Part shown: positions 1 to 58,921 of the stretch, piece by piece
How the letters are laid out: the number at the start of each line of letters is the position of its first letter
How positions within the stretch are numbered: position 1 is the stretch's first letter
Source of the DNA: a virus
Length of the DNA: 58,921 nucleotides
IMG/VR virus record: IMGVR_UViG_3300018080_000203
Span: 1-58,921 of that record
Reading direction: 5' to 3' (one strand)
Notes under the pieces: model-generated
Seen by the model: the letters and a program-made list of their open reading frames with translations, nothing else
The model's database searches: none
What the model was told of the DNA's origin: nothing
Program-made: the position numbers and the translations under genes

Positions 1-50
1 ATCTCAACTAACACCTCAACCAAAAAATCTCAAAAAAGTCTGTCAATGTC

Positions 51-78
51 TTGACAGACGCTTATTATATTATACAAT
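51..78 (+). promoter_or_regulatory. Sigma-70-like promoter of the lone plus-strand gene
   Basis: TTGACA at 51-56 and TACAAT at 73-78 are separated by 16 bases. The predicted start is near 85, just before the ribosome site AGGAGA (85-90) and an ATG at 99. The -35 box is part of a longer string, CTTGACAGACGCT, that also occurs at 46021-46034 on the minus strand and at 57784-57796. Confidence 0.7.
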
Positions 79-98
79 ATAAACAGGAGATGGAGATC

Positions 99-296
99 AT
101 GGAAAACAAGGCCAATACAATCAACAAATTGCTTCAAAGGACCACACCTAACTCGGGCTGTAGCCCCGAGGAAGCCCACACCGCTGCAAAGATAGCTTTG
201 CAGCTTGCCAAAAAGCACAAACTCGGTTTTTTTCTGATAGCTCGTTGCAGGAATTCTTTGTATAAAACCAACTGTCGGCGGCAACGAGCCGCCTAA
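99..296 (+). CDS. Small DUF2786-like protein
   Basis: A 65-residue protein and the only convincing plus-strand gene. The first 40 residues fit the DUF2786 pattern: a helix with INKLL, a short gap, then a P-EEA-AA-A-LA-KH helix. DUF2786 is a domain of unknown function that is common in phages and bacteria. The ATG at 99 is chosen because AGGAGA lies 8 bases upstream and a good promoter at 51-78 precedes it; the frame is open further upstream but overlaps that promoter. The C-terminus is basic and Cys-containing, unlike the family. It faces the end of the minus-strand gene 299-670, so transcripts converge. The family call is from memory of the motif. Confidence 0.6.
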   Translation: MENKANTINKLLQRTTPNSGCSPEEAHTAAKIALQLAKKHKLGFFLIARCRNSLYKTNCRRQRAA

Positions 297-298
297 AA

Positions 299-670
299 CT
301 ATCTCGTCAAACGTCTCACAGCCCACTCGATACGCTCTTTCCTAATAACACCAATGCCGCGCCTAAGATATTCCAGCTCATGCTCATCATCGAAATCCTC
401 GTCTGAAGCCGCCTCAGTGGCTTCTCTGAGAGCCCAATACACATCTATGGATACCTGACCTGCGACGATCTCATACAGTTCAACATCAGCCTCAGCCCTA
501 AGAGTAGCTGAATTACACTCTACCTCAGAAAGCTGATCGCGCAGTTGCTCACCAGTCAAAATAAGCGATACCAAATTGTTGAATTGATCATCAAACCCAT
601 CTGAACGACGGATGCTAATTTCTTCGACTAAATCGGCAAGATCCTGAATGTTCTCAATGGCGTTTGTCAT
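299..670 (-). CDS. Hypothetical acidic helical protein at end of fibre block
   Basis: A 123-residue protein, mostly helical and acidic for the first 95 residues and Arg-rich at the end. No family recognised. The start is ATG at 670 with GGAGGG seven bases upstream. That ribosome site lies in the loop of a perfect inverted repeat (671-700), which suggests translational control. It is the last minus-strand gene of the window, downstream of tail fibre genes, so a role as an appendage partner or late regulator is possible but unproven. Confidence 0.6.
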   Translation of the reverse strand: MTNAIENIQDLADLVEEISIRRSDGFDDQFNNLVSLILTGEQLRDQLSEVECNSATLRAEADVELYEIVAGQVSIDVYWALREATEAASDEDFDDEHELEYLRRGIGVIRKERIEWAVRRLTR

Positions 671-700
671 GTTTCGTCCCTCCTACTATTAGGACGAAAC
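671..700 (-). promoter_or_regulatory. Leader hairpin carrying the ribosome site in its loop
   Basis: The minus-strand leader of gene 299-670 contains GTTTCGTCC and GGACGAAAC, a perfect 9-bp inverted repeat around a 12-base loop. The loop holds TAGGAG, and the ATG follows the stem directly. This layout, with Shine-Dalgarno in the loop and start codon abutting the stem, resembles translational operators bound by repressor proteins, or a structure that controls ribosome access. The structure is read from sequence; its function is inferred. Confidence 0.55.
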
Positions 701-725
701 GACGAGCCGATTCCTGACAAAAAAA

Positions 726-1097
726 TTAACTAAAATCTGCCAGAGAAGCTTCAATCGTAAGTTCTGCTTTTTTTACAACAGGATGTCGAATAGGCGGAGT
801 CCCTGGGAACTCGACCCACAAATCATAAAAATAGCAACCTGGCGTCAAATCACTGTCTGTCGAAGAAATGGTAATGGTTGCCTCACCATTGGCAGCATCT
901 GTGATTTCAATCCCTTCATCTGGACTCTTGAGCCGAATCAAAACTGATCCACCCACTTCTTCTCTTACTGTAAAATAGAGAGTTGCCCCATTGAGCGATG
1001 CAAAGTGTCCCTCGCAAGTCTTGACCACAACATCGAGAACTTTGGTTTGTCCCCTTACAACCCTAATACTATTCAATAAATTTGCAGGTTGAGGCAT
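726..1097 (-). CDS. Baseplate/appendage protein with BppU N-terminal-like domain
   Basis: A 123-residue all-beta protein. It follows the pattern of the BppU N-terminal type domain of phage upper baseplate and neck-appendage proteins: RGQTKVLDVVV near residue 14, the GATLYFTVRE strand, G-ATITISS, and the G-Y-YDLWVEF strand near residue 87. In those families the domain anchors receptor-binding proteins to the tail. Here it is a stand-alone domain followed by two more structural-type genes, so it probably links a fibre to the baseplate. The start is ATG at 1097. Confidence 0.6.
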   Translation of the reverse strand: MPQPANLLNSIRVVRGQTKVLDVVVKTCEGHFASLNGATLYFTVREEVGGSVLIRLKSPDEGIEITDAANGEATITISSTDSDLTPGCYFYDLWVEFPGTPPIRHPVVKKAELTIEASLADFS

Positions 1098-1098
1098 A

Positions 1099-1578
1099 TC
1101 ACTTGCACCGTCCCTCTCCAGGCTTTTCTGTGATCTCTGCGACTCGATCGCATTCGCTCACCTCAGCCGTGCCATCCACCTCGGCCACCTCGGCGGTAAG
1201 GTCTTCGCGTTCCTCAATCTCGGCTTGTGGATCGTCTTCCACTTCAACCTTTCCACTATACGGTTTCTCAGCCTCGATATCACCACCAAGATCATCCTCT
1301 TGAACGGCCGCTCTCCACGCCAAGCTCTCAACAATTCCATCCATATCAAGAGGACTATCAACAACACCTCTCCACTCACAGGCTTCGAGCTGAGCAATAA
1401 GGTCTCCATGCTCTGAAACAACAGCAATCAGCTCGTCAGCTCGAATCACTCCATCAGAAGGAAAACGCGGGACAATCTCAGGCCCAACAATGTAGCCGAG
1501 AGTTGCCATCCCGATTTGGCTGTCAAGAAGTCCAAGCGTTGCGAGATGCTTAGGAATAGGTGGCAGGAGATTATCCAC
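1099..1578 (-). CDS. Hypothetical acidic protein
   Basis: A 159-residue protein. The first half is moderately hydrophobic (IPKHLATLGLL). The second half, from about residue 95, is very acidic and low in complexity (Glu/Asp/Val-rich). No family recognised. The start is GTG at 1578, with GGGAGG ten bases upstream overlapping the end of gene 1580-2443. Its position between two appendage-type genes suggests a tail-associated accessory protein. Confidence 0.55.
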   Translation of the reverse strand: MDNLLPPIPKHLATLGLLDSQIGMATLGYIVGPEIVPRFPSDGVIRADELIAVVSEHGDLIAQLEACEWRGVVDSPLDMDGIVESLAWRAAVQEDDLGGDIEAEKPYSGKVEVEDDPQAEIEEREDLTAEVAEVDGTAEVSECDRVAEITEKPGEGRCK

Positions 1579-1579
1579 T

Positions 1580-2443
1580 TCAGACGTCCTCCCGCGTTAC
1601 GATAAGCTTGTCACCAACCTCAGTATGAACCAAGCGCCACCCATTAGCTTCTTGCGCAGTTTTAGTGATACACAAAGGATTCTCAGGATCGAGACCAAGA
1701 CGTTGCCAAATTTCGATCAACTTCTCAAGATTCGACGACGACCCCTCACAAAGCACTTTCCCCAAGAGCCCGAGCACAATAACATCATCGCCAGCCGCTG
1801 GAGTAAACGGAAGATCGTCGTCAAAATAGAAGGTCCCATCTGTCTGGACATATGACGCAATGCGCCTAGATACATTGCCGCTGGCATTACGTACAACTGC
1901 TGTTAATCCATCGTAAAAACCATCTGCCTGTGTTGCATTCGTCTCAACACCATCTACGCCGCCGCCGCTCGCCGTCAACACAGCCATAATGAGCGCGTCA
2001 TGAATGTTCTGAACGTTGTCATCGATGCCCTGAGTAAGCGTATAGATATTGACAACGGTGTCATCGACACGAGCGAGTCGCCAGCCAGCAGAATCAGCAG
2101 GATAAGCACCAGCCAAAATCTCAGACCATACCGCTGTTACGAGTGAATCAATCCAATCAGTTGGAGGAGGCCCAACTTCCACCTGATCTGCGAAAATATC
2201 ATCCACTGGTGTAGTTACCTCTGCGTACCAAAGCCCATTAGCATTAGGAGTGAACGATATGACATAACGACCAGTTGATCCAACTTCGGTCACAGTTGCT
2301 GTCTGAGCTGATACCGAATCATCCACGATAAGAAGCTTAGAAAAATCGCCATCAACAAGACCAGTAAGCGGCGTTATCCCATCGATATCAAAAGCAGGAA
2401 ACTGAATCTGCACCAACTCGCCAACGCTCGCCGTCAAGGTCAT
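1580..2443 (-). CDS. Putative tail appendage/fibre protein
   Basis: A 287-residue protein. The N-terminal 100 residues look like an Ig-like beta domain (VQIQFPAFDIDGITPLTG, then GLWYAEVTTPV). A helical linker follows (VWSEILAG, LTQGIDDNVQNIHDAL), and then a second domain ending in a charged C-terminus. This composition is typical of phage neck, baseplate or fibre accessory proteins. It overlaps the upstream coiled-coil gene by four bases (ATGA), pointing to translational coupling. No exact family is assigned. Confidence 0.55.
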   Translation of the reverse strand: MTLTASVGELVQIQFPAFDIDGITPLTGLVDGDFSKLLIVDDSVSAQTATVTEVGSTGRYVISFTPNANGLWYAEVTTPVDDIFADQVEVGPPPTDWIDSLVTAVWSEILAGAYPADSAGWRLARVDDTVVNIYTLTQGIDDNVQNIHDALIMAVLTASGGGVDGVETNATQADGFYDGLTAVVRNASGNVSRRIASYVQTDGTFYFDDDLPFTPAAGDDVIVLGLLGKVLCEGSSSNLEKLIEIWQRLGLDPENPLCITKTAQEANGWRLVHTEVGDKLIVTREDV

Positions 2444-2766
2444 GATTCAAGTTTATCATCTTCTATGAGTTTTGGCAGTGGAGTAGAGGACTTAAGAGGT
2501 ACATCAGCGCATACTTCTTCAATAGCGGACAACCTCGATGTATATGTTTTTTGAAAAGTATAAATGGTATTCAAGTCTTTTATGACTTGTTCAGTTCTTT
2601 CCATGTATTCTCTCATGATCGCCTCAAGCTTGCTGAGCCGTTGCTTGATACAATCAAGATCCGCTCTAATAGTACATAATTCCTCTAGAATTATTGGCTG
2701 GACATCAAGCTCTACTCCAGTTTCTTCATCATTATCAACTTCTAAATCTTTGCTCATCTCTGACAT
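2440..2766 (-). CDS. Coiled-coil protein
   Basis: A 108-residue acidic protein whose middle (roughly residues 28-85) has a regular heptad-like pattern (LEELCTIRADLDCIKQRL, then a second helix). It could be a trimerisation or chaperone component for the adjoining fibre genes. It overlaps gene 1580-2443 by an ATGA. The start could also be the internal ATG four codons in; AGGG before the first ATG favours 2766. Confidence 0.55.
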   Translation of the reverse strand: MSEMSKDLEVDNDEETGVELDVQPIILEELCTIRADLDCIKQRLSKLEAIMREYMERTEQVIKDLNTIYTFQKTYTSRLSAIEEVCADVPLKSSTPLPKLIEDDKLES

Positions 2767-2783
2767 GCCCTGCCGCTCAACGA

Positions 2784-3287
2784 TTAAAGCGCCAAGAAAA
2801 ACTTCGATTCCTTACATATATTAAACAATCCTCCTGGTGTCGCAAACTCTGCATCAATACTCTGTGCTTCTTTGAGATTCGCTCGCTTTAGCACTGTTGC
2901 AACGAATTCAGAGCAAGTAAACTTGCTTATATCTCTTAATGTTAGCTTCCATAACCATTGCCACTTTGTCGCCCTATAAGTAACAAGCAACAAAGCATTC
3001 CAGATAACCTTAAGATCATACTTGCGACCAAGAAGCTCTTTCGATGCCACCATACCAGGTACCAAATCAAAATCTTTTGCCTCAAAAATGCAAACACGAC
3101 TGTATCGCGCACGCACTCGCTCGCATGGTTCTTTGACAACACCCTCATCAGCAGAATGAGCTACCCATTGTCCACCCCAACATGTCGATGGATACTCAAT
3201 CCAAACATGAGACCAATCGCCATCCGTTGCCCACTGTATAAGCTTCGAGCGAAAAGAGTTGTTTGCCCCAAAGCCAATGCAAATCAT
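2784..3287 (-). CDS. Papain-like (NlpC/P60-related, YiiX type) amidase or peptidase
   Basis: A 167-residue protein with the permuted NlpC/P60 pattern. His27 in WSHVWIEY is followed by a second strand with AHSADEGV. A Cys in FTCSEFVATVL near residue 125 would be the nucleophile. Families with this fold cleave peptide or amide bonds, often in peptidoglycan or lipid-linked substrates. Located among tail appendage genes, it may help the tail cross the cell wall or act in lysis. ATGA overlap with gene 3284-3910. Fold call is moderate; the substrate is unknown. Confidence 0.6.
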   Translation of the reverse strand: MICIGFGANNSFRSKLIQWATDGDWSHVWIEYPSTCWGGQWVAHSADEGVVKEPCERVRARYSRVCIFEAKDFDLVPGMVASKELLGRKYDLKVIWNALLLVTYRATKWQWLWKLTLRDISKFTCSEFVATVLKRANLKEAQSIDAEFATPGGLFNICKESKFFLAL

Positions 3288-3910
3288 GAGACGAACTCCA
3301 GAAGAGAGACATCAACAAAACGCACCGAACAAGACGTTGCGTCATTAAGCTGTCCCTCAATTGTGTAAGTATGTGTACCGACAACCGGAGCAGTGGTTGA
3401 AAACCATTGCATTTTAGTCCACGCGCCACTTGTGTCTGGGACGTCAAATTGCCCAGAATCTACACCATCTTCACAAATACGAAGTTTCGCGCCAGTGCCT
3501 TGCGATTTATATTCACCAACAACACGTCCCTTACAAGCAGCAACATTAGGTGTAAAGAAGCTCGGCGTAGTCACTGCGCCTCCAAGCACTTCCCAACCTG
3601 GCCCAGACTCTGTAACAGATTTTTCCTCAGTCAATATTTTTGACGAAGCACGATACACCGGCACAAGTGGAGGTGTGCCTGTGTGAGCAGCAACAAGCGA
3701 ATCAAGGGCAGTCTCTTCGCCAGAAGTAAGAGCCGATTCAAAATGAAATGTAATTGTAGCTGTACCTGTCGGATCGCCGTTTTCGTCTATACCTTCCTCA
3801 CTTGTAATACTATTCAAAGTCGTAGTGATGTTCTCATCAGCAGCAACTTCAAGCTTAAGAGAATCCTCATTGAACGCAGTGATCGACTTCTCGTAATCAT
3901 AAGTGCTCAT
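3284..3910 (-). CDS. Tail appendage protein
   Basis: A 208-residue protein. Residues 1-80 resemble a phage structural domain rich in acidic strands (TGTATITFHFESALTSGEE). The C-terminal half resembles a carbohydrate-binding-like jelly roll (CKGRVVGEYKS, KLRICEDGV, TKMQWFSTTAPVVGTHTY, CSVRFVDVSLLEF). The ATG at 3910 is chosen because GGAGG lies five bases upstream; a further in-frame start four codons upstream lacks a site. Probably part of a host-binding structure. Confidence 0.55.
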   Translation of the reverse strand: MSTYDYEKSITAFNEDSLKLEVAADENITTTLNSITSEEGIDENGDPTGTATITFHFESALTSGEETALDSLVAAHTGTPPLVPVYRASSKILTEEKSVTESGPGWEVLGGAVTTPSFFTPNVAACKGRVVGEYKSQGTGAKLRICEDGVDSGQFDVPDTSGAWTKMQWFSTTAPVVGTHTYTIEGQLNDATSCSVRFVDVSLLEFVS

Positions 3911-4593
3911 GCAATCCTCCATACAACAAGTCTAGCTCTGCGAATATAAGCCGTCCCTCCACCTGAAACCTCAAAATCCAAATCAACAGTATGACTACCA
4001 GCACCAATATCATAAACATTCATTCCACCGGCATCCTCCCACCCATTATAAGGCCAAATAGAGTAGCCAATCTCTGTCAAATCATTCACCTGCACACGCA
4101 TCGCAGCGTATTCAGAAAGAGTATTATTTGAATGGCGAATCTCAGCGTACCACTGAATTAGATACGTTCCTTCAGGGATAGACGGAAGAGAAAGCGAAAC
4201 TTTCTCCTGCCAAGTGCTCGTATTGCTCGATTGTCCTTCTGATTTTATATAGTTGATTTCTTTATCAATACCAGCAGCCAACAAAACGCGCTCATCTGTA
4301 ATATTAGTTATTGCGCCACTATCAGCTCTAACCTTCGCAAGTCGTATATGTGTCGTCGTAGGAAAACCCGTGGTATTGATATTCAGAGACCCATCATAAT
4401 CAAGGTAAATATAGTTCCACGAATTGTTTGTTATCCCCTGCCCGACAGCACCGTTATACGTTTGACGCACACCATCTAACTCGTAATTAAAACGAAGGAC
4501 CGCAATACTAAGATCGCCATCCCTAAAAACACGCCCAGGTTGGAGAACAGCCGCTACCCCAACGATAGTGTCCTCTGCCAAAGTCACCGACAT
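3907..4593 (-). CDS. Tail fibre-like protein
   Basis: A 228-residue beta-rich protein. The N-terminal part looks like a fibre insertion domain (VLRFNYELDGVRQTYNG, YIYLDYDGSLNINTTGFP, IRLAKVRADSGAITNITDERVLL), a pattern often seen near fibre tips or collars. The C-terminal part is a jelly-roll-like domain. ATGA overlap with gene 3284-3910; AGAGGT precedes the ATG at 4593. Likely virion surface, possibly receptor binding. Confidence 0.6.
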   Translation of the reverse strand: MSVTLAEDTIVGVAAVLQPGRVFRDGDLSIAVLRFNYELDGVRQTYNGAVGQGITNNSWNYIYLDYDGSLNINTTGFPTTTHIRLAKVRADSGAITNITDERVLLAAGIDKEINYIKSEGQSSNTSTWQEKVSLSLPSIPEGTYLIQWYAEIRHSNNTLSEYAAMRVQVNDLTEIGYSIWPYNGWEDAGGMNVYDIGAGSHTVDLDFEVSGGGTAYIRRARLVVWRIA

Positions 4594-4594
4594 T

Positions 4595-5899
4595 TTATAC
4601 CTCTGCTCCGTATACAGTTACCGTGAGGTACTTTAATTTTACGCTTGTCAAGTCATCATTTACAATCGCAGACACTTTGTCATTTGTGTCGCCATCAAGC
4701 TTTACTAAACCCCCAAAAGAAAACACAGCAGACAAAAGGTCTTTCGGTCCAGTATTGTTTATAATTGGAACTCTTCCAGGAATCCTAAGAAAATCTTCGT
4801 TCTGCTTGATTGTAAAAATCGTTGTATTCGAAGAATCAATCGTCAACTCAAACTCAATTCCACTTGTCAAAGCACTATTAGGACCAAAACTTTGACCGTT
4901 GAACTCAAAATCATCAGCAGTAAAAACAATAAGAACAGATTCCAGAGATACTATTTTGCCAGCACTTGGTTGATATTTGAATTCAACTGGTGTAACAGAA
5001 CCATCAACTCTCAAATTCTCACTAGTACCATTTTTTAAAAATTCTATCGTCAAATTAGCTGGGTCTGACGGAATAGACGTTCCAATATTCACAGTCGAAC
5101 CAGGCGCCAAAAGCGCTTGTGTCTGAAGTCGCTTTACATTGGCATCCTCAATGTCATCAATAACAGAAGCCTTTTTCTCACTACCAGCCCCGGCAGTCTG
5201 GCCAACGACAGTAGTCCTAACTTCTAACCTGTTTATTGTGTTATCGACGACAACATCTGAAACATTTGTACCATCAGTTATTTTGACTCTACCAACGACA
5301 TTGTCGCCAACAGGGAGAGCATCTGTGATTTTCTTTACGCCATCGGTGTCTTTTATTGACGTCAGAGTAGATTCAGTAGCCCGAGTGCTAAGGGCAACGT
5401 CCATGTTCGGCTGATCCTGAATCGCCGCCCTTCCAGAAGCATCTATTTCAAGACCATCACCAGTGCTATCGACAACTTGAGCCTTTTGACTTCCATCAGT
5501 CTGAGCCGCTGACGTTGACCTCGTGGCCAAAGTCGCCTCTGTAGCAGCTCCAGTTGGAAGCGGAAGACTCGAAGCTGATATAGGCTGAGTAGTCGTTCCA
5601 GTTGTGTCAGTTCTAACTGGGTTCGTCGCATCACCAAGATCAACAGTGTTTCCAGGATTCCTGATCTGAATCTTACCCAAAAGATTAGATCCAGCGGGCA
5701 ATGCATCCGTGATCTTCTTTATTCCATCCGTGTCTTTGATGGAATCTAAAGTCTCCTTTGTGGCTGGATTTATTTGCGATCCACTAGCATCGAGCACCTT
5801 GTTTATGCCAGAAATACGATAAATGCCGCCATCACTGATAATAGAAACAGGATTACCACTCGCGTCATAAATAATTGCTGCTGGCGACAAAATACCCAT
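4595..5899 (-). CDS. Tail fibre protein with internal repeats
   Basis: A 434-residue Ser/Thr/Asp-rich protein. Two copies of a repeat (TLDSIKDTDGIKKITDALP near residue 50 and TLTSIKDTDGVKKITDALP near residue 178) each lead into a short GK(I/V) strand. Such repeats plus low aromatic content are typical of elongated trimeric fibres. The C-terminal 150 residues form a beta-rich domain that may be the tip. The gene is followed at its promoter-proximal end by a homing endonuclease gene. Confidence 0.6.
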   Translation of the reverse strand: MGILSPAAIIYDASGNPVSIISDGGIYRISGINKVLDASGSQINPATKETLDSIKDTDGIKKITDALPAGSNLLGKIQIRNPGNTVDLGDATNPVRTDTTGTTTQPISASSLPLPTGAATEATLATRSTSAAQTDGSQKAQVVDSTGDGLEIDASGRAAIQDQPNMDVALSTRATESTLTSIKDTDGVKKITDALPVGDNVVGRVKITDGTNVSDVVVDNTINRLEVRTTVVGQTAGAGSEKKASVIDDIEDANVKRLQTQALLAPGSTVNIGTSIPSDPANLTIEFLKNGTSENLRVDGSVTPVEFKYQPSAGKIVSLESVLIVFTADDFEFNGQSFGPNSALTSGIEFELTIDSSNTTIFTIKQNEDFLRIPGRVPIINNTGPKDLLSAVFSFGGLVKLDGDTNDKVSAIVNDDLTSVKLKYLTVTVYGAEV

Positions 5900-5944
5900 T
5901 ATGGCCCCGCTTCTATTGCTCTGATTCTCGTGTCCTCGAATACA

Positions 5945-6424
5945 CTACAAATGAGCCCACGTCTTTCTTCTATGAATAGCTCCAATAGTCGCATGTGTAA
6001 CTCCAAACATAACTCCTAATTTTCTATGACTTACACCATCAACCAACAACTTTCGAATCTCAACAATATCAGATTCAGAGAGTTTAGCCTTATGATGCGA
6101 CTCACCTCTTGGAGTGGTTTCTGGAGACGTAAATCGACCATTCCGTTTACCACATGCACCTCTACCTTTTTTATCTCTATCCCTGGCGTTGTCTAATGCT
6201 GTACCTAAAAATAAATGCTCAGGATTTACACACTTAGGATTATCGCATTTATGCAAAACATATAAACCGCATGGAATAGGCCCATGCGTAAGTTCCCACG
6301 ACAACCTATGACTTTTCACCATCATTTTTTCTACACTAATATGGCCATAACCATATGAGTCACATGATGCCTTCCACAACCAACACTCATTAGATTTATC
6401 TACCTTTTCCCAAAATCGTTCCAC
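5945..6424 (-). CDS. Free-standing HNH homing endonuclease
   Basis: A 159-residue protein with the phage HNH pattern. It has CWLWKAS near the N-terminus, SHRLSWELTHG-IP, then LHKCDNPKCVNPEHLFLGT with zinc-type Cys and the catalytic His region, then DN-RD. The C-terminal third is a helix-turn-helix (SDIVEIRKLLVDGVSHRKLGVMFGVTHATI) as in NUMOD-type target-recognition modules. The start is GTG at 6424. It sits between two tail genes, the usual place for a mobile endonuclease that spreads by cutting gene copies lacking it. Confidence 0.85.
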   Translation of the reverse strand: MERFWEKVDKSNECWLWKASCDSYGYGHISVEKMMVKSHRLSWELTHGPIPCGLYVLHKCDNPKCVNPEHLFLGTALDNARDRDKKGRGACGKRNGRFTSPETTPRGESHHKAKLSESDIVEIRKLLVDGVSHRKLGVMFGVTHATIGAIHRRKTWAHL

Positions 6425-6997
6425 TTATGACACCGTAATCGTTCTTGTTCTGTTTGTCTCAACTATACCAGAATATGAAATAGAATCCGTTACCGTAGCC
6501 AAAACTGTGCTACCATCAGATGAATAAATTTTCCACTGATCTGTAGTAGGATTCGCACCAGTCCATGTAATCAATCTTTTAACTATTATTTTACTTTTTG
6601 AAGAGCTTTCATACCACGTCATTGAAGTCGGGAATGGATTACCAGACGGCAGTATCTCTTTGTAAGCCCCAGTAGCAAACCCCTCAGCAGGACCTTCATT
6701 AATAAAATGAATAAGTTGACGAAGCGTTTTGTGAGCATCCTCAGTAAGTCCACCACTCCCAGCAACCAATGTAGAAAGATCAACAGGAGTTGTGTTCTCG
6801 GCATCCTTGAATGTCATACGATCAGATGAGTCCCGAGTGAGATGAACCACCTCATCACTAGATGAATCACTTTGAATAACAAGACCACGCATATTGGCAT
6901 GATCCTGGTTTGGATTCATCGCAGTCGGGAACTCATCTAGCTGTGTACCACCAGTAGCAGGAGATTCCAGCTTTAAAGGTTTGACTTTGTCAACCAC
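6425..6997 (-). CDS. Tail structural protein
   Basis: A 190-residue protein. The N-terminal 90 residues resemble a fibre-attachment segment (PATGGTQLDEFPTAMNPNQD, then VVHLTRDSSDRMTFKD). A helical stretch follows (DAHKTLRQLIHFINEGPAEGF), and the C-terminus is a beta domain (SMTWYESSSKSKIIVKRLITW). It is directly upstream of the HNH gene. The start is GTG at 6997. Likely a tail-fibre or collar component, exact role unknown. Confidence 0.5.
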   Translation of the reverse strand: MVDKVKPLKLESPATGGTQLDEFPTAMNPNQDHANMRGLVIQSDSSSDEVVHLTRDSSDRMTFKDAENTTPVDLSTLVAGSGGLTEDAHKTLRQLIHFINEGPAEGFATGAYKEILPSGNPFPTSMTWYESSSKSKIIVKRLITWTGANPTTDQWKIYSSDGSTVLATVTDSISYSGIVETNRTRTITVS

Positions 6998-7004
6998 GTG
7001 AGAA

Positions 7005-8426
7005 TTACGCCCTTATACCGATGAACTGGATCAAGACATCAAGATCAGTTGAGTTACGAGCATGACCTATAAAAATAACCGCATCACCACTGCCTGTTGG
7101 AGGAGTATTAGCTGCACTAAGACCACCACCTGCTGCAAGATAATAACGATCACCAACTGTCGCACCACTCAAAACACCATCGCAATCGCCACGCTTGATC
7201 ATGGTTCCTGTAGCCGATGCCGCAGTGGTGTCTTCCATGACACCAACGACTTTACGACGCCCAGCACTATCAGCCATAGACTCACGAACTTCATCGTTAG
7301 CGCCACCCCAGTGTACAGGATCACCAGCAGTTACAGCTTCATTGGCCGTGACTTCCTCTTGAAGATTTATAGCGTTATCAGCTCCAAGAACCTCAAGCTG
7401 GTTTGAACCATTAATTTGAATGGTTGAATCATCAGTATTGACATGGAGACCAGCAGCAAGTCGAAGAAGAGCACCGGCAGGATCGACCAAAACCTGAAGC
7501 TGCCCAGTAGAAAACTCAAGACCAGGAGTTGCTGAAAGATCAACATCTGTGGTCCCTGCAAGAGTCGCTGAAATACCATCTCCAGCATTGACGTTGACAC
7601 CATTGGCATCAACTGAAATACCAGCGCCTGGATCGACCTCAACACCACTAGCCGTGACCGTAATACCATTTGCTGGGTCCACAGCAAGTTTGCCGGCATC
7701 AGCACCCGTACCAAATTGGAGACCTGGCTGAATAACTGCGCCAGTTGCAAGGTCAACTTTGATTACATTCGCAGTGATATCAATACCATCACCGCCAGTG
7801 TAAGCCCCTGGCCCGCTAAGCTGTGTCCAGTTGATGGCTGTCGTATCAACTGTAATTGGATCATCAGTAGTAACACCCCACTGAGTATCAGCCTGAGTGT
7901 TACCCTCAGCGACCCAAGTAAACGACCCTGCTTTGACCTCGGTTGTCGTGTCAAAGTCAGTTGCACGAGTCAGAATACATGGCTGAGTAGCTCCATCACC
8001 GAGCTGAGTGACTTCGTAGATACCATTATCAATGGCTGGAGTCGCATTTGGACCGCCATCTTTTACAAGAATACGGTCATTCAATGACGCCGTGATACTA
8101 TCAAAATCGTTGTAACTTGTGCTGTTATCTGGCGCTGTAAGTGTCTTACCAACACCAGATCCATTCGCTGTCCACGTTGAAAGCGCAGCAGTCGTACCAA
8201 GACGACACGTCTCTTTTAGATGAAGACCAGAAGCAATAGCATCGACATATGCTTTTGACGTCGCCGCAGTATCACCAGATGGTGTCGCAGGAAGCCCCGT
8301 AACTTCATTTGTGCTCATTGTGATATCGCCGCTCATGTTCAAAGCGCCAAGATCTAATGAATCAGTATCCGCCATTTCGGTCGGTAGTCCTTCACTACCG
8401 ATAAACAATGGTTGCACATTGGCCAT
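7005..8426 (-). CDS. Large tail fibre protein with Gly/Asp repeats
   Basis: A 473-residue protein. The N-terminus carries PSGDTAATSKAYVDA, a segment typical of phage fibre proteins. The middle (about residues 210-330) is a run of short repeats of the form G-A-GI-V-A-GV-V-A that should form a beta-helix-like shaft. The C-terminal 110 residues (AVTAGDPVHWGG, KVVGVMEDT, GDRYYLAAGGGLS, FIGHARNSTDLDVLI) match a module also seen in genes 8984-9400 and 11316-11765. AAGGAG precedes the ATG. Probably the main fibre. Confidence 0.65.
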   Translation of the reverse strand: MANVQPLFIGSEGLPTEMADTDSLDLGALNMSGDITMSTNEVTGLPATPSGDTAATSKAYVDAIASGLHLKETCRLGTTAALSTWTANGSGVGKTLTAPDNSTSYNDFDSITASLNDRILVKDGGPNATPAIDNGIYEVTQLGDGATQPCILTRATDFDTTTEVKAGSFTWVAEGNTQADTQWGVTTDDPITVDTTAINWTQLSGPGAYTGGDGIDITANVIKVDLATGAVIQPGLQFGTGADAGKLAVDPANGITVTASGVEVDPGAGISVDANGVNVNAGDGISATLAGTTDVDLSATPGLEFSTGQLQVLVDPAGALLRLAAGLHVNTDDSTIQINGSNQLEVLGADNAINLQEEVTANEAVTAGDPVHWGGANDEVRESMADSAGRRKVVGVMEDTTAASATGTMIKRGDCDGVLSGATVGDRYYLAAGGGLSAANTPPTGSGDAVIFIGHARNSTDLDVLIQFIGIRA

Positions 8427-8497
8427 ATCCCTATCTCCTTTTCCCTGTTAGCTCGGTCCCCGCACCGGCCAACATGCTTTCCCTCTCCCCAAACCAA

Positions 8498-8983
8498 TCA
8501 AGGAGGAGGATTGATAAAACTTATCTTTCCAGTTTCATCGTCCAAGACGACATTTTTGTCTGTAAAATCAACACCATATCTAGCCCCCATCTCTTTGACT
8601 AAGTTTATATGTTGATTTTTTTCCCTGTTCTTGGCCGACACCTCAAAAGCCCCCGCAGTGCTCAAACATTTCGATCGTTGAGCTTCCATTGTCAAACGTA
8701 TGTTCTCAGCTTGATGTCTCAAAGCATCAACTTGATGTCTGAGATTTTTGATTCTGAGTACAGAATTTTGCCACCTCAACAAATCAATCTCGTCCAAATA
8801 TCTAGCGCCTTCTTCATCTTCGTACCCAGCAAGCTTTCGCTTTGGTTTTTCATTTTCCTTTGGTTGAGCTCTAGACTCTTCCTTGGCCTCAACCTTGGAA
8901 TCCATTTCTTTGATCTCAGGCTTGATTTTTTCCTGAGACTCTTCTCTTGTCGCCTTCACCTTCTTCACCTTCGACTTCGTCAT
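8498..8983 (-). CDS. Lys/Glu-rich coiled-coil protein
   Basis: A 161-residue protein. The first 55 residues are highly charged and low in complexity. Residues about 60-105 form a coiled coil with repeated LRHQ (LRWQNSVLRIKNLRHQVDALRHQ). The C-terminus has a short ordered segment (YGVDFTDKNVVLDD). It lies between the fibre gene and a small structural protein. No family recognised; a fibre hinge or assembly factor is possible. The stretch 8427-8497 downstream holds no gene that I can support. Confidence 0.5.
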   Translation of the reverse strand: MTKSKVKKVKATREESQEKIKPEIKEMDSKVEAKEESRAQPKENEKPKRKLAGYEDEEGARYLDEIDLLRWQNSVLRIKNLRHQVDALRHQAENIRLTMEAQRSKCLSTAGAFEVSAKNREKNQHINLVKEMGARYGVDFTDKNVVLDDETGKISFINPPP

Positions 8984-9400
8984 CTATCCTCTCCTTTTCA
9001 TTGGCAGACATGGATCTACCAATATCTCCTCATCATCTGTAGCCACCCCCATCATTTGGAGGTAAAAAACGCCTCCTATCCCAGGAACACCTACAGACAA
9101 TGTCAACCTGCTATCAGAACCAACCCAATATCTTCTACCGGGTGTAAGTCCAGTATACACCCCTCGCATAGGACCATGAAACTGTACGATACACGTCGTT
9201 GGGTCATCCTTCTTTATTATGATACCAACAGCTTGATCAGTTCCAGTCACAGTTGGAACAAATTTTGTAACCTGAAAACGATTAGCTATTTTCGCAGCAG
9301 TAATGCGAACGCAATCTCCCACTGCATCCGTGGCCAGGCAATTAGCCCGACCAAGGATTCTTTCAGCTCGTGGAACAGAAGCGGCATTGACTTTCTGCAC
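8984..9400 (-). CDS. Small structural protein with DUF2190-like module
   Basis: A 138-residue beta protein. The pattern DCVRITAAKIANRFQVTK, VGIIIKKDD, VYTGLTPGRRYWVGSDSRLTLS and YLQMMGVATDDEEILV matches small phage decoration proteins of the DUF2190 type and the C-terminal module of the fibre gene 7005-8426. In other phages this fold sits on head or tail surfaces. It lies directly after the tube paralogue 9410-10045. Assignment is by pattern only. Confidence 0.5.
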   Translation of the reverse strand: MQKVNAASVPRAERILGRANCLATDAVGDCVRITAAKIANRFQVTKFVPTVTGTDQAVGIIIKKDDPTTCIVQFHGPMRGVYTGLTPGRRYWVGSDSRLTLSVGVPGIGGVFYLQMMGVATDDEEILVDPCLPMKRRG

Positions 9401-9409
9401 CGCGACCCA

Positions 9410-10045
9410 CTAGAACCCTTGCACTCCAGCAGCTTCGAGAGAAGTCGCCGTAAGTGAAAAAGATCTCGCCAAAACTGGCGAAACTGTTGCAATCGTCATT
9501 TCCTCAACAAGCTCCGGCTGTAACTCTAATTCTTGAATAGAAACGTCACTTGACGCCGCGTCAAAATCACCACCTGCTTTATACCTTGTTGGGAGACACC
9601 CAGAAAGAAACCACGCACGTGCAGGAATCCTTGTCGTCAAACATGTCGACGCCACTTCATCAGGAAAAGCCCCTGACGTATCAGCTTGAGTCGTAGCAGA
9701 TAATGGTCGATAACCCATAAAATGAACCAACACCAAATTTCGTCTCAAAGGTTGCTTTCCTCTAATAGCATTATTAATCCAAATCCAAAAGTCGCTATCA
9801 TAAAATCTAGCCCCCTTAGAAAGAGTAACGGCAGACACGTCAGCCGTTTTGACTGCACGACGTTTGTATTCCCAGTTTCCTGGCTGTACTTCGCGTAGTT
9901 CAATGTTGACTTCTGGCGCTGTGCACGCCGAAAAACCAAAAGAAGGGTCAAATATTGAAAAAAGCGGATTGCCAGCAAACCCACTAGCGTCAAAACACCA
10001 GAACGGGTAAAGCTGGAGCATGTCTAAATATCGGAGTCGAGGCAT
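9410..10045 (-). CDS. Tail tube-like protein (TIGR02241/gp19 type), paralogue 2
   Basis: A 211-residue protein. Features of the gp19/TIGR02241 tail tube family are present: a strand with VNIELREVQPGNWEYKRR, a TLSKGARFYDSDFWIWINNAIRG segment typical of the loop before the tube-forming helix, RRNLVLVHF, and a C-terminal SSDVSIQELELQPELVEE strand. The tube lines the sheath and conducts DNA. A second copy lies at 10132-10725. The longer N-terminus and extra Cys-containing loop (CLTTRIPARAWFLSGCLP) differ from the other copy. Confidence 0.6.
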   Translation of the reverse strand: MPRLRYLDMLQLYPFWCFDASGFAGNPLFSIFDPSFGFSACTAPEVNIELREVQPGNWEYKRRAVKTADVSAVTLSKGARFYDSDFWIWINNAIRGKQPLRRNLVLVHFMGYRPLSATTQADTSGAFPDEVASTCLTTRIPARAWFLSGCLPTRYKAGGDFDAASSDVSIQELELQPELVEEMTIATVSPVLARSFSLTATSLEAAGVQGF

Positions 10046-10131
10046 CTAAGACCCTCCTGAGCCCATGATGCCTCAAACCGGCGCCACAGGCCAGGTTATG
10101 GCGAGATGGGCCGCACAATAATCCCCAACTT

Positions 10132-10725
10132 CTACGTTTTGTTTTTGGGCCTAACGACATCGAATCGTTCGAGCGCCACATCAAGCTCAGCGATACTCAC
10201 ATCACTGGTACTGGCGTCGAGGTCACCAGCAATTTTGATACGAGCAGGAGAACACTCATAAAGGCGATACTCCTTTGTTACTAAAGCTTCAGCATCCAAG
10301 TTCGGCCCCTTCGATGTGTCTGGCTTATGTTCTAATGCTGGACGCTGGATGTGATAGACAACAAGGTTTGTTCTATACTCATTGCCTTCTATCGCTGCGA
10401 GAACCCAGTTAAAAAATGCGGTATCATTTATAGCCACACCTCTGTTTAATGTAATCTCTGCAATAGTTGGTACACCTGGAAATTTCATTGTGTAAACGCG
10501 AATACCCTCACGATATTCTGCATGTTCCACCGTGATCTCAGGCAATGTAATGCTGTTGAAACCCGCTTCTGATCCTTCACCAATAATATACCCGGAATCC
10601 GGGTCAGTTCCCTCTGGTTGAAGTACATCGTTTGGATTATTTGCATCTCCCAATGCTAATGGAGATGTTGCTGTCGCATGAAACCTAAACGCATGAAGCG
10701 GATCTGACGCTGCTGCTCTTGGCAT
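10132..10725 (-). CDS. Tail tube-like protein (TIGR02241/gp19 type), paralogue 1
   Basis: A 197-residue protein with the tube pattern: ITLPEITVEHAEYREG near residue 58, then MKFPGVPTIAEITLNRGVAINDTAFFNWVLAAIEG, TNLVVYHIQRP, and SDVSIAELDVALERFDVV at the end. Tail tube proteins polymerise into stacked hexamers inside the sheath. It is separated from paralogue 2 by 86 bases with no gene. One copy may form the tube and the other an initiator, terminator or alternative ring. Confidence 0.65.
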   Translation of the reverse strand: MPRAAASDPLHAFRFHATATSPLALGDANNPNDVLQPEGTDPDSGYIIGEGSEAGFNSITLPEITVEHAEYREGIRVYTMKFPGVPTIAEITLNRGVAINDTAFFNWVLAAIEGNEYRTNLVVYHIQRPALEHKPDTSKGPNLDAEALVTKEYRLYECSPARIKIAGDLDASTSDVSIAELDVALERFDVVRPKNKT

Positions 10726-10746
10726 ATCCTTCTCCTACTCCCTCTC

Positions 10747-11295
10747 CTAAAAACTAGGGGTTACAGTGACTAAACGACCAATAAGGTCACCAAGTGTCAC
10801 CATGCGCCCTTCCCCTGCCTCCTGCGGAGAAGGTAGCTCTTGGACTTTCCTTACAAATTCTGCAAGGGTCATCCGCTGCTCACCCATCTCCTCTGCTATC
10901 AAATTATACAGCGAAGGCCATTTCTCAACCAATGTCAATATGTATCCAGCTTTACTCAGATACTCAAAATGACTGTAATTCACGCCTCCACCAGGCTTTC
11001 TCATCTGACGCCCCATTGGCGCAGTTGGGAGCATCTCTTTGAGGTCTACCCCTGTAGAGGCCAATTTTGCGGCATAGGCCACCCCGTAAGGCGCGGTAGC
11101 GTTTGTTTTGACCCAAGATACCCATTCGCCCTCAGAGAGGTCCTGGTGCCCTACAACAAACACAGGAAGCACTCCATGAGCATCCCTGCCAGGATAATTG
11201 TTGTTGTGAAGACGGGCGAGTTTAACGATCAGCCCTTCACAATCTGGAGGCCCAGGACGAATCGCTAACCCAAGTTGTTCTGACAAACGCGCCAC
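10747..11295 (-). CDS. Hypothetical tail-region protein
   Basis: A 182-residue mixed alpha/beta protein with a Gly-rich central region (APMGRQMRKPGGGVNYSHFEYLSKAGY) and a helical C-terminus. No family recognised. It lies between the tube genes and a small decoration-type gene, so a virion or tail-assembly role is likely. The start is ATG at 11295. Confidence 0.55.
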   Translation of the reverse strand: MARLSEQLGLAIRPGPPDCEGLIVKLARLHNNNYPGRDAHGVLPVFVVGHQDLSEGEWVSWVKTNATAPYGVAYAAKLASTGVDLKEMLPTAPMGRQMRKPGGGVNYSHFEYLSKAGYILTLVEKWPSLYNLIAEEMGEQRMTLAEFVRKVQELPSPQEAGEGRMVTLGDLIGRLVTVTPSF

Positions 11296-11315
11296 TTTTT
11301 ACCTCCCACCTCTTA

Positions 11316-11765
11316 CTAGTTGAAGTGCAAATTGCACCACGCTAGTACATCAGTGCCACCAGCCACACTCTCAAGACAATGGCCAAGTTCAGCCCAATGT
11401 GTAACAGCATTAGGACTTGCCAACATTGTTGCTCTTCCAGCCGTTGCCGTAGCCACCTCAACCCAATAACCACGTGTAGCAGGAGCAGCGTCTTCCAAAA
11501 GCACTTGAGCCCTTCCGCTGATCACAACGCGACAATACGACCCATCTGCTATCCCATCATCTAAAACAACGCCAATAGGTTGAACTTCACCAGCAGAAGC
11601 AATATCGAAAGCATCATCAATAGTAGTCGAAGCTATTACAACAGTTCCCTTGACAGAAGCCGAACCAGTTTTGTTTATCAGAGAAATCGTAACACCACCT
11701 TCAGAAGTCATACCTCCTGAAGATGATCCTCTATCACACGGTCTTCCATCGCAATATACTGGCAT
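11316..11765 (-). CDS. Small structural protein with DUF2190-like module
   Basis: A 149-residue protein with the same module as 8984-9400 and the end of the large fibre: a GTVVIASTTIDDAFDIASAGE strand, PIGVVLDDGIADGSYCRVVISGRAQVLLE, then GYWVEV and HCLESVAGG. It is probably a surface decoration or tail cement protein. Its ATG overlaps the stop of 11765-12169 by one base, so the two are likely co-translated. Confidence 0.5.
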   Translation of the reverse strand: MPVYCDGRPCDRGSSSGGMTSEGGVTISLINKTGSASVKGTVVIASTTIDDAFDIASAGEVQPIGVVLDDGIADGSYCRVVISGRAQVLLEDAAPATRGYWVEVATATAGRATMLASPNAVTHWAELGHCLESVAGGTDVLAWCNLHFN

Positions 11766-12169
11766 TATGGCCTCGCTAAGACAGGACGAGCTGTCACTCT
11801 TGCATACATAGCAAGAGTTGCGCTTGTCGAAATAATAACAAGATCTTCATCCGCCTGAAGTTGAATTTTATCAGTAATAAGCACCTTTTTCTCTGTCGCA
11901 AGCGTAGACTCCCAAATAGGAATATCTGGCGCTCCAGTCTTGCGAATATAAATGCCTTTGACTGCTACACCATTGAAATCAACAGCAACACGCTCAACCT
12001 GCCAAAGAAAGAAACCAGTGCCAAGACCAAAACTAAACAGCCCACCTGCCGTATGAGTCGGATACGACTTTACGCCATCAGCTATTGTTGGCGTAGTCGT
12101 CGGTACTGTGCCGTCCCAATCACTACCAGCAGTTATCTCCTGCTGGATTGTGACAAACTGTTCTGCCAC
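11765..12169 (-). CDS. Small structural protein
   Basis: A 134-residue beta-rich protein (GGLFSFGLGTGFFLWQVERVAVDFNGVAVKGIYIRK). No family recognised. It sits in a run of four small genes between the sheath and tube genes (12636, 12185, 11765 and 11316), each beta-rich and of similar size, suggesting virion components. Confidence 0.5.
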   Translation of the reverse strand: MAEQFVTIQQEITAGSDWDGTVPTTTPTIADGVKSYPTHTAGGLFSFGLGTGFFLWQVERVAVDFNGVAVKGIYIRKTGAPDIPIWESTLATEKKVLITDKIQLQADEDLVIISTSATLAMYARVTARPVLARP

Positions 12170-12184
12170 GATAACCCCCTACAA

Positions 12185-12589
12185 TCAGACGGTCACCGCA
12201 ATGTCACCTGAAAAAGTGAACCAGTCGCCACCTGAAGCGTCATAGTAACAAGGAACACCAGTTCCAACCCCAGCTCCTTCGCCGCCCTTTCTACCATTGC
12301 TTACAAACGCTACACGTCCGTTGAAGCCAACCGGTAGATCTATATAGGCATAAACAGGCAACGCATCAGAAACAATTTGTCCCTGAGTCGCCAGAGCTGC
12401 ATCATTGGCCCCTGGAGTCATTGACACCGAAAGATCGCCAGCGACAACACCTGCCTTGATGACCTCGTTCCCATCAAGATCAGCTACTGTGATATCTGAC
12501 CATGTCTTGGTTTCGCCAGCATTGATCTGAATGTTTGGCCCAGGAATAAAAGTGGCCTCACTCCCATTATTCGTGATTGCTGCGTCCAT
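12185..12589 (-). CDS. Small structural protein
   Basis: A 134-residue beta-rich protein (GPNIQINAGETKTWSDITVADLDGNEV, Gly-rich near residue 105). No family recognised. It lies just downstream of the hairpin terminator at 12604-12625, so its transcription may depend on readthrough or an unseen promoter. Confidence 0.5.
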   Translation of the reverse strand: MDAAITNNGSEATFIPGPNIQINAGETKTWSDITVADLDGNEVIKAGVVAGDLSVSMTPGANDAALATQGQIVSDALPVYAYIDLPVGFNGRVAFVSNGRKGGEGAGVGTGVPCYYDASGGDWFTFSGDIAVTV

Positions 12590-12603
12590 TTTTCCTCACC
12601 CTC

Positions 12604-12625
12604 GAAAATAGGCAATCAATTGCCC
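12604..12625 (-). terminator. Hairpin terminator, repeated element copy 1
   Basis: On the minus strand GGCAA-TTGA-TTGCC is followed by TATTTTC. The other flank is also U-rich when read on the plus strand, so it may work both ways. The same hairpin recurs at 39546-39566 and 43527-43546. This copy is inverted relative to those two. Confidence 0.55.
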
Positions 12626-12635
12626 GTTGTTGTTT

Positions 12636-13037
12636 TTAAACCTTACCTGCACGTCTTCCTAAATAAGCACAGAAAGCCGCTGGATCTCTCACACCTGTAC
12701 AACAGTCCTTAGCATACTGCTCACAAGTTTTGAAAGCCTCGCCCTTTCCGCCCTTGAAATCACCTTTAGAAGTGCGATACTTTTCACCACACCCATGGTC
12801 ACATTTCATGGCTTCTGTGAGTGCCACAGAAAGCTTTTCAGCATCAAGGCCAGTTACCTCAGCCATGTCCTCAGCGACGAACTGAGCTGCTTCCTGAAGA
12901 TGCCAACAGGGAGTTTTGGTGTCCTCACAGAGTGGCCCTTCTTCAAAATCAGGCTCATCCTCTCGAAGTGAGCCGTCCTTGTTTTCACCTCGGGACTCTG
13001 CAAGAATCCCCAACAACTCCTCTGCTAACTTCTTCAT
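12636..13037 (-). CDS. Cys-rich phage protein with C-terminal CAYLGRR module
   Basis: A 133-residue protein. The N-terminus (MKKLAEELLGILAESRG) is an amphipathic helix. The C-terminal 60 residues carry CDHGCGEKY, GKGEAFKTCEQYAKDCC and DPAAFCAYLGRR. This Cys pattern is familiar from many phage head and tail proteins of unknown function. ATG 13037 is chosen over an upstream start because GAGGTG precedes it. It sits directly after the sheath gene. A related Cys module ends gene 22341-22673. Confidence 0.55.
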   Translation of the reverse strand: MKKLAEELLGILAESRGENKDGSLREDEPDFEEGPLCEDTKTPCWHLQEAAQFVAEDMAEVTGLDAEKLSVALTEAMKCDHGCGEKYRTSKGDFKGGKGEAFKTCEQYAKDCCTGVRDPAAFCAYLGRRAGKV

Positions 13038-13054
13038 ACTACACCTCACTCAAA

Positions 13055-15721
13055 CTACGATGCCGCAACGAATTTTTGCTGAATACGGAATACAATAAAT
13101 TCTCCAGGTACATTGGCAGCAACGTAGACGTCACAAATAACCGTACCGCTATCTTCAACTTCTTGAGGATTGTTCGACTCATCACAAATAACAGTAAATG
13201 CATCTTGTGGCGAATCTCCTTTGAACAATCCCTGCCCATAGAGAGTAAGAAGGAAGCTCTCAACAGCAAGCTTGATTCGTTTGCGCAGCGACGCTCCAAC
13301 GTTCTCAAACACATACCCATGAGTGCTATTGAAGATCGACGACTTCAAGAAATTGAACATCCGTCTCGTGTGAATGAAACGAAAATCTGAAGGTGGATTC
13401 TCTAGTGTTCGAGCACCCCATACGCAACGTCCAGTTTGCGCCGTATCGATGAGAGAATTGACCTGTTTTGGGAAAAGAATATCAAGCTCGGCGAATTCCA
13501 GCGTACGCTCAAGACCAATGGAGAAATTGATTTTTCCATCTTCAACGCCAGCAGGAGCCTTGCCAACACTCTTCGTGTTATCAACTCGTGCATAAATACC
13601 AGCAATATGTCCACCAGCAGGAATATTCGTTGGAAGATCTGTCACAGGATCAGCGATGGTGATATATGGGTAATACAGAGCACCATAAGAGCTATTGAGT
13701 CCCAACGTATTTATGCGGTAACTCTGTGCCTGTTGCGGCGTAAGCCCTGGAGGAGTTGCCAAGATAACGAACCACATACCGTTTCTCTCGGCCTCAGTCA
13801 CCTGATCAGACGACATCGTTACGTTTCCAGCCGCGTCAGGAATGGTAAGGTTTATAAGCTCATTCGTTGTAAGAAGAGCGTACATGCCTTCTCGATCGGC
13901 GAGGAGAGCAGGATCAGTGAGCTCGTTTCGAGTTACAACACCTGGACTCGTTCCATCAGTTCCACCTGCCGCTGCGTTTTCAACAATCTCAAGATCTGGA
14001 GTTTTGTAGTACGCTGCTGTGCCAATAGAACCAGGAACCACAGTAGCAGGACCAGCACCATGAGTTGTCTCTGGTTCGGATATCTCCTGACCAGCTACCA
14101 AGCGGAACGAGAAATGACCAGTTGTATAATCGATAACATTGAGATTTGACGGCGCTGCGCCATCCACATCACCAATCAAATAGCCATCGCCATCATCGGT
14201 AATGGTTCTCGTAGTACCGTTTTTGTCAGTGTAGGTAATGGTCAAAGAACCAGCCTGAACAGGCCCCTCAAATGGAAGAGTTCGAACACCAACAGGAATA
14301 ACAGCAGAACCAACACCACCGCCGCCAGCCGTACCATCTGTTGAACCATAGTCCAGCGTCGGGCTCGCAGTCGGGATTCCACCGTTGCCAGCCGCACACC
14401 CAACAGAGCGAGCATAACCACTCAGACGCTCTGGACCAAGATCAGCATTAGATGGCTCAGTAAATTCAACGAGTTTAGAACCAGTCCCTTCGTTGTTGAG
14501 AATATCGCCAACATACCGAGCATCAGAAGTATTAGTAAAACTGACATCCTCGTAAAGCTCAGCCAGTTCGCCTTCGAGGTAAACGAGAACATCATATCGA
14601 GAGAACGCCGCCGTTGCCCTTGTATAATAATCGTCATCACCTCGAACATCTACGCTGACATCATTACCCCATTCGCCTGCTGAAATAGCACTATAATCCC
14701 AAAGAACTTGCTCGTAGCAAACATTAATGGGCTGCTTGTTCGCCGGCGCAGGAGATCCAACATCAATCTTGAATTCGATGTCACCAGTCGTGTAATCGAC
14801 TGTATTTGGACCAACACCATCAAGTGTTGTCGTGGTAGAAGCCAACGCACCAGCACCATCGTCATAGATGGTAACAGCAGTTGTCTTAAGTGGAGTATAA
14901 TCTGCCGTTACTGCCGCTCCACTGTCTGGCACACAAGGTGGAGGAACAGCGCCAGCGGTCGTTTCAAACGAAACATTGAAAAGGCCAGTATCGTAATCGA
15001 TATATCCTCTTTCAATATTGTTCGAATCGTAAAGTATACCGATGCCTTCCTGAGCTGGAGCAGGCGCGTATCCAGAACCATCACCATAGATGTATGGCGA
15101 AGTATTCAATACAGTGTTGATGAGAACACTTCCTGGCTCGATCTTTGGACTGACACCAGCGACTGCAACAGTAACAATGCGCCCAATCATCGCTTCCTGC
15201 GACGATGGCGACACACCTGAACCATCACCATCTGGAGCTGGTAACACAGTAAGTGTCTGACCAGTTACAGCAGTATTTGCCTCATAATAGGTGATTGCGA
15301 CAACTCCAGGGGCAGGAGTAACCTGCTGAACTGGCAGATTTGACAACGGCGTCAAAGCCGTACCACCAGAAGTAAAGTCCAGAGTAGTCCCGTCACCAGT
15401 CCCAACTGTCTCTTCACAAATAGGATTAGTGATTTCACCGGTAGCAATCACTGCATCAGATGGCACAACACGAACGATGTATGCCCGACGTCCTCCGTTT
15501 GCGAAAAACGCATAGACGTGAGTCGGGACTTGGCTCAAAGCAGTAAATCCACCAAACTCACCGTCAAATGCTGTAAAACTCGTTTCTAGAGTCGCGACAT
15601 TTGATGGCCCCTTGAGCGTAAAGCCCACGATCCCCATGTTCGACGTGGAGACCCCCTGAATCGGGGCAAGCCCGCCGCGTCGCTCCTCAACATACACGCC
15701 TGGGTGTAATCTCTCACTCAT
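13055..15721 (-). CDS. Tail sheath protein
   Basis: An 888-residue protein; the sheath subunit contracts to drive the tube through the cell envelope. The N-terminus (HPGVYVEE, then a TSNMGIVGFTLKGP strand) and the C-terminus (RFIHTRRMFNFLKSSI, GYVFENVGASLRKRI, AANVPGEFIVFRIQQ) match the Phage_sheath_1 family. The 350-residue centre is Gly/Ser/Asp-rich and looks like inserted beta domains, making it larger than the 659-residue T4 gp18. ATG 15721 is chosen because GGAGGATAGG precedes it. It overlaps nothing but abuts the LAGLIDADG gene. Confidence 0.9.
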   Translation of the reverse strand: MSERLHPGVYVEERRGGLAPIQGVSTSNMGIVGFTLKGPSNVATLETSFTAFDGEFGGFTALSQVPTHVYAFFANGGRRAYIVRVVPSDAVIATGEITNPICEETVGTGDGTTLDFTSGGTALTPLSNLPVQQVTPAPGVVAITYYEANTAVTGQTLTVLPAPDGDGSGVSPSSQEAMIGRIVTVAVAGVSPKIEPGSVLINTVLNTSPYIYGDGSGYAPAPAQEGIGILYDSNNIERGYIDYDTGLFNVSFETTAGAVPPPCVPDSGAAVTADYTPLKTTAVTIYDDGAGALASTTTTLDGVGPNTVDYTTGDIEFKIDVGSPAPANKQPINVCYEQVLWDYSAISAGEWGNDVSVDVRGDDDYYTRATAAFSRYDVLVYLEGELAELYEDVSFTNTSDARYVGDILNNEGTGSKLVEFTEPSNADLGPERLSGYARSVGCAAGNGGIPTASPTLDYGSTDGTAGGGGVGSAVIPVGVRTLPFEGPVQAGSLTITYTDKNGTTRTITDDGDGYLIGDVDGAAPSNLNVIDYTTGHFSFRLVAGQEISEPETTHGAGPATVVPGSIGTAAYYKTPDLEIVENAAAGGTDGTSPGVVTRNELTDPALLADREGMYALLTTNELINLTIPDAAGNVTMSSDQVTEAERNGMWFVILATPPGLTPQQAQSYRINTLGLNSSYGALYYPYITIADPVTDLPTNIPAGGHIAGIYARVDNTKSVGKAPAGVEDGKINFSIGLERTLEFAELDILFPKQVNSLIDTAQTGRCVWGARTLENPPSDFRFIHTRRMFNFLKSSIFNSTHGYVFENVGASLRKRIKLAVESFLLTLYGQGLFKGDSPQDAFTVICDESNNPQEVEDSGTVICDVYVAANVPGEFIVFRIQQKFVAAS

Positions 15722-15722
15722 C

Positions 15723-16271
15723 CTATCCTCCCGCCGCCACGTCCATGGGCTCATATGCCCTTACGGCTTGCAACTTTTCACACAAATCTACGACAACGGC
15801 CACATGTTCTGGAAAACGTTTTTTCCACTTCTTTTTCCCACGAAGGTTCCTCGCCACGAACTCTACAATCTGTCTCCAAATTTCAAAATCATTAGCCTTT
15901 TTGCTTTGCAATGGGAATGTTTCGAAATGAGGTATAACCACATCAATCAAATCCTCAACGAGATCAATCCGATAACAGACAGATGGCTTAGCTCCTTTAA
16001 CCTTACTTCTTCTACTCTTCGTGACTGGCTTTTTGTTGATACGACCAGATCCAAAGTAGTTGCGAATTTTCTCAACCACTATAGCATCGTCATCCCGCAT
16101 CCATATCTGTAAGCCAACAGAAAAATCAGTACACAAATGAGATCGACCGCTGTCAGGAGATTTTTTCATACGAAAAGACAGGCTTGCATAAAAACAACCC
16201 TCACCATCTACGAGACCTGTAACCCACCATCCAAATGAGTTTTTCCCATCGATGATCGTCTTCTCAGCCAT
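15723..16271 (-). CDS. Free-standing LAGLIDADG homing endonuclease
   Basis: A 182-residue protein. The motif WWVTGLVDGEGCFYASLSF at about residues 15-33 is a LAGLIDADG_1 helix, followed by strands and a second helix typical of single-motif enzymes that dimerise. These enzymes cut a long DNA target and promote their own spread. It is inserted one base before the sheath start, with its own ribosome site (GGAGGGAGATTAGG). LAGLIDADG enzymes are less common than HNH enzymes in phages. Confidence 0.8.
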   Translation of the reverse strand: MAEKTIIDGKNSFGWWVTGLVDGEGCFYASLSFRMKKSPDSGRSHLCTDFSVGLQIWMRDDDAIVVEKIRNYFGSGRINKKPVTKSRRSKVKGAKPSVCYRIDLVEDLIDVVIPHFETFPLQSKKANDFEIWRQIVEFVARNLRGKKKWKKRFPEHVAVVVDLCEKLQAVRAYEPMDVAAGG

Positions 16272-16298
16272 GACCTAATCTCCCTCCGTCGCCGTGGG

Positions 16299-16802
16299 CT
16301 AGCCTCGACGCTTTTTTGTTTCCTTTCCTCCCTTCTCCTTCTTCACCTGCTGCGCCTTCTCCTTCGACTTACCTATGTCTATATCTTCATTTTTATCTTT
16401 AAGTTTATCATCTTCAAGAATATTTGGTTTTTCTTTAATTGCATTCGATGCTACCACAAGCTTCTTGATATCCGAAACTTTCTTCTTTTTTTCTTCTCTT
16501 TTAGGCTCCCCAGTAGCTACCGTTTTAGGTAACACTGGGGCCTCCTTTTGTACGAGAACTTCTGTTTTTTCTTTTGGTTCTTTCGGTATTTGGTGAGGTT
16601 TTAGTGGTGCAACCATTTTCAATCGTTTCAAATGCGCGACCGAAGACATCGCAGCCTCAAACTTAAGCCTCGGAACCAAAACCGTTGGTCCAGAAGGGTC
16701 TCTCCTGATAATACGAGGTTTTTTGCCTTTTTCGTCAATGACAGCAGAAATACCCCCATCAATAGGAGTCGTTACTCTTCCAGTATACACCCACCAAGCC
16801 AT
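16299..16802 (-). CDS. Lys/Glu/Pro-rich protein with small N-terminal domain
   Basis: A 167-residue protein. Residues 1-50 look folded (WWVYTGRVTTPIDGG, then RIIRRDPSGPTVLVPR). The remainder is low complexity, dominated by Lys, Glu and Pro. N-terminal domains of this kind occur in small phage tail or head proteins. It lies between the LAGLIDADG gene and a tail-completion-type gene. No function assigned. GAGGTAAACG precedes the ATG. Confidence 0.5.
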   Translation of the reverse strand: MAWWVYTGRVTTPIDGGISAVIDEKGKKPRIIRRDPSGPTVLVPRLKFEAAMSSVAHLKRLKMVAPLKPHQIPKEPKEKTEVLVQKEAPVLPKTVATGEPKREEKKKKVSDIKKLVVASNAIKEKPNILEDDKLKDKNEDIDIGKSKEKAQQVKKEKGGKETKKRRG

Positions 16803-16810
16803 CGTTTACC

Positions 16811-17506
16811 TCACTCTCCCGCCAATGACGATTTAGGCTCTACACTTGTTTCAACATTTGGCGAAGTAGGAGCGATATAAGGATCGTTGAAGTCAAGTTC
16901 AGCTTCACATCTCAGAGATATCGTCCAGCCAATCATTCGATCAGCAACATCGGCTACCTCATCAAGGGAATCAAGAGATTCTTGGAAAGCATAGTATCCT
17001 CGTTGCTCTCCCTCAGAATCAATCAAATAAATCTGCCCATACGCCCAAAACTTTTGACCGATCTGTCTGAGCATCAAATCAGCCTGAGCTCTTTGTCTTG
17101 CTCTTATATGAATTTCGTAAGAAATATCATACGGGTACGCCCAAGCCTTGAACTCCAACGCTGACGGTCCCTGAACCCCATTGCCTGCCGTTACCAAATG
17201 AGAAGTCGCAGATGGTGTTCTGTATTCGTGGCCACCTGGAAACCATCGATTCATTGCTATCGTCACTGCCGTACGTGAAACAGCCACATGAGGAATCAAT
17301 CCTTCTTGATACACATCCTCTGGATTTTGCCAAATAACAGGAACATGACCACCATACAAATCAGGACCAAGAACTCCTTCGATAGCTATCGCGTAATCCT
17401 GCACTGTCTCTCCATCGAGCTCGATTTCGATCAGTTCTGCACCCATAGTGCGCACCAATCCTTCATCATAGTCTCTAAGAAAAACAATGCCAGTTCTTGC
17501 GCTCAT
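16811..17506 (-). CDS. Putative tail terminator/completion protein
   Basis: A 231-residue protein. The centre (LEFKAWAYPYDISYEIHIRARQRAQADLMLRQIGQKFW) and the following DEVADVADRMIGWTISLRCEAELD strand resemble tail-completion proteins that cap the tube and join it to the head. The place between connector-type genes and the sheath fits. A GTG overlaps the preceding gene, but the ATG at 17506 is better placed after GGAGTGTG. The family is inferred from context and general shape. Confidence 0.5.
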   Translation of the reverse strand: MSARTGIVFLRDYDEGLVRTMGAELIEIELDGETVQDYAIAIEGVLGPDLYGGHVPVIWQNPEDVYQEGLIPHVAVSRTAVTIAMNRWFPGGHEYRTPSATSHLVTAGNGVQGPSALEFKAWAYPYDISYEIHIRARQRAQADLMLRQIGQKFWAYGQIYLIDSEGEQRGYYAFQESLDSLDEVADVADRMIGWTISLRCEAELDFNDPYIAPTSPNVETSVEPKSSLAGE

Positions 17507-18309
17507 CACACTCCTGCCGCTACTAGATCTTGAAACCGTTGAAGTCTTTTGGCTACTGAAGCCCTCTCATATTGAAGGTCTTCTGCCGTCTTAAATCCAG
17601 CGTCTTGTGGACTAGAAATCCACTTTTCAAGAGATTTCAAAGCTCTCTTAGTAATCGTATTAGGCACCGCTCGTATAGCTGGTTTCCAGTGCGATCGTCC
17701 AGGTATAGGCGGAATTCCAAATTCGTATCTTAGTACCTCAAAGGCAATATCACGAGTTACACGTCGACTCAATAGGGCCTTAGACGGTGGACGCAATTGA
17801 ACTCCAAGATCTTTTAGTTCTTGGCGAACTTCTCTGAGTTCTTGGCGTCTTCGAGACTCTATCACACGAGCTTCCTTTTCCGTTACTCTTCGAGAAAGCA
17901 TGCTTGCTTCAAATCTGCTTGGCTCGTACGGCAACGTGTCCATTGTCCAAGGATTGCTACGTTCTAGAACCACTGTTGCAGGCTCCACAACTTCGCCACC
18001 CCTCACCTTTGGACGAACGTACAACACCGTTCTCTTTACGTCAACGGAACGTAGTCTCTGAGACGCTGCCCAACCTGGCGGAAGAATTGCCGTTAACTCC
18101 CACCCTTGTATGCTTGGAAGGTCTCTCACTCTGAGCATATCAGGATATCCTTCAATATCTTTTGGAGCTGCCGATTGAACCAACTTAAGAACATCAAATG
18201 CAACCAACTGAGGAAGGGTCTTGACAATAGCTTCCACGCGTTCAGGAAGCTCATCAACAAGCTTCAACTTCTTTTTATTTCTTGGATCTTGTTTGACAGC
18301 AAATCTCAT
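17506..18309 (-). CDS. Hypothetical neck/connector-region protein
   Basis: A 267-residue basic protein, with a mixed alpha/beta N-terminus and a highly charged helix in the centre (VTEKEARVIESRRRQELREVRQELKDLG split across two turns). No family recognised. It overlaps its neighbours by a few bases on both sides, so it is co-translated with the putative tail terminator. A neck or head-tail joining role is plausible. Confidence 0.5.
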   Translation of the reverse strand: MRFAVKQDPRNKKKLKLVDELPERVEAIVKTLPQLVAFDVLKLVQSAAPKDIEGYPDMLRVRDLPSIQGWELTAILPPGWAASQRLRSVDVKRTVLYVRPKVRGGEVVEPATVVLERSNPWTMDTLPYEPSRFEASMLSRRVTEKEARVIESRRRQELREVRQELKDLGVQLRPPSKALLSRRVTRDIAFEVLRYEFGIPPIPGRSHWKPAIRAVPNTITKRALKSLEKWISSPQDAGFKTAEDLQYERASVAKRLQRFQDLVAAGV

Positions 18310-18644
18310 GCTGTTTTACCTTTTGTTGGTATTACCTGAATCATTTTGTTAATCATGTCAATGTGTTCTGTGCAAGCACCAACAAATCCCTTGCCCTTAA
18401 CCTCAATCAAACGAGTAGATTCTTTGCCACATCTAAAACAAATATCAGCAATAGTTTGCCTGGTTAGTGGTCCCTCGTATTCTGGAAAAGCCAACTCAAC
18501 TATAGGTCCACCACAACTACGTCCCCTCAACGCATGCCCGCAATGTTTTTCCCCGCGTTTTATCCCAATATGAAGCTTTGTGCAATTGGCACAAATAAAC
18601 GAAAAACCAATCTCTCTCAATCTGTCAGACAAATAATTGCTCAC
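18306..18644 (-). CDS. Zinc-ribbon protein
   Basis: A 112-residue protein with two Cys/His clusters: C-x2-C near residue 18 then CG--RGRSCGG near residue 38, and C-x2-CG near residue 70 then C-x2-H. This suggests two zinc-binding sites, often seen in small nucleic-acid-associated phage proteins. Two GTG codons are possible starts; AGGAGG lies nine bases before the second (18644), which I prefer. It overlaps gene 18641-18991. Confidence 0.55.
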   Translation of the reverse strand: MSNYLSDRLREIGFSFICANCTKLHIGIKRGEKHCGHALRGRSCGGPIVELAFPEYEGPLTRQTIADICFRCGKESTRLIEVKGKGFVGACTEHIDMINKMIQVIPTKGKTA

Positions 18645-18991
18645 GGCCACTTGCCTCCTTGATATGCACTCGGCCTAAGTCCACCACCGCGTACATACAA
18701 CGACCTAATGCGAGTCATTCTGTCTGTTTTGACATCTGGAGTGGGCAAAATCCAAACAATATATTTTTCTGGATTGACATCTACCTCAAGAGTTGTCCCA
18801 GACGAAATATCCTGGACACGAATTATGCCAGTTGGAAGATCGACATTTGTGACACGTCCTTTTTTGATAACATTGACACCGCGCTTAGTTCTGACTGAAA
18901 CCATCTGACCAGGCACAAGCACAACGCGCTCAGCCGCTTCGTCAAGAAGCCTTGCTCCAATAGCCTCATAAAGTTGCGCGGAAAGATTCAT
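18641..18991 (-). CDS. Small protein with short capsid-tag-like N-terminus
   Basis: A 116-residue protein. The N-terminus MNLSAQLYEAIG has the L-x-E-A form of a T4-type prohead protease site and resembles the leaders of T4 internal proteins. The rest is a beta barrel-like domain (GQMVSVRTKRGVNVIKKGRVTNVD, then TTLEVDVNPEKYIVWILP). No family recognised. ATGA overlap with gene 18988-19206 shows tight coupling. An internal head or connector protein is my inference. Confidence 0.5.
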   Translation of the reverse strand: MNLSAQLYEAIGARLLDEAAERVVLVPGQMVSVRTKRGVNVIKKGRVTNVDLPTGIIRVQDISSGTTLEVDVNPEKYIVWILPTPDVKTDRMTRIRSLYVRGGGLRPSAYQGGKWP

Positions 18992-19206
18992 TTTGGTTTC
19001 GCTCCAATACTTACTAGATACCCCTCAGCATGATCGAACGAAGCACGCTTGCCAAGACTCTTCTCCTTGCCATCCACTGAAACAAACCACTCTCTCTTGC
19101 CTTTTTTGTATAACTTGGCAAGACCTTTAGTGGTCTTCATCTCAAACCCTTCTGGCGTCCTTTCCCACTCAGACAAGGCTACCTCTAACTCTTCGCTCAA
19201 CCTCAT
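18988..19206 (-). CDS. Small protein with short leader
   Basis: A 72-residue basic protein starting MRLSEELEVAL, close to the start of genes 19214-19594 and 23549-23884. The remainder (FEMKTTKGLAKLYKKGKREWFVSVDGKEKSLGKR) is a small beta domain. The ATG at 19206 matches the leader family; longer in-frame starts add a segment unlike the relatives. No known family. Confidence 0.5.
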   Translation of the reverse strand: MRLSEELEVALSEWERTPEGFEMKTTKGLAKLYKKGKREWFVSVDGKEKSLGKRASFDHAEGYLVSIGAKPK

Positions 19207-19213
19207 AACCACC

Positions 19214-19594
19214 TCACCTAAAAAACGAACGGACACCCTTTTGAGCCGCAGCAAAGGCCATTGTGTCACCACCCTGAACCCTCCAAGTGCGCCTACCGCT
19301 ATTTACGACGAAATCATCACCATAATCACGCAACTGTCCAAGGATTTTTCGAGCAAGCTTATACGCATCCTTCTTTTTTTCAAAAGTCTTTTTTGTCTCA
19401 CCACGACCTTTGATTTTAGCCTCAACGCGCCACTTTTTGTTAGGTCTCGATAAAAACAAACGTGGCCCTTTTGCTTCCACACCCTTTCTGCCCTTAGTGA
19501 TAAAAACCGGCGAAAGGTGCATTCCATGCGCGACATGCATTTCGTAAGGTGTCGGCACCTTGAGAGCTTCTTCGAGTTGTCGCGACAATCTCAT
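19214..19594 (-). CDS. Small basic protein with leader and VPTP linker
   Basis: A 126-residue basic protein. It begins MRLSRQLEEALKVPTPYEM, combining an L-x-E-A site with the VPTP linker seen in the tagged family at 20152-24839. The body is very rich in Lys and Arg (KKWRVEAKIKGRGETKKTFEKKKDAYKLARK), which would suit a DNA-condensing internal protein. It overlaps gene 19591-20151 by four bases. Confidence 0.5.
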   Translation of the reverse strand: MRLSRQLEEALKVPTPYEMHVAHGMHLSPVFITKGRKGVEAKGPRLFLSRPNKKWRVEAKIKGRGETKKTFEKKKDAYKLARKILGQLRDYGDDFVVNSGRRTWRVQGGDTMAFAAAQKGVRSFFR

Positions 19595-20151
19595 ATTCTC
19601 GAATGCTCCGTCTTGCGAAATGGAACAAATTTACTCCGTTGCTTCAATTCTATTTTGAACTGGACAAAAGTCGCTGTTGTAAAAACATTCCCGTCACGAG
19701 TAGCCTTAGTAACATCCCATTGGGTTTCTTCAGGATCGTACCCAAATGGCGGTGCAGCCCAAAACTCCAAAACATCACCTTTTTTAGGATACGGCGCCTC
19801 TCTATCTTCAAATTCTTTTCGAGAAATCCATGCGACAGCATCAGCTTCTGTGCGTTCACCAACCTCAGTGGCTTCCTCTGTAATATTGTCGCTCTGAGGA
19901 AAATCAATGGTTGCCCACAGCTCAAACGGCCCCTCGTAACTCCACTCTTTGCCCTCCAATGAAGGTTCTTTATAAAGCGGATCTCGATTCTTTGCACGAC
20001 GAATCACATAAAGCTTTACTGGCTCACCAGCAAGCCGCGCTGGCTCACTCGCTATCGAGTCCCATAAAGCCCGCTCATCTCCACAATCCCCACAGTCACC
20101 ACCTGGAAAAAGTCTCCTCTTGGGCTTACAATCGTCACCACAAAACGCCAT
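19591..20151 (-). CDS. Putative connector-region structural protein
   Basis: A 186-residue protein. The N-terminus is Cys-rich (CGDDC, GGDCGDCGDE). The rest is beta-rich with WATIDFPQSDN, KKGDVLEFWAAPPFG and WDVTKATRDGNVFTTATFVQFKIELK, reminiscent of small head-tail joining proteins. It separates the short-leader genes from the long-leader array. No exact family. Confidence 0.5.
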   Translation of the reverse strand: MAFCGDDCKPKRRLFPGGDCGDCGDERALWDSIASEPARLAGEPVKLYVIRRAKNRDPLYKEPSLEGKEWSYEGPFELWATIDFPQSDNITEEATEVGERTEADAVAWISRKEFEDREAPYPKKGDVLEFWAAPPFGYDPEETQWDVTKATRDGNVFTTATFVQFKIELKQRSKFVPFRKTEHSRI

Positions 20152-20916
20152 CTATGCCAACCTCCAAACAGGGTCACCCCTCATAGAGCCGCCAACCACC
20201 CTGCCCTCTTTCTCCAGAGCATAGAGAGCTTTCATAAACTCAGTAGCAGAAGTTCCCTTGAGACGCTTGTCCCTAAAAACCAACCTTTCCACATGATTGG
20301 TCATCATCCACTTGTCAAACTTTATCGCTTTCAAAATATTTCTTTTGAGCAAATCCATAGTGGCTGCTTGGACAATAGTCGGTTCCTTGGCTAGTTGCTT
20401 TTGTGGCTGTGGCTTTTTTTCCTTGCCAGCCGCAATCTCCTGCATGATGCGAAGGTTTTTTCTAATCACCCCTGGATTGTTGGCTCTCAGAAGCTCTGGG
20501 ATCACCTCAATCCATCGATCAACGACTCGCTGAGCGTCTTTCTTTTTTTTATGAAAGGTGCCTTTAAATCCAGAAAACTCCACCAATTGACCAGATGGCA
20601 CATGGGTTATCATCCATCCTCGACGAGCACCAACAGTGCTCTTGTGGACCGCCCAGACACCCTTTACCGAAACTTTCAGCGTATCTTTTATGTCTTCCTC
20701 GCCTGGATGCTTTGCCTTGATCACAAAATCGAACTTTTTGGTCGACCAGCCCTTAGACTTTTGCGCCTTCGGCTTCATGCCCATGGACCCCGGAGATGGT
20801 ACCTCATAAGCCTGTGCTCCTGAACCAGCCGTTGCCTCGAAGATACCCTCGATCTCGGCCTCCTGGATACCCATGATAGCTTTCGTAAGAATGACGTTTG
20901 CCCTCTCGATGTCCAC
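20152..20916 (-). CDS. Leader-tagged protein 1 (winged-helix-like C-terminus)
   Basis: A 254-residue protein, first of seven that share the N-terminal leader MDIExxNxxLxxAI-QE-EIE. Here the leader ends in IFEATAG (possible cleavage after Glu28 or so) and then YEVPSPG. The middle holds a basic domain with a FDFVIKAKHPGEEDIKDTLKVSVKG strand. The C-terminal 75 residues look like a winged helix (KFDKWMMTNHVERLVFRDKRL, ATEFMKALYALEKEGRVVGG). The start is GTG at 20916. I infer a capsid-targeted DNA-binding protein. Confidence 0.6.
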   Translation of the reverse strand: MDIERANVILTKAIMGIQEAEIEGIFEATAGSGAQAYEVPSPGSMGMKPKAQKSKGWSTKKFDFVIKAKHPGEEDIKDTLKVSVKGVWAVHKSTVGARRGWMITHVPSGQLVEFSGFKGTFHKKKKDAQRVVDRWIEVIPELLRANNPGVIRKNLRIMQEIAAGKEKKPQPQKQLAKEPTIVQAATMDLLKRNILKAIKFDKWMMTNHVERLVFRDKRLKGTSATEFMKALYALEKEGRVVGGSMRGDPVWRLA

Positions 20917-20919
20917 AAC

Positions 20920-21432
20920 CTACCCTCCTAGCTCGGCGATTTTCTTCTTGAGTCGTCGGATTTCATCGTTTCTCCAAGCAATACTTAAATCACGTTTAGC
21001 TTTTCTTCCCATAGCTCGACCAGGTATCTCTATTGCATCTTTCATTGCCGCCATATGAGCATCCCGTTGTTGTTTCTCTAATTTTTTCAACTCACGCTTG
21101 TAATCCTTGACACTTTTCAGCTTATCAATCAGTCGATCACAAGCCATCTGCCAAGCTCCAATGTGATCGATTCCCATTGAACGTGGAATATCAGAGTTTT
21201 TCTTGATTTTTCGCAAATTTGTCTTGTTTACCTTCAAGCCTTTCTTTTTGAGATAAGCTATAACAGCTTCACGAGCTTCTATTTGTGTTCTGTCCCATTT
21301 GCGCATTGGCTTTTCGCCAGGAATCGGTACATCGTAGCTCGTAACACCACGAGCTACAGCTTCATCAATTTCTCTTTCCTGAAAAGAAAGAATAGCTTTG
21401 GTGAGCACCGAATTTATACGCTCTATATCCAT
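20920..21432 (-). CDS. Leader-tagged protein 2
   Basis: A 170-residue basic protein with the shared leader (MDIERINSVLTKAI, EREIDEAVARG, then YDVPIPG). The leader is slightly shortened: the IDE-A site comes about four residues earlier than in relatives. The body is helical and Lys-rich (KKKGLKVNKTNLRKIKKN) with a long charged helix (KLKSVKDYKRELKKLEKQQRD) and a C-terminal RRLKKKIAELGG. No known domain. Probably DNA- or RNA-associated. Confidence 0.6.
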   Translation of the reverse strand: MDIERINSVLTKAILSFQEREIDEAVARGVTSYDVPIPGEKPMRKWDRTQIEAREAVIAYLKKKGLKVNKTNLRKIKKNSDIPRSMGIDHIGAWQMACDRLIDKLKSVKDYKRELKKLEKQQRDAHMAAMKDAIEIPGRAMGRKAKRDLSIAWRNDEIRRLKKKIAELGG

Positions 21433-21433
21433 C

Positions 21434-21880
21434 TCAAAAAGTCTCCCCTGTTTCAGCAGCTACATGATCAGCCGCTTCTTGAGCACGCTTATTAATCCAT
21501 ACGACGACTTTTTTAAGAGAAGCATCGTCAATGCTATCCCACCTATTAACAGCACTTTCTCCTTGATAAGCCCGAGCCTTGTACTTGTATCTTACAGGCT
21601 TTCCGTTCCACTTAAACTCAATAATATTAATACCTGGTGATACATCCGCTGATCTTATAAACCAACTCCAATCACCATGATAAAGACGAAATTCATCGCT
21701 CTTCAACGCTCGTTTTACCTTCGCTATCGTGATTTTTTTTATCCTCACTGCCTTCTTAGGACTTGGAACACGATACGACGTAACGCCATGAGCAGTCGCC
21801 TCGATTATCTCCTCGATCTCGTTCTCTTGAAAGGCAAGAATAGCATTATTGAGTATCGAATTTATACGCTCGATGTCCAT
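21434..21880 (-). CDS. Leader-tagged protein 3 (paralogue of protein 4)
   Basis: A 148-residue protein. Leader MDIERINSILNNAI, EIIEATAHG, then YRVPSPK. The body is full-length homologous to protein 4: KITIAKVKRALK, then a strand with RSADVSPGINIIEFKWNGKPVRY, and a C-terminal helix ending AQEAADHVAAE. The body looks like a small alpha/beta domain. Longer in-frame starts upstream overlap gene 21885-22337 and lie outside the leader pattern, so ATG 21880 is preferred. Confidence 0.65.
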   Translation of the reverse strand: MDIERINSILNNAILAFQENEIEEIIEATAHGVTSYRVPSPKKAVRIKKITIAKVKRALKSDEFRLYHGDWSWFIRSADVSPGINIIEFKWNGKPVRYKYKARAYQGESAVNRWDSIDDASLKKVVVWINKRAQEAADHVAAETGETF

Positions 21881-21884
21881 CTTG

Positions 21885-22337
21885 CTATACCCTTCTTTTC
21901 TCAGCCGCCACATGATCGGCCGCCTCTTGAGCATGCTCGTTAGCCCACGCAATAGCCTCTTTGAGAGAAACTTCCATTTTAGGATGGCCCTGCCATCTGT
22001 AAAGAGCGCGTTTTCCCTGATATACCTGAACTCGATATTCATATTTCACAGGCTCACCAGCCCACTTGCGCTCCACGATATAAACCCCAGGTGACACCTC
22101 GGCCGATCTACTAAACCATTCCTTGGTGTGATCAAGACGAAACTTCTCTTTTTTTAGTGCTCGTTTCACCATCGCTTCAGTAATCTTCTTCACCTTTATT
22201 GGTTTTGAGATTTTCGGACTTGGTACTTCGTATGACGAAACGCCATAAGCAGTCGCCTCGATCATCTCCTCGATCTCGCGTTCCTGAAAAGCAAGGATTG
22301 CACGAATTAAAACCGAATTAACTTGCTCAACATCCAT
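21885..22337 (-). CDS. Leader-tagged protein 4 (paralogue of protein 3)
   Basis: A 150-residue protein. Leader MDVEQVNSVLIRAI, EMIEATAYG, then YEVPSPK. The body matches protein 3 from end to end (KITEAMVKRALK, RSAEVSPGVYIVERKWAGEPVKY, EHAQEAADHVAAE), showing a tandem duplication of the whole gene. Function unknown; conservation of body as well as leader argues that both are maintained. Confidence 0.65.
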   Translation of the reverse strand: MDVEQVNSVLIRAILAFQEREIEEMIEATAYGVSSYEVPSPKISKPIKVKKITEAMVKRALKKEKFRLDHTKEWFSRSAEVSPGVYIVERKWAGEPVKYEYRVQVYQGKRALYRWQGHPKMEVSLKEAIAWANEHAQEAADHVAAEKRRV

Positions 22338-22340
22338 GGC

Positions 22341-22673
22341 CTACTCCTCTTCGTCACCTTTAGGCTTTGTCTGCACACGATGCACCATCAAAGCAGCGCA
22401 TGCACCTTCAGGAGACTTCACCGAGGTACAATCAGACAAAGCATCAATGCAATCTCTGATAGTATCGAAATCGCCTTTTTTGTTGCGATACTTTTCCATG
22501 CACTTAGCTTGTTTCGACCTTTTCTTTTTCTTTTTCTTTGCTTTCTTGGCAACCTCTTTAGGTGTCGGAATCCTGAAGCCACCAATTGCCGCCTCACTTA
22601 TTTCTTGAAGTTCGCCTTCGCGAAGCCCAACAATGGCCTTCACCAGCACCGCATTGACTTTCTCAATATCCAT
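22341..22673 (-). CDS. Leader-tagged protein 5 (Cys module)
   Basis: A 110-residue protein. Leader MDIEKVNAVLVKAI, EISEAAIGGF, then RIPTPK. A Lys-rich linker (AKKAKKKKKKRSKQ) leads to a Cys module: KCMEKYRNKKGDFDTIRDC, LSDCTSVKSPEGACAAL. This resembles the C-terminal Cys module of gene 12636-13037. ATG 22673 is preferred to the GTG three codons upstream because GGAAGG is then nine bases away. The DNA at the start is nearly identical to that of protein 6. Confidence 0.6.
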   Translation of the reverse strand: MDIEKVNAVLVKAIVGLREGELQEISEAAIGGFRIPTPKEVAKKAKKKKKKRSKQAKCMEKYRNKKGDFDTIRDCIDALSDCTSVKSPEGACAALMVHRVQTKPKGDEEE

Positions 22674-22678
22674 CCCGC

Positions 22679-23188
22679 TCACCCTTCCTTGAAAATTCTG
22701 TAATGAAAATCACGAGTTTGCCAGTGAGGGTCATCAATAGTTTTAACAGGAGACGGACCTTTGAATCGATAGACCTTCAATAAACCACCGGCAACTAATG
22801 AGACCAATGCCTTGACCTCATTTTTTTTCAACTTTTTATGACGACCAATAACAAGCAAAAGTGCACCCCACGGCCCCTCATACTCCATCTTCTTGAACAG
22901 ACCAAGAACTTTCTTTTGCGTCTTATTGAGTTTTCCTTTTTTAGCAGGCTTTATCCCTTGAAGTTTAGCGTCACCATAACGAACATTTTCACCAACAGAG
23001 TCATCAACAACATCTTTAGACTTGTCAATACCACCCTTCATCTCGCCTGCCCCAATAGTCCCTGGAGCTGGAACATCATACTTGCCAGTCACTCCCCAAG
23101 CCATCGCCTCAATAATCTCCTCAGACTCAACTTCCTGAAGACCAACGATAGCCTTTACGAGCACTGCATTGACTTTTTCAATATCCAT
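22679..23188 (-). CDS. Leader-tagged protein 6 (winged-helix-like C-terminus)
   Basis: A 169-residue protein. Leader MDIEKVNAVLVKAI, EIIEAMAWG, then YDVPAPG. A Gly/Asp-rich linker follows. The C-terminal 85 residues look like a winged helix (LNKTQKKVLGLFKKMEYEG, LKKNEVKALVSLVAGGLLKVYRF). It would bind nucleic acid if the fold is right. The first 46 bases around its start match those of protein 5 with two differences. Confidence 0.6.
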   Translation of the reverse strand: MDIEKVNAVLVKAIVGLQEVESEEIIEAMAWGVTGKYDVPAPGTIGAGEMKGGIDKSKDVVDDSVGENVRYGDAKLQGIKPAKKGKLNKTQKKVLGLFKKMEYEGPWGALLLVIGRHKKLKKNEVKALVSLVAGGLLKVYRFKGPSPVKTIDDPHWQTRDFHYRIFKEG

Positions 23189-23193
23189 CCCGC

Positions 23194-23520
23194 TCACCCT
23201 TCCTTGTCGTCAAACGCAACACCCATAATGTCGTGCAATTGAATCCATCCAGGAGACGACGACAAAAACATCGCCATCTCTTCTTTCGCCTTTGATGCCT
23301 CAACAGTATCGACCACATCATTCTCGGGCTCAATGTTTGGCTTGCCACCAATACGCCGAAGTTGACGAACCATTTTGAAACGTTCACCGCCTTTGGTCAC
23401 AGTATGAGCTGACCTTTGCGAAGTAAAACGTCCATCGTTCCCGTGATAAGTCACAGCTTCATCAATGGTTTCTCCAACCACAACACCGATGATTTTACCC
23501 AACCTCTTAGCCAATGACAT
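23194..23520 (-). CDS. Small protein with short leader and IDE-A site
   Basis: A 108-residue protein. The N-terminus MSLAKRLGKIIGVVVGETIDEAVTY ends in an I-D-E-A site like that of leader protein 2. The rest is polar (NDGRFTSQRSAHTVTKGG) with a helical C-terminus. ATG 23520 is preferred to the GTG three codons upstream because AGGTGG then has normal spacing. Likely a further processed head protein; no known family. Confidence 0.5.
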   Translation of the reverse strand: MSLAKRLGKIIGVVVGETIDEAVTYHGNDGRFTSQRSAHTVTKGGERFKMVRQLRRIGGKPNIEPENDVVDTVEASKAKEEMAMFLSSSPGWIQLHDIMGVAFDDKEG

Positions 23521-23548
23521 TATCGCCACCTATTCTGTTGGTTCAAGA

Positions 23549-23884
23549 TCACAAAATAATAGAATCGATACTTTTAGAAATAGATTCCAATTTCTTCTGG
23601 ATTGCTTTTATATTCTTATACAATCCTCCTATTTCTTTTTCAGCATTTTCCAACGTCTTTCGTTCGCGTGAAGAAAAACTAAAAGGCAAATCATCTGACG
23701 AAGGACCATAAAGATTTGCTTTTAAACTATTTCTCACATTCAATGCCTTTTTAGCAAAAATCTTACCAATATCATCAGCAAGATGCTCAAGATTCATTGA
23801 ATGCCCAGCTAATATCTCTTTAAAACTCTCACCCATTTGCTCGTTTTTCAAAGTTGCTTCAAATAACTCTTTTGACAACGACAT
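23549..23884 (-). CDS. Coiled-coil protein with LFE-A leader
   Basis: A 111-residue helical protein starting MSLSKELFEATLKN, with an L-F-E-A site at residues 7-10. Long helices follow, the last being a coiled coil (LENAEKEIGGLYKNIKAIQKKLE). It may be an internal or core protein. No known family. Confidence 0.5.
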   Translation of the reverse strand: MSLSKELFEATLKNEQMGESFKEILAGHSMNLEHLADDIGKIFAKKALNVRNSLKANLYGPSSDDLPFSFSSRERKTLENAEKEIGGLYKNIKAIQKKLESISKSIDSIIL

Positions 23885-23901
23885 GATTCTCCTCTTCCTT
23901 T

Positions 23902-24426
23902 CTACACCGTTGGCTCGATTTCACGGAACAAATCCTTGAACCGTTTGTATTTAGCCGGCGCTTCTGGTTCCATCGCATGCTTCATCGTACGCCGCACACC
24001 TTTTTGAGTCTGCCTTACACTGCTCAATTTAGCGCCTTTTTTATAGGGGGGTTTGAGGTACCCATACCTCGTCAACGCCCAACGACATATGTTCCACGCC
24101 GCCCTAGTGCTATGTTTTTTTTGAGGCTTTCCGCCTTTCTTGCTTGGCTTGCCTCCTCGTACTGCCAATACACAATGCTGCAACTGAGCAGGCACCTGAT
24201 CGACTTTAGCCTTGGCCTTTATCCCACCTGGTTTGGGTTTCTGCTTTGGTGGCTTCTTGCGCAATCCACCACGAGCCGCTTTTTTTGCTTTCCTCTTTGG
24301 TGGTTTTACATCTGCCTTCTTTTCTTTCTTTTTCTCGATTTTCTTTTTTAACTCAGCAGGAGTAGGCACACGATAACCGCCAATCTTAGCCTGTTCAAAA
24401 AGCTCATCAAGCGGAATCCAATTCAT
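23902..24426 (-). CDS. Very basic protein with LFE leader and YRVPTP linker
   Basis: A 174-residue, strongly basic protein. It begins MNWIPLDELFEQAKIGGYRVPTP, sharing its first residues with gene 29336-29557 and its linker with the tagged family. A Lys-rich stretch follows (EKKKEKKADVKPPKRKAKKAARGG). The C-terminal part (LQHCVLAVRGGK, AAWNICRWALTRYGYL, GVRRTMKHAM) resembles a helical C-terminal domain found in assorted phage proteins. A DNA-packing internal protein is plausible. Confidence 0.55.
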   Translation of the reverse strand: MNWIPLDELFEQAKIGGYRVPTPAELKKKIEKKKEKKADVKPPKRKAKKAARGGLRKKPPKQKPKPGGIKAKAKVDQVPAQLQHCVLAVRGGKPSKKGGKPQKKHSTRAAWNICRWALTRYGYLKPPYKKGAKLSSVRQTQKGVRRTMKHAMEPEAPAKYKRFKDLFREIEPTV

Positions 24427-24440
24427 ATCAATCCCAACTA

Positions 24441-24839
24441 CTAAACATCGTATTCAGAAGGACCAGACATTTTGCTACCCAAATGTGCAAAACGACCAAT
24501 GGCCTTTTGAAAATTCATCTCTATCTTCTTAAGCACTCTTCCGTCAACATTTTTGGCCATTGCATTCGCTTCTTTTTTTGCGTTATCCTCGCTTTTATAC
24601 GGACCAAATCTCACCGGCTCACCATGAGGGCCAACACCAGGACCAACACCAAAAACATACCACCTGTCCGGGCTCAGAGTCTTGAGCTTTCGCCCAAGCA
24701 TTCTTTTGGTGCTCTTGGCAAAAACGACCTGAAACACAGGTACATCAGGATTCAATGCCTCAGTCATCGTTTCAATCTCGCTTTCCTGAAGACCAAGAAT
24801 AGCCTTAGAAAGCACCGAGTTGACTCGCTCAATATCCAT
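24441..24839 (-). CDS. Leader-tagged protein 7
   Basis: A 132-residue protein. Leader MDIERVNSVLSKAI, ESEIETMTEALNP, then a different linker (VPVFQVVFAK). The body holds RWYVFGVGPGVGPHGEPVRFGPYKSEDNAKKEANAM split over a Gly-rich loop and a helix, possibly a small SPOR-like alpha/beta unit. ATG 24839 is preferred: AAAGGAGC precedes it, and the leader then aligns with its relatives. It is separated from the other six by three short-leader genes. Confidence 0.6.
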   Translation of the reverse strand: MDIERVNSVLSKAILGLQESEIETMTEALNPDVPVFQVVFAKSTKRMLGRKLKTLSPDRWYVFGVGPGVGPHGEPVRFGPYKSEDNAKKEANAMAKNVDGRVLKKIEMNFQKAIGRFAHLGSKMSGPSEYDV

Positions 24840-24870
24840 AACGTTGCTCCTTTCTTTCGAGCTATTTTTC

Positions 24871-25650
24871 TTACCCAACTACAAAAGGAACAGGATCGCT
24901 AAGCCCAATCAACTCATTGGTCAGAGTATCCCATTCGGCTTGTCCTTCGCTAACCAACGTCTCACCATCCATGCTTTTTGCACCGCCAGCCGATGGCCAC
25001 TCGCTGTACTTGCTTCTAACACGCCCCAGCCGCACCTTGAGAGCCGCTCTTGCATACCGAAGGATAAGATCTCTATCGCGAAAACGAAGACTCTTAAAGT
25101 CATTTGCAGGCGTTGTATCAGGAGGAGTTGGGTCCTCAGTAATCAATTTAGTGCTGGCATATCGAGCAATGACTGTACCGCTTTGATGATTCGTCGGATA
25201 AATGCTAAGTGTGTTGATGTCTTTGTCATATTCCCAGGCAGGTTCAGCCCCAATTATACGCCGCGCTGTCGATGCATGAGCAATCATTTGATGAAGAGTT
25301 CCGTAAAACGAGCCGCCAGGTAGCCCAGTGAGACTCTGATAAGCCACTGGAAGCATCTCGACATCTATAAAAGCAAAAGGATTGATGGCTGCAATAACAT
25401 CTAACTGCACGCCAGGAAACCAAACACTCAACACCTCATCGCAATCATCCGGCATAGTGTAAGATGACTCGCCAGATGTAACAGTCTGAACAGCATGACG
25501 TTTGACTCCCTTGCGACCTATCCACCACCTCAACGCGTCATCAAAAGAGTCATCAGCATGATACTCTGTAACCTCCAAGATTACCGCACCACACCCTAAT
25601 GATCTCTTGACCCAATCAATGGCATCATTTCTGTTGAGAGGGTCAGTCAT
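24871..25650 (-). CDS. Putative neck/head-completion protein
   Basis: A 259-residue protein. The N-terminus (NRNDAIDWVKRSLGCGAVILEVTEYH) and the C-terminal helix (DRDLILRYARAALKVRLGRVRSKY, then EWPSAGGAKSMDGETLV) resemble head-completion/neck proteins found next to capsid genes in T4-related phages. Such proteins close the portal after packaging. The location two genes after the major capsid protein supports this. GGAGGT precedes the ATG. Confidence 0.55.
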   Translation of the reverse strand: MTDPLNRNDAIDWVKRSLGCGAVILEVTEYHADDSFDDALRWWIGRKGVKRHAVQTVTSGESSYTMPDDCDEVLSVWFPGVQLDVIAAINPFAFIDVEMLPVAYQSLTGLPGGSFYGTLHQMIAHASTARRIIGAEPAWEYDKDINTLSIYPTNHQSGTVIARYASTKLITEDPTPPDTTPANDFKSLRFRDRDLILRYARAALKVRLGRVRSKYSEWPSAGGAKSMDGETLVSEGQAEWDTLTNELIGLSDPVPFVVG

Positions 25651-25673
25651 AAATCACCTCCACCAAAAGCGTA

Positions 25674-26096
25674 TTACTTCTTGTCCTTCTTTTTGGACGT
25701 CTTTTTTCCACTCATCGCCTTTACCATTTTATCAGCAGTAGATTTTGTAGCAGTCCCTTTTTCAGGCTCAGGTTCGAGTTCTTTTTTCGGTTCTAACTTT
25801 TGCTTCGGTTCTGACTTCTTTGGCGCAGGCTTCGACTCCTTTTTTAACTCTGACTTCTTTGGCGCAGGCTTCGACTCCTTTTTCGGTTTTGGTTTCTTTG
25901 GTATAGGTTTTTGTTCTTTTTTTGGTGCAGGTTTTGGTGCAACATCTTTAATAGCAACAAGCAACCCTTGATCAGCAAATTTCTGCCAATATGCACCCTC
26001 AAGTATTTCGTTGTCCCCGATGCGCCTCTCACCACCTCCAACGTATAACGGGAGAGATTTGCCAATAAACCTTGGAGCTTTCTTGAATCTCTTCAT
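25674..26096 (-). CDS. Lys/Pro repeat protein
   Basis: A 140-residue protein. Residues 1-50 resemble a small fold (FKKAPRFIGKSLPLYVGGGERRIG, then EGAYWQKFADQGLLV). The rest is a repetitive basic tail with 13-residue repeats (ESKPAPKKSELKK, ESKPAPKKSEPKQ) encoded by 39-bp DNA repeats around 25811-25888. Similar small domains occur in capsid-associated phage proteins. A head decoration or connector protein with a disordered tail is possible. Confidence 0.5.
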   Translation of the reverse strand: MKRFKKAPRFIGKSLPLYVGGGERRIGDNEILEGAYWQKFADQGLLVAIKDVAPKPAPKKEQKPIPKKPKPKKESKPAPKKSELKKESKPAPKKSEPKQKLEPKKELEPEPEKGTATKSTADKMVKAMSGKKTSKKKDKK

Positions 26097-26112
26097 AACT
26101 CCTCCCTGAATC

Positions 26113-26147
26113 AAAACGGGAGAGCCAGCCGCCGCCGACCCTCCCGT
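26113..26147 (-). terminator. Terminator after the major capsid gene
   Basis: On the minus strand ACGGGAG and CTCCCGT form a 7-bp GC-rich stem around a GC-rich loop, followed by TTTT. It lies 58 bases after the capsid stop. The region 26148-26204 shows no gene. A partial terminator here would set a high capsid to downstream gene ratio. Confidence 0.6.
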
Positions 26148-26204
26148 CGCCTACTCAACATAAGACCCATCGAGGGGCCATTGAATCAATCGAGTCGCAG
26201 CCGA

Positions 26205-27692
26205 TCAGAGCCCGCCCGTGATCGTCACACGCCCGAACCACTCGTCGCGCAAACGCTTGGTCGCATAACGAGTCCGCATTCCTTTGCGATAACTCTGATC
26301 CTCTGGATCGAGGAACGTTGGAGTCATCTGCAATGGCACGTATGGACTGAACACGAATCCAGCGTCAAGATAACTCCGACCTCTAAGGCCGAGCATCATC
26401 TGATTCCACTGGAAAAATGGATCTTGGTAGCCCATCCATTTGTTGGAGAGCGGACCCATTCTCAAGATACCCTGGTGGCTCGTCATTGGGCCATAACTTG
26501 GCGGCACTACAACACCGTCAAACGGTCCTTGAACGTTACCAGGAGCGCTTACCCAAGGCGGCCTAAAGTCACCATGAGTTTGGAGCTGTACCAGTTTTGC
26601 AGAGATATCAGGGCTCGTTACGTACCAATTCGCAGGCGCTCTCAAGGTCTGCTTATGAATCTCAAAGCTGACCGCACTCATCCGAGTCATAACTGAACGA
26701 ATATGGTCAAGCTCATTGATGCCAGCAGGAACTGTAAAGTCAAATGTGCGAATAATTCCAGCACTCGCCAAGAAAAGCTGCCCTAAGATATCTCGATCGA
26801 TTTCGAGCGCAACTTCCTGGCTGATACCAGAGACAAGCTCGGTCTCGGCATCAACGCCATGGAATGCACGCAGGTCATCAGCAGCTTCACTCGACCAACG
26901 AGCCTTGAGCTTGCGCGTCTGTGCTCGAATGGTTTCGAATTCGATGTCGATGTAGACATCCGGGATATTCCGGTTGCCTTCCATGTCGTAGTAGTAAGTC
27001 GCTCGAACGTAATTACCAGCCACTGTGATCGTATCAAACGTAAAGTTTGTGATCTGCCCATTGGCATAGTTGATAGCGCCAGTCAATACGTCGCCAGTGA
27101 AACCACCAGCTCCGTCATCGACTGCCGTCTGTACAACCGCCTCAGTCGTTGGGTTATACTCTTCAACTGTGAGCGAATATCCTACAGTCGCATCGAGAGG
27201 ACGAACTGGGCTGTATTGAAGAATAACTGAGCCAGGAGAACCTGTGAACCACTCACCACCAGCAAGGATCGGAGTCAACTGTTCATTCGGAATTTTTTCT
27301 GACGAATATTGGTCATCAAAATTCTGAATCAGGTTAGTACCCGCTACTGTCTCACCCTTCGAACGTCCGTGCTTGTACTCGAAGTAGAACACGGCTCCAA
27401 CAGGTGCAGTCATTGGTTGGACGGACACAATCTCATTTGCGATGAGATTTGGGAACACTCGGCGCAATACTGGGAAAATGTATTTGGTATACACACCAGC
27501 ATTTGTGCTAAGAGTATCCTCGGCGAGCTGTCGGCGCATGTCGAGGAATTGATTTTCCATCAACATTGCCATGCATTTTTTGGTATAGTCCTCCTTGACT
27601 CCCTTCAAGAAGCGATCCCACTTTTCAACAAGCTGACCAGTGTAGCTGTCATCACGAATGCTCCGTGCTCCTGCTTCTTCGGTCAGATTCAT
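26205..27692 (-). CDS. Major capsid protein, T4 gp23 type
   Basis: A 495-residue protein. The stretch TKYIFPVLRRVFPNLIANEIVSVQPM followed by VFYFEYKHGRSKGET is characteristic of the gp23-type capsid family, as is the later KARWSSEAADDLRAFHG helix and DRDILGQLF. It forms the icosahedral shell. The N-terminus (MNLTEEAGARS) may be processed by the protease encoded upstream. ATG 27692 is chosen because GGAGG lies eight bases before it; an ATG five codons upstream lies in that site. A terminator follows. Confidence 0.9.
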   Translation of the reverse strand: MNLTEEAGARSIRDDSYTGQLVEKWDRFLKGVKEDYTKKCMAMLMENQFLDMRRQLAEDTLSTNAGVYTKYIFPVLRRVFPNLIANEIVSVQPMTAPVGAVFYFEYKHGRSKGETVAGTNLIQNFDDQYSSEKIPNEQLTPILAGGEWFTGSPGSVILQYSPVRPLDATVGYSLTVEEYNPTTEAVVQTAVDDGAGGFTGDVLTGAINYANGQITNFTFDTITVAGNYVRATYYYDMEGNRNIPDVYIDIEFETIRAQTRKLKARWSSEAADDLRAFHGVDAETELVSGISQEVALEIDRDILGQLFLASAGIIRTFDFTVPAGINELDHIRSVMTRMSAVSFEIHKQTLRAPANWYVTSPDISAKLVQLQTHGDFRPPWVSAPGNVQGPFDGVVVPPSYGPMTSHQGILRMGPLSNKWMGYQDPFFQWNQMMLGLRGRSYLDAGFVFSPYVPLQMTPTFLDPEDQSYRKGMRTRYATKRLRDEWFGRVTITGGL

Positions 27693-27741
27693 ATTCCGTG
27701 CCTCCATGGCCTACCTTCCCTCCGTCGTCTGACCCTTGGCG

Positions 27742-29331
27742 CTACGAGGTCAGATTCCCCGTTCCAGCCAGCTCATCGAATTCTTGCTCGGTGAGCCCGA
27801 AGTCATCCAGCGTAGCGCCTTGCTGGCCATTGCCTGATTTTTTGCGCGGCGCACCAAAAGTATCTTCTTCTAATGACCGCTGTTTTCCACGCCCAAGACG
27901 AGCGCGGATTCTTTCAGATTCATCTTCGTCACGAACACGACCGCCGCTGCTACGGCGCCCATGAGATCGAACGATTCTATCTACTTCTGACACCGAGTTG
28001 GCGCCTTCACAAAGTTCTTGAAGTTCTTCACCATCAGGGTGATGTTGGATAATGCTTTCAACGTAAGAAGCTACCTGTACATGTTCTGCTAAATCAAGAG
28101 CTTTTCTTGTACGATCATCAGCTTCTTTGATTTTCTTTTTGGCTTCTTCAGCTCGTTCTTCGGCCTTCTCAACACGCTGTTCAAGCGAGCTGATTTTATC
28201 GAGAAGTTCGCTCTTGGCTTCTTCTTCTTCACCAATATGTTCGTCTTTGGCCGACGAAAGCTCTTTTTGAAGAACTTCAATACGTTCATCAAGAGCTTCA
28301 ATGCTGTCATATTGGTCTATCTTTCCAATGAGTTTTACAATGGCATCACGCGAAGAATGACCAGCAATCTTGCGCTCAATATGAAGCCGATACGCTGCCT
28401 CTTTCGCAATAACAGCCATCTCATCATGTTCTTTTTTGATTTTCTGTACCTCGAGTTCACGCTCAGCTAAATCGCCTTCCAATTTAGCAATACGCTCATC
28501 TCTCGACGCCAACTCTTGTTGGTGAACTACTGGACTGGCAAAACTCGTTACCATCGAAGCGATACGCTCAAGAACTTGCTTTGCACCTGCTATCTCTGGA
28601 TCACTCAGGTACTCACTCCTTACACGTTCTTCAGCAGCTCCATCAATCTGCTCCATCTTTCGACGAAGCTCGGTAGAAAATTTTTCAGTCAAACGCTCTT
28701 CAACACGGCGCTCGGCTTCTGCCAACACGCCAGATGTCATCTCCTCGACTAAGCCAGGATAGTTTTTCTTTAGTTCCTCGACGGTTAGCATATTCTCTCC
28801 CTCTGGTATCCGCTGTAGCTCCTCATGGAACACCTGCGGATACGCCGAACGCGTAGCAGGGTCCGCGACGAAATCGAAAGTATCGAGTTTGAAATCCTCT
28901 TGTACTTCTTCGGTTCCATCAGGAAGCGTTTTCGTTGAACCATAGCCCCGGCTGCTTACACCAACCTGAGCCCCAGCCTCCATAATAGTCTTTAGTATAC
29001 GACCATTTGGAGTGTCCAGAATTTCAGATTCACCAATGACCTCGTTGCCCTCGACATTCAAGCCAGTAAGTAAATGACTAACACGTTGTAGCTTGGTGCG
29101 CCCATCGGCAGGGTGATCGAGCTCACCAAAGCATCGACGCATATTCATATCTTCGAGTTTTCGGTTGATTTCGCGATCCCACAAATGCTTTCTGTACAGA
29201 CGCTTATTTTCAGTCGCCTTATCACTGCGAGCATATGGACCACGAGCAACAACCTTGCCAAGCTTTCCTTTTTCAGTTGATTCCTGCAACTCAAAAGTAA
29301 GAGGCATTGTATCGATGAGTAGAGTAGCCAT
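27742..29331 (-). CDS. Prohead protease (T4 gp21 type) fused to a scaffold-like coiled coil
   Basis: A 529-residue protein. Residues 1-170 are a peptidase S80-type domain: NKRLYRKHLW, His73 in GELDHPADGR and the catalytic Ser (126 or 127) in GVSSRGYGS, then FDFVADPA. Residues about 190-470 are long coiled coils (scaffold-like), and the C-terminus is charged. In T4 the protease and scaffold are separate genes (21 and 22); the fusion suggests the scaffold carries its own protease. T4-type enzymes cut after (I/L)-x-E, which matters for the leader proteins at 18-24 kb. Confidence 0.85.
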   Translation of the reverse strand: MATLLIDTMPLTFELQESTEKGKLGKVVARGPYARSDKATENKRLYRKHLWDREINRKLEDMNMRRCFGELDHPADGRTKLQRVSHLLTGLNVEGNEVIGESEILDTPNGRILKTIMEAGAQVGVSSRGYGSTKTLPDGTEEVQEDFKLDTFDFVADPATRSAYPQVFHEELQRIPEGENMLTVEELKKNYPGLVEEMTSGVLAEAERRVEERLTEKFSTELRRKMEQIDGAAEERVRSEYLSDPEIAGAKQVLERIASMVTSFASPVVHQQELASRDERIAKLEGDLAERELEVQKIKKEHDEMAVIAKEAAYRLHIERKIAGHSSRDAIVKLIGKIDQYDSIEALDERIEVLQKELSSAKDEHIGEEEEAKSELLDKISSLEQRVEKAEERAEEAKKKIKEADDRTRKALDLAEHVQVASYVESIIQHHPDGEELQELCEGANSVSEVDRIVRSHGRRSSGGRVRDEDESERIRARLGRGKQRSLEEDTFGAPRKKSGNGQQGATLDDFGLTEQEFDELAGTGNLTS

Positions 29332-29335
29332 CCGT

Positions 29336-29557
29336 TCACCCTGACCTTATGGCACTTGATCGAAAAGGAGAGCGGGCAAGCAAATCGCCGAGCCGTCGTT
29401 TTGGTCTCTTCCGTTTTGGAACAATTTTTCGCTTACCCTTTTTCTCAAATCCAATCTTGTCCCGAGTCGTACCTCCAAAACCAAGGGCTTCCCGCCGACC
29501 ACTTCTGGTTCTTAGCCTGCTAGCTTCAAAGAGCCAATCGACGGGAATCCACGTCAC
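29336..29557 (-). CDS. Small basic protein with WIP-LFEA leader
   Basis: A 73-residue very basic protein. MTWIPVDWLFEASR matches the start of gene 23902-24426 and includes an L-F-E-A site. The remainder is Arg/Lys-rich (RKIVPKRKRPKRRLGDLL). Located between the protease-scaffold gene and an acidic core protein, where T4 has small core genes 67 and 68. Probably an internal, processed, DNA-binding head peptide. Confidence 0.55.
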   Translation of the reverse strand: MTWIPVDWLFEASRLRTRSGRREALGFGGTTRDKIGFEKKGKRKIVPKRKRPKRRLGDLLARSPFRSSAIRSG

Positions 29558-29559
29558 CT

Positions 29560-30555
29560 CTACTCGTCATCCTCGAAGTCGATTTCGTTGTCCTTATCAT
29601 CGTTGTCTTCGTCAGGTTCAATATCTTCGTCATCGTCTTCGCTGATAAGGTCTTCGTCATCGTCTTCTTCGTCGTCCTCGTAGAGCCCATTCTCGACACC
29701 CATTTGGATGGATTCAAATAGGCTTGGAGATCCGATTTCTTCATGTGTCGCAAGAGCTTTTGTCACGCCCTCGAGCAGAGAAGCAAGTCTGCTTTGAAGC
29801 TCTTCACTCACTTCGCCGCCAGCCGCCTCGATAGCCTCAGAAAGAGTCACTGCTGACTCGCTCATAGCATAGAGCATATTGCCAGCGTCGATGTCTCCCA
29901 TCGCCTCAAAGCATTCGCCAAGGAGCCAAGCCAGCCAACCGCCATTAATGGCAGCTTCTTCATGGGGCGAAACCTCTCCAGTATTGGTGTCGCTGTTCTC
30001 CAGCTCTTCTCTGAGCTGTTGAAGCTGAGCGGCCACACCCTCTTGACGGACAATAAAGCCCTTTTTCGCCACTTTTGAGAGACGTTTACGGCGCTTTTTG
30101 ATCTTGGCCTTTTTGCGCTTATAGTACATTTTGGCAGCAGCACGAAGTTGACCTTTTTTCTTTCTTCTGGCTGCCTTCTCTTTGCGCTTTTGTTTGACAG
30201 TGACTTTCACCAACTTCCCAGTTTTGGGGTCAACTCTGAAACCCCTCTTTCTGCGAACCATGCGTTCTCCAAGAAAAACGAGATCTTCGTCTTCCTCTAA
30301 ATCACTGCCATCCCATTCAACATGCTGTTGTTCGTTGTCATCAGCTTCAGAAGTATCATGCTCATCATTGTCAGAGCTCTCGTTTTCTTCTGTCAATCGT
30401 GGACGCACCGCCTCAGAGGTCGGTGGACTTCCAGCATGTTGTTCAAGTAGCCCAGAATTGCGCTCGATGTCATCCATGACCTTGCTTGGATCGAGCCCAA
30501 TACCTTCAAGCTCCTCACTCAGTGGGCGAACTTTGAAATCTTTCCGATTGAACAT
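29560..30555 (-). CDS. Charged prohead core-type protein
   Basis: A 331-residue protein with striking charge blocks. The N-terminal third is acidic. A strongly basic segment follows (KTGKLVKVTVKQKRKEKAARRKKKGQ, then KKRRKRLSK, read in pieces). Next comes a helical domain (LAWLLGECFEAMGDIDAGNMLYAMSESA). The 45-residue tail is almost all Asp/Glu. The N-terminus contains LSEELEG, another possible protease site. A core or DNA-associated head protein is likely. Confidence 0.5.
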   Translation of the reverse strand: MFNRKDFKVRPLSEELEGIGLDPSKVMDDIERNSGLLEQHAGSPPTSEAVRPRLTEENESSDNDEHDTSEADDNEQQHVEWDGSDLEEDEDLVFLGERMVRRKRGFRVDPKTGKLVKVTVKQKRKEKAARRKKKGQLRAAAKMYYKRKKAKIKKRRKRLSKVAKKGFIVRQEGVAAQLQQLREELENSDTNTGEVSPHEEAAINGGWLAWLLGECFEAMGDIDAGNMLYAMSESAVTLSEAIEAAGGEVSEELQSRLASLLEGVTKALATHEEIGSPSLFESIQMGVENGLYEDDEEDDDEDLISEDDDEDIEPDEDNDDKDNEIDFEDDE

Positions 30556-30573
30556 TCCCCTCGACCTCCCTGC

Positions 30574-31524
30574 CTATTGAGGCTGATCGAAACGACGAGC
30601 GAACTTTTCTGAGAACGCTGCCGCAAGACCCATTTCTTTTGCCCTCGCCGCCACTCCATCATGAACCCGTGCAAGGCTCTTTAGCGTACCGTCTTTACAC
30701 ACCGAAATGGCATCTTCGACGATCCCAATAGTAGCATCGAGGTCTGCTCCAAATTTAGAAACAAATTCTATGAAGTCTTCGACGATCACTGCGGAATCCA
30801 AATCACTCTCTAGACGATACTCGTCATTGAAACGACAAGCAACCGCAATGCTATCTTTCATTCGATGAAGACTTTCACGTAAGCGTCTAAGAGACGCCTC
30901 AATTATTTTTCTGTGCCGATCATCGCTATTATCACCTTCGTTGATAAAATTATCGAATTTCGGCTTCGGAAAATCTTTGTTAGCCTCAGCGCCTACGTAT
31001 TGAGCCATGGTTTTCTCGTTTTCACGTACCGCAACGAGCCATTCAGGGTCTTTTGCAGAGTCACCGCCACAAAATGAAGCTTGAATAAAATCGTCCTCAA
31101 CTCCTTCTGCGGTGAGCTTTACACCAGACCTTACTAATTCATACAATGACCCAAGATGGATGTCCACCTCGTCGTCGTTGCCATCAAGAAGAGCCTTAAC
31201 CGCCCCAACTGACTCATTTCTCACTTCAGCGCTCAACTCAGAAGCTTCTCGAACAGGAATATCAACCCTCTCAACATTGTCAAATTCTACCTCTCCAGTC
31301 TCTTCGTTAAACGAAAAACTAGCCCGAAAGAACTCTCCAGTATTGTTGAGAATAATCGCATGGTTGGCGAACGTTCCTAGTGTTCGAACTTCGGCACCTT
31401 CGTCACCACCAAAAAGCTCAGGTTGTAAAGCAACAGCCTCGTCAACCCGCCCCATTACCACCTCGTAGCTACCCTCTAGTAACTTCGAGAGGAATTCACC
31501 ATCTACTAGCTTTCGTGATCCCAT
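30574..31524 (-). CDS. Hypothetical protein between portal and core genes
   Basis: A 316-residue acidic protein. The first 100 residues are alpha/beta (RTLGTFANHAIILNNTGEFFRASFSFNEETGEVEF). The C-terminal half is helical (RRLRESLHRMKDSIAVACRF, DLDATIGIVEDAISVC). No family recognised. The location next to the portal suggests a role in prohead initiation or the core. A TATAAT lies about ten bases upstream of the ATG, without a clear -35 box. Confidence 0.5.
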   Translation of the reverse strand: MGSRKLVDGEFLSKLLEGSYEVVMGRVDEAVALQPELFGGDEGAEVRTLGTFANHAIILNNTGEFFRASFSFNEETGEVEFDNVERVDIPVREASELSAEVRNESVGAVKALLDGNDDEVDIHLGSLYELVRSGVKLTAEGVEDDFIQASFCGGDSAKDPEWLVAVRENEKTMAQYVGAEANKDFPKPKFDNFINEGDNSDDRHRKIIEASLRRLRESLHRMKDSIAVACRFNDEYRLESDLDSAVIVEDFIEFVSKFGADLDATIGIVEDAISVCKDGTLKSLARVHDGVAARAKEMGLAAAFSEKFARRFDQPQ

Positions 31525-31610
31525 GACATCCAGATTATAGGTCTTTCCTTACGAAAAGCAGCCTACGGCTATGAGTGCTCGCGTGTCAAGCCTTGTTATC
31601 ATACATGATA

Positions 31611-34600
31611 CTATAAACTTGCTTCCGCTCGCATCGTTTTACGAAGGTCTACAAGCAATCCGCCCAGTTCACGCATTCGCTTATTGACCACCGCGTTTTC
31701 CCTATACAATCGGGCAAATTTCTCATTTACCCGCCTTTCTGTCTCACGATTTCCTTTCTCAAACTCACGCCGCCAATCGAAATTAGGGACAGCTTTGATC
31801 AATTGTGATAAACGCCGATCAAATTGATGAACTTCTGTCAATGTTGGAGCTCCACCAGAAACTGTCTCATCATCTACAGACATCTGAAGCTTTTGGATCT
31901 GAGCCTCTACAGCTCCATCCTTCAACCTCTCCTCGTTTTTCTCTTCCATAACCTTGACAGCTTCTTCTTCTGTAAACTTGAAAAGGTGAACCAAAAGCCA
32001 CTTGGTTGACACCATCTCGCCCATTCTTGAAGCGAGATCAGCAGTGGTGTTCATGACTTCCATTCTGGCCAATTCAAGAATCGACGACGGAACAGTCATG
32101 TGTACTTGATAATCGTATTTATCTGATTCTCTGCCGATAGCTATAAGGTGAACTCGGCATGCTTTTCGATACCCACCTCTTAGGCATCGCTGAATACGCA
32201 TAATAGCACGAGCAAACCTGATATCTTGGGTGGACAATTGCCCTTGAACAGGCTCTCCACCGTACCCATAGTACGCCTTTGGTATTTTTAACGAGGCAAC
32301 AAGCTTATCACGGTGATACTCAAGACTATCGGTCTCGGTGTAATCAGGCCCTTGGATGACGTCTATTTCAGTCGTCCGCTTTCCATCACGAACAGGTATA
32401 AAGAAGTCTTCATCATGAGAATTTTTTACAAAAATTCCAGCAGACAACGCGAATGTATGTGTTTTTCCAACTGTCAGCGTAAAAGTATCAGCCCGCTCTT
32501 CAAGCCATTCAATAGACACGACTTTGTGGTTATCACCAATGGCGGCCTTCCGAAATGAATCAAAATCATCATATCCCTCTTCCCTCACCATCTTTAGAAG
32601 CATATGACGATGAATTGATACGACCTTTCTTGTATTGGCCTCTTGAAGGACATCGCGAAGCACATCAAAAGCAGCCAAAGCAATATCATCCATACTGGCT
32701 TCTGGGTTACTGCGTACAAGCTCTTTGACTCCTTCAATAAAAACCAAAGGAAACTTGATCCGCATATTCCTGCTTGCCTTCTCGCGCCGTTCATGATTAG
32801 CCCAAAGCTCGCTCATGGCCTTGCTGCGGATCTCGTTATCCCTGGCATGCTGCTCAGAGCTATTGTACTCACGAATAAATCGACCCTGGTCTCTCTCCTT
32901 GTTCCACTCAGCAAGCTTCTCACGACGCTCGGTGCTCTGGTTGTACCGAGTTATATTTTGACGAGATGCATTCCTGAGTCGCTGATCAAGTTCTGGATCT
33001 TCAATCCTTGCTCTCTTGAGAGCCTCGCCACCATTGACACCAAGCATACGATGAAAAGCCAAATGATCTTTATAAACCATTCCAATCAAATTTGAAGGAA
33101 GATTGTTCAATGGATTGAAATCGTCGTGGTGAACGAGTTCATTCTTCTTTTTGAGTTTGAGGTCCGAAGCCACCACACGATGCCCATAGAGTGACTTTCT
33201 CGTTTTTGGACAGTAGACCAATTCATAGCCTTCAAGCGTCTCACCCTTGGCCTTAGAGCTAATCCGCCTACGAAATGGCATCAAAGAATCTCCAGGTCGT
33301 AAATTTTGAGCTTCTACTTTTGAACAATCTCGACGAATCATTTTGTGGTCTGGAGTCACAATGACTGACTCGCCGTTGTCCAAAGTAACTCTTACGAGCT
33401 GAGCATCACGTCGCGTCTTACCAGCCCACTCTACCTTTCCAGGCCGAAGCTTTCCATCATTATCGAGGTCAACTGACCAAACCCACTGCTCTTCACCAAG
33501 AGCATATGCATTTGCCATCTCCTCTATTGTTCTCACGCTTCCATCGAGAAGCTGAATCTCGGTTTTCCCGTGCAAACACAAAGGGTTATAACGCATATCG
33601 AGTTTACCAGTAGAATTATGAACAAAAACATTGCTTACCAATGCAAAATTAGCATACTTATCTACATCCATATTATAAACATCTTCATATCCATCAAAAC
33701 GCACATCAACAACTCGATGATTTATCTCCTCTCCAGCTCTTCTCTCATACTTTCTGTTGCGCCATTTACAATGACCAACAACCTGTCGCTTGAAATCCTT
33801 GAAACCTTTGTAGCCCTGTCGTCCAAGCCAAACTTTGAAACACCCATAACTCATAACCGACTTCTGTGTCGTTGGAAGATTTTTATATAAAACCAAAAAT
33901 TCCTTATCTGTATTGAGGTGTTCAACTAATTCCTCAGCCGTAATCAATGGATCACACTCAATCAATTTCACAACTACAGACATCATCGCATCATAAATAG
34001 GCTCAGATGCTTTTTTGCGATCATCAACGTTTTTACGACCGTTCTCTGCACAAACTTTTCTAACAAGATCAGGATTACGCGACCGCCACGCATTCAACCG
34101 CTCAGCAACATCACTAGCAAACACTTTATCCGTCTTTACACGATGCACAAAAGAATCTCTGGCCTTTTTTAGATTTTCACCAAGATGTTTTTTGGCATGA
34201 CTTTCTCTTTCACCTACTTCAAGATTCGATGGATCATTGTTTGATTTTACACGATCTTTATGATGAACTACAGCATCAGATAACCCCTCAAACAATTCTG
34301 GCCACAACTCGCGTGCAACAAGTGAATGAACATGTTCTTGCTTACCATCAAACGGCTGCTTGATTTTTGTGTAGCCGCGTCCACCATTGGTTCTCGCCAT
34401 CAAAATCGGCATCAAACGATCTCCAGCCTTCAACTGATCACACCGCCTGTAAACACCATCTCGCATAAGAAACGGATGATGACCTGTTGCTCTAACAACC
34501 GCTCCACTGTCTAAAACAACCCTGTAAACAGGAACATTTTTTCCTGTCTGTCTTGGATTTTTTGCAAGACCAGGTACAACCTTTCCTTTAGAAAGGTCAA

Positions 34601-35636
34601 AACTATAAACCCACCTGTCACCTCCGTCGTCAGCAAGCTCCTTCATAGAACGCATCGACCCATCAAGACAGTGAACCAATGTGTCACCAGTTAGACAGGG
34701 ATTCACAAATTTCTTCCTGGTAAAGCTATTCTTGACTCGATTGACGTGAGCAAGACCCCTCTCAGCATCGAGCTGGCCAACATCGACATAAAAGGCGTAC
34801 CTTGATGGTGCTCTCTCAAGCTTGTATATAAGTAACGCATCTTCCAGAAGTGCAAGTCGCTTCCATACCCATCGAGCAGGCTCAATAACAGCATGCCCAT
34901 AGACACTTCGCAAATGCTTACCCCTCAACCTCCAGTGAATGACCTCCCAATCTTCGAAAACAGTCAATTCACCAGGAGCTCTGTTGCGCTGAGACATAGT
35001 TGTTGTTGGGGCCTTCACATTACCGCCACGCTCTTGCGCAAGCGCATAAAAGTCTTCCATGGTTATATTGAATTCGCCTCTGATATCCTGAAGAAAACCC
35101 AAAAGGTTACCCTTTGTATCTTCAACACGACGCATCGTTGGAGGAGGCAAATAATTGATTCCAACCACTCCAGTCTCATTTACTAACAATTCCCCGTAGT
35201 TATTCCCATATTTGCATAAAGTCCTGGCACTACCCCAAATATCATCCTCAACCGTGAGATTATCATGAAGCATCTTGTTTAACTCATCGGCTGTACTCTT
35301 GTCTTTCGAGGTAACCCAAATAGCCTCCTCACGATCGAGATTTGGTGTACAAGAATCATCAGCGTAAATATCGAGCGATACCATGATCTCCGGGTATTCA
35401 TCCATCTCTTCGTAGTCAGTAAATCTGGCCTGAAGATCTTGATCGATTCGCAAATGTTCAGCCAGCGAATCATACCCATAATGACTGGCAAGCGTATATG
35501 GAAGCCCAGCACGCTCGACAGAAGGCGTCCCACCACGTCTAATGTCTGCCGCTTCTTCACCGTGAGAACGAGCAAAAAAACTTCTTATAGCACTACCAGC
35601 GGCTTTGGTGAATCCTTCAAAAAGTCGTCGTGCCAA
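31611..35636 (-). CDS. Portal protein (T4 gp20 type) interrupted by two inteins
   Basis: A 1341-residue precursor. Exteins are residues 1-313, 675-686 and 1073-1341 (594 residues joined), close to the usual gp20 length. The joined sequence around the inteins (STGKLDMRYNPL, then SHDEDFFIPVRDG, TEIDVIQGPD, DKLVASLKIPK) matches the gp20 region near STG and W-P-R-EGGRGTEI. Portals form the dodecameric DNA gate. The start is TTG at 35636, three bases after the terminase stop, with AAGGGG upstream. The N-terminus RRLFEG carries an L-x-E-G site. Confidence 0.88.
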   Translation of the reverse strand: MARRLFEGFTKAAGSAIRSFFARSHGEEAADIRRGGTPSVERAGLPYTLASHYGYDSLAEHLRIDQDLQARFTDYEEMDEYPEIMVSLDIYADDSCTPNLDREEAIWVTSKDKSTADELNKMLHDNLTVEDDIWGSARTLCKYGNNYGELLVNETGVVGINYLPPPTMRRVEDTKGNLLGFLQDIRGEFNITMEDFYALAQERGGNVKAPTTTMSQRNRAPGELTVFEDWEVIHWRLRGKHLRSVYGHAVIEPARWVWKRLALLEDALLIYKLERAPSRYAFYVDVGQLDAERGLAHVNRVKNSFTRKKFVNPCLTGDTLVHCLDGSMRSMKELADDGGDRWVYSFDLSKGKVVPGLAKNPRQTGKNVPVYRVVLDSGAVVRATGHHPFLMRDGVYRRCDQLKAGDRLMPILMARTNGGRGYTKIKQPFDGKQEHVHSLVARELWPELFEGLSDAVVHHKDRVKSNNDPSNLEVGERESHAKKHLGENLKKARDSFVHRVKTDKVFASDVAERLNAWRSRNPDLVRKVCAENGRKNVDDRKKASEPIYDAMMSVVVKLIECDPLITAEELVEHLNTDKEFLVLYKNLPTTQKSVMSYGCFKVWLGRQGYKGFKDFKRQVVGHCKWRNRKYERRAGEEINHRVVDVRFDGYEDVYNMDVDKYANFALVSNVFVHNSTGKLDMRYNPLCLHGKTEIQLLDGSVRTIEEMANAYALGEEQWVWSVDLDNDGKLRPGKVEWAGKTRRDAQLVRVTLDNGESVIVTPDHKMIRRDCSKVEAQNLRPGDSLMPFRRRISSKAKGETLEGYELVYCPKTRKSLYGHRVVASDLKLKKKNELVHHDDFNPLNNLPSNLIGMVYKDHLAFHRMLGVNGGEALKRARIEDPELDQRLRNASRQNITRYNQSTERREKLAEWNKERDQGRFIREYNSSEQHARDNEIRSKAMSELWANHERREKASRNMRIKFPLVFIEGVKELVRSNPEASMDDIALAAFDVLRDVLQEANTRKVVSIHRHMLLKMVREEGYDDFDSFRKAAIGDNHKVVSIEWLEERADTFTLTVGKTHTFALSAGIFVKNSHDEDFFIPVRDGKRTTEIDVIQGPDYTETDSLEYHRDKLVASLKIPKAYYGYGGEPVQGQLSTQDIRFARAIMRIQRCLRGGYRKACRVHLIAIGRESDKYDYQVHMTVPSSILELARMEVMNTTADLASRMGEMVSTKWLLVHLFKFTEEEAVKVMEEKNEERLKDGAVEAQIQKLQMSVDDETVSGGAPTLTEVHQFDRRLSQLIKAVPNFDWRREFEKGNRETERRVNEKFARLYRENAVVNKRMRELGGLLVDLRKTMRAEASL
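32421..33578 (-). other. Intein 2 of the portal, with HNH endonuclease
   Basis: Portal residues 687-1072 (386 residues). It starts at Cys687 (CLHGKTEIQLLDGS), block B is VIVTPDHKMI, and an HNH domain holds ELVHHDDFNPLNNLPSNL. The C-terminus is THTFALSAGIFVKN before Ser1073. The penultimate residue is Lys rather than the usual His, which can slow Asn cyclisation. It splices between a 12-residue extein and the C-terminal portal part. Confidence 0.85.
33615..34697 (-). other. Intein 1 of the portal, with HNH endonuclease
   Basis: Portal residues 314-674 (361 residues). It starts at Cys314 (CLTGDTLVHCLDGS), block B is RATGHHPFLM, and the HNH domain holds AVVHHKDRVKSNNDPSNLEV. A helix-turn-helix-like region lies near the C-terminus. 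The end is VYNMDVDKYANFALVSN then FVHN before Ser675. All splicing residues look intact. Confidence 0.9.
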
Positions 35637-35639
35637 TGT

Positions 35640-38600
35640 TTACCCCTTCAAAAAAGGCAACGCTGAGGGCGAATTACCGCGATCACTTACAAGACTTTGA
35701 CGCTCCCCTTTTATCTTAGTTGATTGCACTAACACTTTGCCACCCGTCACCCATGAATCGTCTTGTTTTTCATCAAAAGACTCTCTACTACTCATTATAG
35801 GATCTATCGGCCGCCCAGGAACCTTTTTTGTGAGAGCATACACCACACCAGCAATTGAGTCAGCTATGTCTTTTGAACCAGGTGTCCCATCAGGATTCTT
35901 TTTAGGATGATCGATTTTTACTTTTCCACCACTCTTAGGTATCCGTTGAAGGTAACGAAACTCACGCAAAGCAACAGAATGAGGCGCCATCCTAAAACGA
36001 TCCTCATACATCGCTGTTTTAAGTGTATCGTATGGCTCAGTTGTCCTGTCAACAGACACCACCTCAGACTCTATACCGTGTTTTCCAAATTGCTGAATAG
36101 TATCAACGCTTTGATATGAGTCTAAGCTAGCATAACTGATCTGAAAACCATGAGCCATAAACTGATAAACAATCCCACGAAGATCAGCAAGCATAATCTC
36201 ATCGCCAGGAGGAGGAACCACTCCAAGCACCAAATCTGCCTCAATACGAGGCGCCAATTCGTTGTATTCCTCGCCCATCGCATCCCGCCGCACAACCTCA
36301 GTCCAACCAGCAATATGCGCAATCGTAATACCAGAACTATCAGCAGTATGCGACGTATCAATATGAACAAATCTCGTGGCTTCTGGGTGTCTTATCGGTC
36401 TCCAAGCATCTTCTTCAAAACCACCAGGAAGACGCCTCTTGAATGGTTTTGCTATCCTATGCCACATAATAGGAAGTGGCGTGTTAGCCACCCATTCCTC
36501 AAGAGATCCTTCGCCTTCATCATACCCAACAGGATGCTCAAGAGTAACATCTTGGCAATCGTAAACCTTCTCAGTTCTATTCATGTACTGCGAAATAATA
36601 TCAGTTGCCACCCCAGCAATTTCTCTCAAACTCCCGTCGATATCATTTACAAAATCTTTTCGATAATCCTCTGGCACTGCAATAATTTGAAGACCAAGAT
36701 CTCCATACCTTTTCTCTTCCTCTGGATCGCCACTCAAAATACGCGAAGAAATTCGCTCAGTCCCAACTACAACCTTGAAGAACTTATCACTAAATTTCTC
36801 AGGAGGATGGACGTCCCATGTTGAATTATGCAAAAAGATACCTGTTTCAATAGCAAAATTTTCATATCCTTTCACAGACATATCATAAACATCACATCGC
36901 CCACATGACTCAACAGAAACAACCTTGTGATTTCCTGGACTCTTGTGACCATAAGATCTCTTTATTTTTGAGTATTGTGGCAATCCTTTTCTGCGTAACA
37001 CAGCACTTATTGCAGAAGGGGAACAATTATGCTTCTTAGCAAGAGTTGTTATAGAAATCCCATCTTTTGCACCACTTATGATATCACTAACAACAATTTT
37101 TCTCTTACCATCCCATCTTTTTAGACTTCTTTCTTTTTGAAGACGTCTTCCTTTTTCTGTATTATGAAACTCAGCAACTGCAACAGCAGATGCTTTCCTT
37201 CTTTTAGCCCATAACCTTTCATCTTTCCTTAATTTTTTTAGATGTTTTGCCCCACGCTCATTTCTTCTACTAGCAAAATCAGGATCTTTGTGTAATTGTT
37301 TCATATTTTCTGAAGAAAACTCACGGTGTTTGTCTGACTTTACGTGCTTTAACAAAACATCCATGTTATCACAATGATACTCTTGATGCTCAACCCACCC
37401 CATAACCTTTAAATTTTCAGGACAATTGTTTGTTTTATCAAAATCCTTATGATGAACAACATTAGGTTTCCCGTCATCCCCTAACTTCGACCATGTCTCT
37501 CCAACTCCTCTTAACGACATGTGATGAGTTTTTTGCCATCGCCCTCCCCACCACGGCTGAGCAATCTCTTCATAACCCCGATCGTCCAACCTTCGATACA
37601 AAGGCATAAGAGAATCACCTGGTACAAGATCAGAACACCTCTTATATTTTCCATCTTTCAACAAAAACGGATGATTAGCTGTTGTGCGCACAGATTCACC
37701 ACTATCAATAGTTACCCTAAAAACTTCAACATCTTTTAACGTAAGCCGCGGATGATGAGCTTCACCAGGAACAACGACACCATTCTTAATATCCATCGAA
37801 TAAACCCAAAACGACTCATCATCTGACACATCTCTTGCAAGTTCTTCTATTGTTTTCTGTGTTCCATTCATCAAAGGAATAACTGTGTCACCAGTAACAC
37901 AATACTCTCTAACAAACATCAGCGGATCGTCAATATCTCTAGCCTGTTGAATTCTTTTTTCAATAAAAGCTGACGGCCTCTCTTTTGACGATGCCAAAAT
38001 AAGCACACCAGGTACTCTCCCGACACGCTGAAATCTCGACTTCATACGTCGAATAATGCTCTTGTAAATACTCTCACCCATATCAACTACAATTTCACGA
38101 CCATGACGATCGAGCTGCTTAGAATCACCAAGAAAACTCGTTTCGTCAATTATTCCAGAAAAAACATTCAGCCCGATCATTGCTGACGATCCTGTCGAAC
38201 CAGCAACAACCTGAATGTTGCTTGGAAAACGCACCTCAAGATTCGACGGGGCTTCTTTTGGCTTAAAGTGTTCCTGGAAGTATCTTGAATAACGTATTTT
38301 TCCAATCAACTCATTGATAACAACACGCCTGGCAACTTTCTCAGTCTTAGAAATCATCGCAACATAAATATTTGAGCCAACATCTATCCCATACGCTCGC
38401 TGAGGATTGCGCAAGCATGACATTTGATAAACCACATAAGACATTGCTGTAGTAGAAAAAAACGATTTTCCCCACCCCAAACTACCTCCAAGTGCAGCTT
38501 CTTCATAACTACCTTCGAACAAATCAACAATGTCATCAGCAAGACGTGGCCAAAGCGATGCTCCTGTTTCACCGAGAAAATAAGGATCGCTCAGAAACGT

Positions 38601-38804
38601 TTTTATATCTACAGGCGCTGTCTTGTACTCAATATCAGCAACAGAAGTATAAGAATCTTCGCTTTTAAGAAGTTTCTCGTAAACTTCTCTAAGTGCCGCC
38701 CGCTCATCTGCTGGCAACCGATCAACATCGTCGAGCAATAACCTTAGTTCTTCGTCTTCAGTCCGGATAGACCTCGGACGGCCATTTACATCGAGGATTG
38801 ACAT
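35640..38804 (-). CDS. Terminase large subunit with one intein
   Basis: A 1054-residue precursor; exteins 1-301 and 661-1054 give a 695-residue terminase. Walker A is GSLGWGKS (about residues 107-114) and Walker B is GIIDE (Asp220-Glu221), giving the packaging ATPase. The nuclease domain has FVHIDTSHTADSSG, YASLDSYQS and KDIADSIAGVVYAL with the expected acidic residues. It packages DNA through the portal encoded next to it. The intein lies after Tyr301, just past the ATPase coupling region. Confidence 0.92.
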   Translation of the reverse strand: MSILDVNGRPRSIRTEDEELRLLLDDVDRLPADERAALREVYEKLLKSEDSYTSVADIEYKTAPVDIKTFLSDPYFLGETGASLWPRLADDIVDLFEGSYEEAALGGSLGWGKSFFSTTAMSYVVYQMSCLRNPQRAYGIDVGSNIYVAMISKTEKVARRVVINELIGKIRYSRYFQEHFKPKEAPSNLEVRFPSNIQVVAGSTGSSAMIGLNVFSGIIDETSFLGDSKQLDRHGREIVVDMGESIYKSIIRRMKSRFQRVGRVPGVLILASSKERPSAFIEKRIQQARDIDDPLMFVREYCVTGDTVIPLMNGTQKTIEELARDVSDDESFWVYSMDIKNGVVVPGEAHHPRLTLKDVEVFRVTIDSGESVRTTANHPFLLKDGKYKRCSDLVPGDSLMPLYRRLDDRGYEEIAQPWWGGRWQKTHHMSLRGVGETWSKLGDDGKPNVVHHKDFDKTNNCPENLKVMGWVEHQEYHCDNMDVLLKHVKSDKHREFSSENMKQLHKDPDFASRRNERGAKHLKKLRKDERLWAKRRKASAVAVAEFHNTEKGRRLQKERSLKRWDGKRKIVVSDIISGAKDGISITTLAKKHNCSPSAISAVLRRKGLPQYSKIKRSYGHKSPGNHKVVSVESCGRCDVYDMSVKGYENFAIETGIFLHNSTWDVHPPEKFSDKFFKVVVGTERISSRILSGDPEEEKRYGDLGLQIIAVPEDYRKDFVNDIDGSLREIAGVATDIISQYMNRTEKVYDCQDVTLEHPVGYDEGEGSLEEWVANTPLPIMWHRIAKPFKRRLPGGFEEDAWRPIRHPEATRFVHIDTSHTADSSGITIAHIAGWTEVVRRDAMGEEYNELAPRIEADLVLGVVPPPGDEIMLADLRGIVYQFMAHGFQISYASLDSYQSVDTIQQFGKHGIESEVVSVDRTTEPYDTLKTAMYEDRFRMAPHSVALREFRYLQRIPKSGGKVKIDHPKKNPDGTPGSKDIADSIAGVVYALTKKVPGRPIDPIMSSRESFDEKQDDSWVTGGKVLVQSTKIKGERQSLVSDRGNSPSALPFLKG
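36825..37901 (-). other. Intein of the terminase, with HNH endonuclease
   Basis: Terminase residues 302-660 (359 residues). It starts at Cys302 (CVTGDTVIPLMNGT), block B is RTTANHPFLL, the HNH part is VVHHKDFDKTNNCPENLKV, and a helix-turn-helix follows (GISITTLAKKHNCSPSAISAVL). The end is VYDMSVKGYENFAIETG then FLHN before Ser661. All splicing residues are present, so it should be active. Confidence 0.9.
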
Positions 38805-38810
38805 AGAAAA

Positions 38811-39506
38811 TTACTCGCCAGACGCTTTAGTCAACTCTGGAATTTCTGCACCGCCTTTGACTCTTTTTAGTCTCTCAATGATTGACACTACACGGCGCCT
38901 CGAATCTGGTTTCTGAAGGGTTTCAGATGTTTCTTTTGAATATCCCTCAATAGACAACTTTTCATGCGCTGGACCACTGCCAAGGCGCTCAAACAGCTCC
39001 TTTTCAATCTTTCCATAAGTCTCCAACGCCTTGAGCACTGTAAGCACTGTGCGGTCTGTCATTTCGAATGGAAAACCGAGGTCTTGCTCCTTTTGGATAA
39101 TCCAATCGAGCCGATCACGCTGTGCAAGATAAACTGACTGTGCTTCGATGAGCTGGTCTAACAACATCGATTGCTTGTTGTATTGGTCACGAGCGAGAAA
39201 AGCAGGCTTACGCCCCTTTGTTGGAACAATCGCCGCCAGCCGCTCATTAACAACAACCTCTGGCTTAGCATCAAGTACCTCTCGGCGACGCTTTGCAAGA
39301 ACATTTGTAAGAGTCGAAAACTTTACATCTACCAACTCTTCGAGACCAAGCTGAATGAATTTCGCGACATCCCCTGTCGAAACCCCATCAACAAGCATTT
39401 CATCAATATCTTCAATCACATTCAACTCGCTCAAACGCTGAGCAACAGTCAATGTTTTGTCTTTTTTGAACGATGGCGGTAAAGTCTTCATTGCACTATC
39501 AAACAT
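38811..39506 (-). CDS. Putative terminase small subunit
   Basis: A 231-residue helical protein directly upstream of the large terminase. The N-terminal half (TVAQRLSELNVIEDIDEMLVDGVSTGDVAKFIQ, then LTNVLAKRRREVLDAK) looks like a DNA-recognition helix-turn-helix domain. The middle is a helical oligomerisation region, as in small terminases. The call rests mainly on position and shape. The start could be TTG 39515 or ATG 39506; AAGGGTG lies upstream of both. Confidence 0.5.
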   Translation of the reverse strand: MFDSAMKTLPPSFKKDKTLTVAQRLSELNVIEDIDEMLVDGVSTGDVAKFIQLGLEELVDVKFSTLTNVLAKRRREVLDAKPEVVVNERLAAIVPTKGRKPAFLARDQYNKQSMLLDQLIEAQSVYLAQRDRLDWIIQKEQDLGFPFEMTDRTVLTVLKALETYGKIEKELFERLGSGPAHEKLSIEGYSKETSETLQKPDSRRRVVSIIERLKRVKGGAEIPELTKASGE

Positions 39507-39545
39507 TATTGACAATGCACCCTTATACGTCAAGTACAACTATAC

Positions 39546-39566
39546 AAAAACGGGCAATCAGTTGCC
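39546..39566 (-). terminator. Hairpin terminator, repeated element copy 2
   Basis: Minus strand GGCAA-CTGA-TTGCC, then CG and TTTTT. It lies just after the stop of gene 39574-40677. The opposite flank (TATTTTGTT on the plus strand) allows action in both directions. It is nearly identical to the elements at 12604-12625 and 43527-43546. Confidence 0.65.
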
Positions 39567-39573
39567 TATTTTG

Positions 39574-40677
39574 TTATTTCATAACAGAAGAGAGGGTTTT
39601 TCCGACGATTCGAGCAATATCGTCATAGGAATCTTTGGTTGGCTTTGTAATGCCCCTTTTGTTAAGGACTTTGACGATAGCCTTCATCTGTTCCTTTGTC
39701 AGCCATCTTCCAGACTGTCCATGAAACATTTCGCCGACCATTTTTTCAAGAGGACCTTGTGCTTGATAAGAACCCTTGGCCTCATTCAACGAACCTCTTT
39801 TTTGAATACTCTCTTTCACAAACAGAATGCCACGCCCATCGTCGGCCAACGTCAACCAGCCACCTTTATGTTTGACGATCTCGGACTCATAACCTCTTTC
39901 GGCAAGCATTGCACCGAATAACTGGGCCTGTTTTTTTGGATCTTTGACTTTGTGAGTATCGAGAACCTTCTTGAGTTTAAATTTGCCCTCACTGAGCTCC
40001 TCAACCTTAGCAGGCTCGACCCTCTTGGGTTTGTCGCTCTTCGGGGCGAGTTTTTTGTTTTTGCGTTTTTTGCCCCTATGAGAAACACACGCCTCGCCAA
40101 AGTGAGTCAGTCGCCATGTATCACCAGAAGGATGAGTCCTGGCTACAAGGTTCGCTTGCCCCATTACAGCCAACTCATTTCTGACTATCGATTTTTCCAA
40201 TCCTGTCGTTTCAGCAATTTCAGGCGCACTCATAGTGCAACCTTCAACCTCTGAAAGCGCCGACAATATAAACACGCTTTCGACCGGCAAAGAAACTTCC
40301 TCACCTCGAAGACGAGCTTCTATCTCTTTCTTTTTGGACCTTCTAACAGAACGAGCATGAGCTTTCTTATAGGACTTCGCACCCTTGCTTATTTTTTGAT
40401 GCGGCTTCATGTGTGTTTTGCCTTTTTCAATTGCTTTTAACAGTCCCTTTCTCTCCGACTTTGAGTACCCAGCCTCAGTCTCATGACCTGTTCGTTTTTC
40501 ATAAGGTGAACCTTTGCGCTCATCAAGATTCTCATTGAGCATATCTTCGCGCTCAGCCGCATTGAGCGCTTCCTCAAGCTCTGCCACTGTATCAGGAGCA
40601 GCGTCCCCACCCAAAGCATACTCACCATGAGCACGCCGTTGTTGAAACTTGATGATTTCTTCAAAAATCCTAGCCAT
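39574..40677 (-). CDS. DNA-binding-type protein with winged helix
   Basis: A 367-residue basic protein. It starts MARIFEEIIKFQQ, a short leader like that of the portal. A Lys-rich region follows (residues about 70-125). A winged helix occupies about 130-205 (VFILSALSEVEGCTMSAPEIAETTG, IVRNELAVMGQANLVARTH, WRLTHFGEACV). The C-terminal half is another alpha/beta domain with KGGWLTLADDGRGILFVK. ATG 40677 is preferred to GTG 40683, since AGGAGG then has normal spacing. Regulatory or virion-packaged DNA binder. Confidence 0.55.
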   Translation of the reverse strand: MARIFEEIIKFQQRRAHGEYALGGDAAPDTVAELEEALNAAEREDMLNENLDERKGSPYEKRTGHETEAGYSKSERKGLLKAIEKGKTHMKPHQKISKGAKSYKKAHARSVRRSKKKEIEARLRGEEVSLPVESVFILSALSEVEGCTMSAPEIAETTGLEKSIVRNELAVMGQANLVARTHPSGDTWRLTHFGEACVSHRGKKRKNKKLAPKSDKPKRVEPAKVEELSEGKFKLKKVLDTHKVKDPKKQAQLFGAMLAERGYESEIVKHKGGWLTLADDGRGILFVKESIQKRGSLNEAKGSYQAQGPLEKMVGEMFHGQSGRWLTKEQMKAIVKVLNKRGITKPTKDSYDDIARIVGKTLSSVMK

Positions 40678-40741
40678 TCCCACCGCCTCCTGTCACAAAG
40701 TTGTCAAGACACACATTTTGGAGCCTACAGTAATCAGGATA

Positions 40742-40984
40742 TCATGTCGAGGCGAGTGCTTCTAGTTTTGCAGCCGATATCACTAGTTCAGCCCTGAATT
40801 GGGCCACAGGAAAATTTCTAACTTCATCAACAGACAACATAGGAGGTACACGAGTTTCATATGTCGGAATCTCGTCACCGAATGAATCTATCTCTCTTGG
40901 CGTCTCGAGTTCTTCGATCCAACGCTGAAGAATACCAATCGTCTGCTTCATCTCTTCGATTGCTTGTTCTCTACTCACCTTCAT
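40742..40984 (-). CDS. Hypothetical helical protein
   Basis: An 80-residue protein starting MKVSREQAIEEMKQTIGILQRW, with two helices joined by a Pro-rich loop. No family recognised. ATG 40984 is chosen because GGAGGGG lies immediately upstream; it overlaps the end of gene 40971-42119 by 14 bases. Confidence 0.5.
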   Translation of the reverse strand: MKVSREQAIEEMKQTIGILQRWIEELETPREIDSFGDEIPTYETRVPPMLSVDEVRNFPVAQFRAELVISAAKLEALAST

Positions 40985-42119
40985 CTTCCCCTCCAGTTGC
41001 CGCAAGCTCGTCAATCAAATCAGAACCATAGACAATCTCATTTGAGCGCTTATCAAGGGCTACCATTGAAAGCCCAGTCGATCGCTCTAGTTGTGCCAAT
41101 AACTCACCAATCATTACTGATCTTTGGCCATCATAAAACGAACAGAAATGCAAACAAATAAGACTAAAAATATGTCCCTTGTGTTCACTTTCAGCCATTT
41201 CACCAGCGTACCTCATTGCATCTTCGACAATCTTCCAACTGTCTTTATGGACACTAAAAATCCACTTCTTCCATTCTTTAGAAGCTTCCTTTTGAGCTTC
41301 CACCTTAGCCTCGACGTCATCAGGAGGGTCAATCCCTTCTGTCGCAGCTTCTGTTAGTGTAACTGGGTCACCAGGTGGCATCTCTGTCGTAGCTAATTGA
41401 GCTGTCTTTGGAGACTTAGGGTCCAACACCTTCATACCTTTAGGAAGCTCGTCAGGTTCGTTATCATCGTCATCCTGTGCATTTTTTCTATGAGCGAGCC
41501 TAGCCTCCTCTTCACGCTTCTTTGACTCTTTTTTGTTTTTTTCTTTATTGTGTTCCTCGGCAGCCTTTTTGGCTGCCCTGGCCGCCCTTTTGAGATCTTC
41601 TGCGTTCATCTCCTTGGCAAGCCTGAACCACCTTGTTGCATTACGACCATCGATCACTTCTACGAGCTCTTTTGCTTTTGTCCAGCCAATTTCTTGAGCA
41701 CCTTCAAGCAGTTTAGGATTCGCGTTTTGCTCAACTCCATACCACCACCAAATCCTGGTAAGATATTTGGCCTTTCTAAATTCAACACCAATGGATTCAA
41801 CATACTCCTCGAACGTGTTGTATTTCTGATCGATTGATCGATACAACTTTTTTCTTTTTACCTCGTAAAGCGCTTGGGCCATTTTGAAATAAGTCTCTTC
41901 GTATTGTCTCAAAAGCCCAATGATTTTAAGATGCACCTTGTTGGCATAAGTCTCGTCTGCCGATAACACCTCAACAGATTTGCCGCCGCCTCTGATAGGA
42001 ATTACATTCGAAGAATTAGCTTCTGGTGTTTTTTTCGCATCATTCCCTTTTTCTTCTTCTTTTCTTCTCCCTCTTTTTTTAGCCACCGTCTGCTTCTTCT
42101 CCTTCTGTTTTTGAGTCAT
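40971..42119 (-). CDS. Hypothetical DNA-metabolism protein
   Basis: A 382-residue protein. The N-terminus is basic (QTVAKKRGRRKEEEKG). A helical core (HLKIIGLLRQYEETYFKMAQALYEVKRKK, NTFEEYVESIGVEFRKAKYLTRIWWWYG) looks like a ParB/DUF3102-like helix-turn-helix arrangement. A charged linker and a C-terminal domain (IFSLICLHFCSFYDGQRSVM) follow. The gene is coupled by ATGA to the RuvC-like gene upstream. A recombination or replication-associated role is inferred from neighbours only. Confidence 0.45.
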   Translation of the reverse strand: MTQKQKEKKQTVAKKRGRRKEEEKGNDAKKTPEANSSNVIPIRGGGKSVEVLSADETYANKVHLKIIGLLRQYEETYFKMAQALYEVKRKKLYRSIDQKYNTFEEYVESIGVEFRKAKYLTRIWWWYGVEQNANPKLLEGAQEIGWTKAKELVEVIDGRNATRWFRLAKEMNAEDLKRAARAAKKAAEEHNKEKNKKESKKREEEARLAHRKNAQDDDDNEPDELPKGMKVLDPKSPKTAQLATTEMPPGDPVTLTEAATEGIDPPDDVEAKVEAQKEASKEWKKWIFSVHKDSWKIVEDAMRYAGEMAESEHKGHIFSLICLHFCSFYDGQRSVMIGELLAQLERSTGLSMVALDKRSNEIVYGSDLIDELAATGGEDEGE

Positions 42120-42733
42120 TCCACTTCCCTTTCTCGCTGCGCTACCATATCCCAGAGATAGCGAGCGACCACATAGGAGTCTGCCTCGTGGTCATTATTA
42201 ACCATTATACCAAGTCCATCTGTCAAGATCTGAAAAATTTGTTTCTTTTCTGCACTCCCATATCCAAAAAAATGCTTTCGAGCAGTCGAAGGAGGAATTA
42301 CGTCTACAAGAATCTTTCGGGCCAACCAAAGCTGGACTTTTACATTCCCTGCTATTTCGCCTATCTGGTGAGCTTGAAACTTCTTGTTGTGTGCATACCC
42401 CTCAAGAGCAGCGTATCTGACCTTGTAATTCTTAGCAATACCAACGATATCATTCGTTAAATTTATTAGTCTTCCAATGCGTTCAGCCTCAGTAATTGGA
42501 GGATCGCCACGCTTACGATTGAATTTGTAATTCAAAGTACAATTTTCGAGCACATCACCCCTGTCAGAGAGAACTACTACACCTGTGTTCTCTAGCGCTA
42601 AATCGAGCCCTATAAGACGCCCAGAGATCTTTAAGTTCTGTACAGTCACAAGGACCGAACGGGCCACGGCCATCATCTGGACAGGCTGGGATGCTAAGCT
42701 CTTCTTTCGGGGCTTCGAAGATTTTACGGACAT
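42116..42733 (-). CDS. RuvC-like Holliday junction resolvase
   Basis: A 205-residue protein with an RNase H fold. Asp44 in IGLDLALENTG, Glu in YAALEGYAHNKK near residue 112 and the NNDHEADSYVVARYL helix near residue 183 match RuvC-type catalytic acids. It would resolve branched DNA before packaging. The start ATG 42733 has AGGAG upstream. Its first 57 codons overlap the end of the nuclease gene 42564-43514 in another frame, including the catalytic Asp codon. Confidence 0.75.
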   Translation of the reverse strand: MSVKSSKPRKKSLASQPVQMMAVARSVLVTVQNLKISGRLIGLDLALENTGVVVLSDRGDVLENCTLNYKFNRKRGDPPITEAERIGRLINLTNDIVGIAKNYKVRYAALEGYAHNKKFQAHQIGEIAGNVKVQLWLARKILVDVIPPSTARKHFFGYGSAEKKQIFQILTDGLGIMVNNDHEADSYVVARYLWDMVAQREREVE

Positions 42734-43514
42734 TACGAATCATCTCCTTTTGTTCAGCCATCATTTTTTTATCCAAAATAAACGGATGCTCAATAATGGC
42801 TTCTTCCAATTCCTTAGCTGTTCGATCAATATAGATAATCCGCCCCCTCGTCATCTTGGCCATGTCAAGATACCAAGAAAGCTGTATTACATGATCTCGA
42901 TTGGGTTTTTTGCGTATCCAATATGGTGACGCTGTCGTCTTAAAGTCGATCAATTCGATTGGCTGCCCTGGAAGCATCATAATTCCATCACACCATCCAC
43001 ATACACCAAGCTCAAGATCATAGAACATCGGCTCGACATAGGTAAGATCTCGCCTCCATCCTGGCTTCATACCGCACGCCTTACACTCCATTGGCTTACG
43101 AATGGCACTCTTGATGGTAACTTTATCAATCTCTCTTTCGCCATGAGAAACGGCTGACACCTTGTCATCCGGGTCTATTCCATGCTTGTGTCCGCATTCA
43201 GTGCACTTCCAGCCACCAACGAGCCAATTGCCATCACCTCCCCAAATATCCTGCATAAGGGTATGCATCGCCGTCCCGAAATCCATTGCAAACTTGTTCT
43301 TTGGCAAGAACTCTTTGACCAATGGGAGCCCGAGCTTCCAAGCAATAGCGTAGACACGAGGACACATATGAGAAATCTGTGACGGCGAGAACCAAATACC
43401 CTTATGAAGATGAACTTCTTGACGTTGATATAATTGTTCAGTAAGCAATGGCAAAAGAAATGCGCCACGATCTCGAACTTCTCGCACCTCTCTAATAAGA
43501 TCACCTAACCCCAT
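42564..43514 (-). CDS. Cas4/RecB-like PD-(D/E)XK nuclease
   Basis: A 316-residue protein. The nuclease motifs are His84 (FGTAMHTLMQ), Asp176 (CGWCDGIMM), Asp190 and Lys192 (ELIDFKTT) and QLSWYLDMA. Cys51 plus a C-terminal trio (Cys278, Cys289, Cys291) gives the 1+3 pattern of Cas4/AddB iron-sulphur nucleases. Two CxxC pairs at 104-107 and 144-147 suggest an inserted zinc ribbon. Such enzymes resect DNA ends for recombination. It overlaps the RuvC-like gene by 170 bases. Confidence 0.75.
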   Translation of the reverse strand: MGLGDLIREVREVRDRGAFLLPLLTEQLYQRQEVHLHKGIWFSPSQISHMCPRVYAIAWKLGLPLVKEFLPKNKFAMDFGTAMHTLMQDIWGGDGNWLVGGWKCTECGHKHGIDPDDKVSAVSHGEREIDKVTIKSAIRKPMECKACGMKPGWRRDLTYVEPMFYDLELGVCGWCDGIMMLPGQPIELIDFKTTASPYWIRKKPNRDHVIQLSWYLDMAKMTRGRIIYIDRTAKELEEAIIEHPFILDKKMMAEQKEMIRNVRKIFEAPKEELSIPACPDDGRGPFGPCDCTELKDLWASYRARFSAREHRCSSSL

Positions 43515-43526
43515 TCGTTTACCTCG

Positions 43527-43546
43527 AAAACGGGCAATTGATTGCC
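43527..43546 (-). terminator. Hairpin terminator, repeated element copy 3
   Basis: Minus strand GGCAA-TCAA-TTGCC, then CG and TTTTC, placed four bases after the stop of gene 43551-44165. The plus-strand flank TATTTTATT would also serve as a U-tract. Same element as at 39546-39566. Confidence 0.6.
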
Positions 43547-43550
43547 TATT

Positions 43551-44165
43551 TTATTCATCGTTCCAACATTGACAAAGATGTCTTGGGTCTTTATCGCCAC
43601 AATGACTACAATATCCTCCCATCACTAACAACCGATCATCAGGTGAAAGTTTTTCCATCGCCTCGATGGCTACTTCTTTCCAATCAGAAGCAGAAGGTTC
43701 GTCCTCCTTGATATACTTGACAAAAACAGGATCTCCAGGCTGAACCTCCGCAAATTTCGCAATAAACCCATAGTCCGTGTATTCTATATCAGCCGTTTCT
43801 TCCTTGTTCTCTACCAAATCCACAATAATCTGAAGAACTTTTCGTGCTTTGTCGTGATCGTGTTTTATTACATTCAATACATCAGTGTAATAAACAGGAT
43901 CATTTGAAATGTATTCTGTTATAACCTCGGCTTTCAAAAGAACACGAACACGCTCGTTATGATTGAGACTAAGGAAGAAATATCGAGCCGCCTCCTTGTG
44001 AACTCCAAACCCTACATCAGCAAACACCTTGCTGTACTGCCTCTCAAGGCCCTCGATTCCAATTAATTCATTTGTTTTTGGCTTGACATTATGCCACGAC
44101 TCGATTGTTCTTATACGCCTTTCAAGATCATTGAGGCGTTGGAGTATTGTCATAATATTATCCAT
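43551..44165 (-). CDS. Hypothetical protein with C-terminal zinc knuckle
   Basis: A 204-residue acidic protein. The N-terminus is a coiled coil (ILQRLNDLERRIRTIESW). The central part is helical (VFADVGFGVHKEAARYFFLSLNHNERVRVLLKAEV). The C-terminus has CSHCGDKDPRHLCQCW, a likely zinc site. No family recognised. It is the last gene before a terminator. Confidence 0.55.
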   Translation of the reverse strand: MDNIMTILQRLNDLERRIRTIESWHNVKPKTNELIGIEGLERQYSKVFADVGFGVHKEAARYFFLSLNHNERVRVLLKAEVITEYISNDPVYYTDVLNVIKHDHDKARKVLQIIVDLVENKEETADIEYTDYGFIAKFAEVQPGDPVFVKYIKEDEPSASDWKEVAIEAMEKLSPDDRLLVMGGYCSHCGDKDPRHLCQCWNDE

Positions 44166-44179
44166 AATCTCACCTCTTA

Positions 44180-44407
44180 TTACCTCAATTCAAGATCAAG
44201 CTTGTTTCTAAATGGAAGCTTGAACTTTGGTGTGTTTGGATTGACTTTATAACTCTCGGTGTCGAGAATACTCCTCAATTTCTCAACTTCATCACGCCTC
44301 AACATGATAACGACATCATAGTCCTCGTTTTGCCGCGCTTCTGCCAGTCCTACAATGCGCCGAAGTTCTACACCGAGCGACTCGCTTTTTGAACTGCATA
44401 CGTACAT
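44180..44407 (-). CDS. Small hypothetical protein
   Basis: A 75-residue protein with a likely alpha/beta fold (ELRRIVGLAEARQNEDYDVVIMLRRDEVEKLRSIL). No family recognised. Its ATG overlaps the stop of gene 44407-44754 by one base, so expression is coupled. Confidence 0.5.
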   Translation of the reverse strand: MYVCSSKSESLGVELRRIVGLAEARQNEDYDVVIMLRRDEVEKLRSILDTESYKVNPNTPKFKLPFRNKLDLELR

Positions 44408-44754
44408 TACACCCCCAATACTTCGCGCTCCTCATCTGAAAGCTTTGCAAGAGCTCTATCGCGAATATCAGCTCTTTTACTTACTGAAATTTTTAATTTT
44501 GGCAAAGTGCCATCCAACGGCATAACACGATAAAAATCACCATGCTTGTCCTTGATCGCATAAACAACCCCAATGCTCACGACAAAACCAAGAGAATTTT
44601 GCGAATTCATCTTATTTGCTGTGACTTTAGCGTCCTCTCTGCGCAAATGAATATGACTGCTTAGATTGTCCGGTCCAGGAAACGCACCAACAAAAACACC
44701 CCACACCTCTATAATAGAACCTACTGGCAAACAATTAAACTCTTCTTCAGTCAT
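44407..44754 (-). CDS. Small hypothetical beta protein
   Basis: A 115-residue protein; strands (LPVGSIIEVWGVFVGAFPG, FVVSIGVVYAIKDKHGDFYRVMPLDG) suggest an SH3/OB-like barrel. ATG 44754 is preferred to the GTG just before it, with AGGAG seven bases upstream. No family assigned. Confidence 0.5.
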   Translation of the reverse strand: MTEEEFNCLPVGSIIEVWGVFVGAFPGPDNLSSHIHLRREDAKVTANKMNSQNSLGFVVSIGVVYAIKDKHGDFYRVMPLDGTLPKLKISVSKRADIRDRALAKLSDEEREVLGV

Positions 44755-44758
44755 CACT

Positions 44759-45274
44759 TTACTCCTGTTTTTTCGCCGGCAAAATCTCTCTCTTTCTCAA
44801 CTCTCCAGCAAAGGTCGAGACAATGCTTGCCGCGTCGTCGTCATAAACTTTTCCATCAAAACACGGAGGTATCAGAACAGGATGCTTTGGTGGAAAATGC
44901 GGAGATGGAACCTTCGCCCCCTTTACTCCACGCGCTACGTCACGAATGGCGACTGCCATATTTCGCATACGCCCGAATTCATCAACCAAAAGCCTAGTAT
45001 CCATTGCTCGATAAGCCACAGCTTGAATAGCATAAGTTGTGTTTGGGTGATTCTTAGCCACATCTTCCATGGCCATATCAAAAAGGATTTCTGAAAGAGG
45101 ATGCAATGGACGTTCAATACCTCCTTTGTCCATCATCGCCCTCATGGTTTTTAAGATAAGCTTATCAACCTTGCCCCATGAAGAATCGAAAAGATTGTCA
45201 CACGGAGGGATAGGTCTCATCTTCGAGACCTTTTCCACCAGCCTTCCAAGCATCAGACGAACAGAATCTGCCAT
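44759..45274 (-). CDS. Hypothetical protein, first gene after a promoter
   Basis: A 171-residue helical protein (LFDMAMEDVAKNHPNTTYAIQAVAYRAM, DEFGRMRNMAVAIRDVA). No family recognised. The promoter at 45282-45309 predicts a transcript beginning at or next to the ATG at 45274, so it may be leaderless. An internal ATG at 45220 has AAAAGG eight bases upstream and is an alternative start (MRPIPPCDNLF). Confidence 0.5.
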   Translation of the reverse strand: MADSVRLMLGRLVEKVSKMRPIPPCDNLFDSSWGKVDKLILKTMRAMMDKGGIERPLHPLSEILFDMAMEDVAKNHPNTTYAIQAVAYRAMDTRLLVDEFGRMRNMAVAIRDVARGVKGAKVPSPHFPPKHPVLIPPCFDGKVYDDDAASIVSTFAGELRKREILPAKKQE

Positions 45275-45281
45275 TAGGTCT

Positions 45282-45309
45282 ATATTATATCTTTACAAAG
45301 GTTTGTCAA
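45282..45309 (-). promoter_or_regulatory. Promoter between HTH gene and gene 44759-45274
   Basis: TTGACA at 45309-45304 and TAATAT at 45287-45282 with a 16-base spacer; an alternative TATAAT would leave only 14 bases. The stop codon TGA of the upstream HTH gene lies within the -35 box. The same 16-base spacing is seen in three other promoters here. Confidence 0.5.
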
Positions 45310-45752
45310 GTCTTTGGCTCAACATCAAAACATTCAATACCAACACCAAAATACCGAGACATTTCTAAAGAAATATCTTGTCCCAATGTTTTCATAACAC
45401 TATCAAACAAATTTTTGACAGCATCTTTTCCATGAAGCATTCCCAAATCATCCAACGCATCTTCAGAAAAATTGAAATTGGCACAAACCTTGAGACACAC
45501 TTTCCCGTTCTCACCCACCGAAATACAAGCTATCGGTATCATCTCGTCCGAAACACCACCAGACACTAATTCTTCAATCTGTACGTCTCCTCCTGTCGCC
45601 TTCATGATTTTTGCAGCCACACCATAAGAAAGTCTTTCGCCATGAACAGCCCGCCGTGCTGTCGAAATGCCAATATCGGCCATTCTTGACAGCTTTTCCA
45701 CAGAAATATTGTGGTCAGCAAGCCACCCCTTCAAAAATTTGTTTTCTCCCAT
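45306..45752 (-). CDS. Cro/C1-type HTH regulator
   Basis: A 148-residue protein. Residues about 12-60 form a helix-turn-helix (NISVEKLSRMADIGISTARRAVHG, then GVAAKIMKATGGDVQIEEL). The C-terminal 85 residues may be a dimerisation domain (ISVGENGKVCLKVCANFNF). Likely a transcriptional regulator. It is flanked by a promoter on its downstream side and the RNA gene on its upstream side. No ribosome site is visible before the ATG. Confidence 0.65.
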   Translation of the reverse strand: MGENKFLKGWLADHNISVEKLSRMADIGISTARRAVHGERLSYGVAAKIMKATGGDVQIEELVSGGVSDEMIPIACISVGENGKVCLKVCANFNFSEDALDDLGMLHGKDAVKNLFDSVMKTLGQDISLEMSRYFGVGIECFDVEPKT

Positions 45753-45819
45753 ATATGAACTGTGACAGATGAGCTTTCAAATGTGAAGTGTTATTTTTGA
45801 CCCGAAACCAGGTTTAAAT

Positions 45820-45861
45820 AAAAAAACCGCCAACAGCACAAATACTGTCAGCGGTTTTTTT
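45820..45861 (-). terminator. Bidirectional terminator of the tRNA-like RNA gene
   Basis: AAACCGC and GCGGTTT pair, with a second stem ACAG/CTGT inside, around CACAAATA. U-runs of seven lie on both strands. On the minus strand it ends the RNA that begins near 45999. Confidence 0.8.
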
Positions 45862-45865
45862 ATGC

Positions 45866-45999
45866 TAAGTGACCAGGGAGTCGAACCCTGGAACGGTCGC
45901 CACTCTAGCCTCGTCTCACAAGCCGTCCACAGCCATGTGACAGCATAGGAGACTCATCAAGAGCGGTGGCTGTCGACCGTCTGACCATCATCACCACCT
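45866..45999 (-). ncRNA. tRNA/tmRNA-like small RNA (about 134 nt)
   Basis: The predicted RNA runs from about 45999 to 45866. The 3' part has a perfect T-arm, CAGGG-TTCGACT-CCCTG (45890-45874), then GTCACTT plus A. The 5' end AGGTGGT can pair with GTCACTT over seven positions, three of them G-U. A TGA-TGG-TCA mini-arm follows. In place of an anticodon arm there is a long stem: ACGGTC with GACCGT, GCCAC with GTGGC, then GTCTC/GAGAC and GCTGTC/GGACGGC further in. Only two bases separate this stem from the T-arm, as in tmRNA. No CCA is encoded and no canonical anticodon fold was found. Confidence 0.6.
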
Positions 46000-46005
46000 A
46001 CTTTC

Positions 46006-46033
46006 AATCTATCACACAAGGAGCGTCTGTCAA
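46006..46033 (-). promoter_or_regulatory. Promoter of the tRNA-like RNA
   Basis: TTGACA at 46033-46028, a 16-base spacer and TAGATT at 46011-46006. The predicted start (about 45999) is the first base of the acceptor-like strand. The -35 region is CTTGACAGACGCT, shared with 50-62. Upstream, 46060-46095 has a run of nine U after a weak stem on the minus strand, perhaps a terminator for gene 46096-46455. Confidence 0.7.
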
Positions 46034-46095
46034 GAGGTTTTCTTCAAAAAAAATAATAATCCAAAAAAAAAGCTAGTCAAACTCTCGACTCAACA

Positions 46096-46455
46096 CTAAG
46101 ACTTTACATCTTTAAGCCGTTTTTCTATTCGATCCCATACTTTATGCCAAGCATCTGCTTTATCGCACTCTTCACCAAGCAAATGATTGAGCAATTCAAC
46201 AGCCTCACTAAGCCCGCAACCACACTTCCTTGGATTCTTTTTTAGCGGATGATCATCTGGTCTGTAACTATCAATTCTATTGACACACACAACATCATGG
46301 CGAACAAATCCTGACAAAAGGATAGCAAGGTCTCGATAGACGCAAGTCGCAACTCCTTCAAATGTTCGCCCTGACTCAATCTCAGAACATCGCGCCTTGA
46401 GTTTTTCATTTTCTTCTTTAACCTCGTTAAGCTGACGACGAAGATCTTTAGTCAT
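46096..46455 (-). CDS. Coiled-coil protein with Cys-containing C-terminus
   Basis: A 119-residue protein. The N-terminus is a coiled coil (RRQLNEVKEENEKLKARCSEIE). The C-terminal half has Cys residues in KNPRKCGCGLSEAVELLNHLL that may bind metal. No family recognised. ATGA overlap with the upstream small zinc-ribbon gene. Confidence 0.5.
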   Translation of the reverse strand: MTKDLRRQLNEVKEENEKLKARCSEIESGRTFEGVATCVYRDLAILLSGFVRHDVVCVNRIDSYRPDDHPLKKNPRKCGCGLSEAVELLNHLLGEECDKADAWHKVWDRIEKRLKDVKS

Positions 46456-46628
46456 GATCCACCTTCTTCAGGCCCTGGAACAAATCTTCCTTTTGAAACC
46501 AATTCACCGATCTCGTTTATCTCGACTTCAACAAAATAATTGTTATCAAAACACCACATTTTTCCACACATACACACATAAACAAAGACCGCCTCCGGCA
46601 ATACACCACCACAACTACACTTGTTCAT
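46452..46628 (-). CDS. Very small zinc-ribbon protein
   Basis: A 58-residue protein. It begins MNKCSCGGVLPEAVFVYVC and has CxC near residue 4 and CMCGKMWC near residue 19, a likely zinc site, then an acidic strand and a Gly/Pro-rich end. It overlaps the genes on both sides (14 bases with 46615-47028 and ATGA with 46096-46455), which supports it as a real, translationally coupled gene. Confidence 0.6.
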   Translation of the reverse strand: MNKCSCGGVLPEAVFVYVCMCGKMWCFDNNYFVEVEINEIGELVSKGRFVPGPEEGGS

Positions 46629-47028
46629 CAGGCATCCCTTTTAGATATTCATCGATGCTATTCAAAAGAGATTTCTTGAATCCATCAGACAATTCATCTC
46701 TCGTCATTTTTCGTGACCCTGGATTCTCAACAAGAGTCATTTCTACTAACATTTGAACCATTCTATACAAAAGCTCTTTGTTTGCCTTCTCTAGTTGTTC
46801 CGATTGATAAAGCTCTAACTGACAAAGATTCTTGATATATTCTCTTCTTATGTACCCAACCACCACGTCGGTCAACGAAAAGAGAAGTTTTTGTTGTCGC
46901 TCCAAAGCCTCAAAAACTTCTGTCAACGGAACTCCTGTTTTGCCTTCGCATTCAATACAATTCGCGCAATAACCACCACGGCCAGGGATGTGAAACAACA
47001 AACCACCGCACTTTTCACATTTATTCAT
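46615..47028 (-). CDS. Zinc-ribbon and helical protein
   Basis: A 137-residue protein. The N-terminus MNKCEKCGGLLFHIPGRGGYC with CANCIEC forms a zinc ribbon. The rest is helical (EVFEALERQQKLLFSLTDVVVGYIRR, KELLYRMVQMLVEM). ATG 47028 lies at the end of gene 47021-47293 and begins the Cys motif. Similar in start to the next gene (MNKC). No known family. Confidence 0.55.
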   Translation of the reverse strand: MNKCEKCGGLLFHIPGRGGYCANCIECEGKTGVPLTEVFEALERQQKLLFSLTDVVVGYIRREYIKNLCQLELYQSEQLEKANKELLYRMVQMLVEMTLVENPGSRKMTRDELSDGFKKSLLNSIDEYLKGMPDEQV

Positions 47029-47293
47029 GCTGCCCCTCTTTAGCTTCTTCAAGCTTTGAATGAAGATCTCGGATTTCTTTAGCCGCACCATAAAGTAAAT
47101 TAGACACAGTTTTATCACCAAAACCGCCAGCAACAGTGCCATAAAGCACCGTGGCACGTGCATGATGCTCAAGAAACCTCGCATGCATAATCACGCGTGG
47201 TATATCCGAGGGATGTATCTTCAGATATCCGTCATCAATCAACTCACCGCCAAGAGACAGCACCTCTTCCTTTGTCCTCTTGTCTCTGCTCAT
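47021..47293 (-). CDS. Small hypothetical protein
   Basis: A 90-residue helical protein (DIPRVIMHARFLEHHARATVLYG, NLLYGAAKEIRDLHSKLEEAKEG). AGGAGG lies four bases before ATG 47293. It overlaps the preceding zinc-ribbon gene by 50 bases in another frame and the following one by eight. No family recognised. Confidence 0.5.
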   Translation of the reverse strand: MSRDKRTKEEVLSLGGELIDDGYLKIHPSDIPRVIMHARFLEHHARATVLYGTVAGGFGDKTVSNLLYGAAKEIRDLHSKLEEAKEGQHE

Positions 47294-47456
47294 CACGCCT
47301 CCTTATACGGATTTCAGCCAGTCCTCCTGGATAACGCCGAATAGTCCACAAACGCCCGCAGTGCTCACATTCAACAGGTATGTCAATCTTTAGCTTTCCA
47401 GGCGATGGAACATTCCACCTGCTTTTCTTGCATGCACAAGAAGCCCACTCGTCCAT
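47244..47456 (-). CDS. Small zinc-ribbon protein
   Basis: A 70-residue protein with CACKKSRW near the N-terminus and CEHCGRLW near residue 30, a typical four-Cys zinc ribbon, followed by an Arg-rich tail. Probably binds nucleic acid or a protein partner. No family recognised. Confidence 0.55.
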   Translation of the reverse strand: MDEWASCACKKSRWNVPSPGKLKIDIPVECEHCGRLWTIRRYPGGLAEIRIRRRDEQRQEDKGRGAVSWR

Positions 47457-47457
47457 T

Positions 47458-47778
47458 TTACGGTCTCACCCTATGTTTGTATTTTCGTTTCGCCGCAAAC
47501 CGATCGCAACCTTCTTCGCTCTCGTGTTTCTCCTCGTTATCTCGACTAAAAATCAGCTTGCAATCTCCTTTGTTTGGCCTATACCATCCATTATACTTGT
47601 CCCACTTTGTATGCAATCTCCAATACTTGCAATGCCCACAGGTTTTTGGCCCGTCATAGATCAAGCGACCAAAAATGCGCCTCCACAACGACGGTTTCTC
47701 TTGCTTCTCCTCGTCACGACGAATAATCTCAGAAGAAAGTATTTCTAACTCTTTTCTGAGCTCTGATTCGTTATCCAT
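47458..47778 (-). CDS. Cys-rich protein
   Basis: A 106-residue protein. The N-terminal half is charged and helical (SELRKELEILSSEIIRRDEEKQE). The C-terminal half has GPKTCGHCKYWRLHTKW, NKGDCKLIF and EEGCDRFAAKR, a Cys arrangement seen in small phage and bacterial metal-binding proteins. ATG 47778 overlaps the stop of gene 47778-48074 (GTGATGG) with GGTGGAG upstream. Confidence 0.55.
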   Translation of the reverse strand: MDNESELRKELEILSSEIIRRDEEKQEKPSLWRRIFGRLIYDGPKTCGHCKYWRLHTKWDKYNGWYRPNKGDCKLIFSRDNEEKHESEEGCDRFAAKRKYKHRVRP

Positions 47779-48074
47779 CACTCCACCTTGACAAGCTTTC
47801 CGTAAATAGCCGCACGAGAAATCCACCCGTTAATACGGCCTTTGTTATTGCCTATCTGGAAACCAGAACCACGAACCGCCAAAACATTGTGAAGGTAATC
47901 ATGCCCCTTTACTCTGCAAAGCACGATGTCACCTTTGATCGGATCGTTTTTAATGGGCTCTACAGTGCAAAGCTGCCCTGATCGAATCTTCGGAACCATA
48001 GAGTTACCGCGTGGCCGAAAACTCACAATCTCGCCAGCTTTTAATTTGGCTATATGCCCCGTAGCCCAGCTCAA
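47778..48074 (-). CDS. S24-peptidase-like protein lacking the usual lysine
   Basis: A 98-residue protein with the LexA/UmuD C-terminal fold: FRPRGNSMVPKIRSGQLCTVEPI with a Ser in the SM motif, then KGDIVLCRVKGHDYLHNVLAV. Where S24 enzymes usually have a catalytic Lys, this one has His in YLHNV. It may therefore be inactive or a binding domain. TTG 48074 is preferred: AAGGTGG lies five bases upstream and the codon overlaps the stop of gene 48071-48178. GTG 48083 is an alternative. Confidence 0.6.
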   Translation of the reverse strand: MSWATGHIAKLKAGEIVSFRPRGNSMVPKIRSGQLCTVEPIKNDPIKGDIVLCRVKGHDYLHNVLAVRGSGFQIGNNKGRINGWISRAAIYGKLVKVE

Positions 48075-48178
48075 TTTTTCCACCTTTTAGATACCCATGC
48101 ACGAATCCATCGGATCATAAACCCAACAAACGGAAGTGCCATGAGTACAATCATCGTCTCGTTATGACACCAATGCAT
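48071..48178 (-). CDS. Very small membrane protein
   Basis: A 35-residue protein. MHWCHNE is followed by one hydrophobic helix (MIVLMALPFVGFMIRWI) and a basic end (RAWVSKRWKN), so it is predicted to sit in the membrane with the C-terminus inside. GAGGTG precedes the ATG. Its TGA overlaps the TTG of the next gene, which suggests coupling. No family recognised. Confidence 0.5.
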   Translation of the reverse strand: MHWCHNETMIVLMALPFVGFMIRWIRAWVSKRWKN

Positions 48179-48201
48179 ATATCACCTCAAAACAATAATT
48201 C

Positions 48202-48444
48202 TCAAAGAAAACTATCAAGCCAATCTCGTTTGACAGGACTTCCATGAAACGACGGCTTAGCCTCGCACTTCGGGCAATACGGCACCGCCTCATATTCGCA
48301 CCTTCCAGAACCTGACAACGGAAAAGGCCCATCATGGATTGCATGTGCCACCGTCGTCCATAAGATACCAGACCCACATATCTTGCAGATCCAACTTCCA
48401 TCAGGGTTCTTGAGTGCTTTTTTTGACAGCTCACTCTTGTTCAT
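48202..48444 (-). CDS. Zinc-ribbon protein
   Basis: An 80-residue protein with CKICGSG near residue 20 and YCPKCEAKP near residue 55. The layout (CxxC, HAIHDGP, CEYEAVPYCPKCE) resembles gene 50139-50429, so the two are probably relatives. Function unknown. Confidence 0.55.
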   Translation of the reverse strand: MNKSELSKKALKNPDGSWICKICGSGILWTTVAHAIHDGPFPLSGSGRCEYEAVPYCPKCEAKPSFHGSPVKRDWLDSFL

Positions 48445-48815
48445 ATGATCCCTCCGCTCTTGTCCTTGTATATATCAGGACCAGAACATGCAATTTCTTG
48501 ACGCTTTCTTGATTTAATATTGACAGCAACAAGTCTTCTGATATCGTTCTTTATCACACTCCTACTTGTCCCACATGGACAAAATATCGATTGAACCGCA
48601 AGAGTATCATGCAGCGCACAAACCAAACCACTAACAACGTCTGAGCTTGCCCATGTTTTTCTAGATACTTGCATGATTCTATCTAAAATTCTTGAGCTAT
48701 TTATACACTCTTCCAAATCAACCTCATAACGACAATTCTTAGAAAACATCAAAACCAATCTTTCTACATCTAACACCCACCCATTCCATCCTTTGAAAAA
48801 TTCAAATTCATCCAT
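48441..48815 (-). CDS. Hypothetical protein
   Basis: A 124-residue protein, mostly helical (FFKGWNGWVLDVERLVLMFSKNC, RILDRIMQVSRKTW), with scattered Cys including FCPCGTSRS. No family recognised. It overlaps gene 48202-48444 by four bases. Confidence 0.5.
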   Translation of the reverse strand: MDEFEFFKGWNGWVLDVERLVLMFSKNCRYEVDLEECINSSRILDRIMQVSRKTWASSDVVSGLVCALHDTLAVQSIFCPCGTSRSVIKNDIRRLVAVNIKSRKRQEIACSGPDIYKDKSGGII

Positions 48816-48838
48816 ATGATCCCTCCAAGAGCTATCAA

Positions 48839-49318
48839 CTATTTCAACATCAAAGACGAATAAAATTCATCTCGCTCATTGTCGTTCTTTAGGTTATACG
48901 TCTTGACTCCATGAGCCACAGCACACCTCAAGGCGTAGCCTGTGCCGCCGTCCTGAAGCCCAGCAGGCGTCCAGTATACAAGAAACTCAGATGGAGTGCA
49001 GCCGTCCGAACCGAGCACCTGCATCATGTTTCGCGCCAAAAGACGTTGAACTGATCTCTTCATGTTTTCGAATGGAGGTCTGTTTGGTGGAATATGTTTC
49101 TTTACCTCAACAAAACACCAATCTGGTATCAAGTCACAAGAACGATAAATCCTCTTGTTACTCGCCCCTCTCTCAAAAGCAGAATCAGCCCCTTTAGCGC
49201 CCCCAGAGCGCAAAGAATAACCACGAGAAGCAAGCGTTGCAGCAATCTTCTCAAGTTCTTCAAGGACATGCTCAGGAGTTTTTCGGCTTCCAATACCAGT
49301 ATACCATTTAGTTTCCAT
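48839..49318 (-). CDS. SLOG/DprA-like Rossmann protein
   Basis: A 159-residue protein. It begins METKWYTGIGSRKTPEHV, and SLRSGGAKGADSAFERGA is the nucleotide-binding turn of the SLOG superfamily (DprA, TIR-associated and YpsA-like). Later strands include FLVYWTPAGLQDGGTGYALR. In phages, such proteins may bind nucleotides or ssDNA. ATG 49318 starts at the first strand; longer frames add unrelated sequence. It overlaps gene 49308-49634. Confidence 0.65.
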   Translation of the reverse strand: METKWYTGIGSRKTPEHVLEELEKIAATLASRGYSLRSGGAKGADSAFERGASNKRIYRSCDLIPDWCFVEVKKHIPPNRPPFENMKRSVQRLLARNMMQVLGSDGCTPSEFLVYWTPAGLQDGGTGYALRCAVAHGVKTYNLKNDNERDEFYSSLMLK

Positions 49319-49634
49319 CTTGGTCCTCCTTGCCTTTGAAATGCGCAACAACTTTATGCGCAAATTCTTTGAGATATTTAGCGAATCCTTCTGTAGGATA
49401 AAGCCTTTCAATTGCTTCAGGATTCTTCTCGTGAATCATTTTGAAACACCTCTCACACACAACGATAGGAACAGTTCCAACTGCCTCTTTCCATGGTTTC
49501 TCTCTTCCAAAAGAACCAAATTTACGAGTTCCAATCACAGCGAGATCAAGTCGCTTGGTCGGCTTCGCGCCACATCTTCTTATTGAACACACATCATTAT
49601 GTCCAAAAGTTTTCCACATCGGTTTATTGGCCAT
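49308..49634 (-). CDS. Small Cys-containing protein
   Basis: A 108-residue basic protein. CSIRRCGAKPTKRLDLAVIG and VVCERCFKMIHE suggest a split zinc site. AAAGGGAG precedes ATG 49634; longer frames lack a site. No family recognised. Confidence 0.5.
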   Translation of the reverse strand: MANKPMWKTFGHNDVCSIRRCGAKPTKRLDLAVIGTRKFGSFGREKPWKEAVGTVPIVVCERCFKMIHEKNPEAIERLYPTEGFAKYLKEFAHKVVAHFKGKEDQDGN

Positions 49635-50088
49635 TTGTTCTCCCTTTGTCATCCGGAGCAGAAAGCTCCAAAATTGGATCAAAGATCTGTTCAACTTTGA
49701 TTGGCGAAAGATCAGGCAAAGGAACCCCCACAGAACCCAATACATCCTCCACTCCACATCCTTTTTCGTGCCAATCGTCGACCAACCAAACCAATCTAGT
49801 CTGACCATCCCACCCAATAGGTTTTATAGAAACATTGTTGTCACAAAGAATGATTTTCTCCCTCATCTCTTTCATATGATCTTTGGCTTCATCAAATGTT
49901 GCAGCACCTATGGTGTGATGCATCTTTGATTTGAGCCGAACACACCTTGTCTCAAGATCTTGATAAGGAACAGGATGCTCCTCAAAAAAACAAACATGAT
50001 ACCGACCAGTGTCTACATCACGAAGAATGCATAAAATATCAAATGGTCCTCCGGTATAGCTCTTCATATCCATGTTCTGTATCAGCAT
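49624..50088 (-). CDS. Hypothetical protein
   Basis: A 154-residue protein with a beta-rich first half (GPFDILCILRDVDTGRYHVCFFEEHPVP) and a second half with IGWDGQTRLVWLVDDWHEKG. No family recognised. ATG 50088 has GAGGTG upstream at normal spacing; a GTG two codons earlier is possible. Overlaps gene 49308-49634 by 11 bases. Confidence 0.5.
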   Translation of the reverse strand: MLIQNMDMKSYTGGPFDILCILRDVDTGRYHVCFFEEHPVPYQDLETRCVRLKSKMHHTIGAATFDEAKDHMKEMREKIILCDNNVSIKPIGWDGQTRLVWLVDDWHEKGCGVEDVLGSVGVPLPDLSPIKVEQIFDPILELSAPDDKGRTNGQ

Positions 50089-50138
50089 CGCCACACACCT
50101 CGCTTGTTATTTGTGAATCTTCTTTTATGTCTCTTGTT

Positions 50139-50429
50139 TTACTCATGCCAGCACGCACGATATCCACCGTGTTCGTCTTTTTTAGGTTCTCCTTCGCACT
50201 TAGGACAATACGGTATTTCTATGGGCTTGACCTCGCCCCACCCAGAACAATTGTTTCTAACAACGCAATGGATTGACACATAGCACGTAACGGACAATAC
50301 AACTGTGTTACATTCATTGCATCGCCACATCTTCTCGTCCTCCGTATCGAGGTGATAATTCCCGGCCACATGATTAGCAATATCATCTATGAACTCTTTT
50401 TTCGTCCGTTTGCTTTCTGGTATGTTCAT
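50139..50429 (-). CDS. Zinc-ribbon protein
   Basis: A 96-residue protein with CNECNTVVLS near residue 37 and PYCPKCEGEPKKDEHGG near residue 73. Related in layout to gene 48202-48444. The stretch 50089-50138 downstream holds no gene. Confidence 0.55.
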   Translation of the reverse strand: MNIPESKRTKKEFIDDIANHVAGNYHLDTEDEKMWRCNECNTVVLSVTCYVSIHCVVRNNCSGWGEVKPIEIPYCPKCEGEPKKDEHGGYRACWHE

Positions 50430-50441
50430 CTTCGATCCCCT

Positions 50442-50987
50442 TTATCTCACTAAAAACCAACGAAACAATTTTGTTCTTCTTGAAATAGCAAGACTCCTAA
50501 GTCTACGAATCGCTTTCGCTTCCAACGGTCGAACACGTTCTTTTCGAACACCTAAAATATTCGCAACTTCATCAACAGTCATTTTTTTTACAACTTTCTC
50601 ATTAACAAGACCAAACCGCATTCGTAAAATTCTTTCATCACGCTCTGACAAAAGACCAAGAGCCTCATCAATATAAATCCTCAGCTCTACATTATCATAT
50701 GCATCTGCAACAACGGCTGAAGCTGCACGAGAATACTCACTATGTAATAAAGTAGCTTCATAAACTTCAGTCTTATTCGACACCTCACCAAAAATTTCAT
50801 CTGAATCAATCCCAAAAAAAGAAGCTATAGCTCTTGCTGTGCTAGTCAACTGTCCATTCTTTTTTTTACACGACAAACTCCCACACTCATACCGTTGATA
50901 TGCTGTTCTACTGACCCCTATACACTGAGCCATTTCAATCTGACTCAACCCAATTTCTTTTCTCGCATTCCTTAACCAATTATTCAT
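50442..50987 (-). CDS. XRE-type HTH fused to sigma-70 region 4-like domain
   Basis: A 181-residue protein. Residues 1-60 are an XRE helix-turn-helix (WLRNARKEIGLSQIEMAQCIGVSRTAYQRYE). Residues about 107-165 match sigma-70 region 4: LGLLSERDERILRMRFGL, then MTVDEVANILGV and RKERVRPLEAKAIRRLR, where sigma factors have RERIRQIEAKALRKLR. No region 2 is present, so it cannot melt a promoter alone. It may redirect host RNA polymerase or regulate promoters. ATG 50987 is preferred: GGAGAG then has normal spacing. Confidence 0.7.
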   Translation of the reverse strand: MNNWLRNARKEIGLSQIEMAQCIGVSRTAYQRYECGSLSCKKKNGQLTSTARAIASFFGIDSDEIFGEVSNKTEVYEATLLHSEYSRAASAVVADAYDNVELRIYIDEALGLLSERDERILRMRFGLVNEKVVKKMTVDEVANILGVRKERVRPLEAKAIRRLRSLAISRRTKLFRWFLVR

Positions 50988-51034
50988 TTTAATCAATCTC
51001 TCCATCAGTCATTATTGAATCTCACTCAAAATCA

Positions 51035-51907
51035 TCATGGTCTCATCCACTCCAACGTCAAAATCATAAACCTAGTGTTCAATGTAGGTTTCGCGCCTTT
51101 TCTCTCTATTTCATAAAGCATTGGTTTTCTCTTAGACTTAGATCCAATCGCCCATGGCAACGATCTACCAGGCAAAACAGCAACTTCAGTACCATACATA
51201 AAATGATCAGCACATAAATCACACAATCCCATCCATCGTTTCTTGAGCATCACTTCACAAGTCGCATCACGATCAATACAATGATGGCAATATGTCGGAT
51301 TTTTTAAGTACCTTTTCCTTGGAACAAACCTGTCGTCATAGCATATCTTTGAGCAATAAATCTCCTCATCATGACAAACTCCGCTCGAACGCTCAAATAT
51401 CGTCTCGCAGACTGGACAATTACAAAACTCTTTTGTTGACTTATCACAACATATCTTTGAACAATAAATCTCGTTACCACGACGAACTCCGCTCGAACGT
51501 TCAAATATCGTTTCGCAACCTGAACAATTGCAAAACTCTTTTTTTGACTGATAATAGCAATCTCTCGAACAATAAGGCCCTCTTTTTCCAGCCCTGACAC
51601 GTGCTAATTCTGCGCGGCGGCTTTTCCAAAATTTGATTCCACAAAAAACACAACTCAACTCGACTTCAACAGGTGGTCTAGTGATCCGCCGCACGACAGG
51701 CCGAACGACGGAAGCAACCCTTGCAACCTTTTTTGGCTTCTGCTTTTTGCGGCTCCGAATAACACGCTTAGCTGCCTCTTTTACAGATTCGTCGACTTCA
51801 TTGTCATAACAATCCTTGAAAAATTTAATATCTCGCTCATGGATATACTTTTCGATCATTTTGTCGACAGCACTTGGCAATGGAATCGCTTTCTTCTTAT
51901 CAGCCAT
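51035..51907 (-). CDS. Tandem zinc-finger protein
   Basis: A 290-residue basic protein. After a Lys/Arg-rich region come three 36-residue repeats, each with two CxxC-type pairs (CVFCGIKFWKSR-YCSRDC; CSGCETIFERSSG-YCSKIC; CPVCETIFERSSG-YCSKIC), plus a fourth Cys cluster (YCHHCIDRDATC, CDLCADHF). This resembles repeated FCS/TRASH-like zinc fingers. It probably binds nucleic acid. The C-terminus is a small beta domain. ATG 51907 fits the overlap with the next gene. Confidence 0.6.
   Translation of the reverse strand: MADKKKAIPLPSAVDKMIEKYIHERDIKFFKDCYDNEVDESVKEAAKRVIRSRKKQKPKKVARVASVVRPVVRRITRPPVEVELSCVFCGIKFWKSRRAELARVRAGKRGPYCSRDCYYQSKKEFCNCSGCETIFERSSGVRRGNEIYCSKICCDKSTKEFCNCPVCETIFERSSGVCHDEEIYCSKICYDDRFVPRKRYLKNPTYCHHCIDRDATCEVMLKKRWMGLCDLCADHFMYGTEVAVLPGRSLPWAIGSKSKRKPMLYEIERKGAKPTLNTRFMILTLEWMRP
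51343..51660 (-). repeat. 108-bp tandem repeat, three copies, coding
   Basis: Three direct copies start near 51351, 51459 and 51567 (period 108 bp, 36 codons). The first two are nearly identical and the third is diverged. They encode the zinc-finger repeats of gene 51035-51907. Lengths in whole codons and frame maintenance show that expansion was by duplication within the coding sequence. Confidence 0.8.
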
Positions 51908-52262
51908 TACCAAACCTCGCTCCAAGTCTCTCAAAAATCTCCCACATCATTTCTATGTGCTGAATTTCTTCCTGAGTAACAACAATGGATTCAAAAATTC
52001 GCTTCATATAAAGTTCATCTATAACACCACAAATACCAAGTTTTCTTTGTTCTCTTAGTGACTTTGCAAACTTATGTATCTTTGCCGCATCTTCAATAAA
52101 AATACTCCTATCCACCAAAACCCTCCTTGCCGACGTTTGAAAAGGAGGTTTTTTAGACTCATGCTGACAAACACCTCGATCAGTCGACGCATAATACCAC
52201 TGACTTTTGTGAAGACGGCATTTCAAACAATGATGATAATAATCAATTTCTTCATCAGACAT
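51900..52262 (-). CDS. Small protein with CxxC and C-terminal helix
   Basis: A 120-residue protein. Near the N-terminus HHCLKCRLHKSQW may bind zinc. The C-terminal segment (EEIQHIEMMWEIFERLGARFGNG) is repeated in the next gene upstream (EEEKHVKEMWGIFEELGARFG). It ends by overlapping gene 51035-51907. The start ATG 52262 is in the corresponding overlap upstream. Confidence 0.5.
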   Translation of the reverse strand: MSDEEIDYYHHCLKCRLHKSQWYYASTDRGVCQHESKKPPFQTSARRVLVDRSIFIEDAAKIHKFAKSLREQRKLGICGVIDELYMKRIFESIVVTQEEIQHIEMMWEIFERLGARFGNG

Positions 52263-52458
52263 TACCAAACCTCGCTCCAAGTTCTTCAAAAATCCCCCAC
52301 ATCTCTTTGACGTGTTTCTCTTCTTCATAAGTGGGCTGAGTATTCAATCTCACTGCGAATTCATCCATAATATCTGTGCCAAGTTCTCGTTGACGTATCC
52401 TTAATTTTTTCATTTTGTAAGCCCTCGCCGCCTGTGCAAAAAAAGTACGCTTATCCAT
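52255..52458 (-). CDS. Small helical protein
   Basis: A 67-residue protein with two helices (FFAQAARAYKMKKLRIRQREL, then EEEKHVKEMWGIFEEL). Its 3' end and the junction to the next gene are duplicated at 51900-51950. GGAGGATTTTG precedes ATG 52458. No family recognised. Confidence 0.5.
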   Translation of the reverse strand: MDKRTFFAQAARAYKMKKLRIRQRELGTDIMDEFAVRLNTQPTYEEEKHVKEMWGIFEELGARFGNV

Positions 52459-52918
52459 CAAAATCCTCCTCCCCTAGTTCATCAAGCATTTTGACAAATA
52501 CACTTCGAGGAATAGCGATCCAATCCTGCTCGGCCGTCGTCACTGGCTTGCCGAGCTTACGCCACAACTCAGACGCTAAGCGACCGAGCACCAATTCGTT
52601 AAATCTAATCGCCAAGAATGGATACTTGAATAAATCAGCAGCCTCACTCGTGATCTTGTTGAGCCACTGAGCCTCAAGTCTCAACGACTTCCCTTGTGTA
52701 GTTTTGCACTCACCATGAAACTCGAAGAGACCAGCTCCAACATGGGCAACATCTCCTTTTGCGTCACAACGGCTCCCAGAGCCCTTTTGACGACGCCCTC
52801 CAAGAGCCTTAGCAGTGGACTCCTCGTGAGCCCTTGGAGCCTTGTGGCGTGCTCTGCGCCCATCAGCGTCATCGCCACCGTATGGACCATGCAATGGTGG
52901 ACGTTTTTTATCCCTCAT
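52451..52918 (-). CDS. PD-(D/E)XK endonuclease (Hjc-like resolvase type)
   Basis: A 155-residue protein. After an Arg-rich N-terminus comes KALGGRRQKGSGSRCDAKGDVAH, then FEFHGECKTTQGKSLRLEAQWL and KYPFLAIRF. Asp of KGDV, and Glu and Lys of ECKTT, fit the PD-(D/E)XK core, with the GSG loop typical of archaeal Hjc-like and phage resolvase-like enzymes. It would cut branched or specific DNA. This is a second recombination nuclease in the window. Confidence 0.65.
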   Translation of the reverse strand: MRDKKRPPLHGPYGGDDADGRRARHKAPRAHEESTAKALGGRRQKGSGSRCDAKGDVAHVGAGLFEFHGECKTTQGKSLRLEAQWLNKITSEAADLFKYPFLAIRFNELVLGRLASELWRKLGKPVTTAEQDWIAIPRSVFVKMLDELGEEDFDG

Positions 52919-53258
52919 CGATTATCCCGAGTACGCTATCTATCACTTCATCAACTACACCACCAACGGCACACCAAGTCGAAGTAACGAGAAATCTCTT
53001 AATCTTTGCAATCAACTTGTCCTTATGCTCCAATCCTCGCTCATACCACACCTTCTCTGTGTGACCAACCCACCCACCACATTTTGAGCAAATGTACTTT
53101 TGCAAGTGCAACGGTATCAATGATCGATCACACTGAAAATCGTGAGGTCCCTCGCACTCTTCGAGCCGTCTGTCGCGCTCTTCGCAAACCAACCTATACT
53201 CTTGAAGATTATTCTCGACGACTTCCATTTGTCTCACAAACTCACTCTTCTCTGGCAT
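52908..53258 (-). CDS. Zinc-ribbon protein with coiled coil
   Basis: A 116-residue protein. The N-terminus is helical (FVRQMEVVENNLQEYRLVCEERDRRLEECEGPH). The middle carries a split zinc site (FQCDRS, YICSKCGGWVGH). The C-terminus has a hydrophobic segment. ATG 53258 follows GGAGCG and lies 28 bases after the start predicted from promoter 53293-53321. Confidence 0.55.
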   Translation of the reverse strand: MPEKSEFVRQMEVVENNLQEYRLVCEERDRRLEECEGPHDFQCDRSLIPLHLQKYICSKCGGWVGHTEKVWYERGLEHKDKLIAKIKRFLVTSTWCAVGGVVDEVIDSVLGIIDEG

Positions 53259-53292
53259 TGTTTGACGCTCCAAAAAGGCAAAACACAACCCT

Positions 53293-53321
53293 AGTATGGT
53301 GTCACAAATTACGTCTGTCAA
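53293..53321 (-). promoter_or_regulatory. Promoter of gene 52908-53258
   Basis: TTGACA at 53321-53316, 17-base spacer, CATACT at 53298-53293. The -35 region TTGACAGACG matches that of the promoters at 51 and 46033. It lies in a 73-base gap between genes, as expected. Confidence 0.6.
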
Positions 53322-53331
53322 TAGGCTAAAT

Positions 53332-53658
53332 TTATGAATTAGGCTCGGTGATCCATGTTCTAAGACGAACAATCTTACATTCTAACAAATTACCTTTGTT
53401 CTTGCGTTCACGCGAAGTAGGAAGACGATTTCTCAAGCTCATTGAAACCTCATCATCAGGTACGCGGTTTTCAGCCCCACACACTTCGCATTCAAACCAC
53501 ACGTCATCCCAGTCATTAGAAGTCTCGCAAGGCGCACGCCCAATACTACGACTCAAGTCCGGCTCTTCTATACCCAAAGTCGAAGTACAATCAGCACATT
53601 TTACACGCCGCTGCCACGCCTTCGGTTTTTGTTTTTCTACACGATGAAAGACTTTCAT
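53332..53658 (-). CDS. Zinc-ribbon protein
   Basis: A 108-residue protein with CADCTSTLG near residue 21 and FECEVCGAENRVP near residue 55. Basic at both ends. GGAGGAGG precedes the ATG. It overlaps gene 53655-54404 by an ATGA. No family recognised. Confidence 0.55.
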   Translation of the reverse strand: MKVFHRVEKQKPKAWQRRVKCADCTSTLGIEEPDLSRSIGRAPCETSNDWDDVWFECEVCGAENRVPDDEVSMSLRNRLPTSRERKNKGNLLECKIVRLRTWITEPNS

Positions 53659-54404
53659 CGACCTCCTCCTTTACCTACAAACTTGAACTGCGAAATATAA
53701 ACCATTTGACCAGTCGTACCTTTGCTGATTTTTTCAATACATGCATCGCACGTTACATAAGACATCGAACGCCCATCTTTGGTCTCAAGAACAGGTGGGT
53801 TACAACCGCTTGAATTGCACTCTTTATCTGTTCCACAAACTGGACATCTGTGAATATGGTGTAGCTTTTCCTCTGTCTTACAGATTGGAGATCGATTAGT
53901 GTGCTGTAACTCTTCCTTTACCTTCTCTAAAACCTCTGTTGGATGGATGCTCTGTAGGTTTTCTTCTATCTTCGCTCCAATGTCTGTTTTGTACCACCCA
54001 GAATTCGCATCCTGAGCTACAGCACCCCTTGCCTTGAGCACCTTAAGATGAATCCTCATAAACGCCATATCCATATTGAACTCCTTGGCCAACATTGATA
54101 CGCGCCACGCCCTCCTTTTCTCCAATATCTTCAAAACGTCAATTTCTATTTCTGATAATGGTATCCGTATATTGTCATTTACAACAAAGAAAGAGATGAT
54201 TACACTTACCCCTTTTCGTGTTCTATACAAAGTCTTATCTTTTCGCTCAAATACATACCCTTCATTGATCAGTTTTTCTACACGACATGATAATATTGCT
54301 TTTTTTGTGCTCAATCTCTTTGCCAACTTACACAAATCCAACCCTTTATCAGACAACATCACAAGTATCTCTACGTCTTTCTTGTCGATTACGTTCTCCA
54401 ACAA
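53655..54404 (-). CDS. Double winged-helix protein with zinc ribbon
   Basis: A 249-residue protein. Residues 1-70 (KKDVEILVMLSDKGLDLCKLAKRLSTKKA, VEKLINEGYVFERKDKTLYRTRKG) and 80-155 (LSEIEIDVLKILEKRRAWRVSMLAKEF, LKVLKARGAVAQ) are two winged helices. A zinc ribbon follows (CPVCGTDKECNSSGC, CDACIEK). It probably regulates transcription. The start is TTG at 54404, with no clear ribosome site, so the true start is uncertain. Confidence 0.6.
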   Translation of the reverse strand: MLENVIDKKDVEILVMLSDKGLDLCKLAKRLSTKKAILSCRVEKLINEGYVFERKDKTLYRTRKGVSVIISFFVVNDNIRIPLSEIEIDVLKILEKRRAWRVSMLAKEFNMDMAFMRIHLKVLKARGAVAQDANSGWYKTDIGAKIEENLQSIHPTEVLEKVKEELQHTNRSPICKTEEKLHHIHRCPVCGTDKECNSSGCNPPVLETKDGRSMSYVTCDACIEKISKGTTGQMVYISQFKFVGKGGGR

Positions 54405-54430
54405 GAAAATCTTGTCTTGATCATGGGTTG

Positions 54431-54637
54431 TTATTTTTTTTTTGAATCTCTTATTGATGTTTGCTCAAGACTTTCGAATTCAATGAGCTTCAACATACGA
54501 CGGATTGTGTTGTTGTAATCCTCTCTAGCAGCAAGAGTTTTTATCTTTTCCAAGAGCTGACTGCACGTTTTTTCGGCCACCTTCCTCTGAGCATCAGCTC
54601 TCTCGTATTCAACAAACAATTCAATCAATTCCCTCAT
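54431..54637 (-). CDS. Small helical protein
   Basis: A 68-residue helical protein (MRELIELFVEYERADAQRKVAEK, LLEKIKTLAAREDYNN). ATG 54637 is chosen: AAAGGTG lies five bases upstream. No family recognised. Confidence 0.45.
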   Translation of the reverse strand: MRELIELFVEYERADAQRKVAEKTCSQLLEKIKTLAAREDYNNTIRRMLKLIEFESLEQTSIRDSKKK

Positions 54638-54654
54638 AACAACACCTTTTGTTT

Positions 54655-55086
54655 TCACATATCTAAAATTCTTGAAATCTTAATTCCAATCCTTTTTGCA
54701 AAAGAAAATACTTTATCGTCCTTTCTGTAAGATTGTCTGTAATAAATGGCTTTGATACCAGCATTTGCAATCATTTTGAAGCACAACCAACACGGAATTG
54801 CAGTCACATAAATCGAACTCCCCTTGATCGCTACTCCATTCATGGCCGCCTGAATAATCGCGTTAGCCTCAGCGTGGACTGTCCTAACGCAATGATTTTC
54901 CTCTAGCAAGTGACCCTCGTCATCACAATGAGGAAGCCCACGGATCGAACCATTGTATCCAGTGGAAAGAATGGTTCTGTCCCTTACAATAACAGCGCCA
55001 ACATTACAACGGTCACATGTTGACCTCGTGGCCACCTTCTCAGCTATTCCCATGAAATACTCGTCCCAAGACACTCGATCAGTCAT
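54655..55086 (-). CDS. dCMP/deoxycytidylate deaminase
   Basis: A 143-residue protein with the cytidine deaminase zinc motif: VRTVHAEANAIIQAA (His and Glu) and TAIPCWLCFKMIANAG (two Cys). CNVGAVIV and STGYNGS-GLPHC are typical of the ComEB/dCMP deaminase family. It converts dCMP to dUMP, feeding dTMP synthesis for phage DNA. ATG 55086 follows GAGAGG. All metal ligands are present. Confidence 0.9.
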   Translation of the reverse strand: MTDRVSWDEYFMGIAEKVATRSTCDRCNVGAVIVRDRTILSTGYNGSIRGLPHCDDEGHLLEENHCVRTVHAEANAIIQAAMNGVAIKGSSIYVTAIPCWLCFKMIANAGIKAIYYRQSYRKDDKVFSFAKRIGIKISRILDM

Positions 55087-55095
55087 CACAGCCTC

Positions 55096-55284
55096 TCAAT
55101 TCTTGAAGTAGCTCCATTCTAGATCGTCAGGAGGATCAGATTTCAACTCCTTTTTCATTTTTTCGATGTGTTCTTTTGCTTCTTGCGGGATAGAAAAACC
55201 ACCAACACAAGGCGATTCACCATCACCATTCCACCTCGGATCTGACTCAGAAGAAACACACCACGAACCTGCCTTCATAACCAT
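55096..55284 (-). CDS. Small hypothetical protein
   Basis: A 62-residue protein. The N-terminal half has two Cys (SWCVSSESDPRWNG, SPCVGGFSIP). A charged helix follows (EAKEHIEKMKKELK). GAGGTG lies just before ATG 55284. No family recognised. Confidence 0.5.
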   Translation of the reverse strand: MVMKAGSWCVSSESDPRWNGDGESPCVGGFSIPQEAKEHIEKMKKELKSDPPDDLEWSYFKN

Positions 55285-55295
55285 AGCTCACCTCA

Positions 55296-55922
55296 CTATC
55301 GATAAGTTTTTCTCAATTCTACCTCTCGATTCGACCAAAGATATGTTGAGACAGCCCTGTCATATTGAAACGTTAATTCAAAAGCAGTCTCAGCACACCA
55401 AAGCCTAAATTGATCCGAAAGAGCACCACCATGATTATCGAGCTCTTCCAGAAGATCTTCGTATTGTTCTGGACTAGTTATGACAGCGATTGACTTCCAG
55501 TTTTTAGCCGCCGCTCGGATCATGCAAGGGCCACCAATATCAATGTTTTCAACAGCTTCTTCCATCGTACAATCATTTCTTGCAATCGTATTCTCAAACG
55601 GATAGAGGTTGCAAACAACGAGATCGATAGGCTTGATCCCGAGCTCATCAGCTTGACGTTGATGCTCCTCATTGTCCCTGTCGTAAAGAAGAGCACTCTC
55701 GAAATTGAACGAAATCGTCTTCATTCGTCCAGAAAAGTAAGAGTCTTTTTCGTTTCCAGTGATGTCCCGAATAGGAATTACTGGAACACCTGCTCCTTCA
55801 ATGACTCTTGCCGTTCCTCCAGTGCTGACAATCTCTATTCCTCTCCTCCTGAAGCTCTTGGTTAACGCAACGATTCCAGTCTTGTTACTGACGCTACAAA
55901 CGGCTCGTCTTACTTTGCGCAT
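55296..55922 (-). CDS. purH: Stand-alone IMP cyclohydrolase domain (PurH N-terminal half)
   Basis: A 208-residue protein matching the first domain of the bifunctional PurH. CSVSNKTGIVALTKSF and IEIVSTGGTARVI open the MGS-like fold. PurH active-site residues map to Lys68 (GRMKT), Tyr107 (CNLYPF), Asp128 (IDIGG) and Lys140 (RAAAKN). The usual KTLHP is KTISF, and a few residues are missing there. The AICAR transformylase domain is absent. If active, it closes FAICAR to IMP, the last step of purine synthesis. ATG 55922 follows GGGAGGCGTG. Confidence 0.8.
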   Translation of the reverse strand: MRKVRRAVCSVSNKTGIVALTKSFRRRGIEIVSTGGTARVIEGAGVPVIPIRDITGNEKDSYFSGRMKTISFNFESALLYDRDNEEHQRQADELGIKPIDLVVCNLYPFENTIARNDCTMEEAVENIDIGGPCMIRAAAKNWKSIAVITSPEQYEDLLEELDNHGGALSDQFRLWCAETAFELTFQYDRAVSTYLWSNREVELRKTYR

Positions 55923-56269
55923 CACGCCTCCCTTATGATGAATCTAACGATTTTGTACCCATCCTGACTTCTTTCTACTTCCATCGCAACGAAGCCATAA
56001 CCATCATCATTAATGCCAACGATTCCGTTTATAATTCCAAGTGTTCCAATATTTGGAGAACGCCCTTCTCGCTCACGCACCTGAATAGTTGGATCATTGG
56101 CAAGTTTTCTATTACAAAAGACTCTATTCTCAAACAAAGCACTAATTGCATGTGGATCGCTCTCTAAAGCTCGATTAAGCACAGCCACAACATGTTTCGC
56201 CAGCTCAACCTTTTCCTTCGCCTCTCTCTCAGCCGCTAACTTCTCGTCATCTGGAAAAGAAAACACCAT
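55922..56269 (-). CDS. Hypothetical protein
   Basis: A 115-residue protein. The N-terminus is charged and helical (DDEKLAAEREAKEKVELAKHVV). The C-terminal half is beta-rich (GTLGIINGIVGINDDGYGFVAMEV). No family recognised. One-base overlap with the cyclohydrolase gene suggests co-expression. The 81 bases upstream (56270-56350) contain only a 13-codon frame without a ribosome site. Confidence 0.5.
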   Translation of the reverse strand: MVFSFPDDEKLAAEREAKEKVELAKHVVAVLNRALESDPHAISALFENRVFCNRKLANDPTIQVREREGRSPNIGTLGIINGIVGINDDGYGFVAMEVERSQDGYKIVRFIIREA

Positions 56270-56350
56270 CTTACCTCCAATGTTCTAAGATTCCTGCTTT
56301 TACTCAGTGTTCTTCTCAGGCTCTACTTCTTCAATGGTCACAGGAGGTAT

Positions 56351-56590
56351 CTAAAGTGTTTCCTCGCGATACTTCTCGTGACTCTCTCTAAGATGCTCCT
56401 CGTAGGCTGCTACTGACTCATCGGCTGCCTTGACAGCACAACGTCTTGCATAATCCAAAAGCTGTTTTCCATGGTATCGATGACTTGTAGTACGCATTAC
56501 GTACCAGTTAATACACCCAAAAGTAGAAGCCCATACTAGGCGTATTGTCTCCTCTTCTCCTCTTGTCAGCGGAACGTCAGGTTTTACCAT
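56351..56590 (-). CDS. Small hypothetical protein
   Basis: A 79-residue helical protein (TRGEEETIRLVWASTFGC, LLDYARRCAVKAADESVAAYEEHL). ATG 56590 is preferred because AAGGAG then has normal spacing; ATG 56596 lies one base from it. No family recognised. Confidence 0.5.
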   Translation of the reverse strand: MVKPDVPLTRGEEETIRLVWASTFGCINWYVMRTTSHRYHGKQLLDYARRCAVKAADESVAAYEEHLRESHEKYREETL

Positions 56591-56592
56591 GG

Positions 56593-56850
56593 TCATACTC
56601 CTTTATACTCCTTCGTCTTAATAGCTTTTATCGTCTCATCAATCTTCCAAACCTCAGCAATCCTCATAGCACAATCGGCATACAGACCAATCAAGCCACT
56701 AACCGTAACGGCAGCAGAACGCCACATTTTCATCTCTATTGCTGTTTGAAACCGCGAGGCAGCCTCTTTTGCTTTTATTGATGAGTATTCTAACTTGTTC
56801 CTGCAAAGATCCAGCTCTGCAACGAGCTGTTTTATACGTTTCTCGTCCAT
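56593..56850 (-). CDS. Small helical protein
   Basis: An 85-residue protein, almost all helix (EKRIKQLVAELDLCRNKLEYSSIKAKEA, SAAVTVSGLIGLYADCAMRIAEV). GGAGGGAGAC precedes ATG 56850. No family recognised. Confidence 0.5.
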   Translation of the reverse strand: MDEKRIKQLVAELDLCRNKLEYSSIKAKEAASRFQTAIEMKMWRSAAVTVSGLIGLYADCAMRIAEVWKIDETIKAIKTKEYKGV

Positions 56851-56904
56851 GTCTCCCTCCACATACGGCAAAAAAACAATCCACTCCTTACAGAATATCT
56901 ATTG

Positions 56905-57372
56905 TCAATCCTCCAAAATATCCACAGTGTTTGCTATAATCCTCACGAGTTGTGGACTTAGATTGAATCGCTTGCGATTGTGCTCCAAAGAATCAAGGCA
57001 ATGCCCTCCAGCTCTTCTCGACGAAATAATCCAATCACAAACCATTTCAACAAGATCCACTAGCGTCATGCCATCAACGCCATTATCGTAATGTTCAGGA
57101 TGATGACGATTGTTCTCGTAATGATGTTTGAGAGCCGTCCCCATCTGAACAAGAGCGCTCTTGTATTCTTCCGAGCCATATTCCATCTGCTTGAGCTTTG
57201 GCCCCCATTCAGCAAAAAGATCGAGCTCAGGCTGTTCGAGCTTCGAGGCATCATGGTTATGCGCTCGTTGACCTATCTTTTTTGCCACGCTGTACATGAG
57301 AGACTCGACTTCTTTGATGTGACTCTCGATGTTACTTATGGCAGCATTGCGCGTCGCTTCATCTATCGGCAT
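56905..57372 (-). CDS. DUF5662 family, HD-like protein
   Basis: A 155-residue protein. Its His/Asp motifs (AHNHDASKLEQPEL, KHHYENNRHHPEHYDNG, LVDLVEMVCDWI) match the DUF5662 family of phage proteins, which look like HD-domain metal enzymes. The metal ligands seem intact. The substrate is unknown; a nucleotide phosphohydrolase role is possible. GGGAGG precedes the ATG. Confidence 0.7.
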   Translation of the reverse strand: MPIDEATRNAAISNIESHIKEVESLMYSVAKKIGQRAHNHDASKLEQPELDLFAEWGPKLKQMEYGSEEYKSALVQMGTALKHHYENNRHHPEHYDNGVDGMTLVDLVEMVCDWIISSRRAGGHCLDSLEHNRKRFNLSPQLVRIIANTVDILED

Positions 57373-57637
57373 CTAATACCTCCCTTGTGTCATCTGGTTC
57401 GTTGGACTTCGAAGCAATTACACCACCGTCGCTCGATATAATGACGGTGATCCGATGCCCACTTCGAGTCCACAAACAATGCCTTATACCAGGACCATTG
57501 AGCACCCCTCGACCCTTGCTTGTGTCCACTTCTGTGAGCCCACAAAACATTCTCGAAATCGGTGGCACCATAGCCATAAGAGCATCCACTTGTTTTTTAG
57601 TAACCGGCTCGATTTTCTTGATCGTATCCTCGCTCAT
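57359..57637 (-). CDS. Hypothetical protein
   Basis: A 92-residue protein with a beta-rich C-terminal half (RHCLWTRSGHRITVIISSDGGVIASK). No family recognised. AAGGAG precedes the ATG. It is the first gene after the non-coding RNA locus, with a TATAAT 16 bases upstream of the ATG but no matching -35 box. Confidence 0.5.
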   Translation of the reverse strand: MSEDTIKKIEPVTKKQVDALMAMVPPISRMFCGLTEVDTSKGRGVLNGPGIRHCLWTRSGHRITVIISSDGGVIASKSNEPDDTREVLDADR

Positions 57638-57775
57638 TTTGGCTCCTTATTATACTATAAGATAATCACGATTCACACAGAACAAGCAAAAATCAGCCTC
57701 ATGATCGAAACCTAACAAATACAACAACCTACAGCCAGAAAAAATTTTCTCTTCGCCTAGAGGGATTTTGAACTC

Positions 57776-57818
57776 AAAAACCGTCTTGACAGACGCTCTG
57801 AAAAGTTTGTCAAGACGG
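57776..57818 (-). terminator. Intrinsic terminator downstream of the hairpin RNA
   Basis: Minus strand CCGTCTTGACA and TGTCAAGACGG form a perfect 11-bp stem with a 16-base loop, followed by TTTTT. It backs up the terminator at 57838-57918. The intergenic stretch 57638-57978 otherwise holds no convincing gene. Confidence 0.7.
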
Positions 57819-57837
57819 TCGTGTTGTTGGTTCAAAG

Positions 57838-57919
57838 AAAAAAGGATACGAGTTGCGAAATTCTTTTTTTTTGACCAAAGGAGGGGGCGATTTTTTGAAT
57901 TCTCAGCAACTCGCATCCT
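57838..57919 (-). ncRNA. Hairpin small RNA with anti-Shine-Dalgarno loop
   Basis: About 82 nt. The transcript should begin at about 57919, exactly at the foot of a long stem: GGATGCGAGTTGC (57918-57906) pairs with GCAACTCGTATCC (57856-57844), 13 pairs including one G-U. A second short stem (GAATTC with GAATTT) lies inside. The A-rich loop displays CGCCCCCUCCUUUGG (57889-57875), which contains CCUCCUUU, the complement of strong ribosome sites. Six U follow the stem. The G-U pair exists only on this strand, supporting minus-strand RNA. Confidence 0.6.
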
Positions 57920-57926
57920 AATCCTT

Positions 57927-57954
57927 ATGTTATGTAACAATTTTCATTTGTCAA
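57927..57954 (-). promoter_or_regulatory. Promoter of the hairpin small RNA
   Basis: TTGACA at 57954-57949, 16-base spacer, TAACAT at 57932-57927. The predicted start about seven bases later coincides with the foot of the RNA stem. Spacer length matches the other promoters in the window. Confidence 0.6.
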
Positions 57955-57978
57955 GTTAGGTTGGTCAAAAATAACCAC

Positions 57979-58191
57979 TTATTCCAACTCCTCAACAAAC
58001 TTACACAACTCTTCCTCGGTAAAATCCTTCGTCCACGCCGAATCACGAAAGACATGACATGCAAAAGCAAATTTCGCCAACTCAACCCTTGTAGATTTCT
58101 CCTTGCACGCCGGCCACAAAATCCTAAGATCTGTCTCCCGCTGTGCTTGCCGATATCGTTTGAGCAACCACTTTAGAGTTTTTCTGATCAT
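57979..58191 (-). CDS. Small basic protein
   Basis: A 70-residue protein (MIRKTLKWLLKRYRQAQRE, then CKEKSTRVELAKFAFACHVFRD). Helical. AGGAG lies seven bases before ATG 58191, and it overlaps gene 58124-58396 by 68 bases. No family recognised. Confidence 0.5.
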   Translation of the reverse strand: MIRKTLKWLLKRYRQAQRETDLRILWPACKEKSTRVELAKFAFACHVFRDSAWTKDFTEEELCKFVEELE

Positions 58192-58396
58192 CTTTTTGCT
58201 CCTGAAATGATTCGAGGAAGTACCATTCACACCAACCAATAGTACCATGATCGAACTCGATACGATATCTCATGCCACCTTCTGAACACTCTTCTGTTTC
58301 TAATACGCGCCCAACAACATCACTTCCAATAACGAAACGAGGCTGCATTCTTACACGCTCTCCGACTTCAAATGGATTATCTTTTGTTCCACTCAT
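58124..58396 (-). CDS. SH3-like small protein
   Basis: A 90-residue protein. FEVGERVRMQPRFVIGSDVVGRVLETEE and MRYRIEFDHGTIGWCEWYFLE fit a small beta barrel of the kind often bound to proteins or nucleic acid. The C-terminus is low complexity. ATGA overlap with gene 58393-58815. Confidence 0.5.
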   Translation of the reverse strand: MSGTKDNPFEVGERVRMQPRFVIGSDVVGRVLETEECSEGGMRYRIEFDHGTIGWCEWYFLESFQEQKDDQKNSKVVAQTISASTAGDRS

Positions 58397-58815
58397 TGAT
58401 CTGCCAGCTTGAATTTCGCGAACTTCATGGAATCTGAAGCCACAACAACCTCACCATCCCACCCGGCACCCTTGATGGTATCAATAATGTTCTCAATAAA
58501 ACTTTCATCACTACGAGCTATTGCCTGCATCTGAACTTCTGGAAACGTTACGATCAAGGCGTTTTCTATCGGCCCCTCTAATACCAATCCACCACCCTTA
58601 ACTCGCATTGTGTGCTCGTTCATAACACATTCGACAAGCTCGAAATTTTGACCATCGATACGACGACACAAAGCTGTCAAAGCTTGAGATTCTTGAAGCC
58701 GCCTGCCGCACTCTGAACACTTGAACCAGTCAGCAGGCATTGAACGATCATCAGTCTCACCAATCCTGTTTATATGACCCATATTGCAAACGCGATAACA
58801 AAATGTGTTTTCCAT
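58393..58815 (-). CDS. Zinc-ribbon protein with C-terminal domain
   Basis: A 140-residue protein. CYRVCNMGHINR and FKCSECGRRL form a zinc ribbon; the C-terminal half is alpha/beta (ENALIVTFPEVQMQAIARS, GEVVVASDSMKFAKFKL). AAAGGAGG lies upstream of ATG 58815; it is an exact complement of the loop of the hairpin RNA at 57838-57919. No known family. Confidence 0.55.
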   Translation of the reverse strand: MENTFCYRVCNMGHINRIGETDDRSMPADWFKCSECGRRLQESQALTALCRRIDGQNFELVECVMNEHTMRVKGGGLVLEGPIENALIVTFPEVQMQAIARSDESFIENIIDTIKGAGWDGEVVVASDSMKFAKFKLADQ

Positions 58816-58832
58816 GACAATCACACCTCCTT

Positions 58833-58921
58833 TCATGGTATCGAAACATCAAACACAAAATCTATTGGTTCTTTGCACGCTCCATCATATCGACAAAATG
58901 GTCTAGTCTTGAGTGAAAAGA
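58833..58921 (-). CDS. Partial gene at the window edge
   Basis: The last 28 codons of a minus-strand gene that begins outside the window. The visible end reads TRPFCRYDGACKEPIDFVF and then DVSIP, with two Cys that could bind metal. Its TGA lies just before the ribosome site of gene 58393-58815. No family can be assigned. Confidence 0.4.
   Translation of the reverse strand, partial: FSLKTRPFCRYDGACKEPIDFVFDVSIP

What the first reader, a model, noticed from the sequence alone, without database searches (positions are those of the whole stretch)
20152..24839. Seven proteins share a cleavable-looking N-terminal tag but have different bodies
Seen: seven genes (20152, 20920, 21434, 21885, 22341, 22679, 24441) start with MD-IE-xN-xL-xAI, a short Gln/Glu helix, then a hydrophobic-x-Glu-Ala site (IFE-A, IDE-A, IIE-A, MIE-A, ISE-A, IIE-A, MTE-A), and six continue with a G..Y/F.(V/I)P.P linker. 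The bodies differ: two winged-helix-like, one Cys module, one duplicated alpha/beta pair and others. Known: T4 gp21-type proteases cut after (I/L)-x-E, and T4 internal proteins carry such capsid-targeting leaders. A gp21-type protease is at 27742-29331. Inference: a modular address tag loads diverse cargo into the head, to be trimmed and perhaps injected.
Basis: partly seen in the sequence, partly recalled or inferred. Interest (0 to 1): 0.92.

Follow-up and report, generated by a model that had tools for sequence, protein, structure and literature searches.

The report
Address tags for phage-head cargo proteins
An uncultured relative of phage T4 puts the same short, apparently removable tag on many unrelated small proteins, most likely so that they are packed inside the virus head and delivered into the bacterium; the principle is known from T4, but this tag family and much of its cargo are new.

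Summary
Seven minus-strand genes at 20152-24839 share a ~27-residue leader (11 invariant columns of 41) ending in hydrophobic-x-Glu|Ala. Six continue with [YF]x[VI]PxP. The bodies are unrelated except 21434/21885. The window is from a T4-like myovirus: Gp23 capsid protein, S77 (gp21-family) protease and T4-type portal all match Pfam. Relatives give the strongest evidence. Homologous bodies occur with different leaders or fused behind another protein, and homology begins within about three residues of the predicted Glu|Ala site, at residue 28 exactly for 21434/21885. A 148-kb relative has ten MDIE-type leaders in three separate places, one of them on a large HExxH-containing protein; another relative tags a HicA-toxin domain. 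Every record with the leader encodes an S77 protease. Distant T4-like contigs carry T4-type MKTF.EWLE leaders. Best reading: a lineage-specific capsid-targeting propeptide system working like the T4 IP/Alt one, hence a new variant of a known kind. Packaging, cleavage and injection are inferred, not shown. Cargo functions in the window remain unknown: no credible family or fold match.

The parts
24441..24839 (-). Tagged protein (132 aa); leader 24759-24839, MTE|A; no Y-x-V-P-x-P linker
22679..23188 (-). Tagged protein (169 aa); leader 23108-23188, IIE|A, linker KYDVPAP
22341..22673 (-). Tagged four-Cys protein (110 aa); leader 22593-22673, ISE|A, linker GFRIPTP; ortholog with the same leader type in L007 16049-16375
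21885..22337 (-). Tagged protein (150 aa); leader 22257-22337, MIE|A, linker SYEVPSP; body paralogous to 21434
21434..21880 (-). Tagged protein (148 aa); leader 21800-21880, IIE|A, linker SYRVPSP; model shows low-confidence leader helix, disordered linker, confident alpha-beta4-alpha body from residue 52
20920..21432 (-). Tagged protein (170 aa); leader 21361-21432, IDE|A, linker SYDVPIP
20152..20916 (-). Tagged protein (254 aa, GTG start); leader 20836-20916, IFE|A, linker AYEVPSP; ortholog with the same leader type in L007 16903-17490
23902..24426 (-). Protein with WIP-type leader MNWIPLDELFE (24394-24426) and linker GGYRVPTP
23549..23884 (-). Protein with LS-type leader MSLSKELFE|A (23858-23884)
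23194..23529 (-). Protein with longer N-terminal extension ending TIDE|A (23458-23529); homologs in L006/L007 match only from about the site onward
19214..19594 (-). Protein with LS-type leader MRLSRQLEE|A
18988..19206 (-). Small protein starting MRLSEELEVALSE, LS-type leader (weaker case)
18641..18991 (-). Protein with LS-type leader MNLSAQLYEAIGARLLDE|A; L007 ortholog carries an MDIE-type leader on the same body
29336..29557 (-). Small basic protein with WIP-type leader MTWIPVDWLFE|A, between scaffold-like gene and protease
27742..29331 (-). S77 (T4 gp21-family) prohead protease with a long extra C-terminal part; presumed processing enzyme
26205..27707 (-). Gp23-type major capsid protein; relatives have NLTE|AG / NLNE|AG at the N-terminus
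29560..30555 (-). Asp/Glu-rich protein in the position of a prohead core/scaffold protein (inference from position and composition)
31611..35636 (-). T4-type portal (Gp20) interrupted by inteins

Best explanation
The leader is a cleavable capsid-targeting propeptide of an uncultured T4-like phage lineage. During head assembly the leader helix binds the prohead core, so whatever is fused to it is built into the prohead. The S77 protease then cuts after hydrophobic-x-Glu, freeing mature proteins that begin Ala-x-...-Y-x-V-P-x-P and stay in the head with the DNA. Some or all are probably injected at infection, like T4 IPs and Alt. The tag is a portable module with three leader types, gained, lost and swapped among accessory cargo genes. 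Shown from sequence: a conserved leader on unrelated bodies, leader exchange on homologous bodies with junctions at or within about three residues of the predicted cut, and co-occurrence with an S77 protease. Inferred: core binding, cleavage, packaging and injection.
For: Leader conserved at protein level across unrelated bodies. Head module is T4-like, with S77 protease, Gp23 and Gp20, and S77 is in every leader-bearing record tested. Homologous bodies match only from about the predicted site on: w21434 and w21885 from residue 28 against L006 9681; w18641 from residue 16 (site E18|A19) against L007 18682, which has an MDIE leader instead; w23194 from residues 24-26 (site E24|A25) against L007 and L006. 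Hydrophobic-x-E-[AGS] in the first 45 residues is enriched in the head locus, 14/21 genes against 5/72, Fisher 6e-8 (region chosen after viewing, paralogs not independent). Leaders recur in L007's 148-kb record in three places. The linker is almost confined to tagged genes. Distant T4-like contigs have MKTF.EWLE leader arrays, closely resembling T4 IPII/IPIII MKTYQEFIAE|A. T4 CTS mechanism: PMC9026906; injected Ip1-3 share only the leader: PMC12373910.
Against: No protein-level data for any of these proteins. Two sites have Met, not Leu/Ile, at P3. At 27 residues the leader is longer than the 10-residue T4 IPIII CTS and has no demonstrable sequence homology to it. The 91%-identical-capsid relative L006 has no MDIE leader in its 25.9-kb fragment, only the shorter types. 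One fused cargo in L006 (9681-10322) has no N-terminal leader. In L101's contig only a 50-residue leader-only ORF was found.
Confidence: 0.85

Rival explanations
1. The leader is a permanent docking helix that binds a common partner (core, capsid, or DNA-associated protein) and is never removed.
For: The leader is predicted helical (low confidence) and longer than T4 IP leaders; cleavage is not shown.
Against: All seven leaders end in a gp21-type site, an S77 protease is encoded next door, and homology boundaries fall at or near the Glu|Ala bond, which a permanent domain would not require.
Confidence: 0.09
2. An ordinary tandemly duplicated gene family whose N-terminus is kept because it folds with each body, with fast-diverging C-termini and no targeting role.
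For: 21434/21885 are true duplicates; 22341 and 22679 share the leader plus about 14 upstream bases.
Against: The leader is on unrelated bodies, in three separate places of one genome, and is replaced by other leaders on homologous bodies. The model separates leader and body by a disordered linker.
Confidence: 0.03
3. The tag directs proteins to another place, for example the neck or tail, or a replication compartment.
For: The array lies between head genes and the neck/tail genes.
Against: Proteins at conserved positions toward the tail such as 19591, 17506 and 16811 lack it, and the processing motif fits a head protease.
Confidence: 0.03

Closest known systems
T4 capsid targeting sequence of internal proteins IPI, IPII, IPIII (and Alt)
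   Same: Short N-terminal propeptide shared by otherwise unrelated proteins, ending in hydrophobic-x-Glu|Ala, with a gp21-family protease encoded; accessory cargo varies between relatives.
   Different: Leader is about 27 rather than 10 residues, a different sequence family, with two further short leader types, and a conserved Y-x-V-P-x-P segment just after the cut; cargo genes sit inside the head operon.
phiKZ/SPN3US long propeptides of head and ejection proteins
   Same: Several head proteins with propeptides ending in x-x-E sites cut by a gp21-like protease; 15 identical N-terminal residues in gp53/gp54 (PMC5694885).
   Different: SPN3US propeptides mostly exceed 100 residues and its motif is A-x-E; here leaders are short and the capsid and protease match the T4 families directly.
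MKTF.EWLE leader arrays in distant uncultured T4-like contigs (L046, L095)
   Same: Several different proteins near the capsid gene sharing one N-terminal leader.
   Different: Leader closely matches T4 IP CTS and not the MDIE family.

Membership tests
T4-type capsid-targeting propeptide (IP/Alt CTS) | Same N-terminal leader on proteins with unrelated bodies | tested here: met
T4-type capsid-targeting propeptide (IP/Alt CTS) | Leader ends in L/I-x-E cleavage motif | tested here: met
   5 of 7 have I-x-E|A; 2 have M-x-E|A, outside the strict T4 motif
T4-type capsid-targeting propeptide (IP/Alt CTS) | gp21-family (S77) prohead protease in the same genome | tested here: met
T4-type capsid-targeting propeptide (IP/Alt CTS) | Sequence similarity to MKTYQEFIAE | tested here: inconclusive
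   Compared by eye only; 10 residues are too short for a statistic
T4-type capsid-targeting propeptide (IP/Alt CTS) | Proteins packaged in the head and cut in virions | not testable with these tools
   Needs virion mass spectrometry
T4-type capsid-targeting propeptide (IP/Alt CTS) | Cargo injected, acts in the host | not testable with these tools
   Needs infection assays
Peptidase_S77 (PF03420) | Profile match above curated cut-off | tested here: met
   60.4 bits against 27
T4 IPI-III bodies (GmrSD inhibitors) | Body homology to IP1/2/3 | not tested
   No credible Pfam or PHROG match of any body, but no direct comparison with the IP sequences was run

The most novel reading that the evidence does not exclude
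A two-part address system: a removable leader that loads proteins into the head, plus a segment (Y-x-V-P-x-P) that stays on the new N-terminus and serves a second step such as docking to DNA or portal, or exit at injection. It would be used to carry diverse enzymes, including HicA-type and HExxH zincin-like proteins, some as internally cleavable fusions of two cargos.
Probability: 0.25. Interest if true: 0.78.

Novelty: new variant of a known kind. Interest (0 to 1): 0.6.

Why it matters
The tag gives a sequence handle for picking out head cargo, and probably injected effectors, in uncultured T4-like phages where no homology search works. It already points to a HicA-domain protein and two HExxH proteins as cargo. 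It also suggests that different T4-like lineages use different targeting peptides while keeping the cut-site rule, so leader-first mining may reveal many counter-defence proteins.

Tried and rejected
Looked for the leader in 50,697 phage records by tblastn: none. Viral-contig scan with the seven-leader alignment found only near-identical contigs; the 16-leader alignment was too diverse to scan with. The nearest capsid relative in the phage collection, LR756511 (595 kb, 35%), has no convincing leader within 20 kb. Seven large T4-like contigs at about 35% capsid identity have none. Cargo identification in the window failed: no credible Pfam, PHROG, NCBIfam or PDB match, and none for the two HExxH proteins. 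Foldseek had no match at E <= 0.001 in PDB or the viral library; the model of 20152 was unusable (pLDDT 34). Tested whether leaders follow body orthology: window leaders resemble each other more (14/22 residues) than body-orthologs across genomes (10-11/22), but the leaders of the L007 genome do not cluster the same way, so concerted evolution is not established. A strict P3 = L/I rule was not applied, because two of seven sites have Met.

Full report
WHAT IS THERE. The seven leaders are real. On the minus strand, genes ending at 20152, 20920, 21434, 21885, 22341, 22679 and 24441 begin with MD[IV]E[RQK]xNxxLxxAI, a helical Gln/Glu stretch, then hydrophobic-x-Glu-Ala. Eleven of 41 leader columns are invariant. 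Six continue with Y/F-x-V/I-P-x-P; 24441 does not. Codon positions 1 and 2 are 0.6-0.9 identical between leaders while position 3 is about 0.2-0.7, so the amino-acid sequence is under selection rather than freshly copied. One pair, 22341/22679, also shares about 14 bases before the start codon, a sign of a younger copy of the leader cassette. With leaders removed, only 21434/21885 are related (54%, 7e-37).

THE SETTING. The neighbourhood is a T4-like head module: portal Gp20 (6e-49), S77 prohead protease (2e-16), Gp23 capsid protein (3e-59). No close relative is in the phage collection. The nearest are uncultured contigs: L001/L002 (near identical), L003-L006 (capsid 91-92%), L007 (77%, 148 kb), and a 183-kb contig binned in a Phycisphaerae MAG (L101; 66% identity to the L007 capsid).

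MORE TAGS THAN REPORTED. At least six further genes of the locus have other short leaders or extensions ending in the same kind of site: WIP type (23902 MNWIPLDELFE; 29336 MTWIPVDWLFE|A), LS type (23549, 19214, 18641, probably 18988), and an extension ending TIDE|A in 23194. Counting [ILM]-x-E-[AGS] in the first 45 residues gives 14/21 genes in the head locus against 5/72 elsewhere (Fisher 6e-8; shuffles average 3.3). In the L007 genome it is 9/18 against 30/202. The region was chosen after inspection and paralogs are not independent, so these values are indicative only.

MODULARITY. This is the strongest evidence. Body homology starts at or within about three residues of the predicted cut. 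21434 and 21885 match L006 9681-10322 from residue 28, exactly the residue after E27; in L006 that body is fused behind the 23194 homolog. 18641 carries MNLSAQLYEAIGARLLDE|A while its L007 ortholog carries MDVQRINAVLREAI... on the same body, with homology from residue 16 (site 18|19). 23194 matches L007 from residue 24 and L006 from 26, with the site at 24|25. L007's genome has ten MDIE-type leaders in three places: the head locus, 104-109 kb, and 119 kb on the other strand. The Y-x-V-P-x-P segment follows MDIE, LS and WIP leaders alike and is nearly confined to tagged genes.

CARGO. In the window no body has a credible family match. The model of 21434 (pLDDT 77) shows a low-confidence leader helix at 3-30, a disordered stretch, and a confident alpha-beta4-alpha domain from residue 52, with no fold match. 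In relatives the tagged set is more telling: L006 7990-8250 is an LS leader followed by a HicA toxin domain (PF07927, 2e-15, residues 17-72). L007's genome has two large tagged proteins with HExxH motifs (HEMGHH behind a degenerate MDIE-type leader, HELGH behind an LS-type leader), the first with an additional internal LS-type motif at residue 485 and the second with one at its C-terminus. The zincin reading rests on the motif alone; Pfam was silent.

COMPARISON. In T4, gp21 cuts after L/I-x-E, the first ten residues of IPIII suffice for loading, and fusions are delivered into the host (PMC9026906). Ip1-3 share only the leader and block different GmrSD enzymes (PMC12373910). The T4 sequences are MKTYQEFIAE|A for IPII and IPIII, and MKTFKEFTSTTTPVSTITE|A for IPI (the IPI cut is read from the motif). 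Distant T4-like contigs L046 and L095 have several proteins starting MKTFxEWLE or similar, so leader arrays are a recurrent T4-like trait, while the MDIE family is, as far as tested here, confined to one small clade. Hence: works like T4 CTS (probable), member of the T4 CTS sequence family (not shown), new variant of a known kind.

LIMITS. Core binding, cleavage, packaging and injection are inferences. Gene starts are mechanical choices. Few relatives exist, so evolutionary statements rest on four lineages.

Noticed in passing
L006 7990-8250 (+): HicA toxin domain (PF07927, 2e-15) directly behind an LS-type head leader, inserted between capsid and neck genes; absent at that place in the window.
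   Followed up: partly
L024 6925-8877 and 8879-10336 (-), i.e. 106925-110336 of L007's genome: Two large tagged proteins with HExxH motifs; the first has an internal LS-type motif at residue 485 followed by a separate stretch, the second ends in an LS-type motif, suggesting internal or C-terminal tags.
   Followed up: partly
window 31611-35636 and 35640-38804 (-): Portal gene carries intein splicing domains and an HNH endonuclease domain; the following gene also carries an intein.
   Followed up: no
window 15723-16271 and 5945-6424 (-): Free-standing homing-endonuclease-like ORFs (LAGLIDADG-like and HNH-like by eye) next to tail sheath and tail genes.
   Followed up: no
window 23194-23529 (-): C-terminus PGWIQLHDIMG (PGWIPLHDVMG in L006, PGWVPVHDIV in L007) resembles the WIP-type leader, but at the C-terminal end.
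   Followed up: partly
L101 18035-18187 (+): A 50-residue ORF that is just an MDIE-type leader with an acidic tail, in a 183-kb T4-like contig binned as Phycisphaerae.
   Followed up: partly
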